Assembly (NCBI RefSeq): GCF_001761485.1
Contig: NC_090775.1
Coordinates: 372,001-436,000, forward strand
Direction of reading: 5' to 3'
Source of the DNA: Yarrowia lipolytica
Taxonomy: Eukaryota > Ascomycota > Dipodascomycetes > Dipodascales
DNA length: 64,000 nt
Made by a program: the position numbers and the translations under genes. Shown piece after piece: positions 1 through 64,000 of the stretch. Below the pieces are notes generated by a model that was given only the letters and a program-made list of their open reading frames with translations, did no database searches and was not told the DNA's origin. Numbering within the stretch: the first letter of the stretch is position 1; every line of letters begins with the position of its first letter.

Positions 1-233
1 AGTAGCCAAGAGGCTCGTAGAGGTAACAGGCACCACCACCATGAGGAGTCATCTGACGACGCCAACACCCGTCGTAGCACCTCAATCACAATTCCAATCA
101 GATAGCAAAGCGTGAACAGCAGCCGATACATGTTGCCAAATCTGTATTTCATCACCAGCGTCATGAGACTGTGGTATGGGATGGGTTCCGACCGGGCACT
201 AGGCACCGGCATCATTCGCGATACGCTGACCAT
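1..233 (-). CDS. Unknown membrane protein, N-terminal part (runs off left edge)
   Basis: An open frame reads leftward from an ATG at 233 and stays open for 77 codons to the window edge. The ATG follows a CA-rich leader, as is common for yeast genes here. The protein begins MVSVSRMMPVPSARSEP, followed by a hydrophobic stretch at about residues 37-53 (YRLLFTLCYLIGIVIEV) that looks like a membrane segment, then basic residues (LRR) and a Trp-rich hydrophobic patch (SSWWWCLLPL). I do not recognise the family. A second minus-strand frame at 199-441 looks superficially like a signal peptide but lacks an ATG, so I do not call it. The open frame is short enough that chance cannot be excluded. Confidence 0.5.
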   Translation of the reverse strand, partial: MVSVSRMMPVPSARSEPIPYHSLMTLVMKYRFGNMYRLLFTLCYLIGIVIEVLRRVLASSDDSSWWWCLLPLRASWL

Positions 234-1544
234 GTGGTGTGTGTATTGTGAGTTGTGTGTGTGAGTATGTGTCGGTAATCGTTTCTTCTAGTTTGGATGA
301 TGCAGATTCGTTAGTAGTAGCGGTGGTTGCGGCGGTTATGTGGTTGTTTTGGTTCACTTCTTGATCTCGCAAGCTTCCAGAATCTTTTTCAGAGGCTATC
401 CAAACATGCAGAAACAACAATGCAGAAAGCTTGAGTAACAATCAGTGGATGGAGACAGGTTAGAGGAGAATACTTGGTGGGCGGGAGGGGGAGGGAGTGG
501 GAAGGTGAATGGAGTAATTGCAGTTGATTTATATTGGTCGGTTGATTCATTGTCTTATTAGTTTTCTCGGCGACCCTGAAACTGCCACCTCCCACAATTT
601 ATTTATATATAGTTTCGGCAACCTCTCACACGTTATTTACAGTACTTGTATATTCAGACTACCAACTAAATCACAACTAATATCCCAACAGCGCTTACTT
701 ATCCCTTGCCCCCTCCAACGCCGCCAACTCCACTTATTGACGCTGAAGAGATACATTTTTTGCTTTATATGAAACATCGCTCCTTTATCTATCCAATTAT
801 ATCCTTCTTTTTGTTACACCATTTCGGGAAGATCGAAATAGCTACCCCTAGCTGACTTCTTCTCTCAACAAATTTACATCTAAAGCTAAGTAACTAAAGT
901 TGGTGACTAAGAAGTGGAAGTCCTTATATAGGCAAGTAGGTGCTGTACGTAAGCAGATTCTTCACTGGTGATGTTACCGCATTGTGAAGAGCAATATCTA
1001 CGTCTCCCGGTCACGTGCCATGTTGTAGGGGCAATCTACGCCCGCCGCGTTCTCACAGCAAGCTTGAATTTGTAATCGAGAGAGCGTTTCGCGTGTGGAC
1101 GTGTTGACACTAAAACTGTAAAATTCAAGACTGAACCAGGAACACCTCAAGAGTATTATTTAGAAGATTATAAGGGCGGTGACAAAGCTGAAGCAATGCT
1201 AATGCTCATTATTCATGTCTAACTTGCTCTTGTTTTCTCCTCACCCACCATCTTCACGCCCTCCGTACCATATCTTGCTCTCCTCTAAGACTGCATTTTT
1301 AGCTGCTTACTCTGATCATAACATTGCAGGTATTTTTCCTGCATCGACATAGACGCGTCACACCAGAGAAGTTCACCTGCAAGGATACCTGCTTTTTCGT
1401 TGTAAGAAAAAAGTGCCTGACAAAAACTACTTCCTCAGTGACAAGCATCTGATCGTAACGAAACGACTTCGTTTCCGCCGGTACCACAACACTAACCACC
1501 TTGTTTCCTAATTGCATCAAAAAACGCCACCCGCTCTACTAGCA
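234..1544. other. Intergenic, divergent promoter region
   Basis: This 1.3-kb stretch separates the leftward gene at the window edge from RAD52. No convincing gene was found; the short open frames in it lack an ATG or recognisable sequence. It holds a TCACGTG site near 1013 and pyrimidine-rich tracts at 640-850 and 1220-1300. RAD52 has no GTGAGT/CTAAC intron pair in its leader. Confidence 0.6.
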
Positions 1545-2774
1545 ATGCCACAGTTCGGAGACCACTACGCGCTGCCTGATCCACCCAAAGCCATCACCAC
1601 GGGCTCTGGGGGCGCCCCCAACATTCCTTACTCGCGCAGCGAGGAGCGACAGGTGTCTGATCTGCTCAAACACAACCTGGGCCCCGAATTTGTCTCCAAA
1701 CGGCCCAGTCCGGGAGGTCGAAGCGTGCACTACTTGGAGGGCTGGAAGGTGTTCAATCTGGCCAACGAGATCTTCGGCTTCAACGGTTGGCGGTCGCAGA
1801 TCATCAAGCTGGAGGTCGACTACTGCGACCAGAACCCCGACACAAAGCGATGGGACGTGGGCGTCTATGCTATTGTTCGTGTCCATCTCAAGGACGGCAC
1901 CTATCGGGAAGACACGGGGTCCGGCAATGTCGAGAACTGCCCCAAGCGAGACATGGCGCTCAACAAGTCGCGCAAGGAGGCTGTGACGGATGCATTTAAG
2001 CGAGCCATGCGTCAGTTTGGCCCCTCTCTGGGCAACTGTCTGTACGACTCGGAATACCTGAGCAAGCTCAAGACGGTGCGATCTGCCAAGTACACGTTTG
2101 ATGAGAATAATCTGATTCGAAAGCCAGAATTTGTCATCAAGCGTGATATCAAGCAGGAGCAGGCCACTGCTGCCAACATTACTGCATCTACATCCACATC
2201 CACCACCTCGCATAATCAGGATCCTCCTGCTCCAGCCCCTGCCCCTGCCCCTCCTGCGCCTTCCGTCAGCCTCCACGGTCATTCAAACACATCCAGCAAC
2301 CGCAGCAAGGCCGTGTCCATAGAGGCCATGTGCGAGGGCATCGACTACTCATTTGACGACGACGATCTCGACCTCGACTCCCTAGTGCCCCAGCTCAAGG
2401 CCGGACGCAACCCTTCGCCCTCCATCTCCGCTGAGGACTTTGACGAAGACCTGCCCATTTCGGCTGAGGCAATGGAGGAGGACGGATCGCCTATCCCCGT
2501 GGGCTTCTTCAAGGCCAGCGTTGCGGCAGATATCAACAAGGGCAGTCCCATTTCACAGAATGCCGCGTTTGACATCAACATCCAAAGTCCTTCCATTAAG
2601 CGCACCTTGGAGCATAATAGGAGTGTGCCTATTGCCAAACCACGTCCTCCCATGCACCCCAAGTCCACCAACATTCCCCCCAGCCCATTGTCCAAGCCGT
2701 TAGTGAATCCTGTGAAGCCCGAGTTTACCACCCCTGTTGCCAAAAAGCACAAAATTAACGAAAATGATGAATAG
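1545..2774 (+). CDS. RAD52: DNA repair protein Rad52 (single-strand annealing, Rad51 mediator)
   Basis: This encodes a 409-residue homologue of Rad52, which anneals complementary single strands and loads Rad51 onto RPA-coated DNA during homologous recombination in the nucleus. The conserved annealing domain covers about residues 31-200. Recognisable blocks include RSEERQVSDLLKHNLGPEF, HYLEGWKVFNLANEIFGFNGW, GTYREDTGSGNVEN, KEAVTDAFKRAMRQFG and LGNCLYD. The C-terminal half is low-complexity, with a Pro-Ala run and acidic patches. It contains VGFFKASVAAD at about 319-329, which resembles the FVTA-type Rad51-binding motif, and a basic tail (AKKHK). The open frame extends upstream only to a TTG, so the ATG at 1545 is the start. 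It converges on eRF1. Confidence 0.96.
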   Translation: MPQFGDHYALPDPPKAITTGSGGAPNIPYSRSEERQVSDLLKHNLGPEFVSKRPSPGGRSVHYLEGWKVFNLANEIFGFNGWRSQIIKLEVDYCDQNPDTKRWDVGVYAIVRVHLKDGTYREDTGSGNVENCPKRDMALNKSRKEAVTDAFKRAMRQFGPSLGNCLYDSEYLSKLKTVRSAKYTFDENNLIRKPEFVIKRDIKQEQATAANITASTSTSTTSHNQDPPAPAPAPAPPAPSVSLHGHSNTSSNRSKAVSIEAMCEGIDYSFDDDDLDLDSLVPQLKAGRNPSPSISAEDFDEDLPISAEAMEEDGSPIPVGFFKASVAADINKGSPISQNAAFDINIQSPSIKRTLEHNRSVPIAKPRPPMHPKSTNIPPSPLSKPLVNPVKPEFTTPVAKKHKINENDE

Positions 2775-3237
2775 AAAACGAGGGATGGACAGATGGAGGG
2801 TGTATATTAGCTTCTATCAATTTGCATATGAATGGTGTACAGTCAGAGTAGCAAGTGAATTTCAAGTGTGCTGTATGTAGTCGTCCTGTACCGCTGTAGG
2901 CGACTGGACCAATAGGGATGGTGTTGTTCTGATGTCCAGAGCTACAGTAAGCGTCGTAGTTAGTTTTATTGGCCTCCAATTAATGTGTCGCGTTTTACTG
3001 TACAGATACTGGTGACTGTACTTGGCCTTCCAGTGTGCTGTGATTTACTTGCTCATTGTTTTGTTGTCATTGTCACCATCCGTTGTATTAATTTACCAGT
3101 GTTGTGGCAAGGCACTATCAACTATTTCACCTAATAATAACCCATCCATAATCTATAATCGGAGAGTCACGTCGTTCATCCAGTCTCTCTCCACTATAAT
3201 TTTGTTACGTAACATTTTTGTGATGCACATTAGTCTC
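2775..3237. other. Intergenic between convergent genes
   Basis: A 463-base stretch holds the facing 3' ends of RAD52 and eRF1. It is AT-rich. No gene, tRNA or repeat was seen. Confidence 0.6.
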
Positions 3238-4536
3238 TTAGTCGTCGTAGTACTCGTCGTCAGACTCCTCCACGAGCTGCTCAAAGTTGACCTTGTACCG
3301 GAGCAGAGCGCCGATACCACCAAAGCCCTGGACGAACTGGGCACCCTCGGAGGACCGGTCTGTGACAAACTCCAGCTGGGCGCCAAAGTCCTTGTAGTGC
3401 TCGGCTAGCCACTCGAGCAGAGGAATCTCGTCGACCACCTCCAGCTCGTTACCCTCCTTGTCGATCAGGTATTCCTCGGTGGGAGTTCCCTTCTTGATGT
3501 GCACAATGGTCTCCTCGCCATCGTTGTTCTTGAGAGTCATTCGCTGGATGTCAAGGTTCTCGTAGACAATGACAGTCTCGCAGGCTCCGAGATCCAGGGC
3601 CTTGAGAGTCTCGTCGTAGCCGTAACAGAACTTTCCAGAGTCCATGGAGATCTCGTCGAAGTACTGGGTCAGCAGCTTCTTCTCCTGAACGAACTTGACG
3701 TTGGACAGAGTCTCGGCAGACAGCTCGATGGCCTGGTTGAAGCCGTTCTCTCCTCCGTACGACACATCGACAGTCTTGATGACCTTAGCGTGCAGACGGT
3801 TGTCAAAGAGATCAGAGCCGTTCAGCTCGGTCTTGAAGTCGGCAGAACCGGCCAGAATCAGACCGTTGACGTTGACCTTGTCGTTTGTGATGAAGTTCTG
3901 GACAGCCACCTCGGCCACCTTTCGCACGTAGTTGTGTCGCTTTTCCTCTCGCAGTCGGGAGAATCGCAGCGCGGACTGACCACCACGACCATGCTTCTTG
4001 GGCAGATCAACGGTGAACTTGTGCAGAACCTCTCGGGTGTTTCCGGACAGAGTACCGAACAGGGCTCCGTTACCGTCCATGACAATGAAGCCAAACTTGG
4101 AGTCGGACTCCAGCAGCTCTGACAGAGCCTCGGTATGGAACTTGTTGTCACACAGGTAAAGAGAGGTGTTGATGGGCTTGAAGGGCTCGAAGTCAATGGA
4201 CATCTTCTTCTCCTTGCCGTCGGCAGTAATCACGTCTCCACAGTAGATAACCAGACCGTTGGTGGGCACTCGGTTGTACAGCTTGAGACGCTGCTGAGTG
4301 GATGTGATAGCGGAGAGCACCGACTGTCGGTTGACTCGAGACTTGATGTTAGAGGCGGTTCCGTACTCATCGGTCAACATCTTGGAGTACTGTGGAATCT
4401 GGGTCTTGGGGGGCATGATGAGCGAGATCATGGAGGTTCCGTTACCTCGAGCGGCCTCGAGGTTCTTGATCAGCTTTCGCACCTTCCAGATCTCGATGTT
4501 CTTCTCGGCGTCGCTTGGTTCCACTTCCTTGGCCAT
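3238..4536 (-). CDS. SUP45: Translation termination factor eRF1
   Basis: A 432-residue class I release factor. It recognises all three stop codons in the ribosomal A site and triggers release of the peptide together with eRF3. The diagnostic motifs are present: NIKS at 63-66 and YxCxxxF at 127-133 (both stop-codon recognition), and GGQ at 185-187 (peptidyl-tRNA hydrolysis). The protein ends in the usual acidic tail ([10 protein letters not shown]). The length matches the family. The frame stays open upstream to 4743, but the first 69 codons are not conserved, so the ATG at 4536 ([18 protein letters not shown]) is the start. Codon use is strongly biased, as expected for an abundant translation factor. 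Confidence 0.97.
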
Positions 4537-5045
4537 TTTGTCGTCCCTTTTGTGTGTTGCAGAAAAAAAACTTGCACGCACGCGGTGAAAAATTAGAAGA
4601 CGCTTGTTTGGGAAGTTGGATGATAGGGTTAGCAAGGACAGTACGAGCGCTGTAGATGTGGGTGCTATGGGTGCCACGTGTCTATTGTATGGTATTCTTG
4701 CGACTAAAATATCACACTTTGGCCGTTTATCCACTACTAACACCCATCTACGGTATCACCATCTTCACCTTTTCATCCCACTATTTAGAAACTCTGGTGG
4801 TGGGAGATACAGGAGGTACGGCGGCGGAGTAGGCTACTGTACAGTATAAGCTTGAGTGTTTCGATGAGATGAAAGCGGATGTCAAGAGTGAAGCTGTGTG
4901 AGTGTGGGACATAGATGGGTGTGAGCATTTGTGTTACGTCCCCTTTGTGGATACACTGCTGCTGATTCCATGTATATAAACCGCCACTTCCCCCCGCCAT
5001 ACTAGCACTCTTCAACGGCTATTTTTTTAGCCTTCTCGACTCGGT

Positions 5046-5080
<35 letters not shown>

Positions 5081-5819
5081 GTTTGTCTCACCCAAACACT
5101 GGATTCATGGCTGCCCGTTACCCTGCAGTGGCTGGTGAGCCCTTCCCCTTGCATGACGTGTCCTTGTAGGATACTGCACTGAATAGTGGGAGGCAGCTGG
5201 GTCACGTGTTCGGAAGTGTAGGGGTGCGGCTCAACGTTCTCTGACAGTTTGGCGTTGTATGGTAAAGCCGTGGTTTACAGTGATGATTATCCGTGGTTAC
5301 AGTGATGATTGAGCATGACAGATATAGATTGACGAACACACTATGACCTGACGAAGCGCTCGGTCACGTGATGAGTATACAAGATATGTACTTGTACATT
5401 CACGAGTAAAATGTACTGTTCTTGTCCAATACTCACACATTCCACAGTTATATTGGGAACAGTTGCCAATGTTTTATACCTGACGAAAGGGCTGTGCATA
5501 GCATTCCTTAGGTTAGGTTGGTGTGGAAGCACAGCCGCCACGCCGCTGACGGAGTGGTCTGGGACGTGGCGATGGACACGTATCACATTGCTTAAAAGGC
5601 AACTAACAACACAGCAACCATAACTACGTCTCACACGGCCGGCAATGTCGCCACATTTACCACCCCTTCCATTTCTCGGATTATCTCCTTTCTCCTACAC
5701 AGCTTGTAAACCCTGTTGCCAAAATTTGGGACCAAAGGTGCGCCCTTTGTATTGACTCTATCCAAAGCTGCACCACTCACCAGCAGGACAAATTCACTCA
5801 CCACACATTTTTTTCACAG
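4537..5819. promoter_or_regulatory. Divergent promoter region of eRF1 and CDC50-family gene
   Basis: This 1.28-kb stretch separates two divergent genes. It contains three CACGTG cores: CCACGTGTC near 4675, GTCACGTGTT near 5203 and GTCACGTGAT near 5362. These are sites of the kind bound by Cbf1 and other bHLH factors in yeasts. It also contains a CT microsatellite at 5051-5076. No gene was recognised. Factor identity is inferred. Confidence 0.5.
5051..5076. repeat. (CT)13 microsatellite
   Basis: Thirteen uninterrupted CT dinucleotides follow a T6 run. The tract lies in the eRF1/CDC50 intergenic region and is likely length-variable between strains. Confidence 0.95.
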
Positions 5820-6983
5820 ATGGACTCGGACAGTGAAAACGAACGGCCCACGCATCAGGAGCCCAAGGAGAAGTCGCGACGACCCCCCAACACGGCCTTC
5901 CGGCAGCAGCGGCTCAAGGCATGGCAGCCCATCTTCACTCCCAAGACGGTGCTGCCCCTGCTCCTGTGTATCACCGTCATTTTTGCGCCTCTTGGAGGAG
6001 CGCTGATTTACGGCAGTGACCAGGTCCAGGAGATCATCATCGACTACAGCCACTGCCATGAACAGGCGTCGACCACAGAGCCTAGAACCATGGATGACAA
6101 GTACATCACCACACACTTCAACGCCAAGGACGCCACCTCCAAGGTCCAGTGGCAGCTTCTGGACGGCACCGACGAGCAAAAGTCGCGTCGTTCATACAAC
6201 GGAACCTGCAGACTCACGTTTGATGTGCCCCATGATATGGGTGCCCCCATTTACATGTACTACCGACTGACCAACTTCTACCAGAACCATCGACGATATG
6301 TGACGTCCTACAATGAGGACCAGCTGAACGGAAAGAACAAGAGTGCACATGATCTCAAAGACAAGAACGATTGCAAACCCCTGGTTTTAGACCGGGATGG
6401 AAAGCCATACTACCCCTGTGGACTGATCGCCAACTCCATGTTCAACGACACCTTCCATACTCCTGTGGCTCTTAACCCCTCTGGAAACCAGGGTAACGTG
6501 ACTTACGACATGACCACCGATGGGATTGCCTGGGGAACCGACAAGAACCGATTCAAAAAGACTACATACAACGCCTCCCAGGTGACACCCCCTCCGTTCT
6601 GGGTCGAGAAGTTCCCCGACGGATACACCGAGGAGAACCTGCCCAACATTGCTGAATGGCAGGAGTTCCAGAACTGGATGCGAACTGCTGCCCTGCCCAC
6701 CTTCTCAAAGCTCGTCATGCGACAGGATCACAACACTCTGACAGTCGGAACCTACTCTGTGGATGTGGACTTGTACTTCCCCGTTCTCCAGTATGACGGC
6801 ACCAAGTCGCTTGTGCTGACCACACGAAGTGCCGTGGGAGGCCGAAACCCCTTCCTGGGCATTGCTTATGTTGTCGTTGCCGGTATTTGTGCCGTCGTCG
6901 GTCTGCTGTTCCTGGGTAAGCATCTGGTCAAGCCCCGAAGACTGGGTGACCATTCTTACCTGAGCTGGAACAACGAGAACTAA
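5820..6983 (+). CDS. CDC50/LEM3-family P4-ATPase (flippase) beta subunit
   Basis: A 387-residue member of the Cdc50/Lem3/TMEM30 family. These proteins pair with P4-ATPases for ER exit and for flipping phospholipids to the cytosolic leaflet. The sequence has the family's layout. A short cytosolic N-terminus carries NTAFRQQRLKAWQPI. A first membrane segment lies at about 43-65 (VLPLLLCITVIFAPLGG). A large lumenal domain with conserved cysteines and several N-glycosylation sequons follows, then a second membrane segment at about 344-367 (GIAYVVVAGICAVVGLLFLG). The block YYRLTNFYQNHRRYVTSYNEDQL is typical. Saccharomyces has three paralogues (CDC50, LEM3, CRF1), and which one this corresponds to cannot be decided by eye. 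Confidence 0.95.
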   Translation: MDSDSENERPTHQEPKEKSRRPPNTAFRQQRLKAWQPIFTPKTVLPLLLCITVIFAPLGGALIYGSDQVQEIIIDYSHCHEQASTTEPRTMDDKYITTHFNAKDATSKVQWQLLDGTDEQKSRRSYNGTCRLTFDVPHDMGAPIYMYYRLTNFYQNHRRYVTSYNEDQLNGKNKSAHDLKDKNDCKPLVLDRDGKPYYPCGLIANSMFNDTFHTPVALNPSGNQGNVTYDMTTDGIAWGTDKNRFKKTTYNASQVTPPPFWVEKFPDGYTEENLPNIAEWQEFQNWMRTAALPTFSKLVMRQDHNTLTVGTYSVDVDLYFPVLQYDGTKSLVLTTRSAVGGRNPFLGIAYVVVAGICAVVGLLFLGKHLVKPRRLGDHSYLSWNNEN

Positions 6984-8000
6984 GGTATGGGGGATGAGAT
7001 GACTTGGTGATCAGATTGGTAATCAGAACAATATGATTTGTATCAAGTCGCGAATGATGAGGAATGAGACTCTGTTCAACAGCCAAGACTCAGGGGCTGA
7101 GTCAGAGGACTCGTACGAGTACCACCCACTCAGCAACATTGCCTGTATGGAGGACTGACTGACAAGTGCTACAAGTATGAGCTCGGAGACATCCTGCCGA
7201 CGCGGACTTGCTCCCAACTCGAGATATATAATATGTAAATGGATATTTTTGATAGTGTGATGGACGTTTGAAGGAGGGGTATGGGAGGCTATTGACGTGC
7301 CTGTAATGCGCATACTTGTACGATACTACTTGTAGGATAGAGCAATTTCAATCCAATCCAATACGAGTAATTAGTTTCTTCTTCGAAGTACAAGTATGCT
7401 GAGTTGTTGCGATACGATAGCAGTGACACGCGTAGTGTAGTCGGATGCGCCGCTATGAAGCTATATAAACACGTAGTTGCCCTATTTCTACTCGCGCGCC
7501 TCTCATCCGGGGTCGGTTGGTTTCATCCGGACTTTTATCCGGACAATGCGATACCCGTCACAGCTGTCGAGGACAAGAAACACATGCAGTCGTACCGTGC
7601 AAACAGCGTTTTGGGTTGGGGGACGTGCATGGCGACCGGGGCCGAGTCGGCCGCAGTGGTCTGCCGCGTCGGGTTTGTACACGCCTGAGAGGCACTAGGC
7701 GGCCCGTGGATTGGACCAAACGTCCTAGCAGGCAATTGAATCCGGGGACAAGAGCGGTATCTCCAGGTATGTATGTGTGTGTGACTCACTCAGCCACGAC
7801 CGAAAATCATACTGCTCTCAATGAAAAAGGCTAATCCAACGTGTTTGTCCAGTGCAACAGCTATGGGCCGGCGTGGAGTCGGAAGATGTGCGAGCAAACT
7901 GAAATTGGGGAAGGGTTGGAATTAACTCTGGCCTGTGGAGATCGAACACGTCGGAGGGGGGGGAAACGCTTGAGGGTCTGTAGGCAGGAGGGGCGTTGGC

Positions 8001-8012
8001 GGTCACGTGACC
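8001..8012. promoter_or_regulatory. Perfect CACGTG palindrome GGTCACGTGACC
   Basis: A 12-base perfect palindrome with a CACGTG core lies 380 bases upstream of the 2-methylcitrate dehydratase start. It fits an extended Cbf1/bHLH site (TCACGTGA). Function is inferred from the motif alone. Confidence 0.55.
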
Positions 8013-8028
8013 CGGGGTGTTGTATATC

Positions 8029-8049
8029 ATTCAATGCATCTCATTGAAT
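8029..8049. repeat. Inverted repeat, 8-bp arms with 5-base loop
   Basis: ATTCAATG and CATTGAAT are separated by CATCT, forming a perfect small hairpin 17 bases after the CACGTG palindrome. Function is unknown. Confidence 0.6.
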
Positions 8050-8313
8050 TGAGTGTTTTAACACGACTTACTGCTGCTCGATCCGCCGCCGCCTCCATTC
8101 TAACAGGCTAGACCTGTTGTGCTGTTGTTGACTACCCCAGATGTATGTGCTGTGCTGTAGGTTGAGTTTTGGCTTTACAAGTGCCCCCTTTGTTTGGCAA
8201 AGGTTAAGCTCTTGTCTGCTGTAGGCTGTCTAACCGGTGGTTTGGTTTTTCACAAGGGAAAAAGGGAAAGTGAAAAGCAGCGGGTTCACCGGGGCCTCTC
8301 TCTTCCTCTCTTC

Positions 8314-8323
8314 TATATATATA
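8314..8323 (+). promoter_or_regulatory. TATA box of 2-methylcitrate dehydratase gene
   Basis: TATATATATA lies 71 bases before the ATG, after a CT-rich tract. The spacing suits a yeast core promoter. Confidence 0.55.
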
Positions 8324-8393
8324 CCTAGGTGAGTACCCGTTTATTCTTCCTTTTCTTGTTTCCCCAGCCCAATTGAGAGGATCAAGACACACA

Positions 8394-9956
8394 ATGCGAG
8401 CTTTCAGATCTGCCGCCAACTTCGGAGCTGCTTCTAACATCTACCGAAAGTCCTTCACCCCCGCTTCTATTGCCTCTAACCGATTTGTCTCTGCCAGAAT
8501 GAGCTCCATCATGACCGACAACGCCCGACCTAACACCGACAAGGTTGTTCAGGACATTGCCGACTACATCCATGACTACAAGATCGACTCCTCCGTCGCC
8601 ATGGAGACTGCTCGACTCTGTTTCCTTGACACTCTCGGCTGTGGTCTTGAGGGTCTCAAGTACCAGCAGTGTGCCAACATTGTTGGCCCCGTTGTTCCCG
8701 GCACCATTGTGCCCAACGGAACCAAGGTCCCCGGTACCGACTACCAGGTTGACCCCGTCCGAGGTGCCTTCAACATTGGTACCATCATCCGATGGCTCGA
8801 TTTCAACGACTGCTGGCTCGCCGCCGAGTGGGGACACCCCTCCGATAACCTTGGCGGTATCCTTGCCGTTGCCGACTGGCAGACTCGATCCGCCAAGGCC
8901 GGTCTTGAGGGCAAGGTCTTCAAGGTCAAGGATGTCCTCGAGGGCATGATCAAGGCCCACGAGATTCAGGGAGGTCTCGCCATCGAGAACTCTTTCAACC
9001 GAGTCGGTCTCGACCACGTTGTTCTCGTTAAGATCGCCTCTACTGCCGTTGTCTCCGGCATGCTCGGCCTCTCTCGAGAGCAGACCGCTGATGCCATCTC
9101 TCAGGCCTTTGTCGACGGTCAGTCTCTCCGAACCTACCGACACGCCCCCAACACCATGTCTCGAAAGTCTTGGGCTGCCGGTGATGCCACCTCTCGAGCC
9201 GTTAACCTGGCTCTGCTCGTCAAGAAGGGTGAGGGAGGTATGCCCTCTATCCTGACCGCCAAGACCTGGGGTTTCTACGATGTCCTCTTTGGCGGCAAGG
9301 AGTTCAAGTTCCAGCGACCTTACGGCTCCTACGTCATGGAGAACGTTCTCTTCAAGATCTCTTTCCCCGCTGAGTTCCACGCCCAGACCGCCTGCGAGTC
9401 TGCCATGCTGCTCCACGAGGAGCTCAAGAAGCTTGGCAAGACCTCCGATGACATTGCCTCCATCAAGATCCGAACCCAGGAGGCCGCCATGCGAATCATC
9501 GACAAGAAGGGTCCCCTGCACAACTACGCTGACCGAGACCACTGCATCCAGTACATGGTTGCTATTCCTCTCATCCACGGCCGACTTACCGCTGACGACT
9601 ACACTGACGAGATCGCCTCCGACCCCCGAATTGACGCCCTCCGAGAGAAGATGGAGTGTGTTGAGGACAAGCGATTCTCCGAGGAGTACCACGCCCCCGA
9701 CAAGCGATACATCGGTAACGCCATCGAGATCACTCTCAAGGACGGCACCGTGCTCGACGAGATCGAGGTCAACTACCCCATTGGCCACCGACAGCGACGA
9801 GAGGAGGGTACCCCCGTTCTCCTTGAGAAGTTTGCTCGACATCTCCGTGGACGATTCCCTGAGGGACAGGTTGAGAAGATTCTCGCTGCCTCTAACCAGG
9901 ATATTGTCAACATGGACATTGACGAGTACGTTGACCTTTACGTCAAGAAGGACTAA
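8394..9956 (+). CDS. PDH1: Mitochondrial 2-methylcitrate dehydratase (PrpD family)
   Basis: A 520-residue MmgE/PrpD-family enzyme that dehydrates 2-methylcitrate to 2-methyl-cis-aconitate in the methylcitrate cycle, which disposes of propionyl-CoA. Family blocks include METARLCFLDTLGCGLEGL, WLDFNDCWLAAEWGHPSDNLG, SYRKSWAAGDATSRA-like text (here MSRKSWAAGDATSRAVN), and HNYADRDHCIQYMVAIPL. The first 35 or so residues are rich in Arg, Ser and Ala without acidic residues (MRAFRSAANFGAASNIYRKS), consistent with mitochondrial import. The frame opens slightly upstream at a TTG, but the ATG at 8394 has a good leader (CACACAATG). Codon bias is extreme, so the antisense strand is free of stops across the gene. 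The Saccharomyces homologue is PDH1. In Y. lipolytica I recall the gene being called PHD1. Confidence 0.95.
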   Translation: MRAFRSAANFGAASNIYRKSFTPASIASNRFVSARMSSIMTDNARPNTDKVVQDIADYIHDYKIDSSVAMETARLCFLDTLGCGLEGLKYQQCANIVGPVVPGTIVPNGTKVPGTDYQVDPVRGAFNIGTIIRWLDFNDCWLAAEWGHPSDNLGGILAVADWQTRSAKAGLEGKVFKVKDVLEGMIKAHEIQGGLAIENSFNRVGLDHVVLVKIASTAVVSGMLGLSREQTADAISQAFVDGQSLRTYRHAPNTMSRKSWAAGDATSRAVNLALLVKKGEGGMPSILTAKTWGFYDVLFGGKEFKFQRPYGSYVMENVLFKISFPAEFHAQTACESAMLLHEELKKLGKTSDDIASIKIRTQEAAMRIIDKKGPLHNYADRDHCIQYMVAIPLIHGRLTADDYTDEIASDPRIDALREKMECVEDKRFSEEYHAPDKRYIGNAIEITLKDGTVLDEIEVNYPIGHRQRREEGTPVLLEKFARHLRGRFPEGQVEKILAASNQDIVNMDIDEYVDLYVKKD

Positions 9957-10685
9957 TTTAGTCATGTGTTGAATTAGTTAATGATTATGAGTTGTTATTT
10001 AATGAGGTGCGAGACACTGTCGAGCATCAAGTGTACGAGATACAGGAACGTAGTCGGGATGTCTTTGTATTATACATGTGCTGTAGTCACATCCTTATGT
10101 ATAGAACACAAGTAGGAGTAATAGATATACACTATGAAGACACAATTCTCCCAGAATTGAAGTGCCCTTCCACATGTGAGTACGTCTCGCAACATGATCA
10201 TTCCTTGCTGATGATTCAGCTCAGCCCTACACTTCAAACTGTAACAGAGTCCAACAAAAACCAACTATACTCCTAATAAATTGCACTCAAGGCTGGAGCA
10301 GTGATTTGAGAGAAACTGAGACTTAACACTATAGCCTGTTTTTGATACAGCATATTTCCTTTCTACAGGGCTCAGGATATCCCCTGATGTTTCTCTCATC
10401 TCCCTGACATGTCTTTAGAGCACTGAACTAAGATCCCCAGGTGAAGATTTTCCCCCTTATAAACAAACTCCTAACTAAAGTACAAGCAGTAGCTAAACAG
10501 TACAGTAAGTCGAAAATATGAAATTTGACGATCACAAGGAATCCAGCCATAGTAACCACCATGGCAATAATTATGTGCAAACACGAGTGAATTGCCATTG
10601 ATATACCGTAGTTAGGATCACATATAGCCCCGCTCAGTTCAACATGTGCAAAGTAAACGCATGGAGTGGTATCTCTAGCTCATTC
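9957..10685. other. Intergenic, no gene seen
   Basis: About 730 AT-rich bases lie between the dehydratase gene and the GRE2-like pseudogene. No supported gene, tRNA or repeat was found. Confidence 0.55.
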
Positions 10686-11537
10686 ATGAGCATCTGGTTA
10701 TTGTAAACTGCTGGCTTCGTTGCTGGCAACTGTATCGATAAACTCCTCCAGGCCAATCACAAAGTCATGGGAATTATCCCATCAGAAGAAAAGGGTCAGC
10801 GACTAGCTGTGGCTTTCTCCGAGGCTATCAAGTCCGGACAACTGGTTTTTGAGACGGTTTCCGACGTTCGATCTGAAGAGGGTTCAAGACTCGGCTTCAA
10901 AAGCATCAAATACGTGCTCCATACCGCCTCTCCTTCACCTTTCAATGTCGAGGACCCCGTCAAGGATCTACTGAGCCTTCCGTCAACAGAACTCTGACTG
11001 TTCTCAAGGTCGTCATCGTCAAGCAATACCTACGCTCCCCACGTGGAAATCACCTCATCGTTCGCAGCCATGCTCAACAAGAACGAGGCTAACGATTATT
11101 CCTCCTTGGTAACCGAGGAGTCGTGGATTCCCGTGGCATGGGGAGAAGCTTCTCATAAGGACAACGCTTTTGTATCCTACATGGGCTCCAAGAAGTATGC
11201 AGGGAAGGTGGCCTGGGGATTCATAAAGTCTGAGAAGCCCTCGTTTGGCCTTACCACCGTCAACCCCGGCTACGTGTTTGGTAGTGGTATTGCTCTAGAC
11301 GCGAAGTCTCCCAACTCCACCACTAATGGGACCATCATTCAGGGTCACTTGTCTACCACACCCGGGCAAGATACGTCCGAGGGTCAGAGCTCATGTGTCT
11401 GCCATCCCCAGAACCTCGACAACCAGCGACTTATGCCGTGTGTCTCCAAGTTGTGCAACCAGGATTTGCGGGATACAGTAAACAAAGAGGTTCCCGATCT
11501 CAAGGGCAAGACAATGAGTAAACCCGAAAGGTGCTAG
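10686..11537 (+). pseudogene. Decayed GRE2-type NADPH-dependent aldehyde/ketone reductase
   Basis: Fragments of an extended short-chain dehydrogenase of the Gre2/methylglyoxal reductase type lie in order but not in one frame. The glycine-rich start reads roughly TAGFVAGNCIDKLLQANHKV from 10705 and is separated from any ATG by a frame break near 10698-10704. It continues as MGIIPSEEKGQRL and IKYVLHTASPSPFNVEDPVKDLL to a stop at 10997. After a frame change the next pieces are VEITSSFAAM (11046) and the block containing SKKYAGKVAWGFIKSEKP, GLTTVNPGYVFG (to about 11285). The catalytic YxxxK is kept as YMGSK-KYAGK-like text, probably YxGSK. The C-terminal quarter is missing or unrecognisable. At least two frame breaks make this a pseudogene of a host metabolic gene. 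Confidence 0.8.
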
Positions 11538-12258
11538 ACAATGATTGGGTTAGTTTAGACAAGACTGTGAAGGATTTTGTCGAGGATTTTGTCGAGCAGT
11601 GGCTGTTGTTTCAGGTCTGAGTGGTCCCGAAGCTTTGAGAGTAGAGCTCGAAGAACCAGACCCATCGCCGCATACAAGTATGAGCAGAAGCACAGAACAT
11701 TCACAGTAGTAGCTGAGTTTTAGTGAAGTAATCATATGGAAATGGGGCTTGTAATATATCAAGTATGTCGTTAATAGCAACTTTCTGCAATAATCTAAGC
11801 AAGTAGTACTTGAGTATTCAAGAGATCAACTACTGTGCGTGCGACTGGTAGTTGGAGAGGCTTTTATTCCAGTGCTTAATTTAGATCAGTTTTATTTCAC
11901 TGTATTTCACTCCCTCAACCCACGTCGTATCTGTCATATAAAGTTTTCGACAGTCCGTTACAGTAATTGCGATGGAGAGACTCTTCTGAGCAACCATCTT
12001 TTGGCACAGCAACAGGAGCTGTAGTATGTAGCAATAGCCGTGAGATAAGTGCGCCAAATACCTTCAAATGCGCCAGGCAACCTTCCATCTTTATACATAC
12101 ACTACACAGCATTGCTTCAAAGTCTCACCTCACGTGCCCCGCAACACCACCCGCTGCAACCTAACCACTTTTGAGGTTGGGACCTATTATCGCAGGCGCA
12201 GCATTATGAGACTCCCTCTCTCCTCCTCATCAACAGGAAAAGAAATACAACAAAGACA
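11538..12258. other. Intergenic region upstream of UBC1
   Basis: About 720 bases lie between the pseudogene and UBC1. A TCACGTG site is near 12130. A short tandem AGGATTTTGTCG duplication is at 11571-11594. No gene was recognised. Confidence 0.55.
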
Positions 12259-12951
12259 ATGTCACGAGCCCGACGAGTAGCCAGAGAGATGGAGGATGTG
12301 CGGTCCGACTCCGAAGCCGGCATCACCATCCAGGCCATCAACGATGCCGACATCTCCCATCTGAAGGGCACCTTCCACGGGCCTCCCGGCACTCCCTACC
12401 AGGGCGGCACTTTTGTGGTCGATATCCAGATCCCCAATGATTGTGAGTAAAGAGAGCCACACAGACAATGTGGCCATGTCTGCCGCTGCCGAACTAACAC
12501 AGACCCCTTCAAGCCTCCTCGAATGAAGTTTGACACTCGCATTTACCACCCCAACATTTCGTCGCAGACCGGCGCCATCTGTCTCGACATTCTCAAGGAC
12601 GCATGGTCGCCTGTCTTCACGCTCAAATCGTCGCTTATCTCGCTGCAGTCGCTGCTGCAATCTGCCGAGCCCAACGACCCCCAGGATGCTGAGGTGGCCA
12701 AGATCTATCTCACCGACAAGGCCGCTTTTGAGCGTACTGCAGCAGAATGGACAGCCCAGTACGCCGGTGGCAACGCTGGAGGAGATCAAGACGAGATCGC
12801 ACGCCTTGGCCTGGATCGAGACGCCGTTGAGGGATTCGCCAGCATGGGTTTTGGCAAAGACAAGATCATCGCCGTGTTCAAAAAGCTGCAAATCAAGAAG
12901 CCTCAGTCTCAAGAGGACGAGCAGAGAGTGGTCGAGGAGCTTCTGAACTAG
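12259..12951 (+). CDS. UBC1: Ubiquitin-conjugating enzyme E2 with C-terminal UBA domain (two exons)
   Basis: Exons 12259-12442 and 12503-12951 join to a 210-residue protein. The 60-base intron starts GTGAGT and ends CTAACACAG. Splicing completes the codon for Tyr62 in IPNDYPFKPPRMKF, a universally conserved E2 block. The UBC fold covers about residues 5-150, with HPN at 77-79 and the catalytic Cys88 in GAICLDILKDAWSP, the same position as in yeast Ubc1. The last 45 residues form a UBA domain (VEGFASMGFGKDKIIAVFKKL), a hallmark of Ubc1/UBE2K. The enzyme makes Lys48-linked ubiquitin chains for proteasomal degradation, including ER-associated degradation with Hrd1, which is also in this window. 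It sits directly upstream of RPT2. Confidence 0.95.
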
Positions 12952-13509
12952 GCTGTTAATTTATATGCATAAGTCTTGATATCAGTGGGCGTATGAGTAG
13001 CACACAGTACAAGTAGATTTATTTGTAGATGTGGCGTCATGGCGTCATGGTTGCAATGTATTGAAGGGTGTGATTTAGTAATGGGTAAGTAACGACTGTT
13101 AGTCACTACAAATTTGCTTCTATTAGTACTGTAGCAGTAACCAGGTCTCATAACCTCAGCGTTAACTTCTATTGGTATAGTAGCTTGCTCGCTTAATGCT
13201 TACTCATCTCTACCATGGTGCCTAGAACATTCCATGGGACATTTTGCACAATAATGTATGAATCGACAAAAAAAGGGGTCACGTGGTGGTAGTAGCAAAG
13301 GGTGGCAAACACACCTCACCCGAAAAATCGTCTGGATCCGTACTCTGATTACTTGTACGCACGTCTGATCGTGTACTCACTTGCAGTACTTATCACAGTT
13401 ACCCGGCACTGAATTGTGTGTGCCTAAGGGAACACACAACTCAAAACCACAGTGGCCAAGCCAGAGAGGTTCCAGCACTTACAAACTCATACAACACAAC
13501 ACATTCATC
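12952..13509. other. UBC1-RPT2 intergenic region and RPT2 promoter
   Basis: The 558 bases hold the UBC1 3' end and the RPT2 promoter. A TCACGTG site is at 13279-13285 and a PACE element at 13301-13309 (listed separately). A tandem ATGGCGTC duplication is at about 13035-13051. No other gene was seen. Confidence 0.6.
13301..13309 (+). promoter_or_regulatory. Proteasome-associated control element (PACE), GGTGGCAAA
   Basis: An exact match to the nonamer GGTGGCAAA, which in Saccharomyces is bound by the zinc-finger activator Rpn4 upstream of proteasome genes. It lies 201 bases before the RPT2 start codon, the expected location. Binding by a Yarrowia Rpn4 homologue is inferred. Confidence 0.8.
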
Positions 13510-14963
13510 ATGGTGAGTATAGCGCGGTTTCTGCGCTTGGAGGGCAATGGATGGTGGCCAAACGGTTGCCACGACACGCCGATTGTCACAAAATCCGGTT
13601 TTGATCCAATTCTCGCAAGGTGGCGAATGACCACTACAATCAGTACTAACCCCAGGGTAACCGACCATCACTCCCCGGAGACAAGAAGAAGGACGACAAG
13701 AAGAACGAGAAGCCCAAGTATGAGCCTCCCGTGAACACACGATCGCATCGAAAGAAGAAGAAGGGCCCCGAAAACGCCAACAAACTGCCCGGCGTGTACC
13801 CCACGACACGATGCAAGCTCAAGCTGCTCAAGATGGAGCGAATCAAGGATCATCTGCTGCTGGAGGAAGAGTTTGTGCAGAATCAGGAGCGTCTCAACCC
13901 GCTGGACGACAAGGTTGCCGAGGAGCGATCAAAGGTTGACACTCTGAGAGGTTCTCCCATGGGCGTGGGCACTCTGGAGGAGATCATCGACGACGATCAT
14001 GCCATTGTCTCGTCCACTTCTGGCCCCGAGTACTACGTTTCGATCATGTCTTTTGTTGATAAGGATCTTCTAGAACCCGGCTGTTCTGTTTTGCTGCACC
14101 ACAAGACTGTGTCTGTCGTTGGAGTGCTGCAAGACGATGCCGACCCCATGGTCTCGGTAATGAAGTTGGACAAGGCCCCCACAGAGTCGTATGCCGATAT
14201 TGGAGGTCTGGAGTCGCAGATTCAGGAAATTAAGGAGTCCGTGGAGCTGCCACTCACACATCCAGAGCTCTATGAAGAGATGGGTATCAAACCCCCCAAG
14301 GGAGTCATTCTTTACGGCGCTCCCGGAACCGGAAAGACACTGCTGGCCAAGGCCGTCGCCAACCAGACTTCTGCTACATTTTTGCGAATCGTTGGATCCG
14401 AGCTGATCCAAAAGTACTTGGGAGACGGTCCCCGACTGTGTCGACAGATTTTCCAGATTGCCGCAGAACACGCACCGTCCATTGTTTTCATCGATGAGAT
14501 TGACGCTATTGGAACCAAACGATACGAGTCGACGTCTGGCGGAGAGCGAGAGGTGCAGCGGACCATGCTGGAGCTTCTGAACCAGCTGGATGGATTCGAC
14601 GACCGAGGAGACGTCAAGGTAATTATGGCTACAAACAAGATTGAGTCGCTGGACCCTGCACTGATTCGACCTGGTCGAATCGACCGAAAGATTCTGTTTG
14701 AGAATCCCGACTCCACCACCAAGCGAAAGATTATGGGCATCCACACCTCCAAGATGAACCTCAACGACGATGTTGATCTCGAGGAGTTTGTGTCTTCCAA
14801 GGATGAACTTTCTGGAGCCGACATCAAGGCCATGTGCACCGAGGCAGGTCTGCTTGCTCTGCGAGAGAGACGAATGCGGGTCACTGCTGAGGATTTCCGA
14901 ACCGCTAAAGAGCGGGTCATGAAGAACAAGGTGGAGGAGAACCTTGAGGGTCTCTACCTGTAA
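13510..14963 (+). CDS. RPT2: 26S proteasome regulatory ATPase Rpt2 (first exon is only ATG)
   Basis: Exon 1 is just the ATG (13510-13512). A 143-base intron (GTGAGT to TACTAACCCCAG) leads to exon 2 at 13656-14963, giving 436 residues beginning [17 protein letters not shown]. The Gly2 created by splicing fits the N-myristoylation signal known for Rpt2. The AAA module has Walker A GAPGTGKT at 222-229, Walker B FIDEID at about 279-284, and the arginine-finger region (RPGRIDRK). The C-terminus LYL is the HbYX motif that docks in the 20S alpha ring and opens its gate. Rpt2 is one of six ATPases that unfold substrates in the base of the 19S particle. Length and architecture match Saccharomyces Rpt2 (437 residues). 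Confidence 0.97.
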
Positions 14964-15314
14964 GCATAGAAGCATTAACGTATGACTATAATAAATACAT
15001 CAATGAGGTGGAGGTTGACGGGGACTTCTTCGTATACATACTAACATCTAACATCTACAGTAGATCGAATAACTTGCAACGGTACATGCCGTCATAGAAA
15101 GACGTTTGGTAGAAAATGCCTAATAGAGACAACACACATTCCAATACACAGACAGTTACAACCAGCAGCCACATTGTTATATAAATGTTTACCAAGTGAG
15201 CCTAACCAGTGGGTGTAAGTCATACATCATCATTCATTATTTAGTCATGATCCATGAAATGTTTATGCAATACGTTTCACAGTTCATTGGGTCAGCTTAA
15301 AACTTGTATTTGTT
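14964..15314. other. Intergenic between convergent genes
   Basis: The 351 bases between the RPT2 and 3-hydroxyisobutyrate dehydrogenase 3' ends are AT-rich and contain nothing recognisable. Confidence 0.6.
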
Positions 15315-16319
15315 TTATTGATCCTGATCCTGGAGGAACTTGTAGATAACAGACATGTCCTTGCCCTGGTAGTTGTCTCCCTTCTCAATGTTTTGATAGA
15401 CCTCGTAAGTCTTGTCAGCCACAAGCATGGAGGATCCAGACTGCTTGGCCACATCGATGGCCAGACCCAGGTCCTTTCGCATCAGGTTGATACCAAAGCC
15501 TCCAACGTAGTCTCGAGAAGAAGGAGTAGCGGGGTTGACACCTGGGACGGGGTTGTTCACCTCGGAGGACCAAGATCGACCGGAAGAGGAGTTGACAATG
15601 TCTGAGAAGAGCTTGAGGTCGCATCCAAGCTTCTCAGCAAGATGGAAAGCCTCAGCAGTGGCAACGTTAGTCACAGCCAACAGGTAGTTGTTGGCAAGCT
15701 TGGCAGCCAGACCCTGGCCCTGGGTGCCGCAGTTGACGATTCGGCCACCCATGAGCTTGAGCAGCTCCTCCACCTGCTTGTACACCTGCTGCTTGTCCTT
15801 GTTGCACCCGACCATGAAGGTGAGGGTGCCCTTCTCGGCTCCCACGACACCTCCGGAGACGGGGGCGTCCACAAAGGCAGCAGAGGCGTCCTTGTCGGTC
15901 ACAAGCTTACCGCACTCAATTGACGTCTGAGTGTCAATGGTGGAGCAGTCGACAAAGATCTTGGAGGTCTTGTCTCCGAGGTTGTTGACCAGGTCGGTGT
16001 AGACTCCTCGGACATGGACGGGCTCAGGGAGCATTGTGAAGATGACATCGGACTTGCTGGCCACGTCCACGGCAGAGCCCAGCACCTCCAGCTGGGCGCC
16101 CTTGGGATCCTTGTCCTTGGCAATCTGTTCTAGAGCAGCCTTGTTCATGTCGAACACGTTGACCTTGGAGTCAGCGTCGACACCGGGCAGCTTCTTCTGC
16201 AAATTGAGGGCCATGGGCAGACCCATTCGACCCAGACCAATGAAGCCGTAGGACAGGTCCCGGGAGGCCCGCAGCGGTCGCAGGGCCTTGACGGAGCTTC
16301 TGAGAGTGGATGAGAGCAT
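15315..16319 (-). CDS. 3-hydroxyisobutyrate dehydrogenase, mitochondrial
   Basis: A 334-residue beta-hydroxyacid dehydrogenase that oxidises 3-hydroxyisobutyrate to methylmalonate semialdehyde with NAD+ in valine breakdown. The N-terminus is Arg/Ser/Leu-rich (MLSSTLRSSVKALRPLRASR), as expected for mitochondrial import. The dinucleotide-binding motif GFIGLGRMG follows at 25-33. The substrate-binding signature DAPVSGGVVGAEKGTL and the catalytic-lysine segment GLAAKLANNYLL are intact. The C-terminal domain (GGFGINLMRKDLGLAID) is complete. The methylmalonate semialdehyde product goes on to propionyl-CoA, which links this gene with the 2-methylcitrate dehydratase 5.4 kb away. Confidence 0.95.
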   Translation of the reverse strand: MLSSTLRSSVKALRPLRASRDLSYGFIGLGRMGLPMALNLQKKLPGVDADSKVNVFDMNKAALEQIAKDKDPKGAQLEVLGSAVDVASKSDVIFTMLPEPVHVRGVYTDLVNNLGDKTSKIFVDCSTIDTQTSIECGKLVTDKDASAAFVDAPVSGGVVGAEKGTLTFMVGCNKDKQQVYKQVEELLKLMGGRIVNCGTQGQGLAAKLANNYLLAVTNVATAEAFHLAEKLGCDLKLFSDIVNSSSGRSWSSEVNNPVPGVNPATPSSRDYVGGFGINLMRKDLGLAIDVAKQSGSSMLVADKTYEVYQNIEKGDNYQGKDMSVIYKFLQDQDQ

Positions 16320-17498
16320 GCTGTGTATGTGTTAGGGTGGGTTTTGGTGTGTTGGAAAGGAGTGCCAGAAAAGAGATCGGTCTAGCTTTATCCTCTGGCC
16401 TGCGGCTCACCCCAGATTTGAACTTTGGGTTTGTCGGGCTAGTCTCGGGGCGCGTGTGGGGGAGATGCATCAATAACCGCATAATAGTGGTCCCACTGCA
16501 GGTGTTTGGAGGTGGAGCTGAAACTTTTATTTCCTAATATCGTATTCAAGCTGTCTCCAAAGGAGCATTCATCCTCGCAACTCCTCGGACTAGCTCCAAA
16601 AGGCATTTTTAGCCGCGTCTGCGTACAGGTAAGGGATCCCCCCCACATTATCCACCCAGCATTAGTCTTGCGTTATGTACACTCAACAGAGTTCGTCGAT
16701 TGCCGCCGAAGCGGACATCTTCGTTGGGTGAGGGACCAGGCTTGTGGTATATTAATTGGAGAGGAGGGCCGAGAGGGTTGGCGAGAAGTTACAAATTGAA
16801 CTAGGAGTACACATAGAATGATATACCTTCTACTTCTACTGACGGTCGTAGTCACAATACGTGCGTGTGCACAATACGTGCGTGTGTACATCTGAGTTAT
16901 AACTTGCACTGGGTTGTCAGTGATGAACCCACAGTGTGATTATGTCCTGCCCAGTGTACAAGTACAGCACTATTATGGGTGTTGCACCCTATCCATCTAT
17001 ATACCCACCATGTTAGCCCCGTAAGTGAGATTGATTCCCTTCATGCGCTCCACAAGTACAGTACATAGTCATCGGCATGCATATTATATACCTACAGCAT
17101 GTACAGTATGTACTGTAATAGTGGGAGATCCTACAGTATTTGTAGTGCTTTCTTGGTGGACATGCATACTTTGCACCAGTGTCGAAAATATCGTACTTGT
17201 ACTTAACCACTTTTTGTACTTTTATAACGTGCGTCAAAGCCTCTTAATTGATGACGCTCCAGCTATTATTGGTGCACCTGAAGGTCACCAGGTTCAAGAA
17301 CTACTCATTCACACCGTGATCAGAAGGTGATAGACATTGCCAAGGCTCTTGAATCTTCTCATTTCTCTCACCGACTCCAAAGGATCTCTTATCTGCAAGT
17401 GTACAATGCAACAGACTAGCGCCTGTTGTAGCCTGAAGCTTCTCAAACCATGCCAGCTACGCCAGCTTCAATTAATTACTCTAAACATGTGGCACCAA
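16320..17498. other. 1.2-kb intergenic region
   Basis: This lies between the 3-hydroxyisobutyrate dehydrogenase start and the SES1 3' end. It contains several copies of the GTACTTGTAC/GTACAAGTAC motif and an inverted repeat at 17102-17117, described separately. A duplicated CACAATACGTGCGTGTG is present at about 16853-16886. No gene or tRNA was identified. Confidence 0.5.
17102..17117. repeat. Inverted repeat TACAGTA-TG-TACTGTA
   Basis: Seven-base perfect arms with a two-base spacer. A second copy of the same design (spacer CA) lies at 23809-23824. Confidence 0.7.
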
Positions 17499-18860
17499 TT
17501 ACTTCTTGGCGGCCTGCTTCTGAGAAGTGGAGTTCTTGGGGAGCTCAGCGGTGTAGGGGATGAACTCGGGCTCGCCAGGAATGAACCGTCGCAGAACCTC
17601 GGGGACTCGCAGACCATCGTCGGTCTGGTAGTTCTCCAGAATGCAGCACAGGGCTCGCTCGGTGGCGCAAAGAGTGGAGTTGAGGCAGTGGACGTACTTC
17701 TTCTCTCGCTCGTTCTGCTTCTTGATGCCGCATCGGATCTCAAGGTTTCGGGACTGGTAATCGGTACAGTTGGAGCAAGAAACAAGCTCCTTGTACTCCT
17801 GCTGGAAGGGGAACCAAGCCTCGAGATCATACTTCTTGGCGGCGGCGTTGTTCAGCTCGCCGGAGACAATGGACACAACTCGGTAGGGAAGACCCAGAGA
17901 CTTGTAGAACTCCTCGGAGGCATCAATCATTCGGTCAAACTCCTCCCACGACTTTTCGGGGTCGGTGATGCAGAACTGCTCAATCTTCTCAAACTGGTGG
18001 ACTCGGAAGATTCCCCAGGCGTCCTTGCCGTGAGAGCCAGCCTCACGTCGGAAACAGGTGGAGTAGCCAGCGTATCGTCGGGGTAGCTGCTCCTCGGGTC
18101 GCTCGAACCACTCATTGGCGTGGTAGGCAGAAATGGGCTGCTCGGAGGTGGCAATCAGGTACTTTTCGTCCTGGCCATCCATGACCTTGTACAGCTCCTC
18201 GTCGAACTGCGACAGCTGGGCGGTTCGGGCCATGACGTCCTTGTTCATCATCATGGGAGCCTGCAGAGGCACGTAGCCTCGCTTAGTAAGGAAGTCCAGA
18301 CCGTAGTTGATCAGAGCCTGGTTGAGGAAGACTCCGTAAGACTTGAGGAAGTAGCCTCGGTGGCCGACAATCTTGGTTCCTCGCTCGGGATCGTAACCAT
18401 CGAGTCGGGTAAGAACCTCGTGGTGAGAAAGCTTGCCCTTGACAGCGGGGTCGAAGCCGTCGTTGGCAAAGGTTCGAATGATGGCATTGTTGTCCTCGTT
18501 ATCGGAAACAACAACAGACTCATGGACAAGGTTACCAACGGTGTTGACCTTGGCCCGGAGGGCAGAATCCTGCTCCTGCTCCTGCTTAGTGAGCTCGGCT
18601 TTCTTGGCGACGACATTGTCCTTCTCCTTGAGCAGCTCGCTGGCGTCCTCCTTAGCCTTGAACTTGAGACCGATGGCCTTCTGGATCTTGTTCTGCTCCT
18701 TGTTGAGCTCGTCCAGGTCGAATCGGGTCTTGGTCCAGGCCTTGTAGTCGGCGATGATCTCGTCGACAATCTCGACGGGGTCGCCTCGCGCCTTCTGCGA
18801 CACTCGGATGGCCTCGGGGTTGCCGCCCTTCTCCTCAAGGAACTGGATGATGTCGAGCAT
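17499..18860 (-). CDS. SES1: Seryl-tRNA synthetase, cytosolic
   Basis: A 453-residue class II synthetase that charges tRNA-Ser. The N-terminal 110 or so residues form the long antiparallel coiled coil that grips the tRNA-Ser variable arm (NKEQNKIQKAIG, KEDASELLKEKDNV). The catalytic domain carries TSEQPISAYHANEWF, motif 2 (FRREAGSHGKDAWGIFRVHQFEK) and motif 3 (NSTLCATERALCCILENYQ with the following GLRVPEVLRRF). The tail ends with the lysine-rich residues common to eukaryotic cytosolic enzymes (SQKQAAKK). Codon use is highly biased. It is divergently arranged with the small Atg31-like gene. Confidence 0.97.
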   Translation of the reverse strand: MLDIIQFLEEKGGNPEAIRVSQKARGDPVEIVDEIIADYKAWTKTRFDLDELNKEQNKIQKAIGLKFKAKEDASELLKEKDNVVAKKAELTKQEQEQDSALRAKVNTVGNLVHESVVVSDNEDNNAIIRTFANDGFDPAVKGKLSHHEVLTRLDGYDPERGTKIVGHRGYFLKSYGVFLNQALINYGLDFLTKRGYVPLQAPMMMNKDVMARTAQLSQFDEELYKVMDGQDEKYLIATSEQPISAYHANEWFERPEEQLPRRYAGYSTCFRREAGSHGKDAWGIFRVHQFEKIEQFCITDPEKSWEEFDRMIDASEEFYKSLGLPYRVVSIVSGELNNAAAKKYDLEAWFPFQQEYKELVSCSNCTDYQSRNLEIRCGIKKQNEREKKYVHCLNSTLCATERALCCILENYQTDDGLRVPEVLRRFIPGEPEFIPYTAELPKNSTSQKQAAKK

Positions 18861-19076
18861 TTTTCAAAAGATGTGTGTTTAACGTGACGTGGAGTGTCAA
18901 GCTTTCAAAAAGGGTGTACCAACTGAACTTACATATTTTCACTTTGACTTTTTTCAGCTGGGAGTTGTTCCAGAGTGAGAGTGTGAGTGAGTGTGCCCAT
19001 GCACCTCCTTCATGCAAGTGGTTTTGATGGAGATGAACTTACAGTGATACTTGTACACCACAAATACCACACTACA

Positions 19077-19580
19077 ATGGGCACACCCAGTCAATTATCG
19101 CAGCCCTACTTTGTAGTGGCTAACGACAAGTCCACACATACGGTAAGAGACACAAATACCGGCAACCCCGAATCGGAACACTTTCCAAACGTCAAGTATA
19201 TCTTTGCAGACGACGAGCCCATAGACGACGCAGGACCAGCCGTATACGTGGACTTTGACGAGACAGGCACGCGGGTGACCAAGTTCCACTCGGAGATTCC
19301 TGACTGGCAAGTGACCGATGTGAAAGTTGACTCGCTGGGGGACGTGATCGACGACAAGAACAGCGAATTGAGTAAAGCCATGCGCCTGACTATCCAGGGT
19401 ATCCAGTCGAAACCTGTATATCTGGACATGGACGGGGGTCCTTCTGCGGCAGAACTGGATACCATGGATCTCAGAACGCTTAAAGACTTCTTCAAGTCCA
19501 GAAATGATCTGCTCCATCAGATTGTTAGCAAGATGCCTATCAGAGAGGGGGATTTCAAAGTGGAGGACTCCCAAGAGTGA
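19077..19580 (+). CDS. Small acidic protein resembling autophagy factor Atg31
   Basis: A 167-residue acidic protein. The frame opens at a GTG at 18987 with an ATG at 18999, but residues before the ATG at 19077 (CACACTACAATGG) look non-coding in character. The segment HFPNVKYIFADDE at about 36-48 resembles, from memory, the FPxxIKYIFEDN block of Saccharomyces Atg31. It is followed by a beta-rich stretch (AVYVDFDETGTRVTKF), comparable to Atg31's IIVQLDESG region. The C-terminus (DLRTLKDFFKSRNDLLHQIVSKM) resembles the Atg31 terminal helix that contacts Atg17. Atg31 is a subunit of the Atg17-Atg31-Atg29 scaffold that starts autophagosome formation. The match rests on short motifs and size, so this is a proposal; otherwise the protein is of unknown function. 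Confidence 0.5.
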   Translation: MGTPSQLSQPYFVVANDKSTHTVRDTNTGNPESEHFPNVKYIFADDEPIDDAGPAVYVDFDETGTRVTKFHSEIPDWQVTDVKVDSLGDVIDDKNSELSKAMRLTIQGIQSKPVYLDMDGGPSAAELDTMDLRTLKDFFKSRNDLLHQIVSKMPIREGDFKVEDSQE

Positions 19581-19892
19581 CCCCAAACATTGACCATAAA
19601 GGCTCTATTTATCCCATCTTATTTATTATACAGCATTGAGAAGTATGCGCGTTTTAGTAGCGACAATTCGACTTGTATGGACAGACCACGGTTTCCACGT
19701 TGTAGAAACAGCACAGGCATATCAGACGCCGTACAATGCCTTGGGCCGGTACACTCGATACCTGTGCTTGTTATCGAAATACTCTGCAGTAGAAGCAGAA
19801 TAAGAACAGTCGCCCCGCTCATATGGCGGTGCTTGGATCGCGCTGCTCGCAGTTGATGATAAGATAAATAATATTAATGACTAATGTAACAT
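19581..19892. other. Intergenic between convergent genes
   Basis: The 312 bases between the Atg31-like gene and the kinesin-5 3' end contain nothing recognisable. Confidence 0.6.
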
Positions 19893-22889
19893 CTACTGCT
19901 TTCTATACTTCCTCGGAGGCACCAACCTGGGAATGCTTTTCTGCCTCTGACCTTGCGGCGGCTCGGTTGGGCCCAGTTGCAACGACGCAGTCTTCTGAGC
20001 CAGACCCTTCTCTGGCAGCTCGTTCTCCTTGTCGTCCAACTGGCCATACGATCGTTTTCTTCGAGGAGATTCGTTGACAGATGCAGGCACAATAATAGCA
20101 GGAACTGAGGTTGATCTGGTGGCTTTGACTGGTGGTGGCTGTGTGTATTGCATAAGAGGTAATGCTGTTGGCTGATCAGACGATAACGTCTCAGGAACAC
20201 TCTCTCCACACGTCGTCAACATCTCTCTCACGCAAGTCTCCAGCTCATTATCAGACTGCTGAATAGACCGCTTGAAGGGGTCCACCACATGCAAAACACC
20301 ATCAATGTCCTTAGCTTGAGAACTAGGAGTGACAAGAGTAGCCAACAGACCGTTCAGACTAGCTTGAGTCGAAGTCTGCAAGTTGGCCAGGGCATCTGGA
20401 ACAGCACTCTGGGCATGATCGGTTTCGAGTCGGGCCTTGGCCACGGCCTCAGACAGAGCACTCAGCTGGCCAACAAGAGCCTGCTGTCGCTCTTCAAGAG
20501 CCATCTTGGCCTCCGCTGTCAACTCAGACGCACTGTGAGAGAGCCCACTGCTATCGGAAGCAGTCTTGGCAGCAGCACAAGAAGCCAAAAGAGACCGTCG
20601 AGCAGAGCCCATAGTATCTTTAAAGGCATTGTAGTTGGAACTGACGGTGCATCGGCTATCGTACAATGCGGAGCCCACAGCAGCTGCCTGTTTCTTCTCC
20701 AGTTGCACCTTTTGGTCAAGCAATCCAAACAGCTCTGATGAAGAGTGGTCCTGAGTTTGTCCCCAGGATATGATCAATCTGGAAACATCATTGACCAGTT
20801 CCTGACGCGACTGCTTCTCATGGTGTTGATGGGCCTTGAGTTTTTCAGAGAGTTTTTGGTTCTCAGATGCCAGAAGTCGAACCAGAGAAGCCAGCTCGGA
20901 CTCGGCAATAGACTGCTTGTCGTCAAACGCCGTGACCTGTCGATCAACTCCTCCATTGAGCTCCTTGAACGCGTCTTCCAAATACATGGAGATCTTGCCC
21001 GTGCTGTCACTCACTTGCTTTGAGAAGCCCCTCATTTCGTTTTGCAGACCCACCATACCCTTCTCCCAACTCTTTGCGGCCTCCTCCAGGCCAGCAGCAA
21101 CCCTGCCTGCAAGCTCCTCTTTGACCTTCTCGATTCCAGCCACAATTTCACCTGTCGTCGTCGCACTCTGGTTCTGAGTAACGAGAACACTCTTAAACTG
21201 GTCGCCCAAGTTGGCCAACGAGTGCTTTATCGACGAAGAAACACTCTCCAGACTGCTCACCTGGATCTTGGAAGAAGACGCGAGCTTCTCCATCAGCGCG
21301 TTCTCAAACTGCTGCTGGGAAGACCGCATGGAAGAGACATGTCCATATGTCTGATTGGCCATAAGCGCCATACTGCTCTTGAGGGTCTCATGGGCACTCT
21401 GGGCCTGTTTGGTTTTGGACTTTTCGCTGTCCAGCTCCCGTTTAGCCTCGAGATAACACACCTGCGACTTTTCCGCGTCGTCACGCGTGCGTTTCATCTG
21501 GCCGTCAAAAACATCCAGCTTTCGCTGCTGTTCGGCTGTCTGAGTGCGTAACGAAGCTAATTCAGCCTCCATGGCCCGGTAGTTTGCCTCTGCTATCTGG
21601 AATCCATTGTTCTTCTGAGCAGCCAGCAGATCCGAGCGCAGCTTTTCGTTGAGCACCGTGAACTCCTTGAGTAAGATGCGCTTTTGAATGTGGTTCATCT
21701 GGGGCTTGTTTTTGATGTTTTTGGCTCTAGAAGCGTACTCCAGAGTGTTGACAGTCTCCTCAAGATTCACACGCGCGGGAGAAACGGTCGCAATAATGTA
21801 TGTGCGCGTCCCTCCTCCAAGAGAGTCGTAAAGAAGACGAGTGAGGTTAGAATCTCGATAAGGAACATGCTGGGCTTTGTCAACAAGAGCGTTGATGACT
21901 CTTCCAAGGGTCAACAGGCTCTTGTTGATCTTTCCAGCCTCCACGGCCTGTTTGTTGACTGCCCCTGAGTTTTTGATACTTTCCGAACCTGCAAGGTCCA
22001 CGAGATTGATTTTAGCAGTTCGAGCAACCTCCATAGATCCCGGCACCATGATACTCAGAGTGAGTGTGAAAACCATATGTGACCGACTGGAATGATCGTT
22101 CATTTGCGTGGCAGCAACGTGTCTTCGTCTGAGACCTTCTCTGAGAACGTGGAGACCCTGTGCACTGGAATTGAGATACACCTCGTCCAAACCATCCACC
22201 TTGACTCCATCACGTTCCACAAATAGCTTCACCGTCTTGGGTTTCTCCGTGGTATCGTTCAAGTCTCTGATATCTTCATTGTAGAGCTCCAGAAAGGTGC
22301 ATTTGACGGCGTAGTCCAGCCCCTCAATCTCCAGACGTCTGAATAATGAATGAATAACACGGGGAATGATTCCGGCCTCATGCGACAATCCGCCCACGTC
22401 ACTCTGGCCCTCCACATCTCCCACCATGGTGTATGTTTTGCCTGTTCCTGTCTGACCGTAGGCGAATATCGTACAGTTGATACCGTCCATCACATGTTGC
22501 AGCACCGGGGCCACCACTCCATCATACACCATGTTCTGGTCCGACTCGGGGCCATAAACCTGGTCCACTGTGAACGTCTTTTGGCGCTGGTTATCGTTCA
22601 CAGTGACTGTAGCATCCGCTTCACACGCGTCCACCACCACCTCCGAGTTCTGGTTCTTTTCCCGCTCGTTTCGCGTCCGACTTCGAACCACCACTTTGAT
22701 GTTCTCGCCCGAAATTGATTTCTGTAGCTGGCTCGACGCTGTAGCTGATGTGGACGTTGTTATCGCATCTGGAGCAGGCGACTCTGTAGCGGTCCTCTGA
22801 CGCCGTAATGAAGCTGTACTTGTAGCTTGATGTTTAGCCGCTCCGTGGGAACGAGACCTCATTCCCAAACTGTTGTGGCGCGAAGACAT
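19893..22889 (-). CDS. Kinesin-5 (BimC/Cin8/Kip1/Eg5 family) mitotic motor
   Basis: A 998-residue N-terminal motor kinesin. It has a Ser/Thr-rich head extension (1-60) and then a motor domain at about 62-415. The motor contains P-loop GQTGTGKT at 145-152, switch I NDHSSRSH, switch II DLAGSE and the neck sequence YASRAKNIKNKPQMN that is typical of kinesin-5. Coiled coil follows (about 420-530), then a long stalk. The tail holds SPRRKR, a CDK consensus site (S-P-R-R-K), within an ESPRRKRSYGQLDDKENE segment that loosely resembles the BimC box. Kinesin-5 tetramers cross-link and slide antiparallel spindle microtubules. Saccharomyces has two such motors, CIN8 and KIP1, and this could correspond to either. 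Confidence 0.95.
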   Translation of the reverse strand: MSSRHNSLGMRSRSHGAAKHQATSTASLRRQRTATESPAPDAITTSTSATASSQLQKSISGENIKVVVRSRTRNEREKNQNSEVVVDACEADATVTVNDNQRQKTFTVDQVYGPESDQNMVYDGVVAPVLQHVMDGINCTIFAYGQTGTGKTYTMVGDVEGQSDVGGLSHEAGIIPRVIHSLFRRLEIEGLDYAVKCTFLELYNEDIRDLNDTTEKPKTVKLFVERDGVKVDGLDEVYLNSSAQGLHVLREGLRRRHVAATQMNDHSSRSHMVFTLTLSIMVPGSMEVARTAKINLVDLAGSESIKNSGAVNKQAVEAGKINKSLLTLGRVINALVDKAQHVPYRDSNLTRLLYDSLGGGTRTYIIATVSPARVNLEETVNTLEYASRAKNIKNKPQMNHIQKRILLKEFTVLNEKLRSDLLAAQKNNGFQIAEANYRAMEAELASLRTQTAEQQRKLDVFDGQMKRTRDDAEKSQVCYLEAKRELDSEKSKTKQAQSAHETLKSSMALMANQTYGHVSSMRSSQQQFENALMEKLASSSKIQVSSLESVSSSIKHSLANLGDQFKSVLVTQNQSATTTGEIVAGIEKVKEELAGRVAAGLEEAAKSWEKGMVGLQNEMRGFSKQVSDSTGKISMYLEDAFKELNGGVDRQVTAFDDKQSIAESELASLVRLLASENQKLSEKLKAHQHHEKQSRQELVNDVSRLIISWGQTQDHSSSELFGLLDQKVQLEKKQAAAVGSALYDSRCTVSSNYNAFKDTMGSARRSLLASCAAAKTASDSSGLSHSASELTAEAKMALEERQQALVGQLSALSEAVAKARLETDHAQSAVPDALANLQTSTQASLNGLLATLVTPSSQAKDIDGVLHVVDPFKRSIQQSDNELETCVREMLTTCGESVPETLSSDQPTALPLMQYTQPPPVKATRSTSVPAIIVPASVNESPRRKRSYGQLDDKENELPEKGLAQKTASLQLGPTEPPQGQRQKSIPRLVPPRKYRKQ

Positions 22890-23457
22890 GACGATGGTCG
22901 CGAAGTACTAATTGGTTGTATCGTAGTGATGAAAGGTGTTGTAGAGATCTGACAATTATTAGAGTAATTAGGCTGCTGGGTCGTGCATGAGGTAAACATT
23001 ACCTGGGTCAGAACAGAGAGCCTTCTGAATGAAATCCAGACTAGATTTATGCAGGGTAGAAACGCAGTGAGTTTGTCGTAATTTAAATGAAGACAGAAAA
23101 ACTCCGTCCAACAATAACAAATCACATGACGGTCACAACTACCATATTTACCCGCATTGCACCTCACTCCTCCGCGTTGCCATGACAACAGCCCCAGTGC
23201 ATGTCAGACGCTACCTTCGAACCTTACGTCTTGTTTGGGACTAAACGAACCTCTTTTCGGTTCCTAGTATTAGTAAACAAACAGCTGGGCCTCGTTTATG
23301 TGGAATAATTATCTGAGCGAGCTCTGGTACAGATTGTGTCGTACTCGTAACTGCTGCACCATCAAGTATGTGAGCCACTGGGCTAGGGTATCACAGAGGC
23401 ATGGCTGTGCTTGTAGCAAGACCATGTATACTTCCGGTAGGCGCGCCCTTACCAGGG

Positions 23458-23518
23458 CCGTTACGAGTACGAGTACGATTACGAGTACAAGTACTACGAG
23501 AACAGGTACTGGTAAACT
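23458..23518. repeat. Imperfect hexamer array (ACGAGT/ACAAGT type)
   Basis: The stretch from GCCGTTACGAGTACGAGTACG onward is a degenerate tandem array of ACGAGT, ACGATT and ACAAGT hexamers. It is related to the dispersed GTACAAGTAC motif. Confidence 0.75.
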
Positions 23519-23705
23519 TCTATCTGTTGAATCAATGTCCAGTAAATACTTGTACATACATACTATTGTACTACTCATGAACGCCTTCTATCATAGAGGA
23601 GACTCAGAGTCTTATCTTTGGATCTTATCATCCTGGGAAGTGTTGAGCTACAGTATGTACTCTCGTATTTGTATAGTTCTTAGATATGACTAGAAAGAAA
23701 CTCAT

Positions 23706-23746
23706 ATTTGTACTCGTACCGGTACTTGTACTTGTACTTGTATATC
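23706..23746. repeat. Tandem TTGTAC hexamer array
   Basis: Repeated GTACTCGTACCGGTACTTGTAC followed by further CTTGTA hexamers. It is the reverse orientation of the array 200 bases earlier. Confidence 0.75.
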
Positions 23747-23808
23747 TTGCGAGAACAATCCTGACATACTCTGCTACAATGAAGAATACCGCCTATACAA
23801 GTACACCA

Positions 23809-23824
23809 TACAGTACATACTGTA
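23809..23824. repeat. Inverted repeat TACAGTA-CA-TACTGTA
   Basis: Seven-base perfect arms with a two-base spacer, of the same design as the element at 17102-17117. Confidence 0.7.
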
Positions 23825-24062
23825 GGTATACAAGTCGTCTCGGTTCAATTCTACTGTACATATGTCATTCAATTATTGAGCTGTTGTGGTTGCTACTCAT
23901 TCAGCAAGTATATATCGCCTGTTGATACAGGGCAGTCATGCTGATACAACATCCTCTCAGAGCAAGCAAGCTCTTCGATTCTGGTATATATGGATGGTGT
24001 TGGCCATCCTCTCGGAGCAAGAAATTTGATATGGCAGCTCCTCGATGTCGGTGGGTTGGCAC

Positions 24063-25256
24063 TTACATCATATCCGTCACGTTCACCGGCATCTCATCGA
24101 TCTGAGTACTATAATACTGCTCGATATCTCTCAGAGTGGTGATATCATCGTTAGTAGCAAAGTTGATCGCCACACCCTTTCGGCCAAATCGACCGGATCG
24201 ACCGATTCGATGGATGTAATTCTCTCGGTTGGGAGGCAGGTCATAATTGATGACCAGCGACACCTGCTGAACATCGATACCTCGGGCCCAAACGTCAGTG
24301 GAGATGAGTACCCGGCTCCTGCCGCTTCGGAACTCGTTCATGATCGAGTCTCGGTCCTTCTGAGCCATATCTCCGTGCATCGAACACACGGTGAAGTTGT
24401 TGTCTTTCATCTGCTGTGTCAGCCAGTCCACCTTCTTTTTCGTGTTGCAGAAGATGACGGCCTGAGTAATAGTCAGTGTGTCGTACAGGTCGCACAGCGT
24501 GTCAAACTTCCACTCTTCTTGCTCAACAGCAATAAAGTACTGCTTGAGTCCCTCCAGCGTCAGCTCGTCTCGCTTAACCAGAATTCGGACCGGATCAGTC
24601 ATGAACTTGGAGGTCATCTCGAGAACAGAGTGAGGCAAAGTAGCACTGACAACCACTACCTGAGTGGCTGCAGGCAGGTATCTGTAAATGTCGTAGATCT
24701 GCTCCTGAAAGCCCTTGTTTAGTAGCTCGTCGGCCTCATCGAGAATCAACATCTTGAGGTTCTTGGTTCGAAGACAGCCCTTCTTGATCATATCCAGACA
24801 CCGTCCGGGGGTTCCAGAAACCACCTGCTGACCAGCCTCCAGCTTCTTCATGTCCACCGACAACGACGTTCCACCAATGCAAGCATGGCACTGGACATTC
24901 ATGTAGTCGCCCAGAGCCAGAATGACGCTCTGGATCTGGGTGGCCAGTTCTCGTGTCGGAGAAAGAACCATGGCCTGTGTTTCCCGATGCTTGGTGTCAA
25001 TCACCTCCAACATCGAAATAGAGAAAGTGGCTGTCTTTCCCGTTCCGGACTGTGCCTGTGCAATGGTATCTCGACCCTTGATGATCTGTGTGATGGCTCG
25101 AGACTGGATGGCAGAGGGAGCCTCGAAGCCGTACGCGTAGATTCCCCGCAGAAGGTCGTCCTTGAGATCCATCGACTCGAAGGTGGGCGTCACGTCCACG
25201 TCCTTGGACGTCTTGAACTCCAGCTCGTCATCGAGATCTCTATCAAACTCGGCCAT
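24063..25256 (-). CDS. FAL1: DEAD-box RNA helicase Fal1 (eIF4A-III type)
   Basis: A 397-residue DEAD-box helicase, close to the 399 residues of Saccharomyces Fal1. All motifs are present: Q motif (SAIQSRAI), motif I AQSGTGKT at 68-75, Ia PTRELA, II DEAD at 173-176, III SAT at 204-206, and [10 protein letters not shown] near 350. The N-terminal [20 protein letters not shown] and ending [19 protein letters not shown] fit the eIF4A-III/Fal1 branch rather than eIF4A. Fal1 acts in nucleolar 18S rRNA maturation. In other eukaryotes the orthologue is the exon-junction-complex core, and in this intron-containing yeast either role is possible. The start was set at MAEFDRD, since 53 upstream codons are not conserved. 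It shares a 139-base divergent promoter with the next gene. Confidence 0.92.
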
Positions 25257-25395
25257 AGTAGTTAGTGTGCGTGTTGCAGTTGTAACCTGAATCCTTCTTC
25301 CCTGCAGTGGTACATTTTTTTCTTCATAAACTTCGTGCATATCAAATCTGCACTGTGGAAGCACCTTATCTGAACTTTTGATACTCACAACGACA

Positions 25396-26533
25396 ATGAA
25401 CCACCAGGACCTCAACCAGCTCAGAAGTCTTGTCGTGCTTGTTGGCGGCGGTCTTTGTGCCGGAAAGGTGAGTATTACGGGTCTAAAAGGGGGAAATGGA
25501 TTGTGAAAAGTAGCAAATCAGGATTTGAGATGCACGTTGTCGTCGGTGGTCTTGCAAACAGGCCATCGAGGAAATGATAAAGACAAGTCGTTGTTGCTGA
25601 TCTGTATCACTCAGTTGTTGACTGTGATCTCCATTGCGGCAGTCACGTCTTCAGCTCATATACATCTAGCCTATAAGCCGATGTGGATGCTTGTCTCGAA
25701 GACTACCGGTCCAGCTCAATCCGGCCCAGCTGTGTGCCGATTGTTTACAACTTGTCGTCTGAGTGACTTTAAAGCTGCTGCCTCAACTCATGTCATACGG
25801 CCATTCACTACCGTTACTAATCTAGAAAGAGGTATGCAAAGCCGTCGAAGAACGCATCGGCGAGCTAGGCAAGCTCCGAAAACCAAAGGTGCACACCATC
25901 CACATGAACGACTACATATACCCCGGCCACGATCCCAAATACAACGATCATCCTCGTCGATTTGACATTGCTCGTCTGAAGAAGGATGTTGATGAGCTTA
26001 GTGTGCTCAACATTGAGGCTGGTGCCCTGGAGTTCTCAAAGACAGCCACCTACAACGAGTCACGACACAATCTCAGCAACTATGTCGACACATACCACCC
26101 CAACTGGCCCCATGTGGTGCTGATCGAGGGCTACTACGCTCTGTACGACGAGGATCTGCGCAGGCTGAGCAGCATGATGATTTTTGTCGATAGTGACGCT
26201 GACATTCGTCTGTGCCGGCTCGTGGAGAAGAAGGCTGATCCTTCTGGTTCCAATTTGGCCGAGGTGCTGGATGACTACTTTACTCACTCGCGAGTCGAGA
26301 TGTCCAACTTCATCCTGAGCACCAAGGAACACGCTGATGTGGTGCTCCCTAGAGGAGCCGAGCCCATGGGCGTCAAACTTGTCAGTGTGGGACTGTTCAA
26401 TCGGCTGAACCAGGAGGTGATGAGCATTATTGAGGGCGAGCCTGTGGAAAAACAAGAACGTTTGAGGATCCAGAGTAAGTGGGATTTGAGAGAAGAGCAT
26501 TTGGATCAGACGCGGTATGTGGATCTCACGTAA
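25396..26533 (+). CDS. Uridine-kinase-like P-loop protein (DAS2-like), two exons
   Basis: Exons 25396-25467 and 25826-26533 join in phase to a 259-residue protein. The intron is 358 bases (GTGAGT to TTACTAATCTAG). Exon 1 supplies the nucleotide-binding loop [13 protein letters not shown], and exon 2 continues [10 protein letters not shown]. Downstream [19 protein letters not shown] and [18 protein letters not shown] match the uridine kinase/phosphoribulokinase fold, including the lid region (CRLVEKKAD). The P-loop reads GLCAGKK, with Lys where Ser or Thr usually binds magnesium, so activity is uncertain. The closest Saccharomyces protein I can suggest is Das2, a putative uridine kinase. Without exon 1 the protein would lack its ATP-binding loop, which supports the intron. 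Confidence 0.75.
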
Positions 26534-27235
26534 CACGTCTCAATCACATGTCCTAACACACAAGTCCGAACACCCAAGTCCGAACACACAAGTCCAAGCG
26601 TAGCCATTGTTTCTACAACACACTGCTTCAAGGCAATATACAAGAACTACTTGCACCAAATAACCAATATCGCATTAACAAGATATATTATCATGTTGCT
26701 GTAGCAACTACTTGTACATACTGTACGCGGCTCTGATATGTCATCAGCCGATATACAACTGTTAACACGTGAAGACAGGTGAGACTTGGTGGGGTAGTTC
26801 TATAACGGTGTCTCTGCTTTAGCTTGGGTTTCATTAGACTAACTTGGACTACAAGTGTGTAAACCTATGGAGATATTGTAACGGCTTTAGTCTAACTTGG
26901 AGACATGTGACGGCGTGATCTAAGGAGTACAAGTATTGAATATCTATACAAGCAGGAGATGTATGTGAAAACCGCATAGATGACGACATTGTAAAAGTGC
27001 CGTAGTTTCATTACCCATCCATAACTATATCACACTCTATATCTATATCTTTTTGTACTGTCCCCCACATTTCGCTTATTTCGTTCCATCTCAGACCCTA
27101 CCCCGCTGTCTCAGCTTTCATGTGCCCCTCGGAATGCGTGGATGCAGCCGTTAGGTCCGTGCTCCAAACCATATTTAATATGGGGAAGAGGAAGTTGCTC
27201 GAGTTGGAAGAGCTCTTGTTGCCACCTCCCTGCAC
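26534..27235. other. Intergenic region upstream of the THEM6-like gene
   Basis: About 700 bases containing a 3 x 14-base tandem repeat and scattered GTACTTGTAC-type motifs (26713, 26927). A short open frame at about 27119-27238 has no supporting features. No gene was called. Confidence 0.5.
26555..26596. repeat. Tandem repeat, three 14-base units
   Basis: Three units of AACACACAAGTCCG, with one substitution in the second and one in the third, directly after the 3' end of the uridine-kinase-like gene. Confidence 0.85.
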
Positions 27236-27910
27236 ATGAACTCGCTCGCCAAAGTCGCCCTGGCAGCGTATCTCGGCGTGAATGCCAAAAACCTGCTTTT
27301 CGCCTGGCACGTCCGTTTCTTCTACTACTTTTTCCGGTACCTGTTTCTACCGGAAAACCTGCTGGGGTACCCCGAAGCCGAGCTGCCGAAGACGCCGTTC
27401 GAGGAATGCCGCTACGACTCGCGATGCAACCTCCTGGAGCTGGACATCAACATCCACAAAAGTAACGCCACGTACTTTGAGGATCTCGATAGCGCCCGAA
27501 CCAAGCTCATTGTGTGGGTGCTCAACCGGTTCCTCAAGGACTCCAAGAAGAACGATGGCTCGTGGGCCTTCATTCCGATCGGATCCGTCTACTGCAACTT
27601 CAAAAACGAAATTGCCCCGTTCCAGAAATACACCATGGTGTCGCGAGTCATTGGATGGGACCACAAGTGGTTTTTTGTCGAGAGCCAGTTTGAAATGAAC
27701 GACCCCAAGAACCCCACCATCGCGGCGACAGCCATCACAAAGTACGTCATCAAGGACGGACGGAGAACTGTGCCTCCGGGCGAGGCGTTTCGACGGGCCG
27801 GATACAGCGAGGAGGATCTGGTCAAGGGCATTTCGGAGTTTAAGCGTCTGGGTCTCCAGCGGTTTATTGATATTGAGGAGATTGGGGCTACTCCTAGAGC
27901 CAAGTTGTGA
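27236..27910 (+). CDS. THEM6-like hot-dog-fold (thioesterase superfamily) protein
   Basis: A 224-residue protein with a hydrophobic N-terminus (about 5-40, containing LLFAWHVRFFYYFFRYLFLP) that could anchor it in a membrane. The following segment, LELDINIHKSNATYFEDLDSARTKL, has the arrangement of the hot-dog helix of THEM6 and 4-hydroxybenzoyl-CoA-thioesterase-like proteins (xNxHxNNxxYxxxxDxxR). A beta-rich region with VSRVIGWDHKWFFVESQF follows, as in the same fold. The normal catalytic Asp or Glu cannot be assigned by eye, and THEM6 proteins have no firmly established reaction. I therefore call the superfamily only. Confidence 0.7.
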   Translation: MNSLAKVALAAYLGVNAKNLLFAWHVRFFYYFFRYLFLPENLLGYPEAELPKTPFEECRYDSRCNLLELDINIHKSNATYFEDLDSARTKLIVWVLNRFLKDSKKNDGSWAFIPIGSVYCNFKNEIAPFQKYTMVSRVIGWDHKWFFVESQFEMNDPKNPTIAATAITKYVIKDGRRTVPPGEAFRRAGYSEEDLVKGISEFKRLGLQRFIDIEEIGATPRAKL

Positions 27911-28027
27911 TGCGATAGATGATGGTAGAGTCTTCAGTGGATTTGAGTAGACATTTATCAATTCCAAGTACTACAAATTTTCAAGTAGGGTGAGACAAAT
28001 CAATTGCTGTTGGTGTAGTTATAATAG

Positions 28028-28072
28028 CTCCTTCCTTTTTTTTTCTTTTTTTTTTTTTCTTCTTTTTTTTTT
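28028..28072. promoter_or_regulatory. 45-base pure pyrimidine tract upstream of FRG1-like gene
   Basis: The stretch consists entirely of C and T, mostly T runs, and ends 103 bases before the FRG1-like ATG. Such tracts exclude nucleosomes in yeast promoters; that role is inferred here. Confidence 0.6.
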
Positions 28073-28175
28073 GTTGTGCCTTTAATATATCGTCTCACAA
28101 TGCACAGTAATGCACGATACATCTCAAACTGAAACACAACATCATCACCATCAAGAGTCACGACGAGTCTCCAAA

Positions 28176-29012
28176 ATGGTCAAAAAACTCTCGTTCAAAG
28201 GCGACAAGAAGACAAAGAAGCCCAAGGCAAGCTCGTCCAAGGGCAGCGACAAAAAACGACCCAGAATCGACCCAGTTGAAGACGATCAGGCAGCGGGATG
28301 GATCTCGGCCAAATCGTCAGAAGAATTCCATGGACCCACTTTGTTGGTGACTACCAGTGAAGGCAAGCCATGCTGTTTTGTGTATGAAAATAGCGGCGAC
28401 GCAGAAGACAAAACCCACTCTCCTACAATGGCAGTATCATTCGACCTCGATACAGTTGACAAGAGTCTCGACACAGCTGAACCGACATCTACACAGCAAG
28501 TTCTCCTTCTCTCGCCGTTGGAATTCGACACAAATAAACGGACAATTGATATCGACGAGACGGTGGCGAGGTTTGCTCTCAAAGTTCCGTCTCTGGGCGT
28601 CTTTCTGGGCGTGGATAAGGCTGGAGTAGTCTCGCTGGACAGTGTTGCCATCGGTACTCCGCAGCAGTTTACTTTCAAAAGAGAAAAAGGCGACGCGGGG
28701 GTTTCGTGGACGATAAAAACGTCCTATGATGCTTATATTGAGATCAAGAACGGTAAGATCAACCTTACTGAAGATGGAGCAAAAGCATCAAAGTTCACAG
28801 TAAGACTTCAATCGTCTCACAGAAAGAAGACCACGGCCGAAAAACAGGCGGTGACATACTATGCCATGAGTACAAAGGCCCTGGAGGAGCGTGCTGGAAG
28901 ATCTCTTGATCCTGATGAGGTTGTCAAGTTGAAGAAGTCTAACAAGGAGGGTAATCTGAACGAGGCCTTGTTGGACCTGAGACAGAAAGGCAAGAGTGAT
29001 ACGTATTGCTAG
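28176..29012 (+). CDS. FRG1-like protein (beta-trefoil RNA/actin-associated)
   Basis: A 278-residue protein. It begins with a lysine-rich nuclear/nucleolar-type region (MVKKLSFKGDKKTKKPKA) and continues into an FRG1 domain. Family features include GWISAKSSEEFHGPTLL near residue 39, the actin-like trefoil repeats VPSLGVFLGVDKAGVVS and SYDAYIEIKNGKI, and the terminal LLDLRQKGKSDTYC, a characteristic FRG1 ending (RxKxKxDxxC). FRG1 proteins are nucleolar and spliceosome-associated, and the human gene was studied in facioscapulohumeral dystrophy. An in-frame ATG lies upstream at 28110, but the conserved FRG1 N-terminus starts at MVKK, so 28176 is preferred. Saccharomyces lacks an obvious counterpart. 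Confidence 0.88.
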   Translation: MVKKLSFKGDKKTKKPKASSSKGSDKKRPRIDPVEDDQAAGWISAKSSEEFHGPTLLVTTSEGKPCCFVYENSGDAEDKTHSPTMAVSFDLDTVDKSLDTAEPTSTQQVLLLSPLEFDTNKRTIDIDETVARFALKVPSLGVFLGVDKAGVVSLDSVAIGTPQQFTFKREKGDAGVSWTIKTSYDAYIEIKNGKINLTEDGAKASKFTVRLQSSHRKKTTAEKQAVTYYAMSTKALEERAGRSLDPDEVVKLKKSNKEGNLNEALLDLRQKGKSDTYC

Positions 29013-29219
29013 AAATCTGGTTATGCGAGTGCCAAAAACTACCAAAAACTCCAAACTCCCTATCTATAAGCCATATTGTGTTCCGTCCTGTCTCCCACGA
29101 GCTTCTGGTCCTCACTACCCTCGACTTCTACCGTGAACACCTATCCTCCAATACTTGTACTCGTTTCTGTGGTTTGGTTTGGACATATGCATATAAATAA
29201 AAACTAACTAATCATCTCC

Positions 29220-30752
29220 TTACGCCGTCACAATAGCCCATTCACCTTCGGAACTAAGTACCTTCTCCACATCTTCCTTGGGCAGCTGTAAAGCTGTAGA
29301 AATAGCGTCAAAGTTTTTTGGCTGCTTTACGAGCTTGGCCAGGACTCCATCTACCTCCTCTTTCTTGATTCGCTCCTGATCAGGGCCCAGACCCACTCGT
29401 CGTCTTCCTCCCCGAGGAGTTGCGGAAACGTCCTGCACGTGTCTGTTTCTGTTGAAAGGAGTGATGCCTTCCAAAATGGGATATGAATGAGCTCTGTAAA
29501 TAATACCCTTGATAACGCCAAAGGTGATGAAGCGCCGAATATCAATGTTGACGAGCTCCTTTTGGTTCTCTGCATACCAGTCGCCGAGAGTTTGGCCCTG
29601 ATGCAACGACTTGTACAACTTGAACAGTTGTACAACGGAGGGAACAGTTCCTGACATGGAGTGAGAAGAAGAGAACGAGTTGGACCGCTGAGAAAGAGAC
29701 GATGATGATGAGGTAGACAATGCAGATGTGGCCGACGAAGACAAAGGAGGAATACTCAAGTGCCCACTTTGATCTCTCATCTGGCGCTCATATCGTTGTC
29801 TGAAAGAAGTTGAGAGTTCATTCGAAAACAAGCTGGTTCGTGACATGTGTCGTTTTCTATTGAGTCCTGGAGCAGGCATCATGCCCCCGAGGGTTCCTGC
29901 AGGTGAAAAGACATAAGCCTGGCATTCTCGACCCATATCTGCGTCTTCAATGAAATCTCCAATGTCTGAGGTGGGAGCGTAAATGTTGGAGAACTGGAAC
30001 AGGTCCACGATGATGATACATCTGTAGTACATGAGCTGCTGAATGCAATCCTTGGTGAGGTTGTAGTCTGCATCTGCGAGGTCTGCAATCCGACGAATGG
30101 AGTTGATCCCATTGATAAACGGCACAATCTTCTCCATGGTGGGATCCCAGTTTTCGTCCACCATTTGTTCCAGACGTACAGTTGCTATGGGAACGTACGA
30201 CGCTCTGAGGTCTGGAGGCGACGGGAAAATGGGAAACAGTTTAATGTTGATGGCGTTGGAGTCGTTGATGGCCACGAGGCATTCCGAGTAGTTGTTTAGG
30301 TCCTGGAACAGCTGCTGGATGATATTGTCGATGAAGACAATGTCTGGTCGGGCCGACAGAAGTTTGCTCTGGATCTCCAGCGCCTCGAACATCTTGCCTA
30401 TCCGTCTGATGGCTGCATCGTAGGCTCCCGAGGCTGACTCGTAGCTGAAGACGAATGCAAAGTTGAAAATGAACGAGTTTCGCGCGTACTCGTTGGAGTA
30501 GATGTGAACCGGGTACGAAGAGACTCGGTAGGCGTTACTTTTAATGGTTACGACGCGGTTGCACAGAGGCGGCTTGGGGATGACGTAGTTTTTCACCGCG
30601 TTGAAGGCCACCAGAGCTCCGGGCTGATCCAGAGATTCGGCATCAGGCACAATCGAGTCGCGGGGCACCTGAACCTCGACTCGTGGACCCTCGGTGGGAT
30701 GGAACGTGGAGTAGAAAATGGCCAGAATCGGCGCAAAGCCGTAAAAGTCCAT
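29220..30752 (-). CDS. NPR2: Nitrogen permease regulator 2 (SEACIT/GATOR1 subunit)
   Basis: A 510-residue homologue of Npr2/NPRL2. With Npr3 and Iml1 it forms the SEACIT (GATOR1) complex, which restrains TORC1 at the vacuole when amino acids are scarce. The N-terminal longin-like domain opens with FAPILAIFYSTFHPTEGPRV, a block shared by all NPR2 proteins, and continues with VISSYPVHI-type text (here RVSSYPVHIYSNEYARN). The middle includes IVPFINGINSIRRIADLADAD and LMYYRCIIIVDLFQFSNIY. A Ser-rich insertion lies at about 335-375. The end contains RRFITFGVIKGIIYRAHSYPIL, the winged-helix region. The ATG at 30752 is the natural start. Confidence 0.95.
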   Translation of the reverse strand: MDFYGFAPILAIFYSTFHPTEGPRVEVQVPRDSIVPDAESLDQPGALVAFNAVKNYVIPKPPLCNRVVTIKSNAYRVSSYPVHIYSNEYARNSFIFNFAFVFSYESASGAYDAAIRRIGKMFEALEIQSKLLSARPDIVFIDNIIQQLFQDLNNYSECLVAINDSNAINIKLFPIFPSPPDLRASYVPIATVRLEQMVDENWDPTMEKIVPFINGINSIRRIADLADADYNLTKDCIQQLMYYRCIIIVDLFQFSNIYAPTSDIGDFIEDADMGRECQAYVFSPAGTLGGMMPAPGLNRKRHMSRTSLFSNELSTSFRQRYERQMRDQSGHLSIPPLSSSATSALSTSSSSSLSQRSNSFSSSHSMSGTVPSVVQLFKLYKSLHQGQTLGDWYAENQKELVNIDIRRFITFGVIKGIIYRAHSYPILEGITPFNRNRHVQDVSATPRGGRRRVGLGPDQERIKKEEVDGVLAKLVKQPKNFDAISTALQLPKEDVEKVLSSEGEWAIVTA

Positions 30753-31830
30753 GTCGTGTGTTTGAGGTGAGGCTTAACGTGGTGAGGGTGATATGATATG
30801 TGGTGATGTCCCACCTGCATGATAACGATAGGCATTGTTGTGGGAGGGAGATGAGAGCAGTACAGGGAGTGATGGAGAGACGGTAGATAGAAGGGGGACA
30901 CGACGCTTCAGTAAAATGAGGAAAAGAATTGAGCCTTCTATTTATTTTTTCAGAGAATGATAGGTGGAAGGTGCTGTTCAAGCAATCTAATCCATGCATT
31001 TGTTTGTTCACTATAGTTGAGTTAGTTCATGTGTAGTTGAATGTGACAAGTAGTTGAGCTACCTATAGTTGAGGAAGACAAGGCACCTGTAGTAGGACAT
31101 ATCCATGATATTACGTCACAGAGCCACAAGATATTTCTCAATTGATAGATACAGATCTAGAAGAAGCAATTGTATGTAATTAGATGTCCTAATACCATCT
31201 TACTATGCTGAGATGAGCCTTTTATTGATTTTTGAGGACTTGTTATTTTTGTCGGAAGTTTAGTTGAAGGAGGAAAATTCCAGTTCTGTAGCCGCGTACA
31301 ATACACTCGCCTTCCAAAGAAAGCCGGTAAAAGTAATCACTATACTGTATAAGTTATGCCCGCATTCCAAGTTGTGCAATTGCACACTACCGTGTACATT
31401 CAGTATACGTTTTACTTTTTTCCTTTTTCTCCAACTACGTCATTTCACTGCGATAATACTCCAAGTATCTCTCGTGCTGTAGATTTTACTTGCAGCCTTA
31501 CAAGCGAAGACATTCAGTGCATTCAGTGCGAGCTGATAAAAGACTCACCAGCACGAGTTGTTGCTATGACCGTTCCACGTTCATCATGCTGCGGCTTTCA
31601 CGATTTATCGAGTGCTGATTTGCCACAGTGCACTATTTATTGCTCCTATAACACGAGCCTAGCACCCATCAACTGAGCTTCTTTCTCTTCCGCCTGAACT
31701 TGTCTTGCATCTGAGCTTCGAGCATCGCACTCGTAGCTCTCACGAACCACTTTACCGCCCACTGCCGCCGACATACCCCGCTCAATACGGATCAATTGGT
31801 GCGTGTGCAGGAGAGCAGCAGTAGCTCACA

Positions 31831-31870
31831 GCGACAGACAGCGACAGACAGCGACAGGCAGCGACAGGCA
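31831..31870. repeat. Decamer tandem repeat GCGACAGACA/GCGACAGGCA
   Basis: Four exact-length ten-base units. The first two read GCGACAGACA and the last two GCGACAGGCA. Confidence 0.9.
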
Positions 31871-32323
31871 TGCGTCTCATATGATATGACTAATTTACTC
31901 TGTACGTGCGGTGGATGTTCTGTATCGTATGAACAACCAGCGGTGAGACTTGGATTCAACGCCTTCAAGTTAGACTCAAAACAGTGTGCGGTTGTCGGAT
32001 GTTGATCTGGGGTGTCAATTGGTCAATTGATGGCGTACGGAAACTGAGCGGCCAGACCACCGTCTCTTCCCAGCGCCAACACCTCGAATACTCCCGATCT
32101 GCTCTTGCACTCCTTGTGGCACCTTTGGCCCCGTCTTCTTCTGCGGGCAAAAAAACAAGCTTTACAACCCCAGACTTCGGATACTCTTCGGCCGAAGACT
32201 AGAGAGACCTGAAAAAGAGAGGTAATTGAGGCAGCAATGAACATGGGTCGGAACAGGCGGATTGCTCCCACAAGTGAAGGAATCGGAACCGTCACATAAT
32301 ACAGCACGAAACCAAGTCTTTGA

Positions 32324-32332
32324 TTTGCCACC
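32324..32332 (-). promoter_or_regulatory. PACE-type element (TTTGCCACC) upstream of HSP60
   Basis: This is the exact reverse complement of the Rpn4-binding nonamer GGTGGCAAA, 174 bases before the HSP60 start codon. The same nonamer occurs at RPT2 in this window. Regulation of HSP60 by an Rpn4-like factor is inferred. Confidence 0.55.
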
Positions 32333-32391
32333 CGCCGCCACACATAGCCAATACAGCCAGTAATCCCTGGGGTGAGCCCTAACCCCAGCAG

Positions 32392-32411
32392 AGAACTCTA
32401 AGGAACTTTCC
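32392..32411 (+). promoter_or_regulatory. Heat-shock element of HSP60
   Basis: Five-base units AGAAC, TCTAA, GGAAC, TTTCC are in register: nGAAn, a gap, nGAAn, nTTCn. This is a gapped binding site for heat-shock factor Hsf1, 21 bases upstream of the TATA box and 95 bases before the ATG. Confidence 0.6.
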
Positions 32412-32431
32412 ACCGCGAACCTTGGCCTGGG

Positions 32432-32438
32432 TATAAAT
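32432..32438 (+). promoter_or_regulatory. TATA box of HSP60
   Basis: TATAAAT lies 68 bases before the start codon, next to the heat-shock element. Confidence 0.6.
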
Positions 32439-32505
32439 TTTCGCCTTGTCCCAACCGCACATAGGTCGATTGATTCAAACCACCAAATTTCTCTCTACTA
32501 CAAAA

Positions 32506-34230
32506 ATGCAGCGAGTCATTGCACGATCCAGCCGTCTGCGACCCCAGCAGATCCGAGGCTTTGCTCACAAGGAGCTCAAGTTTGGCGTCGAGGGCCGAGC
32601 CGCTCTGCTCAAGGGTGTCGACACTCTGGCCAAGGCCGTCTCCGTCACTCTGGGCCCCAAGGGCCGAAACGTGCTCATTGAGCAGTCGTTTGGCTCCCCC
32701 AAGATCACTAAGGATGGTGTCACTGTTGCCCGATCCATCACTCTCGAGGACAAATTTGAGAACATGGGCGCTCGTCTTCTGCAGGAGGTTGCCTCCAAGA
32801 CCAACGAGACCGCCGGAGACGGAACCACCTCCGCCACCGTTCTCGGCCGATCCATCTTCACCGAGTCCGTCAAGAACGTGGCTGCCGGCTGCAACCCCAT
32901 GGATCTGCGACGAGGCTCCCAGGCCGCTGTCGACGCCGTCGTCGAGTTCCTCCAGAAGAACAAGCGGGAGATCACCACTTCTGAGGAGATTGCCCAGGTC
33001 GCTACCATCTCTGCTAACGGCGACACTCACATTGGCCAGCTGATTGCCAACGCCATGGAGAAGGTCGGCAAGGAGGGTGTCATCACTGTCAAGGAGGGCA
33101 AGACCATTGAGGACGAGCTCGAGATCACCGAGGGTATGCGATTCGACCGAGGCTACATCTCCCCTTACTTTGTCACCGACGTTAAGTCCGGCAAGGTTGA
33201 GTTTGAGAACCCTCTGATTCTCATCTCCGAGAAGAAGATCTCTTCTATCCAGGACATTCTTCCCTCTCTCGAGCTGTCCAACAAGCAGCGACGACCCTTG
33301 CTGATCCTGGCTGAGGACGTTGACGGCGAGGCCCTGGCTGCTTGTATCCTCAACAAGCTGCGAGGCCAGGTCCAGGTTGCAGCTGTCAAGGCCCCTGGCT
33401 TTGGTGACAACCGAAAGTCTATCCTCGGCGACATCTCCATCCTCACTGGTGGTACCGTCTTCACTGAGGACCTCGATGTCAAGCCTGAGAACGCCACCGC
33501 CGACATGCTCGGTTCTTGTGGCGCCATCACCATCACCAAGGAGGACACCATCATCCTCAACGGTGAGGGCTCCAAGGACTCTATTGCCCAGCGATGCGAG
33601 CAGATCCGAGCCTTCATGGCTGACTCCACCACCTCCGAGTACGAGAAGGAGAAGCTGCAGGAGCGACTGGCCAAGCTGTCTGGCGGTGTTGCCGTCATCA
33701 AGGTCGGAGGCTCCTCCGAGGTTGAGGTTGGCGAGAAGAAGGACCGTTTCGTCGACGCTCTCAACGCCACCCGAGCCGCCGTCGAGGAGGGTATTCTCCC
33801 CGGAGGAGGAACCGCTCTGCTCAAGGCCTCTCGAAACCTGGACTCCGTGCCTACCGCTAACTTTGACCAGAAGCTCGGTGTTAACATTATTCGAACTGCC
33901 ATCACCAAGCCTGCTCGAACCATCGTTGAGAACGCCGGTGGCGAGGGCTCCGTCGTTGTCGGCAAGCTCACTGACGAGTTTGGCGAGGACTTCAACATGG
34001 GTTACAACGCCGCCAAGGGCGAGTACACCGACATGATTGCTGCCGGTATCATCGACCCCTTCAAGGTTGTGCGAACCGGTCTGGTTGACGCTTCTGGTGT
34101 CGCCTCTCTGCTCGCCACCACCGAGTGCGCCATTGTCGATGCTCCTGAGCCTAAGGGACCTGCTGCTGCTCCTGCTGGCGGCATGCCCGGTATGGGTGGT
34201 ATGGGAGGCATGGGAGGCATGGGCTTCTAA
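32506..34230 (+). CDS. HSP60: Mitochondrial chaperonin Hsp60
   Basis: A 574-residue group I chaperonin that folds imported proteins in the mitochondrial matrix with Hsp10. The first 20-25 residues form an Arg-rich presequence ([20 protein letters not shown]). The mature part starts near AHKELKFG. GroEL hallmarks include [12 protein letters not shown], the ATP-site block [29 protein letters not shown], and the C-terminal GGM repeats ([17 protein letters not shown]). The frame extends 20 codons upstream to a GTG-type start, but the ATG at 32506, with an AAAAATG context, gives the expected presequence. Codon bias is extreme. Confidence 0.98.
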
Positions 34231-35340
34231 TGTGCTAGATGTAAATATGTAAATATGATTTATGAACGAGTTAAACGAGCTCAGCGAGTTTGGCTCGTGT
34301 ATTTGAGAACCTCTGGCTGTATCTACGATGTAAGTACATATTGCACTTGGTCAACAGCGCATTCGAACCAGAAGTTTTACGACAAGCTGTGTCAAAATCC
34401 CCTTCAATCATCTCAGAATATTATGCTGGTTCTTATAGCGGTAAAATGTTTGTCCCTAGTAATACAGAAGAACCAGATGTGGGCACTCTTTCACCGTTTG
34501 TGATGTTTCCTCGCTGTGTCTTGCATCATATTAGCTTGGCGATGGCTGCGAAGTATCGCTAGGCTTGGTATGTGTCCAAATTCCCTCATTTTTGATCAAT
34601 TGGAACTAAAAAAAAACAACAGGAGATTTAGATAGACCACATCTCCCTTTTTAATCACTTCCAATATGATCAAACCACTAAAAAAACCAGTTTGAGCGAC
34701 CGTTTTTTTCTGAGGTCAACCGAAGCTTAAATCCAATAAACTATTTAACCGGTAATATGTACGAGAAGGTACATCCTTGAGAGTCTGTTGAAAGCTACGA
34801 GAACGGTGGTATCGTGGTAGGAGGTGCTTTTGGTGGCAACCGTATCGATTATATTTTGTCTCATTAACACATTGCCGTTCACGTGATCTGAAAGAAATAC
34901 AAACAGACGCTCCAGACCACCCGATGTTGTCTTCTTCTTCAACGACAGGCCCATCATCATTCCAACGGTTGTAATTAAGCCGCATGGAGGTCATCAGACA
35001 AGGATGATTGCAAGTGGATACCGGCATTGGTAAAAGAGGCTAAAGGTCACATGAGAAAAAAATGGACTCTGGTAGTTTGAGAGCAAAGACGCCATCTTGT
35101 AACTCGCCACCGACAATGGCTAACGTCTTCGCCTTGGTTGGTGGTTGTCCACAGTGCAGAATCGAACCTTGGAGCTTATCCGGTAGGCTAAAGTTTGGGC
35201 TGGCGGGCCGGGTAACCGCATGTTTACATCAGCAAAGTATAAGAAAGGCCCAAGTCCCAATTACGCGCAGACGCGTTTATTTCTGCTGCAACACCACCTC
35301 ACAACACCACCCTTTACACCAACCATCACAACTACACAAC
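34231..35340. other. 1.1-kb intergenic region, AT-rich
   Basis: This lies between HSP60 and the H2A.Z gene. It includes an A9 run near 34607, a TTCACGTGATC site near 34877, and a TATA-like GTATAAG at about 35236, close to the histone gene. A frame runs upstream from the H2A.Z gene to 35062 but is not conserved. No gene was recognised. Confidence 0.55.
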
Positions 35341-35763
35341 ATGTCTGGCGGAAAAGGAAAAGGCGGCAAGGGCAAGGGCGGCAAGGGAAAGGGCGGAAAG
35401 GCATCAGCCGCTGTCGAGGGCGCCCAGCAGTCACATTCGAGCCGAGCAGGCCTGCAATTCCCCGTGGGCCGTATCAAGCGATACATGAAGAAGAGCGTAC
35501 AGAACAAGGTGCGTGTGGGAGCCAAGGCGGCCATCTACATTGCGGCGGTGCTGGAGTATCTGACTGCTGAGGTTCTGGAGTTGGCGGGTAACGCTGCACG
35601 TGATCTCAAGGTCAAGCGAATCACTCCTCGACACTTGCAGCTTGCCATTCGAGGAGACGAGGAGCTGGACACCCTCATCCAGGCCACCATTGCCTATGGA
35701 GGAGTCATGCCCCACATTAACAAGGCTCTGCTGCTCAAGGTGGAGCAGCACAAGAAGAAGTAA
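35341..35763 (+). CDS. HTZ1: Histone variant H2A.Z
   Basis: A 140-residue H2A.Z, deposited by SWR1 at promoters and boundaries. The histone fold contains [65 protein letters not shown] as shorter recognisable blocks, and the H2A.Z-specific ending [21 protein letters not shown]-like residues. The features [12 protein letters not shown] and [16 protein letters not shown] separate it from canonical H2A. The N-terminal tail is made almost entirely of GKGGK repeats (residues 3-21), providing many acetylatable lysines. The gene is intronless. The start ATG follows a CACAAC leader. Confidence 0.96.
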
Positions 35764-36290
35764 TATTGGTGGAGGATGGAGAACCACGGCTTATTGTATT
35801 TTTATAATCCTAGGATAAATGTATTTGTATATTGTTGTGTCGTGAGGAATGTAGGGGGCTGGCTGGTCGACTTCTATAATACAAAAAAACAAAACATTTG
35901 CATGATGGACAAGGGTGAGTGAATGACTTAAGACGGTGTCAGACAGGCAGCTCATCAGACTTGGCATGTCACGGGTCCTACATGTCGTGTCGTTAACGTA
36001 AATATATATATATATCTCTACACGTCCGCTCGGTGCTTCGTCTTGTATCCCACCATTTTCTGTTCTCACTTTTTCTTGTCATTTTCCGCTTTTTGTTTTG
36101 GGCTCCCTGAATCCTCCCAACCAACCCTCGCCGCGATAACGCTACGGCTCCCCAGGTCCCCAGGCTTTAGAGCAAACCTTACTCGGTGCTTGCCTTATTT
36201 TTGACTCAGTGAAACCTTGCGCAGATCGTATATCTTGGCCGTGAGAACCGTAGCCTCTCAAACACACACTCCATACACTCCACACATACA
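35764..36290. other. Intergenic region upstream of GCV1
   Basis: The 527 bases hold the H2A.Z 3' end, an AT dinucleotide run near 36002-36015 and a TC/TTT-rich tract at about 36060-36100. No gene was seen. Confidence 0.6.
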
Positions 36291-37511
36291 ATGCTTCGAG
36301 TTGCACACTTTTCCCGAGCTGCTGTTTCTGCGCGAGCAGCCATTCCCACCACACGAGTCGCCTTGCAGCGAGTTGCTCGATACTCCGTGGACGCTAACCT
36401 CAAGAAGACCCCCCTTTTCCCTCTCCATGAGAAGCTGGACGCCCAGTTTGTCGACTACGCCGGCTTTGCCATGCCCGTGCTTTACAAGGGTACTACACAC
36501 ATCCAGTCGCATAATTGGGTGCGGGAGAAGGCCGGTCTGTTCGACGTGTCGCATATGCTGCAGCACCGGTTCTCTGGCCCCGCTGCTACCGAGTTCCTGG
36601 AGAAGATCACCCCCGCAGACCTCCAAGCGCTGCAGCCCTTCACCTCGACTCTGTCTGTGCTCCTCACCCCCGAGGGAGGCATTGTCGACGATCTGATCAT
36701 CTCCAAGCACGGTGAGAACGACTTCTACGTGGTGACCAACGCCGGCTGCAGAGATAAGGATCTAGCCTTCCTGGCCAAGGAGAGCGAGCCGTTTGGCGAC
36801 AAGCTGGTCCACGACACAATTGGTGGCGGCCTGATCGCTCTACAGGGTCCCGAGGCTGCCGCTGCGCTCCAGAAGTTCACCAACTATGATCTGTCCCAGA
36901 TCAAGTTTGGCCAGTCCGCCTGGGTCGACTTTGGAGGCAACAAGTACCACGTGGCCCGAGGAGGATACACTGGTGAGGACGGCTTCGAGGTGTCCATCCC
37001 TGACGATGCAGCCTCTGTTGCCTTTGCCGAGGCTCTCCTTGAGAACGACAACGTCATTGCTGTCGGCCTGGCTGCCCGAGACTCTCTGCGACTCGAGGCC
37101 GGAATGTGTCTCTATGGCCACGAGCTGAGCGAGGAGCTGACTCCTGTCGAGGCTGGCCTCACCTGGGTTGTTGGCAAGGCCCGACGATCTGGTGACCGAA
37201 CTGGATTCAACGGCTCTGACAAGATTCTGGCCCAGATCAAGGACAAGTCCGCCACGAAGGCCCGAGTGGGTCTGTTCAACGACGGCCCTGCTCCCCGAGA
37301 GGGCGTTGCCATTCTCAACGAGGCGGGCGAGAAGGTCGGAGTCGTCACTTCCGGCTGCAAGTCTCCTTCTCTCAACAAGAACATCGGTATGGGCTACGTC
37401 AACAAGCCATTCAACAAGAGCGGCACCAAGCTGACTCTTGATATCCGAAACAAGAAGCGACCCGCCGAGGTGGTCAAGATGCCCTTTGTTCCCCACAAGT
37501 ACTTCAAGTAG
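36291..37511 (+). CDS. GCV1: Glycine cleavage system T protein (aminomethyltransferase)
   Basis: A 406-residue mitochondrial T protein. It transfers the methylene group from the H protein's lipoyl-bound intermediate to tetrahydrofolate and releases ammonia. The N-terminal 35 residues are an Arg/Ala-rich targeting sequence. The folate-binding GcvT domain carries the family blocks QFVDYAGFAMPVLYKGT, REKAGLFDVSHMLQ, VARGGYTGEDGFEVSIP and ARDSLRLEAGMCLYGHEL, the last being highly diagnostic. The C-terminal barrel ends VKMPFVPHKYFK, a conserved ending. The TATA-like GTATATC at about 36229 precedes a CACA-rich leader. Confidence 0.97.
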   Translation: MLRVAHFSRAAVSARAAIPTTRVALQRVARYSVDANLKKTPLFPLHEKLDAQFVDYAGFAMPVLYKGTTHIQSHNWVREKAGLFDVSHMLQHRFSGPAATEFLEKITPADLQALQPFTSTLSVLLTPEGGIVDDLIISKHGENDFYVVTNAGCRDKDLAFLAKESEPFGDKLVHDTIGGGLIALQGPEAAAALQKFTNYDLSQIKFGQSAWVDFGGNKYHVARGGYTGEDGFEVSIPDDAASVAFAEALLENDNVIAVGLAARDSLRLEAGMCLYGHELSEELTPVEAGLTWVVGKARRSGDRTGFNGSDKILAQIKDKSATKARVGLFNDGPAPREGVAILNEAGEKVGVVTSGCKSPSLNKNIGMGYVNKPFNKSGTKLTLDIRNKKRPAEVVKMPFVPHKYFK

Positions 37512-37993
37512 ACGCAGAGAGGACAAGCAAGGGAAGAACTAAATTATACGTATTAATACATCATTGCAGAAGGAATCACGAATGTCAAGTAGACTGAATA
37601 GGTGTCTGACTGTGTAATGTAAGATTCGAATTGATTGTCATTGACTCGTATGTACTATGCCTTCTGTTGATAGGACCTCTATCAAGCGTAGTTGTAGGGT
37701 ATGTACTGTGGCTCTATATACAATATTTGTAAATTGAACTGTCCTGAAATAATCCATCTTAGCGAGTCACAGAGAAACAATGCAATGGACTCAGAAACAA
37801 TGCAACGGACTCAATTGAGCGCTCTTATATCTACAAGTAGCAAAGTCCTTCTCTACTATTACAATAGATGCCGACAAGACTGTGTTCCTTCTATGGCAAA
37901 CAATCAACTAACTGTCTGTACACCCAGATATCTTCGTTTTCTATATTACATGCTATTTACAATGTTAGTTTGTTCAGTCAAAACAATACTCGT
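37512..37993. other. Intergenic between convergent genes
   Basis: The 482 AT-rich bases between GCV1 and the OPA3-like gene contain a direct repeat around 37780-37815 (two copies of GAAACAATGCAA followed by GGACTCA). Nothing else was recognised. Confidence 0.6.
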
Positions 37994-38659
37994 TCAGTTC
38001 TCCTTAGCTGACACAGCATTCTTGGGAACAGGTGACTCGGGGTGAATCACCTTGCTCTCATGACCAGGCTTGTTATGGTTCTCCACAAGTTTCTGAATAT
38101 TATCCATAGTTGACAGTTTTGGAACGGTAGGGGATGGAGTGGCCTCACCTGCGGTCTCAGCCACCTCCCTCACCCGCTTGGACACCTTGTTTGTATCTTT
38201 GTCCACTACCAGATGCTGAGGATTGAGACCCTCGGGGGCCTTATAATCATCTTCCAGCAGCTTTCGCTTGACGAGTTTCTCCTTGAGCCACTCAATCTCG
38301 TCCTGAAGAGTCTCGATATCGTCAGCCACCGTCTCTCGTCGATTCAACTCTTTCCTTCGAGCCCGGAATGATTCGTACAGAATAAGACCTCCCGCCACGG
38401 AGAAAATAAACCCCTCAGCCACAAACGTAGCACCCGATTCAATGGCCTTGGCCTCATTGAGCGGCCGCACCTTGAAGGTCGACTTGCCCATCAGACGCAT
38501 CTTCAGATTGGTGTCTGTCTGATGGAGTCGCTGGGCCAGCGAGATGCAGATTTGCTTGAATCGAGGGTGCTGTTTGGCCTGTCCCTTGATGGCCGTCGCC
38601 ATGGGTTTGGCTATGGTTCTGACCAGCAGGGACGTGAGCTTGAGCGCGATTCCACTCAT
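37994..38659 (-). CDS. OPA3-like mitochondrial protein
   Basis: A 221-residue member of the OPA3 family, small mitochondrial proteins of uncertain function whose human member is mutated in optic atrophy and 3-methylglutaconic aciduria. The block KQHPRFKQICISLAQRLHQ is characteristic. A hydrophobic segment at about 78-96 (FVAEGFIFSVAGGLILYES) is followed by a coiled coil with RRKELNRRET and LQDEIEWLKEKL at about 100-135, as in other OPA3 proteins. The C-terminal 80 residues are polar and not conserved. It is divergent to ATP3, another mitochondrial gene. Confidence 0.92.
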   Translation of the reverse strand: MSGIALKLTSLLVRTIAKPMATAIKGQAKQHPRFKQICISLAQRLHQTDTNLKMRLMGKSTFKVRPLNEAKAIESGATFVAEGFIFSVAGGLILYESFRARRKELNRRETVADDIETLQDEIEWLKEKLVKRKLLEDDYKAPEGLNPQHLVVDKDTNKVSKRVREVAETAGEATPSPTVPKLSTMDNIQKLVENHNKPGHESKVIHPESPVPKNAVSAKEN

Positions 38660-39025
38660 GTTAGATGTGTCGAAAGTGTGAGATGAATGCCTGTCTCGAA
38701 CTCAGCTCCGAAACTCAGTGGCGACATATCCATCATGGTGGTGCGGCTCATAAATTAATTCAGGTGGGATTCGAACATGGGCGTGTTGGGAAGATAGGGT
38801 TAGGGGAGCAACCAGGAAGCTCCCCGTTTCTCCCGGGACTTAAGGTTCCGGCGACAACGAAAATTGCTCCGGCGCAGATTCCAGCACCGCGTAAACTGTA
38901 TACTTCCCAGCAGGTGCGCTGATTGGCCCAAATACTGACAACACCTTGAATTTTCCCACACCGTAAACTCCTCCCTTTGGAAGTGTCGCATCACCGCTAA
39001 ACGACAACCACAATCAACTGGCAAG
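38660..39025. promoter_or_regulatory. Divergent promoter of OPA3-like gene and ATP3
   Basis: A 366-base promoter region lies between two mitochondrial genes. A GGATTCGAAC string at 38768 resembles a tRNA B box in reverse, but no tRNA fold surrounds it. No other feature is supported. Confidence 0.5.
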
Positions 39026-40526
39026 ATGTTTGCTCTTCGAACTGCTGCTCGACCCGCTGCCCGAAGCGTGGGCGCTACCCGGTGAGTAGGAAAAAATAAT
39101 GGTGCTGATTGCGTTGGATAATGAAACGGGTGCCTGGACCCCACGACATTGGACATGATACCCTCGGGCTCAGAAAGAAAGACAATTGGACGACTCAATC
39201 GACAAGGAGACTGCGGCGGGCGATTGCGGACACGTTAAAGTGGAGTTGTCTTCCATGACCGCGATTAATTGCGCCTAGTTGACCGCTCATAACACGCTCG
39301 GGTGGTGTGACGTGGACATCCGAGAAATAGCCGTTATGAGGGCAATGGATGGTTTTGTATGGGTTGTGTGTGGTTGTGGGTGCTATGCGGAGCGGCAATG
39401 GCTGTGGCAATGGTGTTGGCCGTTTGTTTGGTGCGATTGGGGTAATATTCGTTGACTTTGTGTTACCTCTAAGGTATCACGTTTCCAGCCAATGCCCTTA
39501 TGCATACACCACACAACGCAACATAGTATGGCACAGCACACGAAACGCAACACCACACTACAATACACGACTCACTGCATTCCAGCACTAAATACAGTCC
39601 AGCATCTAATTCCGAACAGCACAGCACAGCACAGCACAGCTCAATTATATTCCGCCACCGACCTATGGCCAGTCGCTTCTGTGATCTAAAACTAACCCAG
39701 AAACTATGCCACTCTTCGAGAGATCGAGATGCGACTCAAGTCCATTAAGAACATTGAGAAGATTACCAACACCATGAAGATTGTTGCCTCCACCAAGCTC
39801 GGTAAGGCCCAGCGAGCCATGGCCACCTCCAAGGTCTACAACGAGGCCTCCGAGAAGGTTTTCGAGAACTCCGAGACCGCTGTGCCTGAGAACATCGAGA
39901 AGCGATTGTGGGTTGTTGTCTCCTCCGATAAGGGTCTGTGTGGTTCCATCCACTCCCAGCTTGCCCGAACCGTTCGACGAAAGCTGCTCGACTTTGAGTC
40001 CGGCGAGAAGCTCATTGACATTGTTGCTGTCGGTGAGAAGATCAAGGCCCAGCTCGGCCGATCTAACCCCGAGCAGATGCGTCTGTCTTTCGGTGGAACC
40101 GGTAAGGAGGCCCCCACCTTCGAGGAGGCTGCCCACATTGCTGACGAGATTCTTGCTCTCGACACCCAGTACGACGACATTGAGATTGTCTACAACAAGG
40201 TCCTGTCCGGTATCTCTTTTGAGCCCATCATGAAGGAGTCCTACTCCGCCAAGGCCATTGAGGACGCCCCCAAGTTCGGCCAGTACGAGCTCGAGGACGA
40301 CGTTGTCAAGAACCTTGCCGACTTCTCTCTGGCCAACACCATCTACGCCGCCATGGCCGAGGGCCACGCTGCTGAGATCTCTGCTCGACGAAACGCTATG
40401 GACAACGCTTCCAAGAACGCTTCCGATATGATCAACAAGTACTCCATTCTGTACAACCGAACTCGACAGGCTGTCATTACCAACGAGCTGGTCGACATTA
40501 TTACCGGTGCCTCTTCTCTTGAGTAA
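39026..40526 (+). CDS. ATP3: F1 ATP synthase gamma subunit, two exons
   Basis: Exon 1 (39026-39081) encodes MFALRTAARPAARSVGAT, a mitochondrial presequence. A 619-base intron (GTGAGT to CTAACCCAG) is followed by exon 2 at 39701-40526. The total is 293 residues. The junction codon is Arg, followed by NYATLREIEMRLKSIKNIEKITNTMKIV across the mature N-terminus. The blocks STKLGKAQRAM, SSDKGLCGSIHSQ and the C-terminal ARRNAMDNASKNASDMI and YNRTRQAVITNELVDIITGA are universal gamma-subunit features. The gamma subunit is the rotating shaft of the complex V catalytic head. The intron carries an AGCAC pentamer repeat near its 3' end. Without exon 1 the protein would lack its targeting sequence. Confidence 0.96.
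39616..39639. repeat. (ACAGC)n pentamer repeat inside the ATP3 intron
   Basis: About five tandem ACAGC units lie 61 bases before the intron's 3' splice site. It is a short microsatellite. Confidence 0.85.
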
Positions 40527-41046
40527 GCCTCTATATAAAACTCTAATGAGCATGACTAGATGATTATCACATTTACAGGTACGTAGACAAGAGATATTTA
40601 AATGACGAGTACACCACGAGAGCAGTGTATGAGTTTCTGGAAAGAGGTGAGCTGTGTTGTGGGGTAATCGTGTTCATACAGTAACTGTGTTTATGTATGC
40701 ACTGTACCTTTACTTTATACTATTACAGTATCTCGTAATATCATACTATTGCCGGTGATGATGTATATAAGTAGAAGTACAGTATCGCCGGTTTTATTCA
40801 CCGTCTGAACCGTCTTTTTGTCTTCTTCACATGGCGTAATTATTTGTCTTGTCGTGGCCCTGTAATTATGTACAGTGATTAGCTACTTGCACCGTATTCA
40901 TTGTTCATTGTATTGTACGCCTCCTCACTTTAGCTCTATATATATATCACGTCTGAAACAGACTGTATCAGTTTGCATATAAGCATCAACACGCTTTTTT
41001 CTACACTAACCAGACTTCTCCCGAGATACTACAATACGAGTACGCC
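40527..41046. promoter_or_regulatory. Intergenic region and promoter of the hydrolase-like gene
   Basis: The 520 bases include a TATATATATA box near 40939-40948, about 100 bases before the next ATG. A CTAACCAG string at 41007-41014 looks like a 3' splice site, but no GTGAGT partner lies between it and the TATA box. Confidence 0.5.
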
Positions 41047-42228
41047 ATGACGGATGACAAAATGGAAGACATTCATCTTGGAGATGACAGTGACGATGAG
41101 AACACGGAGGCTGTGACTTCGGCCGATACGGGGGAAACGAAGAAGGTGGATGCTGACGCCTCAAAGACAGTTGGTACTGAAGAAACTACTGAGGAAACAC
41201 ACGAACCCGAGACTGCGAAGAACCCAGAGCCCAAAGACGAATGTGCCAGTGGCAAAGACTCTGACGACAAGGCCGCCAAAGACAAAAAACCGGAGACTCC
41301 AGACTCTTCCTCTGAGGCTCCCCAACTACACAAGACTTCTACGTCTATCCCCCCAAAAGGTGCCACTTCCACGGTTAACGATATCACATTCTACACCGTT
41401 GGAGAGGCAAAAAACTGTGACACGCTCATTGTCGTGCTCACAAACTACCTGGGTTTCCAGTCCAACAACAACCTGTTGTGTGCCGACTCCATTCATGAAA
41501 CCACCGGCCTGCCTGTCGTACTGATTGACTCCACCGGCAACAACCCGGCCATGCATGTCATGAGACTCAAGGGCGACGAGGAATTGCCCCACCTGCCTCC
41601 TCCTCAGACCAAGCCCAAGTCACAGTCGGGGCCGTCGTTCTTGGGCAAGTTCAAGAGTTGGTTTGCCGGATCAGTCTCGGGATTTTTTGACGACATGTGG
41701 CTGGCCGCACACTCGTACGAAAAGACAATTGGCATTGTGCAATCTTCCATCGAACAAGTGTACCAGGTATACACCCCTGGACAAATCATTGTGGTTGGCT
41801 ATGGCTTTGGAGCCCGGTACGTGCTTCCGCTGTTGAAGAGAAGTTCACTTTTCAACCCTCATGAAGAGGACGACGAAGACTCCAGCCCCTGGGAAGTCAG
41901 AGATAAGGCCAACGCGGAAGACCACATTTTGTCCGGAGTGGCCGTCAACCCATCATTGACCACCCTGGACGATTTCAAGCACGTCCATAAGCCTCTCCTG
42001 TTCATCTATAGTGACGACAACGAGATGCTTCCTCGAACGACCGTTGAGCAAGGTTTCCGACTCATCCCCGGAAAAGATGCCGAGCGGAAGGCCATTTCTC
42101 AGAATCCTCCTTTGCCCCATGGGTTTGCCATTCCTGGCGATTACTCTGAGGACGTGGTTGGAAACAACCCCCAGGAGGTGTTTGAGATGATTGACAAGTG
42201 GGTCAAGGCGCAGCTCACTAAGGAGTAA
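41047..42228 (+). CDS. Dienelactone-hydrolase-like alpha/beta-hydrolase, probable pseudoenzyme
   Basis: A 393-residue protein. Residues 1-110 are an acidic, Thr/Glu/Asp/Lys-rich disordered region. The rest resembles the dienelactone hydrolase group: ITFYTVGEAKNCDTLIVVLTNYLGF, IGIVQSSIEQVYQVY and the elbow IIVVGYGFGARYV. The nucleophile position (normally Cys or Ser in GxCxG) is Gly253 in GYGFG. Candidate acid (Asp323 in FIYSDDNEMLP) and base (His358 in PPLPHGFAIPGD) residues remain. Loss of the nucleophile suggests a binding or regulatory role rather than hydrolysis. No transmembrane segment or signal peptide is seen. The fold assignment rests on these blocks. Confidence 0.7.
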   Translation: MTDDKMEDIHLGDDSDDENTEAVTSADTGETKKVDADASKTVGTEETTEETHEPETAKNPEPKDECASGKDSDDKAAKDKKPETPDSSSEAPQLHKTSTSIPPKGATSTVNDITFYTVGEAKNCDTLIVVLTNYLGFQSNNNLLCADSIHETTGLPVVLIDSTGNNPAMHVMRLKGDEELPHLPPPQTKPKSQSGPSFLGKFKSWFAGSVSGFFDDMWLAAHSYEKTIGIVQSSIEQVYQVYTPGQIIVVGYGFGARYVLPLLKRSSLFNPHEEDDEDSSPWEVRDKANAEDHILSGVAVNPSLTTLDDFKHVHKPLLFIYSDDNEMLPRTTVEQGFRLIPGKDAERKAISQNPPLPHGFAIPGDYSEDVVGNNPQEVFEMIDKWVKAQLTKE

Positions 42229-42489
42229 CTACGATAGCCGTGTAATCAACAATGTATATTATATTCAATGTGACATCACATCATCTTCTATTATTTCACA
42301 GTACGTAGACAGCTCTACATGACCATGTCGCTTTAGAGACTCACATTGCGCCGAAAGTATCTGCCAGTTCATAATGAGAACTTGACAGGTTATACTGTAA
42401 CAGTCGTCAGAGTAGACCACGCTAATCCGTTCAGCTTAGCTTATGAATCAGGATTCTTGGGCTTCTTGGGCTTCGCCTTACTAACAACT

Positions 42490-43719
42490 TCAGATCGTCT
42501 GCCAATACTTCCATCCCAATCTCAAAATCAATGCAGCAGCAGCAGGAATGACAAAGACCTGCAATCCCTGCAAAGGGTGGGCCAGCTGCAACTTGGCAAT
42601 CTTCTCAGACTCCTCGTTATCAGGGAAAAACTTTCCAGTCTCAATGAAGTTGTCCATCATCTGGTCCTTGTCGTACCACAGATCATACAGCCACTTTTCA
42701 AACTTCTTTTCGTCCTTGTAGGGAATTTCCTTGATGACAAACTTGGTCCAGTGAGCTTTGACATAGACAGGGCCCTGGCCTCTCAGAAACACGTTTCCAA
42801 GCGTGTAAAAGTCCTGTCCGTACTCTCCTCGGCCCACACCTTCGTAGGCAAGAGTACAATCGTACAGGTAGTCTACAGTTTGAGCCAGATTCTCAATGGC
42901 AAACCGCAGACCTGTAGTTCGGGGCAACAAGACATGCTTCATGGGCTTGACTCCGATCTTAGCAGCAAACTTGTTGGAGTTGTTAGTACCATTGTGGGAG
43001 GTATTTGTTCCCTCGGGGAACATTGTGAGCCAGACGGGGGCCTGCAGCTTGTTGAGACCCTGGAAGTGCTCCTTCATGTTCTGCTCGTCGTCGGCCCATT
43101 TCCGAGACAGGAAGATGAAGTTGTAATTGGCCATTCCCGAGCCCAAAATGGGAATGCTTCGAAGAGACTTTTTGAGCAGGATGTAGATGCAACCGCCAAA
43201 TCCGCTGGTGAGAGCAAACCACCACAGATAGATCCAGTCTGTATAGAGCTGGTGGTTGGCGATGACAATGGCTCTTTCTTCGAATCTGGAAGACAGGTAG
43301 CCGTTTCCGTCGACGGAGAAGACACCCTTCATAGTCTCGTCACCTGAAACTCGCATTTCTGTGCTAGTGAGTGCCTGAACAAGACACAGCATCACCACGA
43401 TGAACTGTTGTTTGGTGTACTCTACCCAGACCACCCAGGCCATTTTGGACTGGTATTTGAGTGGGTAGCCGATCCATTGAGTCAGTACAATCGATAAGCA
43501 GGCGCACAGAAAGTAAAAAACAGCAATGACACCTCGAAGCACCTGGGAAGGCTTGGAGTGTCGAGGAGGAGGGAGCTCCTTGTTGGTGGTGGGGACTGCC
43601 AGAGGAATATCGACAGGAATGACGGGGTCCGTGGACGGGGCGGATTTTGCTACTCGCTGGGAGGCAGAAGAGGACTCTCCAGCCACACCGGAGGCCTTGA
43701 CAGCCTCTGCAGTAGCCAT
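42490..43719 (-). CDS. Lysophospholipid acyltransferase (PlsC family, LCLAT1/CST26-like)
   Basis: A 409-residue membrane acyltransferase. A polar N-terminus (1-55) is followed by hydrophobic segments at about 60-85 and 104-118. The PlsC catalytic motif NHQLYTD follows at 155-161 (NHx4D, ANHQLYTDW), with FPEGTN at 234-239 for glycerophosphate binding. The C-terminus has another hydrophobic stretch (VFVIPAAAALILRLGW). The sequence YTDWIYLWWFAL resembles the LCLAT1/AGPAT family and Saccharomyces Cst26 and YDR018C, which reacylate lysophosphatidylinositol or lysophosphatidic acid at the ER. The exact acceptor is not decidable here. It converges on the hydrolase-like gene. Confidence 0.9.
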   Translation of the reverse strand: MATAEAVKASGVAGESSSASQRVAKSAPSTDPVIPVDIPLAVPTTNKELPPPRHSKPSQVLRGVIAVFYFLCACLSIVLTQWIGYPLKYQSKMAWVVWVEYTKQQFIVVMLCLVQALTSTEMRVSGDETMKGVFSVDGNGYLSSRFEERAIVIANHQLYTDWIYLWWFALTSGFGGCIYILLKKSLRSIPILGSGMANYNFIFLSRKWADDEQNMKEHFQGLNKLQAPVWLTMFPEGTNTSHNGTNNSNKFAAKIGVKPMKHVLLPRTTGLRFAIENLAQTVDYLYDCTLAYEGVGRGEYGQDFYTLGNVFLRGQGPVYVKAHWTKFVIKEIPYKDEKKFEKWLYDLWYDKDQMMDNFIETGKFFPDNEESEKIAKLQLAHPLQGLQVFVIPAAAALILRLGWKYWQTI

Positions 43720-44345
43720 TGAAGTGGTAGTGTTGCTGTGAGTGTTTTTTTTAAAGATGGAGGTTTAGATATCCCTCGGTAAGAGAGGCTATATATTATT
43801 TAGCTTATTGACGCAGGTGATTGTGCATGGGTAAGGGTAGGAGCGGGACAGTCTTTGAAAGCTGCAATTGTGGTTGATATAGCGCCACAAAAAGCGTCAG
43901 GATGAACGAGAAGGGGTTGATATATGTACTGAGCTGCTTTATTCTTTATTTCCCCGATCTATGATATTCTTTGACCGACCCAATGTCGTTTCAATTACAG
44001 TATCATTGTCTATGTAGAGGGTACAACGTTGTCATGTGGACAAAGGGACATGTGAAGAGAGTATGAGGCCAGTCAAATGTGGGGCCAAGGAGAGGAAATG
44101 TGAAAAAAAGGACAAAATGGATACTACGAGGGGAAGATTTTACGTAGAATACACTCTTCAGATTTCTTTCAAATTCTCTATAACGTCCCGGATCTGGGGT
44201 TGCTATTTCCTGTGGCCAATGTAAACATGATTTGCATTGTGATATCGCATGCTCAACATACTCAACAGATGACATCACCGTGAAACCTGTACTTGTACTT
44301 GGACTAGCAGAAAGGGCAATGAAGAGGAGGGGGTCATATGGGGGA

Positions 44346-44353
44346 TATAAATA
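44346..44353 (+). promoter_or_regulatory. Orphan TATA box
   Basis: TATAAATA in a good rightward orientation with no recognisable gene within 2 kb downstream. It may drive an unannotated transcript. Confidence 0.35.
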
Positions 44354-44847
44354 GTCAGATATGAGCTCTGTGAGCTTTTTTAGATGTCTATTTTCCGTCT
44401 TTCACCAATATTGGCATTTGTTTCACGTCAGTCCTCAGTTCTACGATTATTGTAGTATGAACTGTTTGCACTGCTGAAGTCTCAAGCACACAGCACACCC
44501 CTCCCCCACCTTGCATCCCTTTGAAAGACCTTATGGGTCATTGGCACGTGATGAAGGAGGTATAGTAAGGAGATTTTTTGTGCGTTACGTTCATGAACTC
44601 GTTCCCATCGCAGTCTTTGAAGGCTTTTTTCCCTTTTCCGTCGAGGTTTTTTATTTTTTATTTTTGGTCACACACAGTACATACGCGTATTTTGTTGAGA
44701 ATTAGTTAGCATAACATGCGTGCTGCTGGGTGTTCCGGTATTCGCTGAATTGTAGGTCAGTGAGACCAATGTATATGATAGAACAGACTCCTGCAGTATT
44801 TACGAGGCTTCTATAGGATATTTCTATCCTAAAATAGAGAAATTCAG

Positions 44848-44856
44848 TATATAAAT
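44848..44856 (+). promoter_or_regulatory. Orphan TATA box
   Basis: TATATAAAT, rightward, 1.7 kb before the MFS start codon and without a gene of its own. Confidence 0.35.
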
Positions 44857-46109
44857 GGAGATTGTCTTCAGGGGCTGTTCAGATAGTACAAATTATAACT
44901 ATCAGAGTACATACTGTTCTCGTACTTTGAAAGCTGGTTTTGACATACAGAAGCAGCATCGCTCTCATTACACCATCCATATCCTGGTACAAGTGCTGTG
45001 AGCAGTCAACATGCTTTATAGTAATCTCACTCTGTTCGAGGGAATTGTACTCCATAGCAATGCAAGAGGTGACTTGCCATCTGACAATTGACAATCGACA
45101 CTCAACGTCGGTCAACGTTGGTGATATCATATATACCAACATAGTATGTACATACCAGTACGTACAGTCCGTACACACTTTAGCCTGTCGTATTTGCACG
45201 TCTGGGCACCCATGGGGTCTGCACTCCTCGAGGGTTACTGGTGCCTCACGGCGCCAAATACAGGTAAGACAACCACGCCGTGGGGAACGGAAATATTATA
45301 CCCTGGTATGAACATGGTTGACGTGACAGCGCGACCGGAACTCATATTCTTGCCGAGAGCGATCTTGAGCTTGCTTCACGTCGGAGTCGTAAGTTTGAGA
45401 GTCTGTTGCCAAGACACACTTCGTATCTGCTGTACGGCAGTTACTTGAGAGAAGAGCGAGGAGGGGAATTGCGAGGCATACGAGTACTTAGGGTCCAACG
45501 TGTCTCTGTTTCAACAGTGCTGAGCTTTGATTAGTGCGTTTTCTGTCTCAGCAGTAGCCCGTGCAAGTACGAATACATACTGATCAACCTTCACCTCAAG
45601 TGGTACCGGCGGCAAGTAACAAACCCCGAATGCCGGTCTACAGTGCCTCTTGACGTCGGGACAGGTCGGAGACGTGGACGTTGGAGCCTTGTTCAATATA
45701 GTTGGCACTTTCTTAGGGTCCGTTGTTGCAGATGACAAAGAGAGTTTGGGTGAGCTTTAGGACTTAAGGATGGGAACAAGCAACTTGAGGTTGAGGTAGA
45801 GTGGGCTTGAGACATGTGGCGGGCAATTGACGGGTTGGTGGGGGGTTCTGAACCTCTCTATACCAGATACTCATAACCTGTATACTTGTTATTGTGTCAC
45901 ATTTGGGCGTGTATTCTCCACCCCATCCACTATCCATGGTCTGGCTTCGCTTAAGAGACTCCAAAAAAGTAGCTTGTGTGGGGGCGGAGGGCTTTTAAGC
46001 TTTCCGTGCGTGCTTGCATTTCAGTGTATGAGCGGACCCTGACGAGCGGAAATTCTGTCACTCAGCTATATATACTGACTGGTCTCTCTGACGTGCGCGC
46101 AAGCAATTT

Positions 46110-46423
46110 GTGAGTATTTTTTTGCGATTAAACCGTGGGTTTGGGGACGGGTTTCTGGTGCTAGACAGTCCCTGAGTCACCTGTTATCAGCCTCGTTCGG
46201 CTGACAGTAAGGCTGAAGGCACGCGCGTGAAAAATGAAATCGAAGCGAGTGGGAAAGAACCATGCAGTGTCTGGACGGTGAACCAAGGTAGATTTTGGCA
46301 AGGAAGAAATAGATATCCGAGTAAAATGGGCTGAACTATCGAATGAAACAAAGCCCCAGTCTCTGTCGGATTCCGTTGGCGTTCTACAGACCACTTCTAC
46401 TCTCCTCCACCATACTAATTTAG
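46110..46423 (+). other. Probable 5' UTR intron of the MFS transporter gene
   Basis: GTGAGT at 46110 and TACTAATTTAG ending at 46423 match the splice signals of the four coding introns in this window. The 314-base intron begins 36 bases after a TATATATA box (46067-46074) and ends 145 bases before the ATG at 46569, so it would lie wholly in the leader. No cDNA evidence is available. Confidence 0.55.
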
Positions 46424-46568
46424 CTTCGTAATCAGTTTATGACCCCTCGTCCGAGCAGTCATAAACCATAAAGCAGGTGTAAAAAAAACACGAAAAACTG
46501 TTTCAGGCCGATCTCAAACCCGATTTCTGCGGAAATCGAAACATCTCATTTACCTCTTTAACTCCAAA

Positions 46569-48608
46569 ATGAAGGAGGACCGCCAACCCGACCTTCAACC
46601 GGTGCATACGCACACTTCTATTGCATCCAACGAGTCCCACCCTTCGCTAATGCCCTATCATGCCGACTCGGACCACAGTCAACACCACCCCAGTCCAACC
46701 AAATTGCAACATAGCGAGTCTTACTCGTCGCGAGAAACCAACTCGCCGTCGCCAGAAGCCGGCTCTGTAGTTGCAGATGGCATAGCATCAGAAAAAGAAG
46801 AAACAAGCTCGATAAAGGACCCCAAGGCTTGGAGGAAATTCATCGTGCCGAAAAACGAACGAAGAGGACTACTGGCTTCAGTATGCGTGGTTCCAGAAGT
46901 TACAGACCCCCGAGATTACCCCAGTAACATCAAATGGTTCCTCACGGGAGTAGTGTCGCTGGCTGCCATGGCTGCCCCTCTAGGTACGTCTATCATGCTT
47001 CCTGGTATCGATGATGTAGCCGAGGGACTGAATACCACCAAGAACCTGGTCAACATCTCCTTTGGTATCTACTTGCTGTCTCTAGGAGTGTTCCCCATTT
47101 ACTGGTCATCTCTTTCCGAGCACTTTGGACGAAGATCCATCTATCTCATTTCTTTTGCTCTATTCACAGCATTTTCCATCGGATGTGCTTTGTCGACATC
47201 TATTGGAATGCTCATTGGCTTCCGAGTGCTGTCTGGAGGCGCTGCTGGCTCGGTCCAGAGCGTGGGGGCAGGCACCATCTCCGAGCTCTTTGAAGCAAGA
47301 GTCAGAGGCAAGGGCTTGGGTATCTACTACGTGGGAATTCTGGTTTCACCTCTGGTAGCTCCCGTTATCGGAGGAGCTCTGGTGGAGAGTCTGGGCTGGA
47401 GAGCTCCCCAATATCTGCTGCTTATTCTTGGCGGAGTTCTCACTGTTGCCATGCTGTTTTGCATTCCAGAAACGCTTCGAATCTCAGCTGAAGACAGAGA
47501 GATGTGGATTAGACCCAAGAGCAAGACCAAGGGCCAGAAAATCAACTGGTGGAGGAAAAAGAAGGATCTCGAGAGCGAGATTGAGGCTTCTGGAGAAGCA
47601 GAGGATCAAGAACCCGAGCTCAAAAACCACCATATGCTCAGTACAGTTATCGGAGACGACCCTGAGCCGGTTCTAGTTGAAGACGACGAAGACCACCACT
47701 TGCATCCCATAATCTCCCACATTTCGCAAATGTCGTTTGGAGCCGATGTAAGTGAGACTCAGTCTCGATCTAGACGAGGCTCAGTGGCTAGCTCCAGAAG
47801 AAAGGCAGTGGGCGGTCTTGAGCTTTCTAGAGTGGCTTCTACCGAATCTGAAAAGTACAGACGAATGGAAATGCCCAAGCGGATCAATTTGGACGAGCTG
47901 TCTCTGGGTCAAAAGATGTACATGTTTGGAGTGGCTCCTCTCAAGACTCTGCTCTTTCTCAGATACCCTCCTGTGGCTCTGGCCATCGTGTATGCCTCCT
48001 ACGTCTTTTTCTCATTGTACATTCTTAACATGGCCATTCAGATTGTCTACTCCGAGGCTCCCTACAACTTCAAGACCATCATCGTCGGTCTTCTTTACCT
48101 GCCCAACTCGGTAGGATACATTGCTGCATCTGTTGGAGGAGGAATGTGGAGTGATTACATTGTGAAACGGGCCAAGGACAAGAACGGTGGGGTCATGATT
48201 CCCGAGGAGAGAATTGCAGAAAATATTCTGTTGGCTGCAATCCTTTTCCCTGTGTCTCTACTTATCTTTGGGTGGTGTGCTCAATACAAGACCTTTTGGC
48301 TGTGTCCTTTGATCGGTACCTTCATCTTTGGATTTGCCTCCATGATGATATTTGGAACAAACACAACCTATCTTGTGGACGCACTTCCGGGCAAGGGCTC
48401 TTCCGGCGTGGCTCTCAACAACTTTGTGCGAATGATTCTTGCTGCTGTGGCGACCTTTGTGGCCGATCCCATGATCAGAGGGCTCACTGTCGGCTGGTGT
48501 TTTACTCTGTGGGCTCTGCTGAGTATCGTTGTGGCCTTTTCTCTTGTGGCCATCAAGATCTGGGGAGCCCATTGGCGTCAGACTTTTGACCTCTCTAAGA
48601 TTTACTAG
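46569..48608 (+). CDS. MFS multidrug/polyamine-type transporter (DHA1 family, QDR3-like)
   Basis: A 679-residue proton antiporter of the 12-helix drug:H+ antiporter-1 family. A polar cytosolic N-terminus (1-118) is followed by TM1 (about 121-143). The loop 2-3 signature is SEHFGRRSIYLISF (G-R-R motif). Motif C of antiporters appears around PLVAPVIGGALVESLGWR. TM6 ends near 299. An unusually long acidic/Ser-rich central loop of about 155 residues precedes TM7 at about 455. The second half (LLYLPNSVGYIAASVGGGMWSD) is complete. The large central loop is seen in fungal Qdr3/Dtr1-type exporters of drugs, polyamines or dityrosine. The substrate is unknown. Confidence 0.88.
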   Translation: MKEDRQPDLQPVHTHTSIASNESHPSLMPYHADSDHSQHHPSPTKLQHSESYSSRETNSPSPEAGSVVADGIASEKEETSSIKDPKAWRKFIVPKNERRGLLASVCVVPEVTDPRDYPSNIKWFLTGVVSLAAMAAPLGTSIMLPGIDDVAEGLNTTKNLVNISFGIYLLSLGVFPIYWSSLSEHFGRRSIYLISFALFTAFSIGCALSTSIGMLIGFRVLSGGAAGSVQSVGAGTISELFEARVRGKGLGIYYVGILVSPLVAPVIGGALVESLGWRAPQYLLLILGGVLTVAMLFCIPETLRISAEDREMWIRPKSKTKGQKINWWRKKKDLESEIEASGEAEDQEPELKNHHMLSTVIGDDPEPVLVEDDEDHHLHPIISHISQMSFGADVSETQSRSRRGSVASSRRKAVGGLELSRVASTESEKYRRMEMPKRINLDELSLGQKMYMFGVAPLKTLLFLRYPPVALAIVYASYVFFSLYILNMAIQIVYSEAPYNFKTIIVGLLYLPNSVGYIAASVGGGMWSDYIVKRAKDKNGGVMIPEERIAENILLAAILFPVSLLIFGWCAQYKTFWLCPLIGTFIFGFASMMIFGTNTTYLVDALPGKGSSGVALNNFVRMILAAVATFVADPMIRGLTVGWCFTLWALLSIVVAFSLVAIKIWGAHWRQTFDLSKIY

Positions 48609-49136
48609 CTGGGCAGTCCGCTGAGTCTGCTGTTTCTGCATTGAGCGGATATATAACTATTGCATTAATATATTTATGGAACGAACGAGTTGGAGTATTA
48701 ATAAGTACTTAATAATAATAGAAATGAAATTCTGAGTATAAGTACGTACGTACTTGCTCTAATAAAGAACGCTTTCGGCATCGAACACTTTTTATGATAA
48801 CGCACATCCTTCTATCCAGTCAGTTTAACTAAATGTTCAACTACTTTAGTAACTTTACTTAAACCATTGGTTTAACGCCTTCTCGTTAATTTGGTCACTT
48901 TTGTCTCTGGATCTTCTCCAAAACGACAAAACACAACTTTCCAACCATTTCTGAGGTTTTCAACCCCTTTTCTGTCACCATTATTTTGTCACCAAACCCA
49001 CACATCACTGCCTCTCCGCCTTGATGATAGAGTTAAAGACAGCACTTCATGCATATGGCGATAATACAAGTTCCAACAACGATACATCAGTGGCACCCCA
49101 ACTAACTAAAGTCGCTACATCCAACCCTGCCACAAA
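48609..49136. other. Intergenic region upstream of HRD1
   Basis: The 528 AT-rich bases contain a TAAGTACGTACGTACTTG palindrome-like stretch near 48739. No gene or canonical unfolded-protein-response element was recognised. Confidence 0.5.
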
Positions 49137-50510
49137 ATGAGCTCGTGGCGATTAATACTCGCGCTGGTGATATCGACGCTGGTCACGTGCCTTATGTTTG
49201 CCGAGGCGCTGGTGGTGCGTCCCAACTTCTACTCGGCCTGCATTTCACTCACCCAGTCCAACTCCAAGAAGTCCGTCTTGCTGGCCACCATTCTCACACA
49301 CATCTTTTGTGCGCGCAAGCTGCTAATGCGCATCTTCTACGGAGAGCTGCGGGCCGTCGAGGAGCAACACACTGGCGAAAAGCTGTGGTACTCGGGCACA
49401 GAGATTCTGTTTGCCATTGCTGTGTTCCACAAGGAGCTGTCCCAAGTCCACTACGCCTCCATCTTCACATTTGTGTGGCTGGTTAAGTCGCTGCACTGGG
49501 TGGCCGAGGACCGGGTTGATCTACTGTTCACCACAGGCGAGTCCGACTGGGCCCATGTCCGGTATCTCAGCACCCTGACGGTGTTGTGTGCCACCGACGT
49601 GTACCTGCTCAACTCCTTCTACCCGCACATTGACTTTGACTTCAGCAAGTTTTCCACCGGCGTGGAACAAGGCATCTGGGTGATTTTGGCACTGGAGATC
49701 GGCCTGGTGCTCAACTCCATTGCCCTGTGCCACAACAAGTACCTCATTTCCATGCGGGAACGGTACTTTTTGCGCCAGAACCCCAACGACGAGACCTGGA
49801 CCCACAAGAAGGACTGGCTGTTTGCCGCCGAGGCTGCGTCAGACCTCATCCAGATCGCCATGTTCTGTATCTTCTTTGTTCTCATCTCGTCGTCCCACGG
49901 CATGCCCATCTTCAAGTTCCGAGACGCCGTGGTCTCCGTGCTCAATCTTGTTTCACGTGTCAAGGGCTACTACAACTACCGAGTTCTTACCCGGCAAGTC
50001 GACTCCTTCACCACTACGCCCAGTGAAGACGATTTGGCCCGAAACCAGACGTGCATCATCTGCTTTGAAGACATGGAGCTCGTGGAGGAGCCCAAGCAAC
50101 TGGTGCCTAAAAAGCTGTCGTGCGGTCACGTGCTCCACAACGGCTGTTTGAAGCACTGGCTCGAGAGGTCCAAGCTCTGTCCTACATGCCGACGAAACGT
50201 CTTCACTGCTCCAGAGGTGGTGGCCACCACTACCGTGGCCCAGGTTACACAAGTCACAGTTCCCGTGGCTCCGCAGGTTGCAGATCACCCCGCGTGGGTG
50301 GAGCAGGCTGTGCAGTCACAAAGCAGCTCTACCTCTGAGTCGTCATCAAACGACGCTCATGCCCACCACAAGCTCAAGCTCCGACAAAGTGCCATTGAGG
50401 CGGGTGTGCATGACTCGTGGGAAGTCTTTCCGACCCGGCGAAACAACAAAAACCAGGTGGAGCTGTGTTTGGGAGAGGGAAGATGGGCCGTTCTTGAAAC
50501 TGTCTATTAG
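49137..50510 (+). CDS. HRD1: ER-associated degradation E3 ubiquitin ligase Hrd1
   Basis: A 457-residue multi-spanning ER membrane RING ligase. It ubiquitinates misfolded lumenal and membrane proteins and forms the retrotranslocation channel with Hrd3 and Der1. Six or more hydrophobic segments fill residues 5-290, including LILALVISTLVTCLMFAEALVV at the start. The SLTQSNSKKSVLLATI and KLLMRIFYGELRAVEEQH blocks are typical of Hrd1/synoviolin. A RING-H2 domain lies at 306-355 with C-x2-C, CGHVLHNGC and CPTC ligand pairs. The C-terminal tail is shorter than in Saccharomyces Hrd1 (551 residues). Ubc7 and Ubc1 are its E2 partners in yeast, and UBC1 is also in this window. Confidence 0.95.
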   Translation: MSSWRLILALVISTLVTCLMFAEALVVRPNFYSACISLTQSNSKKSVLLATILTHIFCARKLLMRIFYGELRAVEEQHTGEKLWYSGTEILFAIAVFHKELSQVHYASIFTFVWLVKSLHWVAEDRVDLLFTTGESDWAHVRYLSTLTVLCATDVYLLNSFYPHIDFDFSKFSTGVEQGIWVILALEIGLVLNSIALCHNKYLISMRERYFLRQNPNDETWTHKKDWLFAAEAASDLIQIAMFCIFFVLISSSHGMPIFKFRDAVVSVLNLVSRVKGYYNYRVLTRQVDSFTTTPSEDDLARNQTCIICFEDMELVEEPKQLVPKKLSCGHVLHNGCLKHWLERSKLCPTCRRNVFTAPEVVATTTVAQVTQVTVPVAPQVADHPAWVEQAVQSQSSSTSESSSNDAHAHHKLKLRQSAIEAGVHDSWEVFPTRRNNKNQVELCLGEGRWAVLETVY

Positions 50511-50706
50511 TATATAGTATTTATTGAGTGAGTGTTTGAGAGCGGAGCTCTACAACACGTTCAGCACGGATCCAGTAGTTATAAAATGATAAAACTGCTC
50601 AGATTTCTTTGATAGTGACAAGAGTCACAAGTACACGTGATCAAGTGGCGTTTAAGTGTTTTTATGGTCATTGTTGTATGTAGCGAGTAGGACCAAGACC
50701 GTTATT

Positions 50707-51699
50707 TCACTGTAGCATCTGCCGAACATTGATATTCACCCTCTTTGTGTCCAGCCAGTCCTGGTACGGACTATTCAAATCGGGAGAAGTGTTTGAAAAC
50801 ACCTTTCCAATGCCATGGTACGCATGTCTCGACTTGCCGCCCATAACAATGACATCTCCAGACCTCAGCATGAGACAGAGAGGAGGAGCCAGACTGTTTT
50901 CGCTGTCATCGTATCGGTTGAGACCCACGTAAAAAATTGCGTCCAAGCCTATTGACACACTGACCAGGTCGTCTTGAGACAGTTCAGCTACGTCTTGGTG
51001 AGGAGAGAGAATGTCTCCGGGACTGTAGAAGTTGATGATAGCAGCTTCGGGGTTTATAGAGAACAAAGGACGGCTCAGAAGCTCGTAGAGGTTCTTGGGA
51101 AAATATGGGAACCCTTCTGTGCCGGGAATAAAGCTCGGGTACGCTTTTGTAGTCCAGTTGTACTGTCCTCCGAGGGTGACCCATCGTAACTGTTTGTTCT
51201 TGATCTTGTCTCTTGATGTGGGCTTTCCTCCTTCTCTATGTAGTATTTTGGCGTGAGGATTTTCGTTGTTGAATAGGTTGAAAGGCCGCGGAATGTCGTA
51301 GAACAAGTCCAGGTTATTGAGATGTTCTTTTGGTGGTAGGTACTGCTCGATAGTCTCTGTCACCAGGCGTGACTGGACTGCTGGAGGCATCAGGTTGGGG
51401 TATATGAGTAGCCCTGGAAGTTCTTCGACTGTGTAGTAATGTTTGGGTGGAGCGAAGTCAACTTGCGTCTGTGCAAAGGTCTCGAATCTGTTTTTTAGAC
51501 CCACTGATTCGGCATCAAACTGCTCTTGTTGTATCGTGTAGTGTGGAGATGAGTATGATTTGTAGGATGAAAACACGTCTGGGCTGTGTAGTGCGTCTTC
51601 ATGGCTGATGTGTCGGTGTGATTTGTAGTATGGTCTAAAGAGATCGTTTGCTGGCGCTGGCGACGGGGATAGCGACGGCCGTGGTGTTTCCAGGGTCAT
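50707..51699 (-). CDS. AlkB-like 2-oxoglutarate/Fe(II) dioxygenase (ALKBH1 type)
   Basis: A 330-residue oxygenase with the AlkB core at about 168-330. Iron ligands are His234 and Asp236 in SPHQDV, with His295 in SRHAYHGI. 2-Oxoglutarate contacts are Arg320 and Arg326 in RVNINVR. The substrate-loop neighbourhood LRWVTLGGQYNWTTKAYPSF matches the eukaryotic ALKBH1/fungal AlkB group. Such enzymes demethylate alkylated DNA, RNA or tRNA; the substrate here is unknown. The N-terminal 100 residues are poorly conserved, with a Ser/Pro-rich start and no clear targeting signal. It shares a 146-base divergent promoter with the translin gene. Saccharomyces lacks an AlkB. Confidence 0.92.
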   Translation of the reverse strand: MTLETPRPSLSPSPAPANDLFRPYYKSHRHISHEDALHSPDVFSSYKSYSSPHYTIQQEQFDAESVGLKNRFETFAQTQVDFAPPKHYYTVEELPGLLIYPNLMPPAVQSRLVTETIEQYLPPKEHLNNLDLFYDIPRPFNLFNNENPHAKILHREGGKPTSRDKIKNKQLRWVTLGGQYNWTTKAYPSFIPGTEGFPYFPKNLYELLSRPLFSINPEAAIINFYSPGDILSPHQDVAELSQDDLVSVSIGLDAIFYVGLNRYDDSENSLAPPLCLMLRSGDVIVMGGKSRHAYHGIGKVFSNTSPDLNSPYQDWLDTKRVNINVRQMLQ

Positions 51700-51845
51700 T
51701 CTAGTGTTTGTACTAGCTCGAGATAATCATCCGACTTCTTCTACTCCACCACCTGCATGAATGGTGCACTTTATTTTTCACTGCATGATATCTGGAAGTA
51801 TTATCTAAAAGTTTGGATCGATCCTTTCAAACTCAACATATCACC

Positions 51846-52604
51846 ATGGACTGGCTCAGTGAAGTGCAAAAGCTCAACGACCAGAACTCGCAGAACGTCA
51901 CCCGGCTGAACGAAGAGATCGACAAGCTAGATCTGACGCTCAAGAAGGCTCAGATTGTAGTAGGACGAGCTCACACTGTGGCCCCCACCAAGTTTTATCT
52001 CCAGCCTCTGCTTGAAGACCCCATCTACGCAGAGATTGCAGAAAAGTGTCAGGAGCTGGCGACTACCGCGTCTCAATGGCAGTTTTACAGATACAACAAC
52101 ATGTACGGCGGCTGTTTCCAGCGGGCTGTGTTTGTGACTCTGCTACGACACTTTCTGGCCAACTGGGTGGACACTGACATGGCTATTGTGGTCTCCAACC
52201 CCTCCAATTGGCAGTCACTGGTGGCCGCCACCCCCCTAGGACCTGATCTAGTGTCCAAGCAGCTTGGAGTGCCGTTTTTGACCGAGCTGGAGGCTGGAAA
52301 TGAAAACACGTGCCATCTGACCGACTACGACTACCTGCTGGGTATCGTGACCATGATCAACGAGCTTTCTCGACTTGCATTCAACTCCGTTACGGCCATT
52401 GCCTCGTATAACGAGAGCCACGACACCAAGTTGCCATTTGTGTTCCCTCAGTACCTTCTTGCATTCATTAAGAACACTCATGCTGGCCTCATGGTGCTGA
52501 ATCTGAAGAATGATAAACTGCGAAGAAGTTATGATTCTATCAAATATGATGTGAAGAAGGTGGAGGAGATTATCTATGATTTGACCGTGAGACGGTTGGT
52601 CTAA
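51846..52604 (+). CDS. Translin (C3PO RNA/DNA-binding subunit)
   Basis: A 252-residue all-helical protein of the translin family. It forms octamers, alone or with Trax (as C3PO), that bind single-stranded DNA and RNA and process tRNA fragments. The sequence has the usual pattern: an N-terminal coiled-coil start (LNDQNSQNVTRLNEEIDKL), the central YNNMYGGCFQRAVFVTLLRHFLA, and the diagnostic C-terminal region LKNDKLRRSYDSIKYDVKKVEEIIYDLTVRRLV as overlapping blocks. The catalytic acidic residues of Trax are not expected here. The upstream frame opens at a TTG, so the ATG at 51846 is the start. Translin is absent from Saccharomyces, so retention here is of interest. Confidence 0.95.
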   Translation: MDWLSEVQKLNDQNSQNVTRLNEEIDKLDLTLKKAQIVVGRAHTVAPTKFYLQPLLEDPIYAEIAEKCQELATTASQWQFYRYNNMYGGCFQRAVFVTLLRHFLANWVDTDMAIVVSNPSNWQSLVAATPLGPDLVSKQLGVPFLTELEAGNENTCHLTDYDYLLGIVTMINELSRLAFNSVTAIASYNESHDTKLPFVFPQYLLAFIKNTHAGLMVLNLKNDKLRRSYDSIKYDVKKVEEIIYDLTVRRLV

Positions 52605-53515
52605 AGACGGTTTCTCCAGGATGTGATTGCTGAAGAGCGTCTGAAAGAAAGAAGAAAAGATAACACGAGAAAACACCAACGCTACAGCCGTTTTTAGAGA
52701 GCTGACTATGAAAGACTGGTAACTAATGACTACCGTGCATATTTCAATCAATAATATCAAGAAAACCTATTGGTCTTTAGTCATACACATCTATCATAAT
52801 GATAACCAGGTTATGTATATTTCTCGTACAGTGCCATATGCAACTACAGTTCAAGTACACTCATAGTGGCCCCCTTATAAAAGCTAGGAAGCTACAAGTA
52901 GTCAGATACTGGGATCTTAAAGGAGCTCTTCGAACTTGGATACTCTCCGCGAAACATCAGTATAAGAGCTCTGACCACTCGTACATGGTAGGAGATCTGT
53001 TACCCCCTAACAAGGAAAGCACACAGTAGTATCTGTTTCTAAGTAGAAGCAGCCTCCATAAAGTGTTGAAATTGAAAGGACGGGATCATCCGTATCTTAA
53101 CCTGCTGCAAGTATCGTACTGTTTCGTCTCTTCTGGCGTACAGTAGCTTCCTTACAGTACAGTATGTAGCACCTGATAGGACAGAACTATCGAGAGAAAA
53201 TAAGCAGCAACGTGCCACAGAATAATGAGCACACCAGGGGCCTATATACGAGTATAGTCTACTTGTTTTTGTACTCTCCTTCGATCGGCCCTTTCAAATG
53301 TATAGCTATGGTATGTGCTGAACTGCATAGACTGCTTGGTTCCCCATTACTGCTCGGTTTCTTCCTATGTCACCACTGCGTAGTTCACCAAAGAGTCCGC
53401 TCCTGATTTACTTTCATTCTATCCGGTTACGGTTCCGTATCATCATCTCGTTATGCTATTTACAAAACACTTTTACTCACACCGAGTTTGTGCCGATCTG
53501 TCCCTATCTCTCTCA
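52605..53515. other. 0.9-kb intergenic between convergent genes
   Basis: This AT-rich stretch between translin and PAM16 contains several TACAGTA-type motifs (for example at 53141 and 53154-53165). No gene or structured RNA was identified. Confidence 0.5.
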
Positions 53516-53959
53516 TTATTTTTTCTCCTCTTCCTTCTTCTTGGGTTCCTCGATCTCGGGCTTGGGCAGCGGGTCCAGCTCCAGCTCGCCCCGGATTCGC
53601 TCCATGGCTCGGTACACCTTGGATTGCAGGTAGAAGGAGCCCGACTTGTGCTCCGAGTTGACAGTGTACAGATGAGTGAACTTCTTGTCGATTTGAGCCA
53701 GCACTGACTCGGACTCTGCAATGTCCTCCAGCTTGTGTTTCTTGTTGAGCTCGGCAACCACCTTGTCGAGGGCGGTCTCGTCCACGTCGAGAATCTTACA
53801 GGCCTCGTCCAGCTGGAGTCCTCCAAACTTGGATGCTGCCGACTTGGAGGTCTTGGAGGCGGCCTGGGCGGTAGCAGCCTGCTTGTAGGCCTGGGTGAAA
53901 GCCTTGGCGAAAACCTGGGTGCCGGTCACGACAACTTGATAGATGAGTCTGTGGGCCAT
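53516..53959 (-). CDS. PAM16: Presequence translocase motor subunit Pam16 (Tim16)
   Basis: A 147-residue J-like protein that sits with Pam18 at the inner-membrane import motor and restrains stimulation of mitochondrial Hsp70. The N-terminal MAHRLIYQVVVTGTQVFAKAFTQAY is the conserved membrane-associated segment. The J-like domain (LQLDEACKILDVDETALDKVVAELNKKH) lacks the catalytic HPD, as in all Pam16 proteins. It ends GGSFYLQSKVYRAMERIR-like text (KSGSFYLQSKVYRAMERI) and a charged tail. The frame is open 37 codons upstream without conservation, so the ATG at 53959 was chosen. Confidence 0.96.
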   Translation of the reverse strand: MAHRLIYQVVVTGTQVFAKAFTQAYKQAATAQAASKTSKSAASKFGGLQLDEACKILDVDETALDKVVAELNKKHKLEDIAESESVLAQIDKKFTHLYTVNSEHKSGSFYLQSKVYRAMERIRGELELDPLPKPEIEEPKKKEEEKK

Positions 53960-54422
53960 GGTGAAATGTGTGTGGTGGTTCTTAGCGGTGTGGAGAAAAG
54001 ATTTCAGGTTTTTGCCAGAGTTTATTGTTTTGGGAGGTTCGAGGTTGGGAACTCTAAAAGTAAGTCGCAAGACTTGTAGTCGTGCGGATGGACTAGATGA
54101 AGGAGTTTCGGTATGAAAATGTGATGGGATTTTTCGCGTTAATCAACTCTTTACACTCTTATTTTTTCCACTTTACGACTTTACTTTACCACCCCAATCG
54201 GTCTTTTAATCCTACCCCTTGTCTTAGCTTGTCATACACTCTGCTGCACATGCACTCAGCCTAAACCTCCAAACTTCATCACCACCAGACACACACTCAT
54301 CCAAGGTGAACAAACAACGAGCATCCCGCAAACAGTACAACACATATACGATATTAAACGACACAGTTCGAATCTACAACAATACCCATCCGTTTGTCGC
54401 TGACTAATCACTCCCCTCCACT
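53960..54422. promoter_or_regulatory. Divergent promoter of PAM16 and SET3
   Basis: The 463 bases separate two divergent genes. They contain T- and C-rich stretches at about 54150-54220 and nothing else recognisable. Confidence 0.5.
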
Positions 54423-56339
54423 ATGAAATACGCTGTGGACGCGGGTATCATCAAATGCATATGCGGGTTTGACGAGGACGACGGTTTCACCATCCAGTGC
54501 GAATCCTGTAACGTGTGGCAACACGCCGTGTGTGTGGGAATCGGCTCCGAGGCGGAGGTTCCAGACGTGTATCTCTGTGACCAGTGTGGACCTCGAGAAC
54601 TGGATGTCAAAGCTGCCCATGAGAAACAAAAGACTCGCCTGGAGACTATCAAACAGATGCAGGAAAAGAAACGAAGGAAAGAATCGGAAGAGAAGGAGGG
54701 CCAGTCAAATGGTGACGCGTCTGCAACTACCCAGGCCACGCAGACTCCTCCAGTGGCCCCCTCTAGAGAATCAACGGAACAGCCCAACAATGAGGAAAAC
54801 GACTACCATTTCGATTACACTGTGATCCCCAGAAATACCGTGGACCCGGAAGTCAAGGATTATCTTGCCAAGTTGGCCAATGAGGAAATTATTGACAAGG
54901 ACATCAGTTACATGTCTCTATCGGAGTATTCAAAGATTGTCAAGCCTAAGATGACCTTAAAGCTGTTCCAAGACAATCCAAAGTCCAAGTTCTGTGGCTT
55001 TTCTAAGCATGGACTTGTGGCCAATCAGCCTATTCAGAAAGACCGCTTCATCATCGAGTACGTGGGTCATGTTTCACATAAGGACCAGTACAAGGCAGAC
55101 CCAATCAACCAGTATCGCATCCATCCAGTGCCCAAATCGTCAGTCTTGTTCCATCCAACGCTTCCTCTAGTGATAGATGGTCGTCTTGTAGGCAATGATG
55201 CGCGGTTCATGCGCCGTTCGTGCAATCCAAACTGCAGAGTGGCGACTGTCGTGGTTAACAACACCGATATCATTTTTGTCGTGTTTGCAACTGAACCAAT
55301 CAAGCCAGGTACGGAGTTGACACTCGCATGGGAATGGGACACTCATCACCCCGTGCAAAAGATGCTTCATGGCACTGAAATCGACCAGCTCACCCCCCAA
55401 GAGAAACTGTGCCTGGGCAACATGGTAGAGACAATTCTGCAACGAACAGAGTGCTCCGACCCCACAAATTCTCAGTGCATTTTGCAGAAAATGAAGAAAT
55501 GCGTGTCTGCAAACCCCCGATCTGTGCGAGGCTCGAAAACAAGAGCTCTTAACCTTCTTAAAGAGACGAATGGCGAGGGAGGCTCTTCGTACGAAGATTC
55601 GGGCAAGTCGTCATCAGCATCACCCAACCCGGAGCTCCTTCCTGGCTCTCAGGAGCTCAGTGTGGGTTTTGGAATTGGCTCGTCGTACAAAGGTTATGGA
55701 GGTTACGGAGGCATTCAGTTCCCGTCTCCTGTGCCTCCCACTTGCATGGACTATCTCGATAAGTTGGACGACGAGCATCGCACCATTGCTCTGGATTACA
55801 TTGAGGCGTTTGCATACGTGGACCCGCCTTACTACGAAAGAGTACAGGAGCCGGTGTCTGTGCCCAGAACTCCCAAGTCACCGTTCCTTTCGCCATCACT
55901 GAAACGAAAAGAAGCTCCTGAGCGAGATGATCAGATCTCTAAAGAGACCCAGACCGTACCCATTGACAAACGACTACGATCTGGAGAGTCATCATCCATC
56001 AAACTCGAGTTTCAAGATGAACGAAGCGCCGCTACTTCAGAAGAGGATCCCATCCAGCCAAGAACCATCCCGTTTAAAACCAACCTTTACCGAATGTATC
56101 AAGTTCGATCTGCTTGCCCAGAGCCTGCTCCGCCCTCGCCGGTCGTTACAACGTCTTTCAAACGTCTCACTATGAAGGAATACTTTGATCATCCTACAGG
56201 CACTCCCTCAAAAGAAATCAAGCCAAAGGTGGAAGAGAAGGGCTCTGAATCGCCTGTCGACGATCGTCGAAACAGTGGAGCCAAGAAGGGCAAGCTTTCC
56301 TTTGCTGACTACATGAAACAGAAGAAGAGGGGGGCATAA
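54423..56339 (+). CDS. SET3: SET3-type PHD and SET domain chromatin protein
   Basis: A 638-residue protein. A PHD finger spans residues 12-56 (CIC, CESC, H34, C37, CDQC) and reads H3K4 methylation in this family. A charged coiled-coil-like region follows (about 60-100), then a SET domain at about 185-315 (KFCGFSKHGLVA, FIIEYVGHV, RFMRRSCNPNCRV, GTELTLAWEWD). The canonical NHSCxPN motif reads RRSCNPN, without the Asn-His pair. This agrees with Saccharomyces Set3, a non-catalytic SET protein that scaffolds the Set3C histone deacetylase complex. The C-terminal 300 residues are mostly disordered. The sibling Set4/UpSET type is an alternative, but size and architecture suit SET3. Confidence 0.9.
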   Translation: MKYAVDAGIIKCICGFDEDDGFTIQCESCNVWQHAVCVGIGSEAEVPDVYLCDQCGPRELDVKAAHEKQKTRLETIKQMQEKKRRKESEEKEGQSNGDASATTQATQTPPVAPSRESTEQPNNEENDYHFDYTVIPRNTVDPEVKDYLAKLANEEIIDKDISYMSLSEYSKIVKPKMTLKLFQDNPKSKFCGFSKHGLVANQPIQKDRFIIEYVGHVSHKDQYKADPINQYRIHPVPKSSVLFHPTLPLVIDGRLVGNDARFMRRSCNPNCRVATVVVNNTDIIFVVFATEPIKPGTELTLAWEWDTHHPVQKMLHGTEIDQLTPQEKLCLGNMVETILQRTECSDPTNSQCILQKMKKCVSANPRSVRGSKTRALNLLKETNGEGGSSYEDSGKSSSASPNPELLPGSQELSVGFGIGSSYKGYGGYGGIQFPSPVPPTCMDYLDKLDDEHRTIALDYIEAFAYVDPPYYERVQEPVSVPRTPKSPFLSPSLKRKEAPERDDQISKETQTVPIDKRLRSGESSSIKLEFQDERSAATSEEDPIQPRTIPFKTNLYRMYQVRSACPEPAPPSPVVTTSFKRLTMKEYFDHPTGTPSKEIKPKVEEKGSESPVDDRRNSGAKKGKLSFADYMKQKKRGA

Positions 56340-56479
56340 GACTGCTGCTCTACTATGGTAGCCCGAGTGGTGTACTTTTACTGTATATAGCTGTTATTGT
56401 ATTTATTCAATGTAAGATGTAAGATGACGACTACCCTGGAGATGAACTGTTCTAGCATGAGCAAAAATACGTTGAAGTG

Positions 56480-56491
56480 AAAAAAAAAAAA
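56480..56491 (-). terminator. RNA polymerase III terminator of tRNA-Thr
   Basis: A run of 12 A on the plus strand, read as T12 on the minus strand, begins four bases after the tRNA 3' end. Confidence 0.85.
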
Positions 56492-56495
56492 TTTA

Positions 56496-56569
56496 CTGCC
56501 TTCGACCAGATTTGAACTGATGATCTCAGCATTACTAGTGCTGCGCCTTACCACTTGGCCACGAAGGCA
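56496..56569 (-). tRNA. tRNA-Thr (anticodon AGT)
   Basis: A 74-base minus-strand cloverleaf. Acceptor stem TGCCTTC pairs with GAAGGCA, with discriminator G and no encoded CCA. The A box TGGCCAAGTGG is a perfect consensus. The anticodon stem is CAGCA/TGCTG with loop CTAGTAA, giving anticodon AGT, which reads ACU and, after inosine formation, ACC. The T arm is ATCAG-TTCAAAT-CTGGT. The D stem is short. There is no intron. The gene sits between the SET3 and IME2 3' ends. Confidence 0.95.
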
Positions 56570-57078
56570 AGGATGTTAGCTCTGAACCTTAAATATTCAA
56601 TCTACCGAGATATACAAATCACATGACAAAAACCCTAAAAAATGGGGGAAAAACGGGAGAAAAACCAGTAAACAAAAAGAATCAATTGAAAATAAAATTG
56701 AAAAAAACCAATTGAATTCTATAATTCTAGTTTGAGAGAAGAGAGATCAAACTTACAAGCTTCTGTAAAGCCATAAGCATCTTACTACAAGTACCATAGC
56801 TTTCCTCTCCGCTGTGAGTTGTTGTTCGCACTTCAAAGCTCCATTTCGACTTGTATGTACAGGACTCCTACTTAACATGTTGTGTTGTATTGTTTCTACA
56901 CGCCAACTAATTAGGAAGGCACAACACGCAGTTCGAGTCTTGGCTACAGCCCTACGACATCTCGATAGCTCCATGATATGCTTTAAATAAATAGATGAAT
57001 TCAGTTTAGCAAATGTAGACTCTCCACTCTCCAGGGACCAAGTCTAGCGCAAAAAATCTAATGGTGCAGTCAGCTCAG
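56570..57078. other. Intergenic between the tRNA-Thr gene and IME2-type 3' end
   Basis: The 509 AT-rich bases include a run of A-rich tracts at 56630-56710. Nothing else was recognised. The region from 56340 to 56479 between SET3 and the tRNA terminator is likewise plain. Confidence 0.55.
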
Positions 57079-59481
57079 CTACTCTACCTCTATGTTGTTG
57101 CTGCTAATCGCACCTGCACCAATCTTGCGGTCGCGGAAGCTGTTGGTTTGGAGACCGGGGTATACGGGGCACTCCAGCTCTTCTGACCTGACCCAAACGT
57201 TGCCCTTGTCGAGGTCGGGAGTCAAGAACGAAGTCGTCTCGATGCGGATATCGCTGGACGAGCCGCCAAACTGGTCAACCAGAGGAGAATCATTGACTGA
57301 TGGCGACTCGGATGCGCCCTCCAGAGAAGTACACGACTCCTGAGAGGATGGCGGCAGAGTGAAACTCATCAGCAGCACCGAATCTCGGACGGAGCGCTCG
57401 TAAGCGGTGAGCTGGCTGTCGGAGTGCTCGTCCAGACACGCGGGCGGCTCGTAATGAGACGACGCCGGGCTCGGGGGCTTGATGCATGGCTGAGGCGACA
57501 GAGATACTTGTACCTGCGTGGGACTCTCAGGCTTTATGGCGTTGAGAGGCTTGGCCGTCACTCTCACCTTTGGAAGAGGGAGGGGGGGAGGAGGCATCTG
57601 GTCGTATGATGAGGCGCTGTCCGGGGTTTGGGGGAGTGTCTTGACAGTCACTCGGGCCTCGGTACTCTCCATTAAGGCCTCAACTTCGAAATTAGTTGTT
57701 CCAGTACTCCCCTTGTCCACAGCACCACTGCTCCCAGCCCCACTGTCGTGGCCCACGCTTTCGGAGATGCTAGCGTTGGTGGTGCTCCACTCGCTGTCGC
57801 TAGTCCCTCCTGTTGGCGGTCCCGATGTCATCCGCTCAGTCAGTGTGGTGTTTGTAGACCTGGCCTCGATGGATAGGCTCTCGATGGATGCAGCAATGGT
57901 TTCAAGAGGCGGCAGCTGAGGCAGTGGGATCTTGGGCACGATACCTACCCCGCCAGCTCCTCTGTTGGGGGTCTGCGTCGGAACAATGCTCGGAACGTTC
58001 TCCTTGTTGGGACCTACCCGCTCCAGTTCAGAGGAAGCCACATCGGAGTCTCTTTTAAAAATGTTGGCCCAATGGCCAAACTTCTTCTTGGCAGGGGCTG
58101 CACCGGCCAGGAAGCCTGCACCTCCAGAATTGACAGAAGAGTTCTTGGATGCAAGGGACAAGGACATGGACATGGCGGCAGCGGCAGCAGCCCCAGACAG
58201 GCTGTTCCTCTTGGTGCTTCCATTGACACCAGAGAGATGCGACTTGTTCATCTGGAGACCCTGGTTCTGTTTGAGGGAAGAAGCCAAAGTAGGAACGATG
58301 GCACTGTTGTTAGCATTGCTGTTATTGTGGCGGAGACTGGGGTCCATCAGAATGGGTGGGTCGCCATGGGGGTTCATGGCTGCCTGTTTGGTGATGCGGA
58401 GGGGGCTGCGCTTGAGAGTGCGGGGCACCTCGATTGATGACTCTTGGGCAAAGTACCGGTGGTACATAATGTCACGAGCGGAGCACCGAGCGTCTGGGTC
58501 CCACGTGAGGCACATGAGCACCACATCGGTTAGCGAAGCGTGTTCAGGATTGCACATGATGCTGTTGGAGCTTTGGCCAGTTTGGGCGTCAATATTAATG
58601 TTGAGCTTGGAACATAACTCTGGGTGTCGACTCCATCGACCTCCGAGAGAGTTTTGGCCGGGGGTGCCCAACAATGCCACCTGGAGGCTGAACTGGTCCA
58701 GCTCGTTGGTGCCGGGGAACAGCGGCTTTAGATTTGCCACCTCGGCAGCCATGGCTCCAAAGGCCCAGATGTCCACGGGAGCAGAGTAGTACTCGCACCG
58801 GAGGAGAATCTCGGGGGCGCGGTACCATCTGGTGGACACGTAAGCTGTGTAAGGGTCTCTGTCTTCAATGTGACGGGACAGTCCAAAGTCGGCAATTTTG
58901 ATCCGGAATCCCGAGTGTGGGGAAGAGGAGTTCTCGTTGTGGTAGGGGAGATAACGAGACACCAGGATGTTTTCAGGCTTGATGTCTCGATGGAAGAAGT
59001 TATGGCGATGGATGTGGTCAATACCGCAGATGATTTGCCACAGCATGGACCGTACGGCGTGGGGCTGGAACGGCACCTTCTCCTGTGCCTTCATGAGGTT
59101 GTAGAGGTTCATTTCCATGACCTCCATTGACATATGAAAGTGGTGGTTGACCGAGTCCACAAACATGTCGTGCACATTGACCAGGAAGCGGTGGGGGCGC
59201 ACTTCACGGATGAACTCGACCTCTCGCAGGAGGTTGTAGTCGTCGATGGCCGCGAGTTTCTTCTTCATGGTTTTGATGGCAACCATGGAGCCTGCGCGCA
59301 TGTCCTCGTTCTCCATGGCGGCCTTTGATCTGACCCGTGCGAGCGACACATGGCCAAATGAGCCTTTGCCGATGTTCTTGAGCAGCACATACCGGTCATC
59401 CAGCGACTTGACTGTGAGAGACCTCCTGTCTTCTGTGACAGGTTGGATGTCTGGATGTGTTTGTGTTTTCGTGGGTGGCAT
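57079..59481 (-). CDS. IME2: IME2-type (RCK/MAK family) serine/threonine kinase
   Basis: An 800-residue kinase. The kinase domain lies at about 31-350: glycine loop GKGSFG at 38-43, Lys70 in VAIKTM, HRDIKPEN at 164-171, DFG at 198-200, and activation motif T212-A-Y214 followed by WYRAPE. TxY with RAPE and the insert after HRD fit the Ime2/RCK group rather than MAP kinases. Saccharomyces Ime2 drives meiotic entry and nutrient responses. The long C-terminal half (about 350-800) is low complexity, with an Ala-rich run (AAAAAMSMSLSLA) and acidic Ser/Thr clusters. The upstream codons start at TTG; the ATG at 59481 (CACAATG) is the start. A vegetative Ime2/Mok-like role is possible in this yeast. 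Confidence 0.85.
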   Translation of the reverse strand: MPPTKTQTHPDIQPVTEDRRSLTVKSLDDRYVLLKNIGKGSFGHVSLARVRSKAAMENEDMRAGSMVAIKTMKKKLAAIDDYNLLREVEFIREVRPHRFLVNVHDMFVDSVNHHFHMSMEVMEMNLYNLMKAQEKVPFQPHAVRSMLWQIICGIDHIHRHNFFHRDIKPENILVSRYLPYHNENSSSPHSGFRIKIADFGLSRHIEDRDPYTAYVSTRWYRAPEILLRCEYYSAPVDIWAFGAMAAEVANLKPLFPGTNELDQFSLQVALLGTPGQNSLGGRWSRHPELCSKLNINIDAQTGQSSNSIMCNPEHASLTDVVLMCLTWDPDARCSARDIMYHRYFAQESSIEVPRTLKRSPLRITKQAAMNPHGDPPILMDPSLRHNNSNANNSAIVPTLASSLKQNQGLQMNKSHLSGVNGSTKRNSLSGAAAAAAMSMSLSLASKNSSVNSGGAGFLAGAAPAKKKFGHWANIFKRDSDVASSELERVGPNKENVPSIVPTQTPNRGAGGVGIVPKIPLPQLPPLETIAASIESLSIEARSTNTTLTERMTSGPPTGGTSDSEWSTTNASISESVGHDSGAGSSGAVDKGSTGTTNFEVEALMESTEARVTVKTLPQTPDSASSYDQMPPPPLPLPKVRVTAKPLNAIKPESPTQVQVSLSPQPCIKPPSPASSHYEPPACLDEHSDSQLTAYERSVRDSVLLMSFTLPPSSQESCTSLEGASESPSVNDSPLVDQFGGSSSDIRIETTSFLTPDLDKGNVWVRSEELECPVYPGLQTNSFRDRKIGAGAISSNNIEVE

Positions 59482-62400
59482 TGTGTTTGTGTACAACCGA
59501 TGAAAGAGGGAGGTGTCACTGGGGCGGGGAGGGGGCTGAGATGACTCTGGCTATGTGACTCTGTGTGCGACTGTCTGTGTCTGTATATCAGTGGATGATA
59601 GACGGACACAGAGGACGTTCACTTGTGGTGAGTGAAGAAGAGAGTGCAGTCTATTGTAAACAACAAAGAAGAGTGTGTCGACACAGAGGGAGTGTACGTA
59701 CGGAAGAATAAGGGTGCAGTCCTTATTTGGTGGGTTTGGCGTTCCGAGAGTCCCGTCTCGAAAATCAGGGGAAAGTGACACTAATGCAGAGAAGAGGGAA
59801 GGGATCAAGTGGACATGCCCCTGTGGGTTAACAGCTGGCTGGAGGGTTGGCTGGAAGTGGAGCGTTCGCTGGTGTTGGTCTGTGGGCTACCTCTTAAAGA
59901 CCGCTTGTGTGTGTGTGTGTGTTTGTATGTCTCTGGAAATCAGGTGATGAGTCGGCGATGGGAAATGAGGCTGTCCAAAAGACGAGGGGGTCTGGGTCTT
60001 GGTTGCAGGAGGACTGTATGGATGAAATGAGCGTGTGGATGCGGGTGACCAGCGTGGGTGTCACACAAGCGCCAATGTTCCGGTTATTGCTGGTGGTTTT
60101 GATGCCTCACTGTAATATAAGTCTTACTTGCACAAGCCCGGGAAGCAACACCTATTATTAACCGGCTGATTTGACTCACCAGCTTAGGCGCGCACACTGT
60201 ACTGTATGTCCGCAGTAAGCTGATATTATCAGACCGAGACTTGAGTGTGATGAATCAGGTTCTGAGAGAGTTGGTATTGGTGATGTCGGCTTGGACCTGG
60301 TTGTCTGGTGATACACAAATGCGGCCGGTAGCTGGTGGAACTGTTGCTGTCGCGAGGCACGCCGTGTCTCTCTGTGGTCGCTTGCCGCTGTCGCTTGCGT
60401 GGATCACTTGTGTGTCGTTGTAGCAAAGTGTTCAATCTCAGCTTCTTTCTTTTGGACTTTTTGATAATGCGGCTTTCTCTTGGCTCCACACACGTGCAGT
60501 TCCCCTGGCGGAACAAACTGACACTTTTTTGGAGGTGGTGGTGCGTGTGGCAGGATAGGGGGGGTTCCAATATATTATGCGACTGTATCTGAGCAAAAAG
60601 GAAACACAAGAGAAGCCTTGGAGTGGGAGCTGCAAAAATAAAAAAAAATAAAAAAAGCATGCTACTCGCTGGCTCCCCAAGACGGCACATGGCCTGGTCC
60701 GGCCCAACCACCACCTGGTCAAGTGTGCATGGAATTTCAGGAGGTGACTTTGGAGGGAACTTTGTTGGAAGTTAATTCAACTTTAACGGAAAGGGGAGAG
60801 AGGCTGATAAACGGCTCTGAGACGGCGTTGAACGGTAATATATTGGTATTAACCTGACCCTCTGGAGTTTGAGATTCTATCAAAATCACAATCTCCCCGG
60901 AATCCCTCCTCCACGCTCATATTCGGTCTTTAGCCTCCAGCTCTCCCCTATCTAATTAAACGCGACACACATGCGTTAGGCAGACGGATGCATAGGGTTA
61001 CTGAAAAGTGCGAGTCTAAGAGGAACAGCGGGAACGTAAACTCCAGGGGGTGAAACCGGTGAAACTGGGGTGGTTTTTCATCCTGAAACAGAAGGGAGTG
61101 AAGAAAACAATCCACAGATGTTATGCGTCGCGATTTTGAAGCGCTCCCGTGACTTTCCACGTCCACTCTGTAGGATTACACACCTCATTGTTACGCGCAC
61201 AGTACAAGTACATACATAGAATACACCATGTACGATAGCACCTCAAGACGCGCTACCAGTACCACCGGTACTCGTTCCTGTATCGTGGCTCTACACACAT
61301 GGGGACCTGGGAGCTCCAATGGGGCTTATAGCATATGTATGTGCCATAAGAGTACTTGTACAACTGAGTAAATGTATCTCCTCATACCGGTACTGGTACG
61401 TTCTTGTGCAATCCTGTACGACATAATGTACATGACATGATTACATACTGCTCGGATAATACTGGAGTCGGTGAGGTCAGACAAATCAAAGCCACAGTGG
61501 ACACTGTCCTTGAGGGGTGGAGATATGGCTTGAAAATGTGCGCCAAAAATAAATCCATCAGTACATACACCACTTACCTGGCTGACTGGGAACTTGTCCG
61601 CTATCGCACAGAACGTCCCAGTATCGAACTCGCAGCGCTACACGGGATAGCGTTTCAGCAAGCTGCAAAAAAACAGCCACTTTCAAAATGCTTTAGGGTC
61701 ATTTGGCCGGTTGGGGAATGGGCCCATTAATGGAGAGAGGAATGTGATTTTGAGGGAAGGGAGACGCACAATAAAATGCTGACTAAAGTGGAAGTGGGGA
61801 TACTGAAAACGTGACGGATTGATTAATTACAGTAATTACAATACTTGTACTTGTACTTGTACGTAACTCCTTCACAGTCCATTTGTTTATACTCCAATGA
61901 GAGTATATATGTACAGTAATTGCGATACGAATATCATACCGATACTGGTAACGTGTTTTACAGTGGACAATGTCAACTCAGCCGTTCATGTTAAATTGGG
62001 CCACCCAATAATCCCAACAATGCCTTACCAGTCACACGCTGTAGAGAAGGCGGCAACTATACTGCAAAAGCAGGCGTCGACTGTACTGCTATAGGAGTAC
62101 GTACTAGACCATGTAATCCGCTCGTTTTGTGCGCATTTATCACATTTTGTTACTCAGCCTGCTCACTGACAGGACATTACAAATAGCCCCGTAATTGTAC
62201 CAAAAATTGTGGTGTGCCATCTTTTTTGACTGCACTTTGGCTGCACTTTTGGGTCTAGTCATGTATCTATTGGAGAGCTCTGCCAGCAGCTGTAAGGACC
62301 CGCTACCGCCCAAACACAAACTGGTGGAACGAAAACCCCCAATCCACCAGGTCATGTGTCTCACAATTACCTCCTCTCTCACTCATGCAATCATCGGTAA

Positions 62401-62561
62401 CCTCCATCTTCTCTCTCAAGTGTAGATATGTCTCGGTTTCGGAACCCTAAGCTATGGTTTACATATACACCCACCACTTCGGTTAGTGCACCTCTAAAGC
62501 CGTATAGCCGCATGACTGGCGACACTCCCAACCCTCCGACCTTCCATCTCCGCTGTTGGCC
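59482..62561. promoter_or_regulatory. 3.1-kb divergent control region between IME2-type kinase and Zn2Cys6 regulator
   Basis: No gene was supported in this long gap. A TG repeat lies at 59908-59922, A/T-rich tracts at 60640-60660, and a direct GTACTTGTAC-type hexamer run at 61845-61862. A string CACTTACCTGGC at about 61570 recalls the U1 snRNA 5' end but is not followed by U1 stems. An open frame of 108 codons at 61404-61730 has no ATG. Long upstream regions are usual for nutrient-regulated kinases and transcription factors. Confidence 0.45.
61845..61862. repeat. Tandem ACTTGT hexamers
   Basis: Three consecutive ACTTGT units flanked by TACTTGTAC-type sequence. It is an expanded form of the dispersed motif. 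Confidence 0.7.
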
Positions 62562-64000
62562 ATGAAACGCACCCGAAACCGCCTGCCCGTGAGCTGCACT
62601 TTTTGCCATGCCCGCAAGTTGCGCTGCGACCGCAAGACCCCCTGCTCCAACTGCGTCACTCACCAACGCCAAAACTGCAACTATCTCAAGAAGCACGACA
62701 GCAAGAAACATACCGCAACGGTCAACACGCTGGCGCCGGAATCTCTGACCCATATCGGCGATGCGCAGATCTACACGTCGTCAATCAGTGTAGCGGCTCT
62801 GGCTGGGTCGGGATCACACAGCAACGTGGAGGGAGTAAAGCCGACGCCAAGAGAACAGGACCCGCCCTTCTTGCACAATGTGTTTCGACTGCTGCATCAG
62901 AGCGCACGCGAGAAAATCGACACTAACCCGCATCTATGGGCCCGCTTGCTACCCTCGAGAGCCCTGTGTGAACAACTGTGTCAACGGTACATGGACACCA
63001 TCAACGTGTTTCATTTCGCAGTCGGACCAGCCCAACCGCAGCTCTGGATCAACACCGTCTACTCCAAGGACCCCAGTAAACCGCACACAAACGCTGAATT
63101 GAGAGCCATGGCCCTGGTGCTGCTCATGATGCGTCTGGGACACATTGCTACCCATGACGACTGTCCAGACTACTGCGCAGACACATACCTCGGCCCAAGA
63201 CTGCAACACATTGCCGAGTCGTTCCTACAGGCCACAGTGACGCACAATTCCATGGCATTGGAAGGGTTTCAGGCCCTAATTCTACTCAGATGCCATGCCG
63301 TCTTCTCACCCCAAAACATTGACACCGACCAACGAGATAATGGAATCGTGCACTCGTCCATGTCTCTGGTATCTACAGCAGTCACCATGGGCTTGCATCG
63401 AGACCCGTCCGTGTTCAAACTGCCAGACTCGACCGCGGCGCTTTGGAGAGGTCTGTGGTGTCACGTGCTAGTCTGTGATACGTTCCATTCACTCAACACA
63501 GGAACGCCCCTTTCCAACGTGATTGACACTTCTGATGTGCGTATCCAACAGCTAGATCTGTCTGCTCTAGCAACCACAGATGCCGAAAAAACGTACCTGA
63601 CCCAGTGTGCTCATTCTCTGTCGCTCTATACTCGCATGTGTCGACTGATGCGCAAAGGTCTGTCCTTCATCTTCACCCCCTCGGGCCTCACAGACGCAAA
63701 CTACCAGATCATAATCTCAGACATTCAGGACTTCCGCTCCAGTCTCAATCTGCATATGGAACAATGGGTTGTGACGGACGAAATCAACGCAGCCAATCGG
63801 TTGGTGCTGCTTCTGGGAGCTCTACAACTGCAGTCTCTTATCAATAGAGCATGTCAGGTGCCAGCGAACGAGGCACCCAAGTCGCACCGACGCCTGCTCT
63901 TCACATGCCTGGAAATCGGCTCGGTATGCGACTACTTGTCCTCCAACATGGGCCACTTTAAGTCCTTCTCGTGGCCAATCAAGGCCATCTTTCTGCGAGT
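62562..64000 (+). CDS. Zn2Cys6 fungal transcription factor, 5' part (runs off right edge)
   Basis: At least 479 codons are open from the ATG at 62562 to the window end. The binuclear zinc cluster lies at residues 12-39: Cys12, Cys15, Cys22, Cys28, Cys31 and Cys39, in C-x2-C-x6-C-x5-C-x2-C-x7-C spacing, with basic SCTFCHARKLRCDRK. The linker has no clear coiled coil. From about 105 onward the sequence has the fungal-specific transcription factor domain (middle homology region), including AVTMGLHRDPSVFKLP and LWRGLWCHVLVCDTFHSL, typical of PF04082-type proteins. The target genes are unknown. The gene is divergent from the IME2-type kinase across a 3.1-kb region. Confidence 0.92.
   Translation, partial: MKRTRNRLPVSCTFCHARKLRCDRKTPCSNCVTHQRQNCNYLKKHDSKKHTATVNTLAPESLTHIGDAQIYTSSISVAALAGSGSHSNVEGVKPTPREQDPPFLHNVFRLLHQSAREKIDTNPHLWARLLPSRALCEQLCQRYMDTINVFHFAVGPAQPQLWINTVYSKDPSKPHTNAELRAMALVLLMMRLGHIATHDDCPDYCADTYLGPRLQHIAESFLQATVTHNSMALEGFQALILLRCHAVFSPQNIDTDQRDNGIVHSSMSLVSTAVTMGLHRDPSVFKLPDSTAALWRGLWCHVLVCDTFHSLNTGTPLSNVIDTSDVRIQQLDLSALATTDAEKTYLTQCAHSLSLYTRMCRLMRKGLSFIFTPSGLTDANYQIIISDIQDFRSSLNLHMEQWVVTDEINAANRLVLLLGALQLQSLINRACQVPANEAPKSHRRLLFTCLEIGSVCDYLSSNMGHFKSFSWPIKAIFLR

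Follow-up and report, generated by a model that had tools for sequence, protein, structure and literature searches.

The window analysed here is a stretch of 64,000 nucleotides from Yarrowia lipolytica. On its plus strand, at 19077..19580, it holds an open reading frame (ORF) that stays open from an ATG at 19077 to a TGA at 19580 and encodes a protein of 167 amino acids. The product is acidic (pI 4.5; 32 Asp plus Glu versus 17 Lys plus Arg) and carries two motifs, HFPNVKYIFADDE at residues 35-47 and DLRTLKDFF at residues 131-139. The ORF is divergent from SES1, the seryl-tRNA synthetase gene (17499..18860, minus strand), with start codons 216 bp apart; SES1 was assigned by Pfam and by its top hit in the PDB, the cytoplasmic seryl-tRNA synthetase 3qne (E 1.4e-236). 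A sequence-only reading of this DNA had described an acidic protein of this length with these two motifs adjoining SES1, and the ORF, its acidity, the two motifs, and the neighbor are all confirmed. An upstream in-frame ATG would add 18999..19076 (plus strand) and give a form of 193 amino acids. This extension is disfavored, and the ATG at 19077 favored, because four of the five homologues described below (P0003-P0006) start near the 19077 ATG; the fifth, P0002, is itself a 193-amino-acid prediction.

The ORF matches its own genome once, at itself (20,500,066 bases in six contigs were searched), and has five homologues in the protein database, 61-99% identical. Two of these have names, from Yarrowia sp. 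C11 and B02, both listed as "hypothetical protein," and the other three are nameless. The alignment of the ORF with its five homologues, referred to here as the six Yarrowia-type sequences (A1), has 81 invariant columns, and the ORF is therefore a conserved protein rather than a chance frame. That it is spurious, for example antisense or non-coding, is a reading to which we give almost no weight. Other open frames do overlap the ORF on the minus strand, but the homologues other than the 99% one share 61-87% identity across 87-98% of the length, and a GC3 of 0.62 resembles that of the neighboring genes (0.57-0.77). Judged from sequence, protein conservation already excludes a spurious ORF.

On the side away from SES1, the ORF is followed by a large kinesin gene (19893..22889, minus strand; PF00225, E 1.9e-103), which we take to be probably of the kinesin-5 type, and by a FAL1-type helicase (24063..25340, minus strand) that scores 698 bits against eIF4A-III chains versus 559 against eIF4A-I; FAL1 is presumably the yeast eIF4A-III type DEAD-box helicase. 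Further along are a uridine-kinase-like, DAS2-like gene (25904..26533, plus strand; PF00485, E 1e-13; UCK2, E 6e-18) and GCV1, encoding the glycine cleavage T protein (36291..37511, plus strand; PF01571, E 6.4e-83), with four genes between them: thioesterase-like, FRG1-like (28110-29012; PF06229, E 1.3e-11), NPR2, and chaperonin. In the uridine-kinase-like gene, taken as 25681-26533, the match to the profile starts at position 88 of 196 and the N-terminal part lies outside the same open frame; the gene probably has an intron or a short 5' exon.

We take YDR020C of Saccharomyces cerevisiae to be DAS2, a putative uridine kinase, although a literature search for this identity found no confirmation. 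The systematic names of S. cerevisiae number genes along the chromosome, with W or C for the strand: SES1 is YDR023W (PMC9691831), CIS1/ATG31 is YDR022C (PMC4099481), FAL1 is YDR021W (PMC3618361), and GCV1 is YDR019C (PMC6250833). With the window read from the other end, SES1, the ORF in the position of ATG31, FAL1, and GCV1 have the same order and relative strands as in S. cerevisiae. The uridine-kinase-like gene also fits both order and strand, in the YDR020C position, if YDR020C is indeed DAS2. The ORF occupies the predicted place of ATG31 and has the predicted direction, with transcription leading from the SES1 side to the FAL1 side; this prediction from gene position is independent of any sequence match. 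There are breaks in the yeast order, namely the kinesin between the ORF and FAL1 and the four extra genes before GCV1. Beyond SES1 are a 3-hydroxyisobutyrate-dehydrogenase-like gene and a proteasomal ATPase gene (15315-16319 and 13833-14963), which we take not to be neighbors of SES1 in yeast, so that the shared order presumably stops at SES1.

Elsewhere in the window, 36291-48608 contains GCV1, ATP synthase gamma, an acyltransferase, and an MFS transporter, the last two of which we take to be CST26-like and QDR3-like, respectively. These genes presumably resemble yeast YDR019C and YBR039W-YBR043C, which we take to be blocks duplicated in the genome duplication. CST26 is given as YBR042C in a published paper. 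A tRNA-Thr (AGT) is found at 56496-56569 on the minus strand.

Atg31 proteins for comparison were gathered with the S. cerevisiae sequence (10 proteins) and with a combined-alignment (A3) search, which returned 29 proteins, many of them nameless: 24 with PF09795 and the five known Yarrowia-type sequences. A near-duplicate (P0007) and two short sequences (P0029 and P0030) were left out, and the remaining 21 of the 24 PF09795 proteins form alignment A4. Compared by hhalign, A1 and A4 give a score of 40.1 (P 5.6e-6, probability 85.5%), which is reached by none of 500 column-shuffled versions of A1 (maximum, 22.0); in forced global mode the score is 31.6 versus a shuffle maximum of 14.7. The stand-alone tool returns P 7.5e-5 against nine Atg31 proteins and, with its own alignment, P 2.6e-5 against the 21, the latter match covering residues 33-152. 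The ORF, entered as a single sequence in its 193-amino-acid form, also ranks first against Atg31 by profile comparison (38.8; next, 24.1) within a sample of the genome consisting of 294 ORFs of 90-400 amino acids, drawn from the window and from 27 further loci, of which 20 are control stretches and 7 come from partner searches. The resemblance to Atg31, which had been proposed in the sequence-only reading, is thus found by profile-profile comparison, mainly via residues 33-65.

This block (19173..19271, plus strand; hhalign) aligns SEHFPNVKYIFADDEP...YVDFDETGT of the ORF with FPTNIKYIFEDN...IVQLDESG of Atg31, and the profile signal lies almost wholly within it (HFPNVKYIFADDE...VDFDETG). The FPTN(I/V)KYIFED block of Atg31 is present in the ORF as HFP-NVKYIFADDE, residues 35-47, after the first strand, and a block of this type is found in all six Yarrowia-type sequences, one of which has NYIFG. 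When residues 33-48 are masked, the Atg31 match vanishes (score 14.7, P 0.15). Taken alone, residues 49-167 score no higher than 39 of 200 shuffles in local mode and 8 of 200 in global mode; for residues 100-167 the counts are 33 of 200 and 14 of 200, respectively. With the main block masked, the best hhalign match, not significant alone, places residues 129-151 on Atg31 146-168, where the C-terminal helix would be expected to align. This putative helix (residues 129-153, TMDLRTLKDFFKSRNDLLHQIVSKM; 19461..19535, plus strand) is aligned with the Atg17-binding C-terminal helix of Atg31 (PMC4506457) in the register that hhalign also finds, and a helix is seen there in both low-confidence AlphaFold2 models described below. 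At the other end of the protein, MAFFT alignments place an N-terminal strand, residues 12-18, FVVANDK (19110..19130, plus strand), on (V)TVYDK of Atg31 with D17 kept, a match that is likewise not significant alone. In an alignment of 27 sequences, P37, F43, and L132 are invariant, and D17, F36, Y41, L135, and N143 are nearly so. The ORF product keeps parts that match Atg31, in the same order; as sequence evidence, a single block is strong, and everything else is colinear but weak.

Other searches did not recover Atg31. A Pfam scan of the ORF gives no match, including none to the PF09795 HMM, and a search of the large protein database with the ORF alone returns no Atg31. Against the PDB, the single ORF sequence finds nothing and the six-sequence profile finds no Atg31, only weak matches to sucrose synthase (E 0.53) and SMARCAD1 (E 1.5). 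The combined A3 search reveals no clear intermediates between the Yarrowia-type proteins and Atg31 of Saccharomycetaceae. Pfam scans of the ORF relatives give nothing besides a HAUS1 match (E 0.0066) in one of the six Yarrowia-type members, which we take as chance. Within the Y. lipolytica genome no other Atg31 was found: the ORF finds only itself, and searches with the family model PF09795 and with the Atg31 relative P0015, both run without a positive control, are empty.

These results bear on the reading in which the ORF is an unrelated, Yarrowia-specific small acidic protein between SES1 and FAL1, with a motif that arose by chance or convergence. It would account for the lack of a Pfam match, for an Atg31 match confined mainly to about 33 residues, and for the ORF's own search yielding Yarrowia-like homologues only. 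However, P 5.6e-6 corresponds to about 0.04 matches this strong in a genome of 6,500 proteins, the match falls on the one gene that has ATG31's place, order, and strand, and the aligned N- and C-terminal parts are colinear; we consider this reading very improbable.

AlphaFold2 models of the ORF product are of low confidence. With Yarrowia-type sequences alone, the model (pLDDT 36.1, pTM 0.21) contains seven strands plus a helix spanning 132-152. A model from 27 sequences including Atg31 (pLDDT 50.0, pTM 0.39) is not independent, having Atg31 relatives mixed into its alignment, and the helix at 132-152 appears in both. In Foldseek searches of 350,542 chains, 5jhf_B ranks first for both models without significance (E 0.22-0.23; probability 0.15-0.20; TM under 0.3; rmsd 16-18 A), and for the first model 5jhf_E ranks second (probability 0.28); 5jhf is listed among entries with Atg31, and chains B and E are taken as Atg31 from their lengths. 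Foldseek also scores residues, so this ranking is not purely structural. VIA-align 2, applied to just the first of the two models, has no Atg31 among its listed matches. As stated in a review, Atg31 cannot keep its fold without Atg29, and a single-chain model may be poor for that reason (PMC4506457).

Genes for the expected partners are also encoded in the genome. Atg17 (L003:1426-2652, minus strand) is a 408-amino-acid protein matching PF04108 with E 4.7e-63; in control searches, this family gives matches below the cut-off in 8 of 14 prokaryote controls and above it in none. A second ATG17-like match above the cut-off, in an open frame of 956 amino acids (E 7.1e-25), is a candidate Atg11 and probably this protein. 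Atg29 (L006:1492-2088, plus strand) is found with PF18388 (E 5.3e-7; 34.2 bits versus a cut-off of 25.7), its product having no match in the PDB, and Atg13 with PF10033 (E 4.0e-82). The ATG13 family also gives a second, weak match that stays under the cut-off (19.8 bits, E 0.004), at G000:C6:3124788-3125105 (minus strand; locus L008), with one TAG in frame.

Atg101 is encoded as well, at G000:C2:914584-915102 (minus strand; locus L002), with PF07855 at E 1.1e-33 and the chain 4yk8 at E 2.4e-8. We take 4yk8 to be S. pombe Mug66, the fission-yeast Atg101; human-type ATG101 chains match the frame with only E 0.012-0.027. No ATG-started ORF of at least 120 amino acids covers the frame, and an intron is therefore likely. 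This gene, on contig C2, is the sole PF07855 match of the genome and is separate from the ORF.

Because the gene is conserved and intact, has profile similarity to Atg31 in one block, lies in the conserved gene order, and is accompanied by its partner genes, we conclude that the ORF is very probably the Y. lipolytica orthologue of Saccharomyces ATG31. The gene order is the deciding evidence: its conservation around SES1 raises the Atg31 claim from suggestive to strong. The identity put forward in the sequence-only reading is accordingly supported, by the profile-profile match together with the conserved order at SES1. That reading had also noted that an Atg31 here would extend the Atg17-Atg31-Atg29 complex to a basal yeast; genes for the probable Atg31 orthologue, Atg17, and Atg29 are all present, while the complex itself we infer.

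In Saccharomyces, Atg31 forms an eight-stranded sandwich to which Atg29 contributes one strand, its C-terminal helix binds the concave face of Atg17, and the scaffold meets Atg13 on starvation, as described in a review (PMC4506457). By analogy, we infer the fold, the binding of Atg17 and Atg29, and the autophagy role of the ORF product. By homology it would be the middle piece of an Atg17-Atg31-Atg29 scaffold, folded as a beta-sandwich to which Atg29 supplies the completing strand and anchored by its C-terminal helix on the concave side of Atg17. In starved cells, Atg13-Atg1 would be recruited to this scaffold and autophagosome formation would begin. The ORF product thereby likely serves in starvation-induced autophagy.

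A sub-case of ATG31 orthology is that the orthologue no longer serves bulk autophagy, the initiation complex being carried by Atg101 and Atg11 as in fission yeast. Both Atg101 and an Atg11 candidate are present in the genome, and, according to a review, S. pombe lacks both Atg29 and Atg31 and depends on Atg11 for its bulk autophagy (PMC8997447). The strong conservation of the ORF within its clade and the retention of Atg29 and Atg17 argue against such a loss, which we regard as unlikely, and an Atg31 active in starvation-induced autophagy is the reading we prefer.

With Atg101 encoded in the genome too, the accessory subunits of the Atg1 complex in this yeast may be of both the yeast and the metazoan type. 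We lean towards a hybrid complex, comprising the full Atg17-Atg29-Atg31 set plus Atg101 and Atg11, that would preserve the ancestral state of budding yeasts. If so, the supposed exchange of Atg29-Atg31 for Atg101 would come down to Atg101 having been lost late in the lineage of Saccharomyces, and Atg31 proteins that have escaped detection would be expected in other ascomycetes that bear Atg29, such as Magnaporthe. A 2015 review considers it likely that Atg101 and the pair Atg29 and Atg31 are conserved in different species, each missing where the other occurs; it describes this as a riddle and expects that solving it would end an impasse (PMC4506457). A 2022 review reports from unpublished data that Magnaporthe has Atg29 and Atg101 and no Atg31, and supposes that Atg101 replaces Atg31 (PMC9643702). 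Against replacement, PMC8997447 notes that Atg101 of S. pombe is unable to substitute for Atg29 and Atg31, and a tractable yeast with Atg17, Atg29, Atg31, and Atg101 would also speak against it. With all four in one organism, the question would become testable by single and double deletions. The co-occurrence of Atg31 and Atg101 runs against the either-or pattern (PMC4506457) and is more interesting than a new family member. In the available parts of the open-licence literature, no earlier description of Atg31 from Yarrowia came up; publication elsewhere is possible.

Among known systems, Atg101 (S. pombe Mug66, 4yk8) is, like Atg31, an accessory subunit of the Atg1 complex that is encoded in this genome. 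It has a HORMA fold that binds Atg13 (PMC4506457). Its gene is distinct from the ORF, and nothing indicates a relationship between the two; the ORF has no Pfam match to the Atg101 HORMA family (PF07855). The known counterpart of the ORF is Atg31 (Cis1) of Saccharomycetaceae, Pfam PF09795, with structures 4p1w, 4hpq, and 5jhf (KLTH0C07942p). Identity of the ORF product is only 18-27% with the 21 aligned members and 29% with the protein of L. thermotolerans. The Thr of FPTN is missing from it, its C-terminus is longer by about 14 residues, and one alignment, but not another, treats its TKFHSEIPDWQVTD stretch as an insertion. In common with Atg31, however, it has a similar size (167 amino acids versus 145-197 in the 21 members), acidity, the FP(T)N(V/I)KYIF block, the VxxDExG strand, a predicted C-terminal helix, and the same place and orientation between FAL1 and SES1. 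The ORF product is a new, very divergent member of the known Atg31 family.
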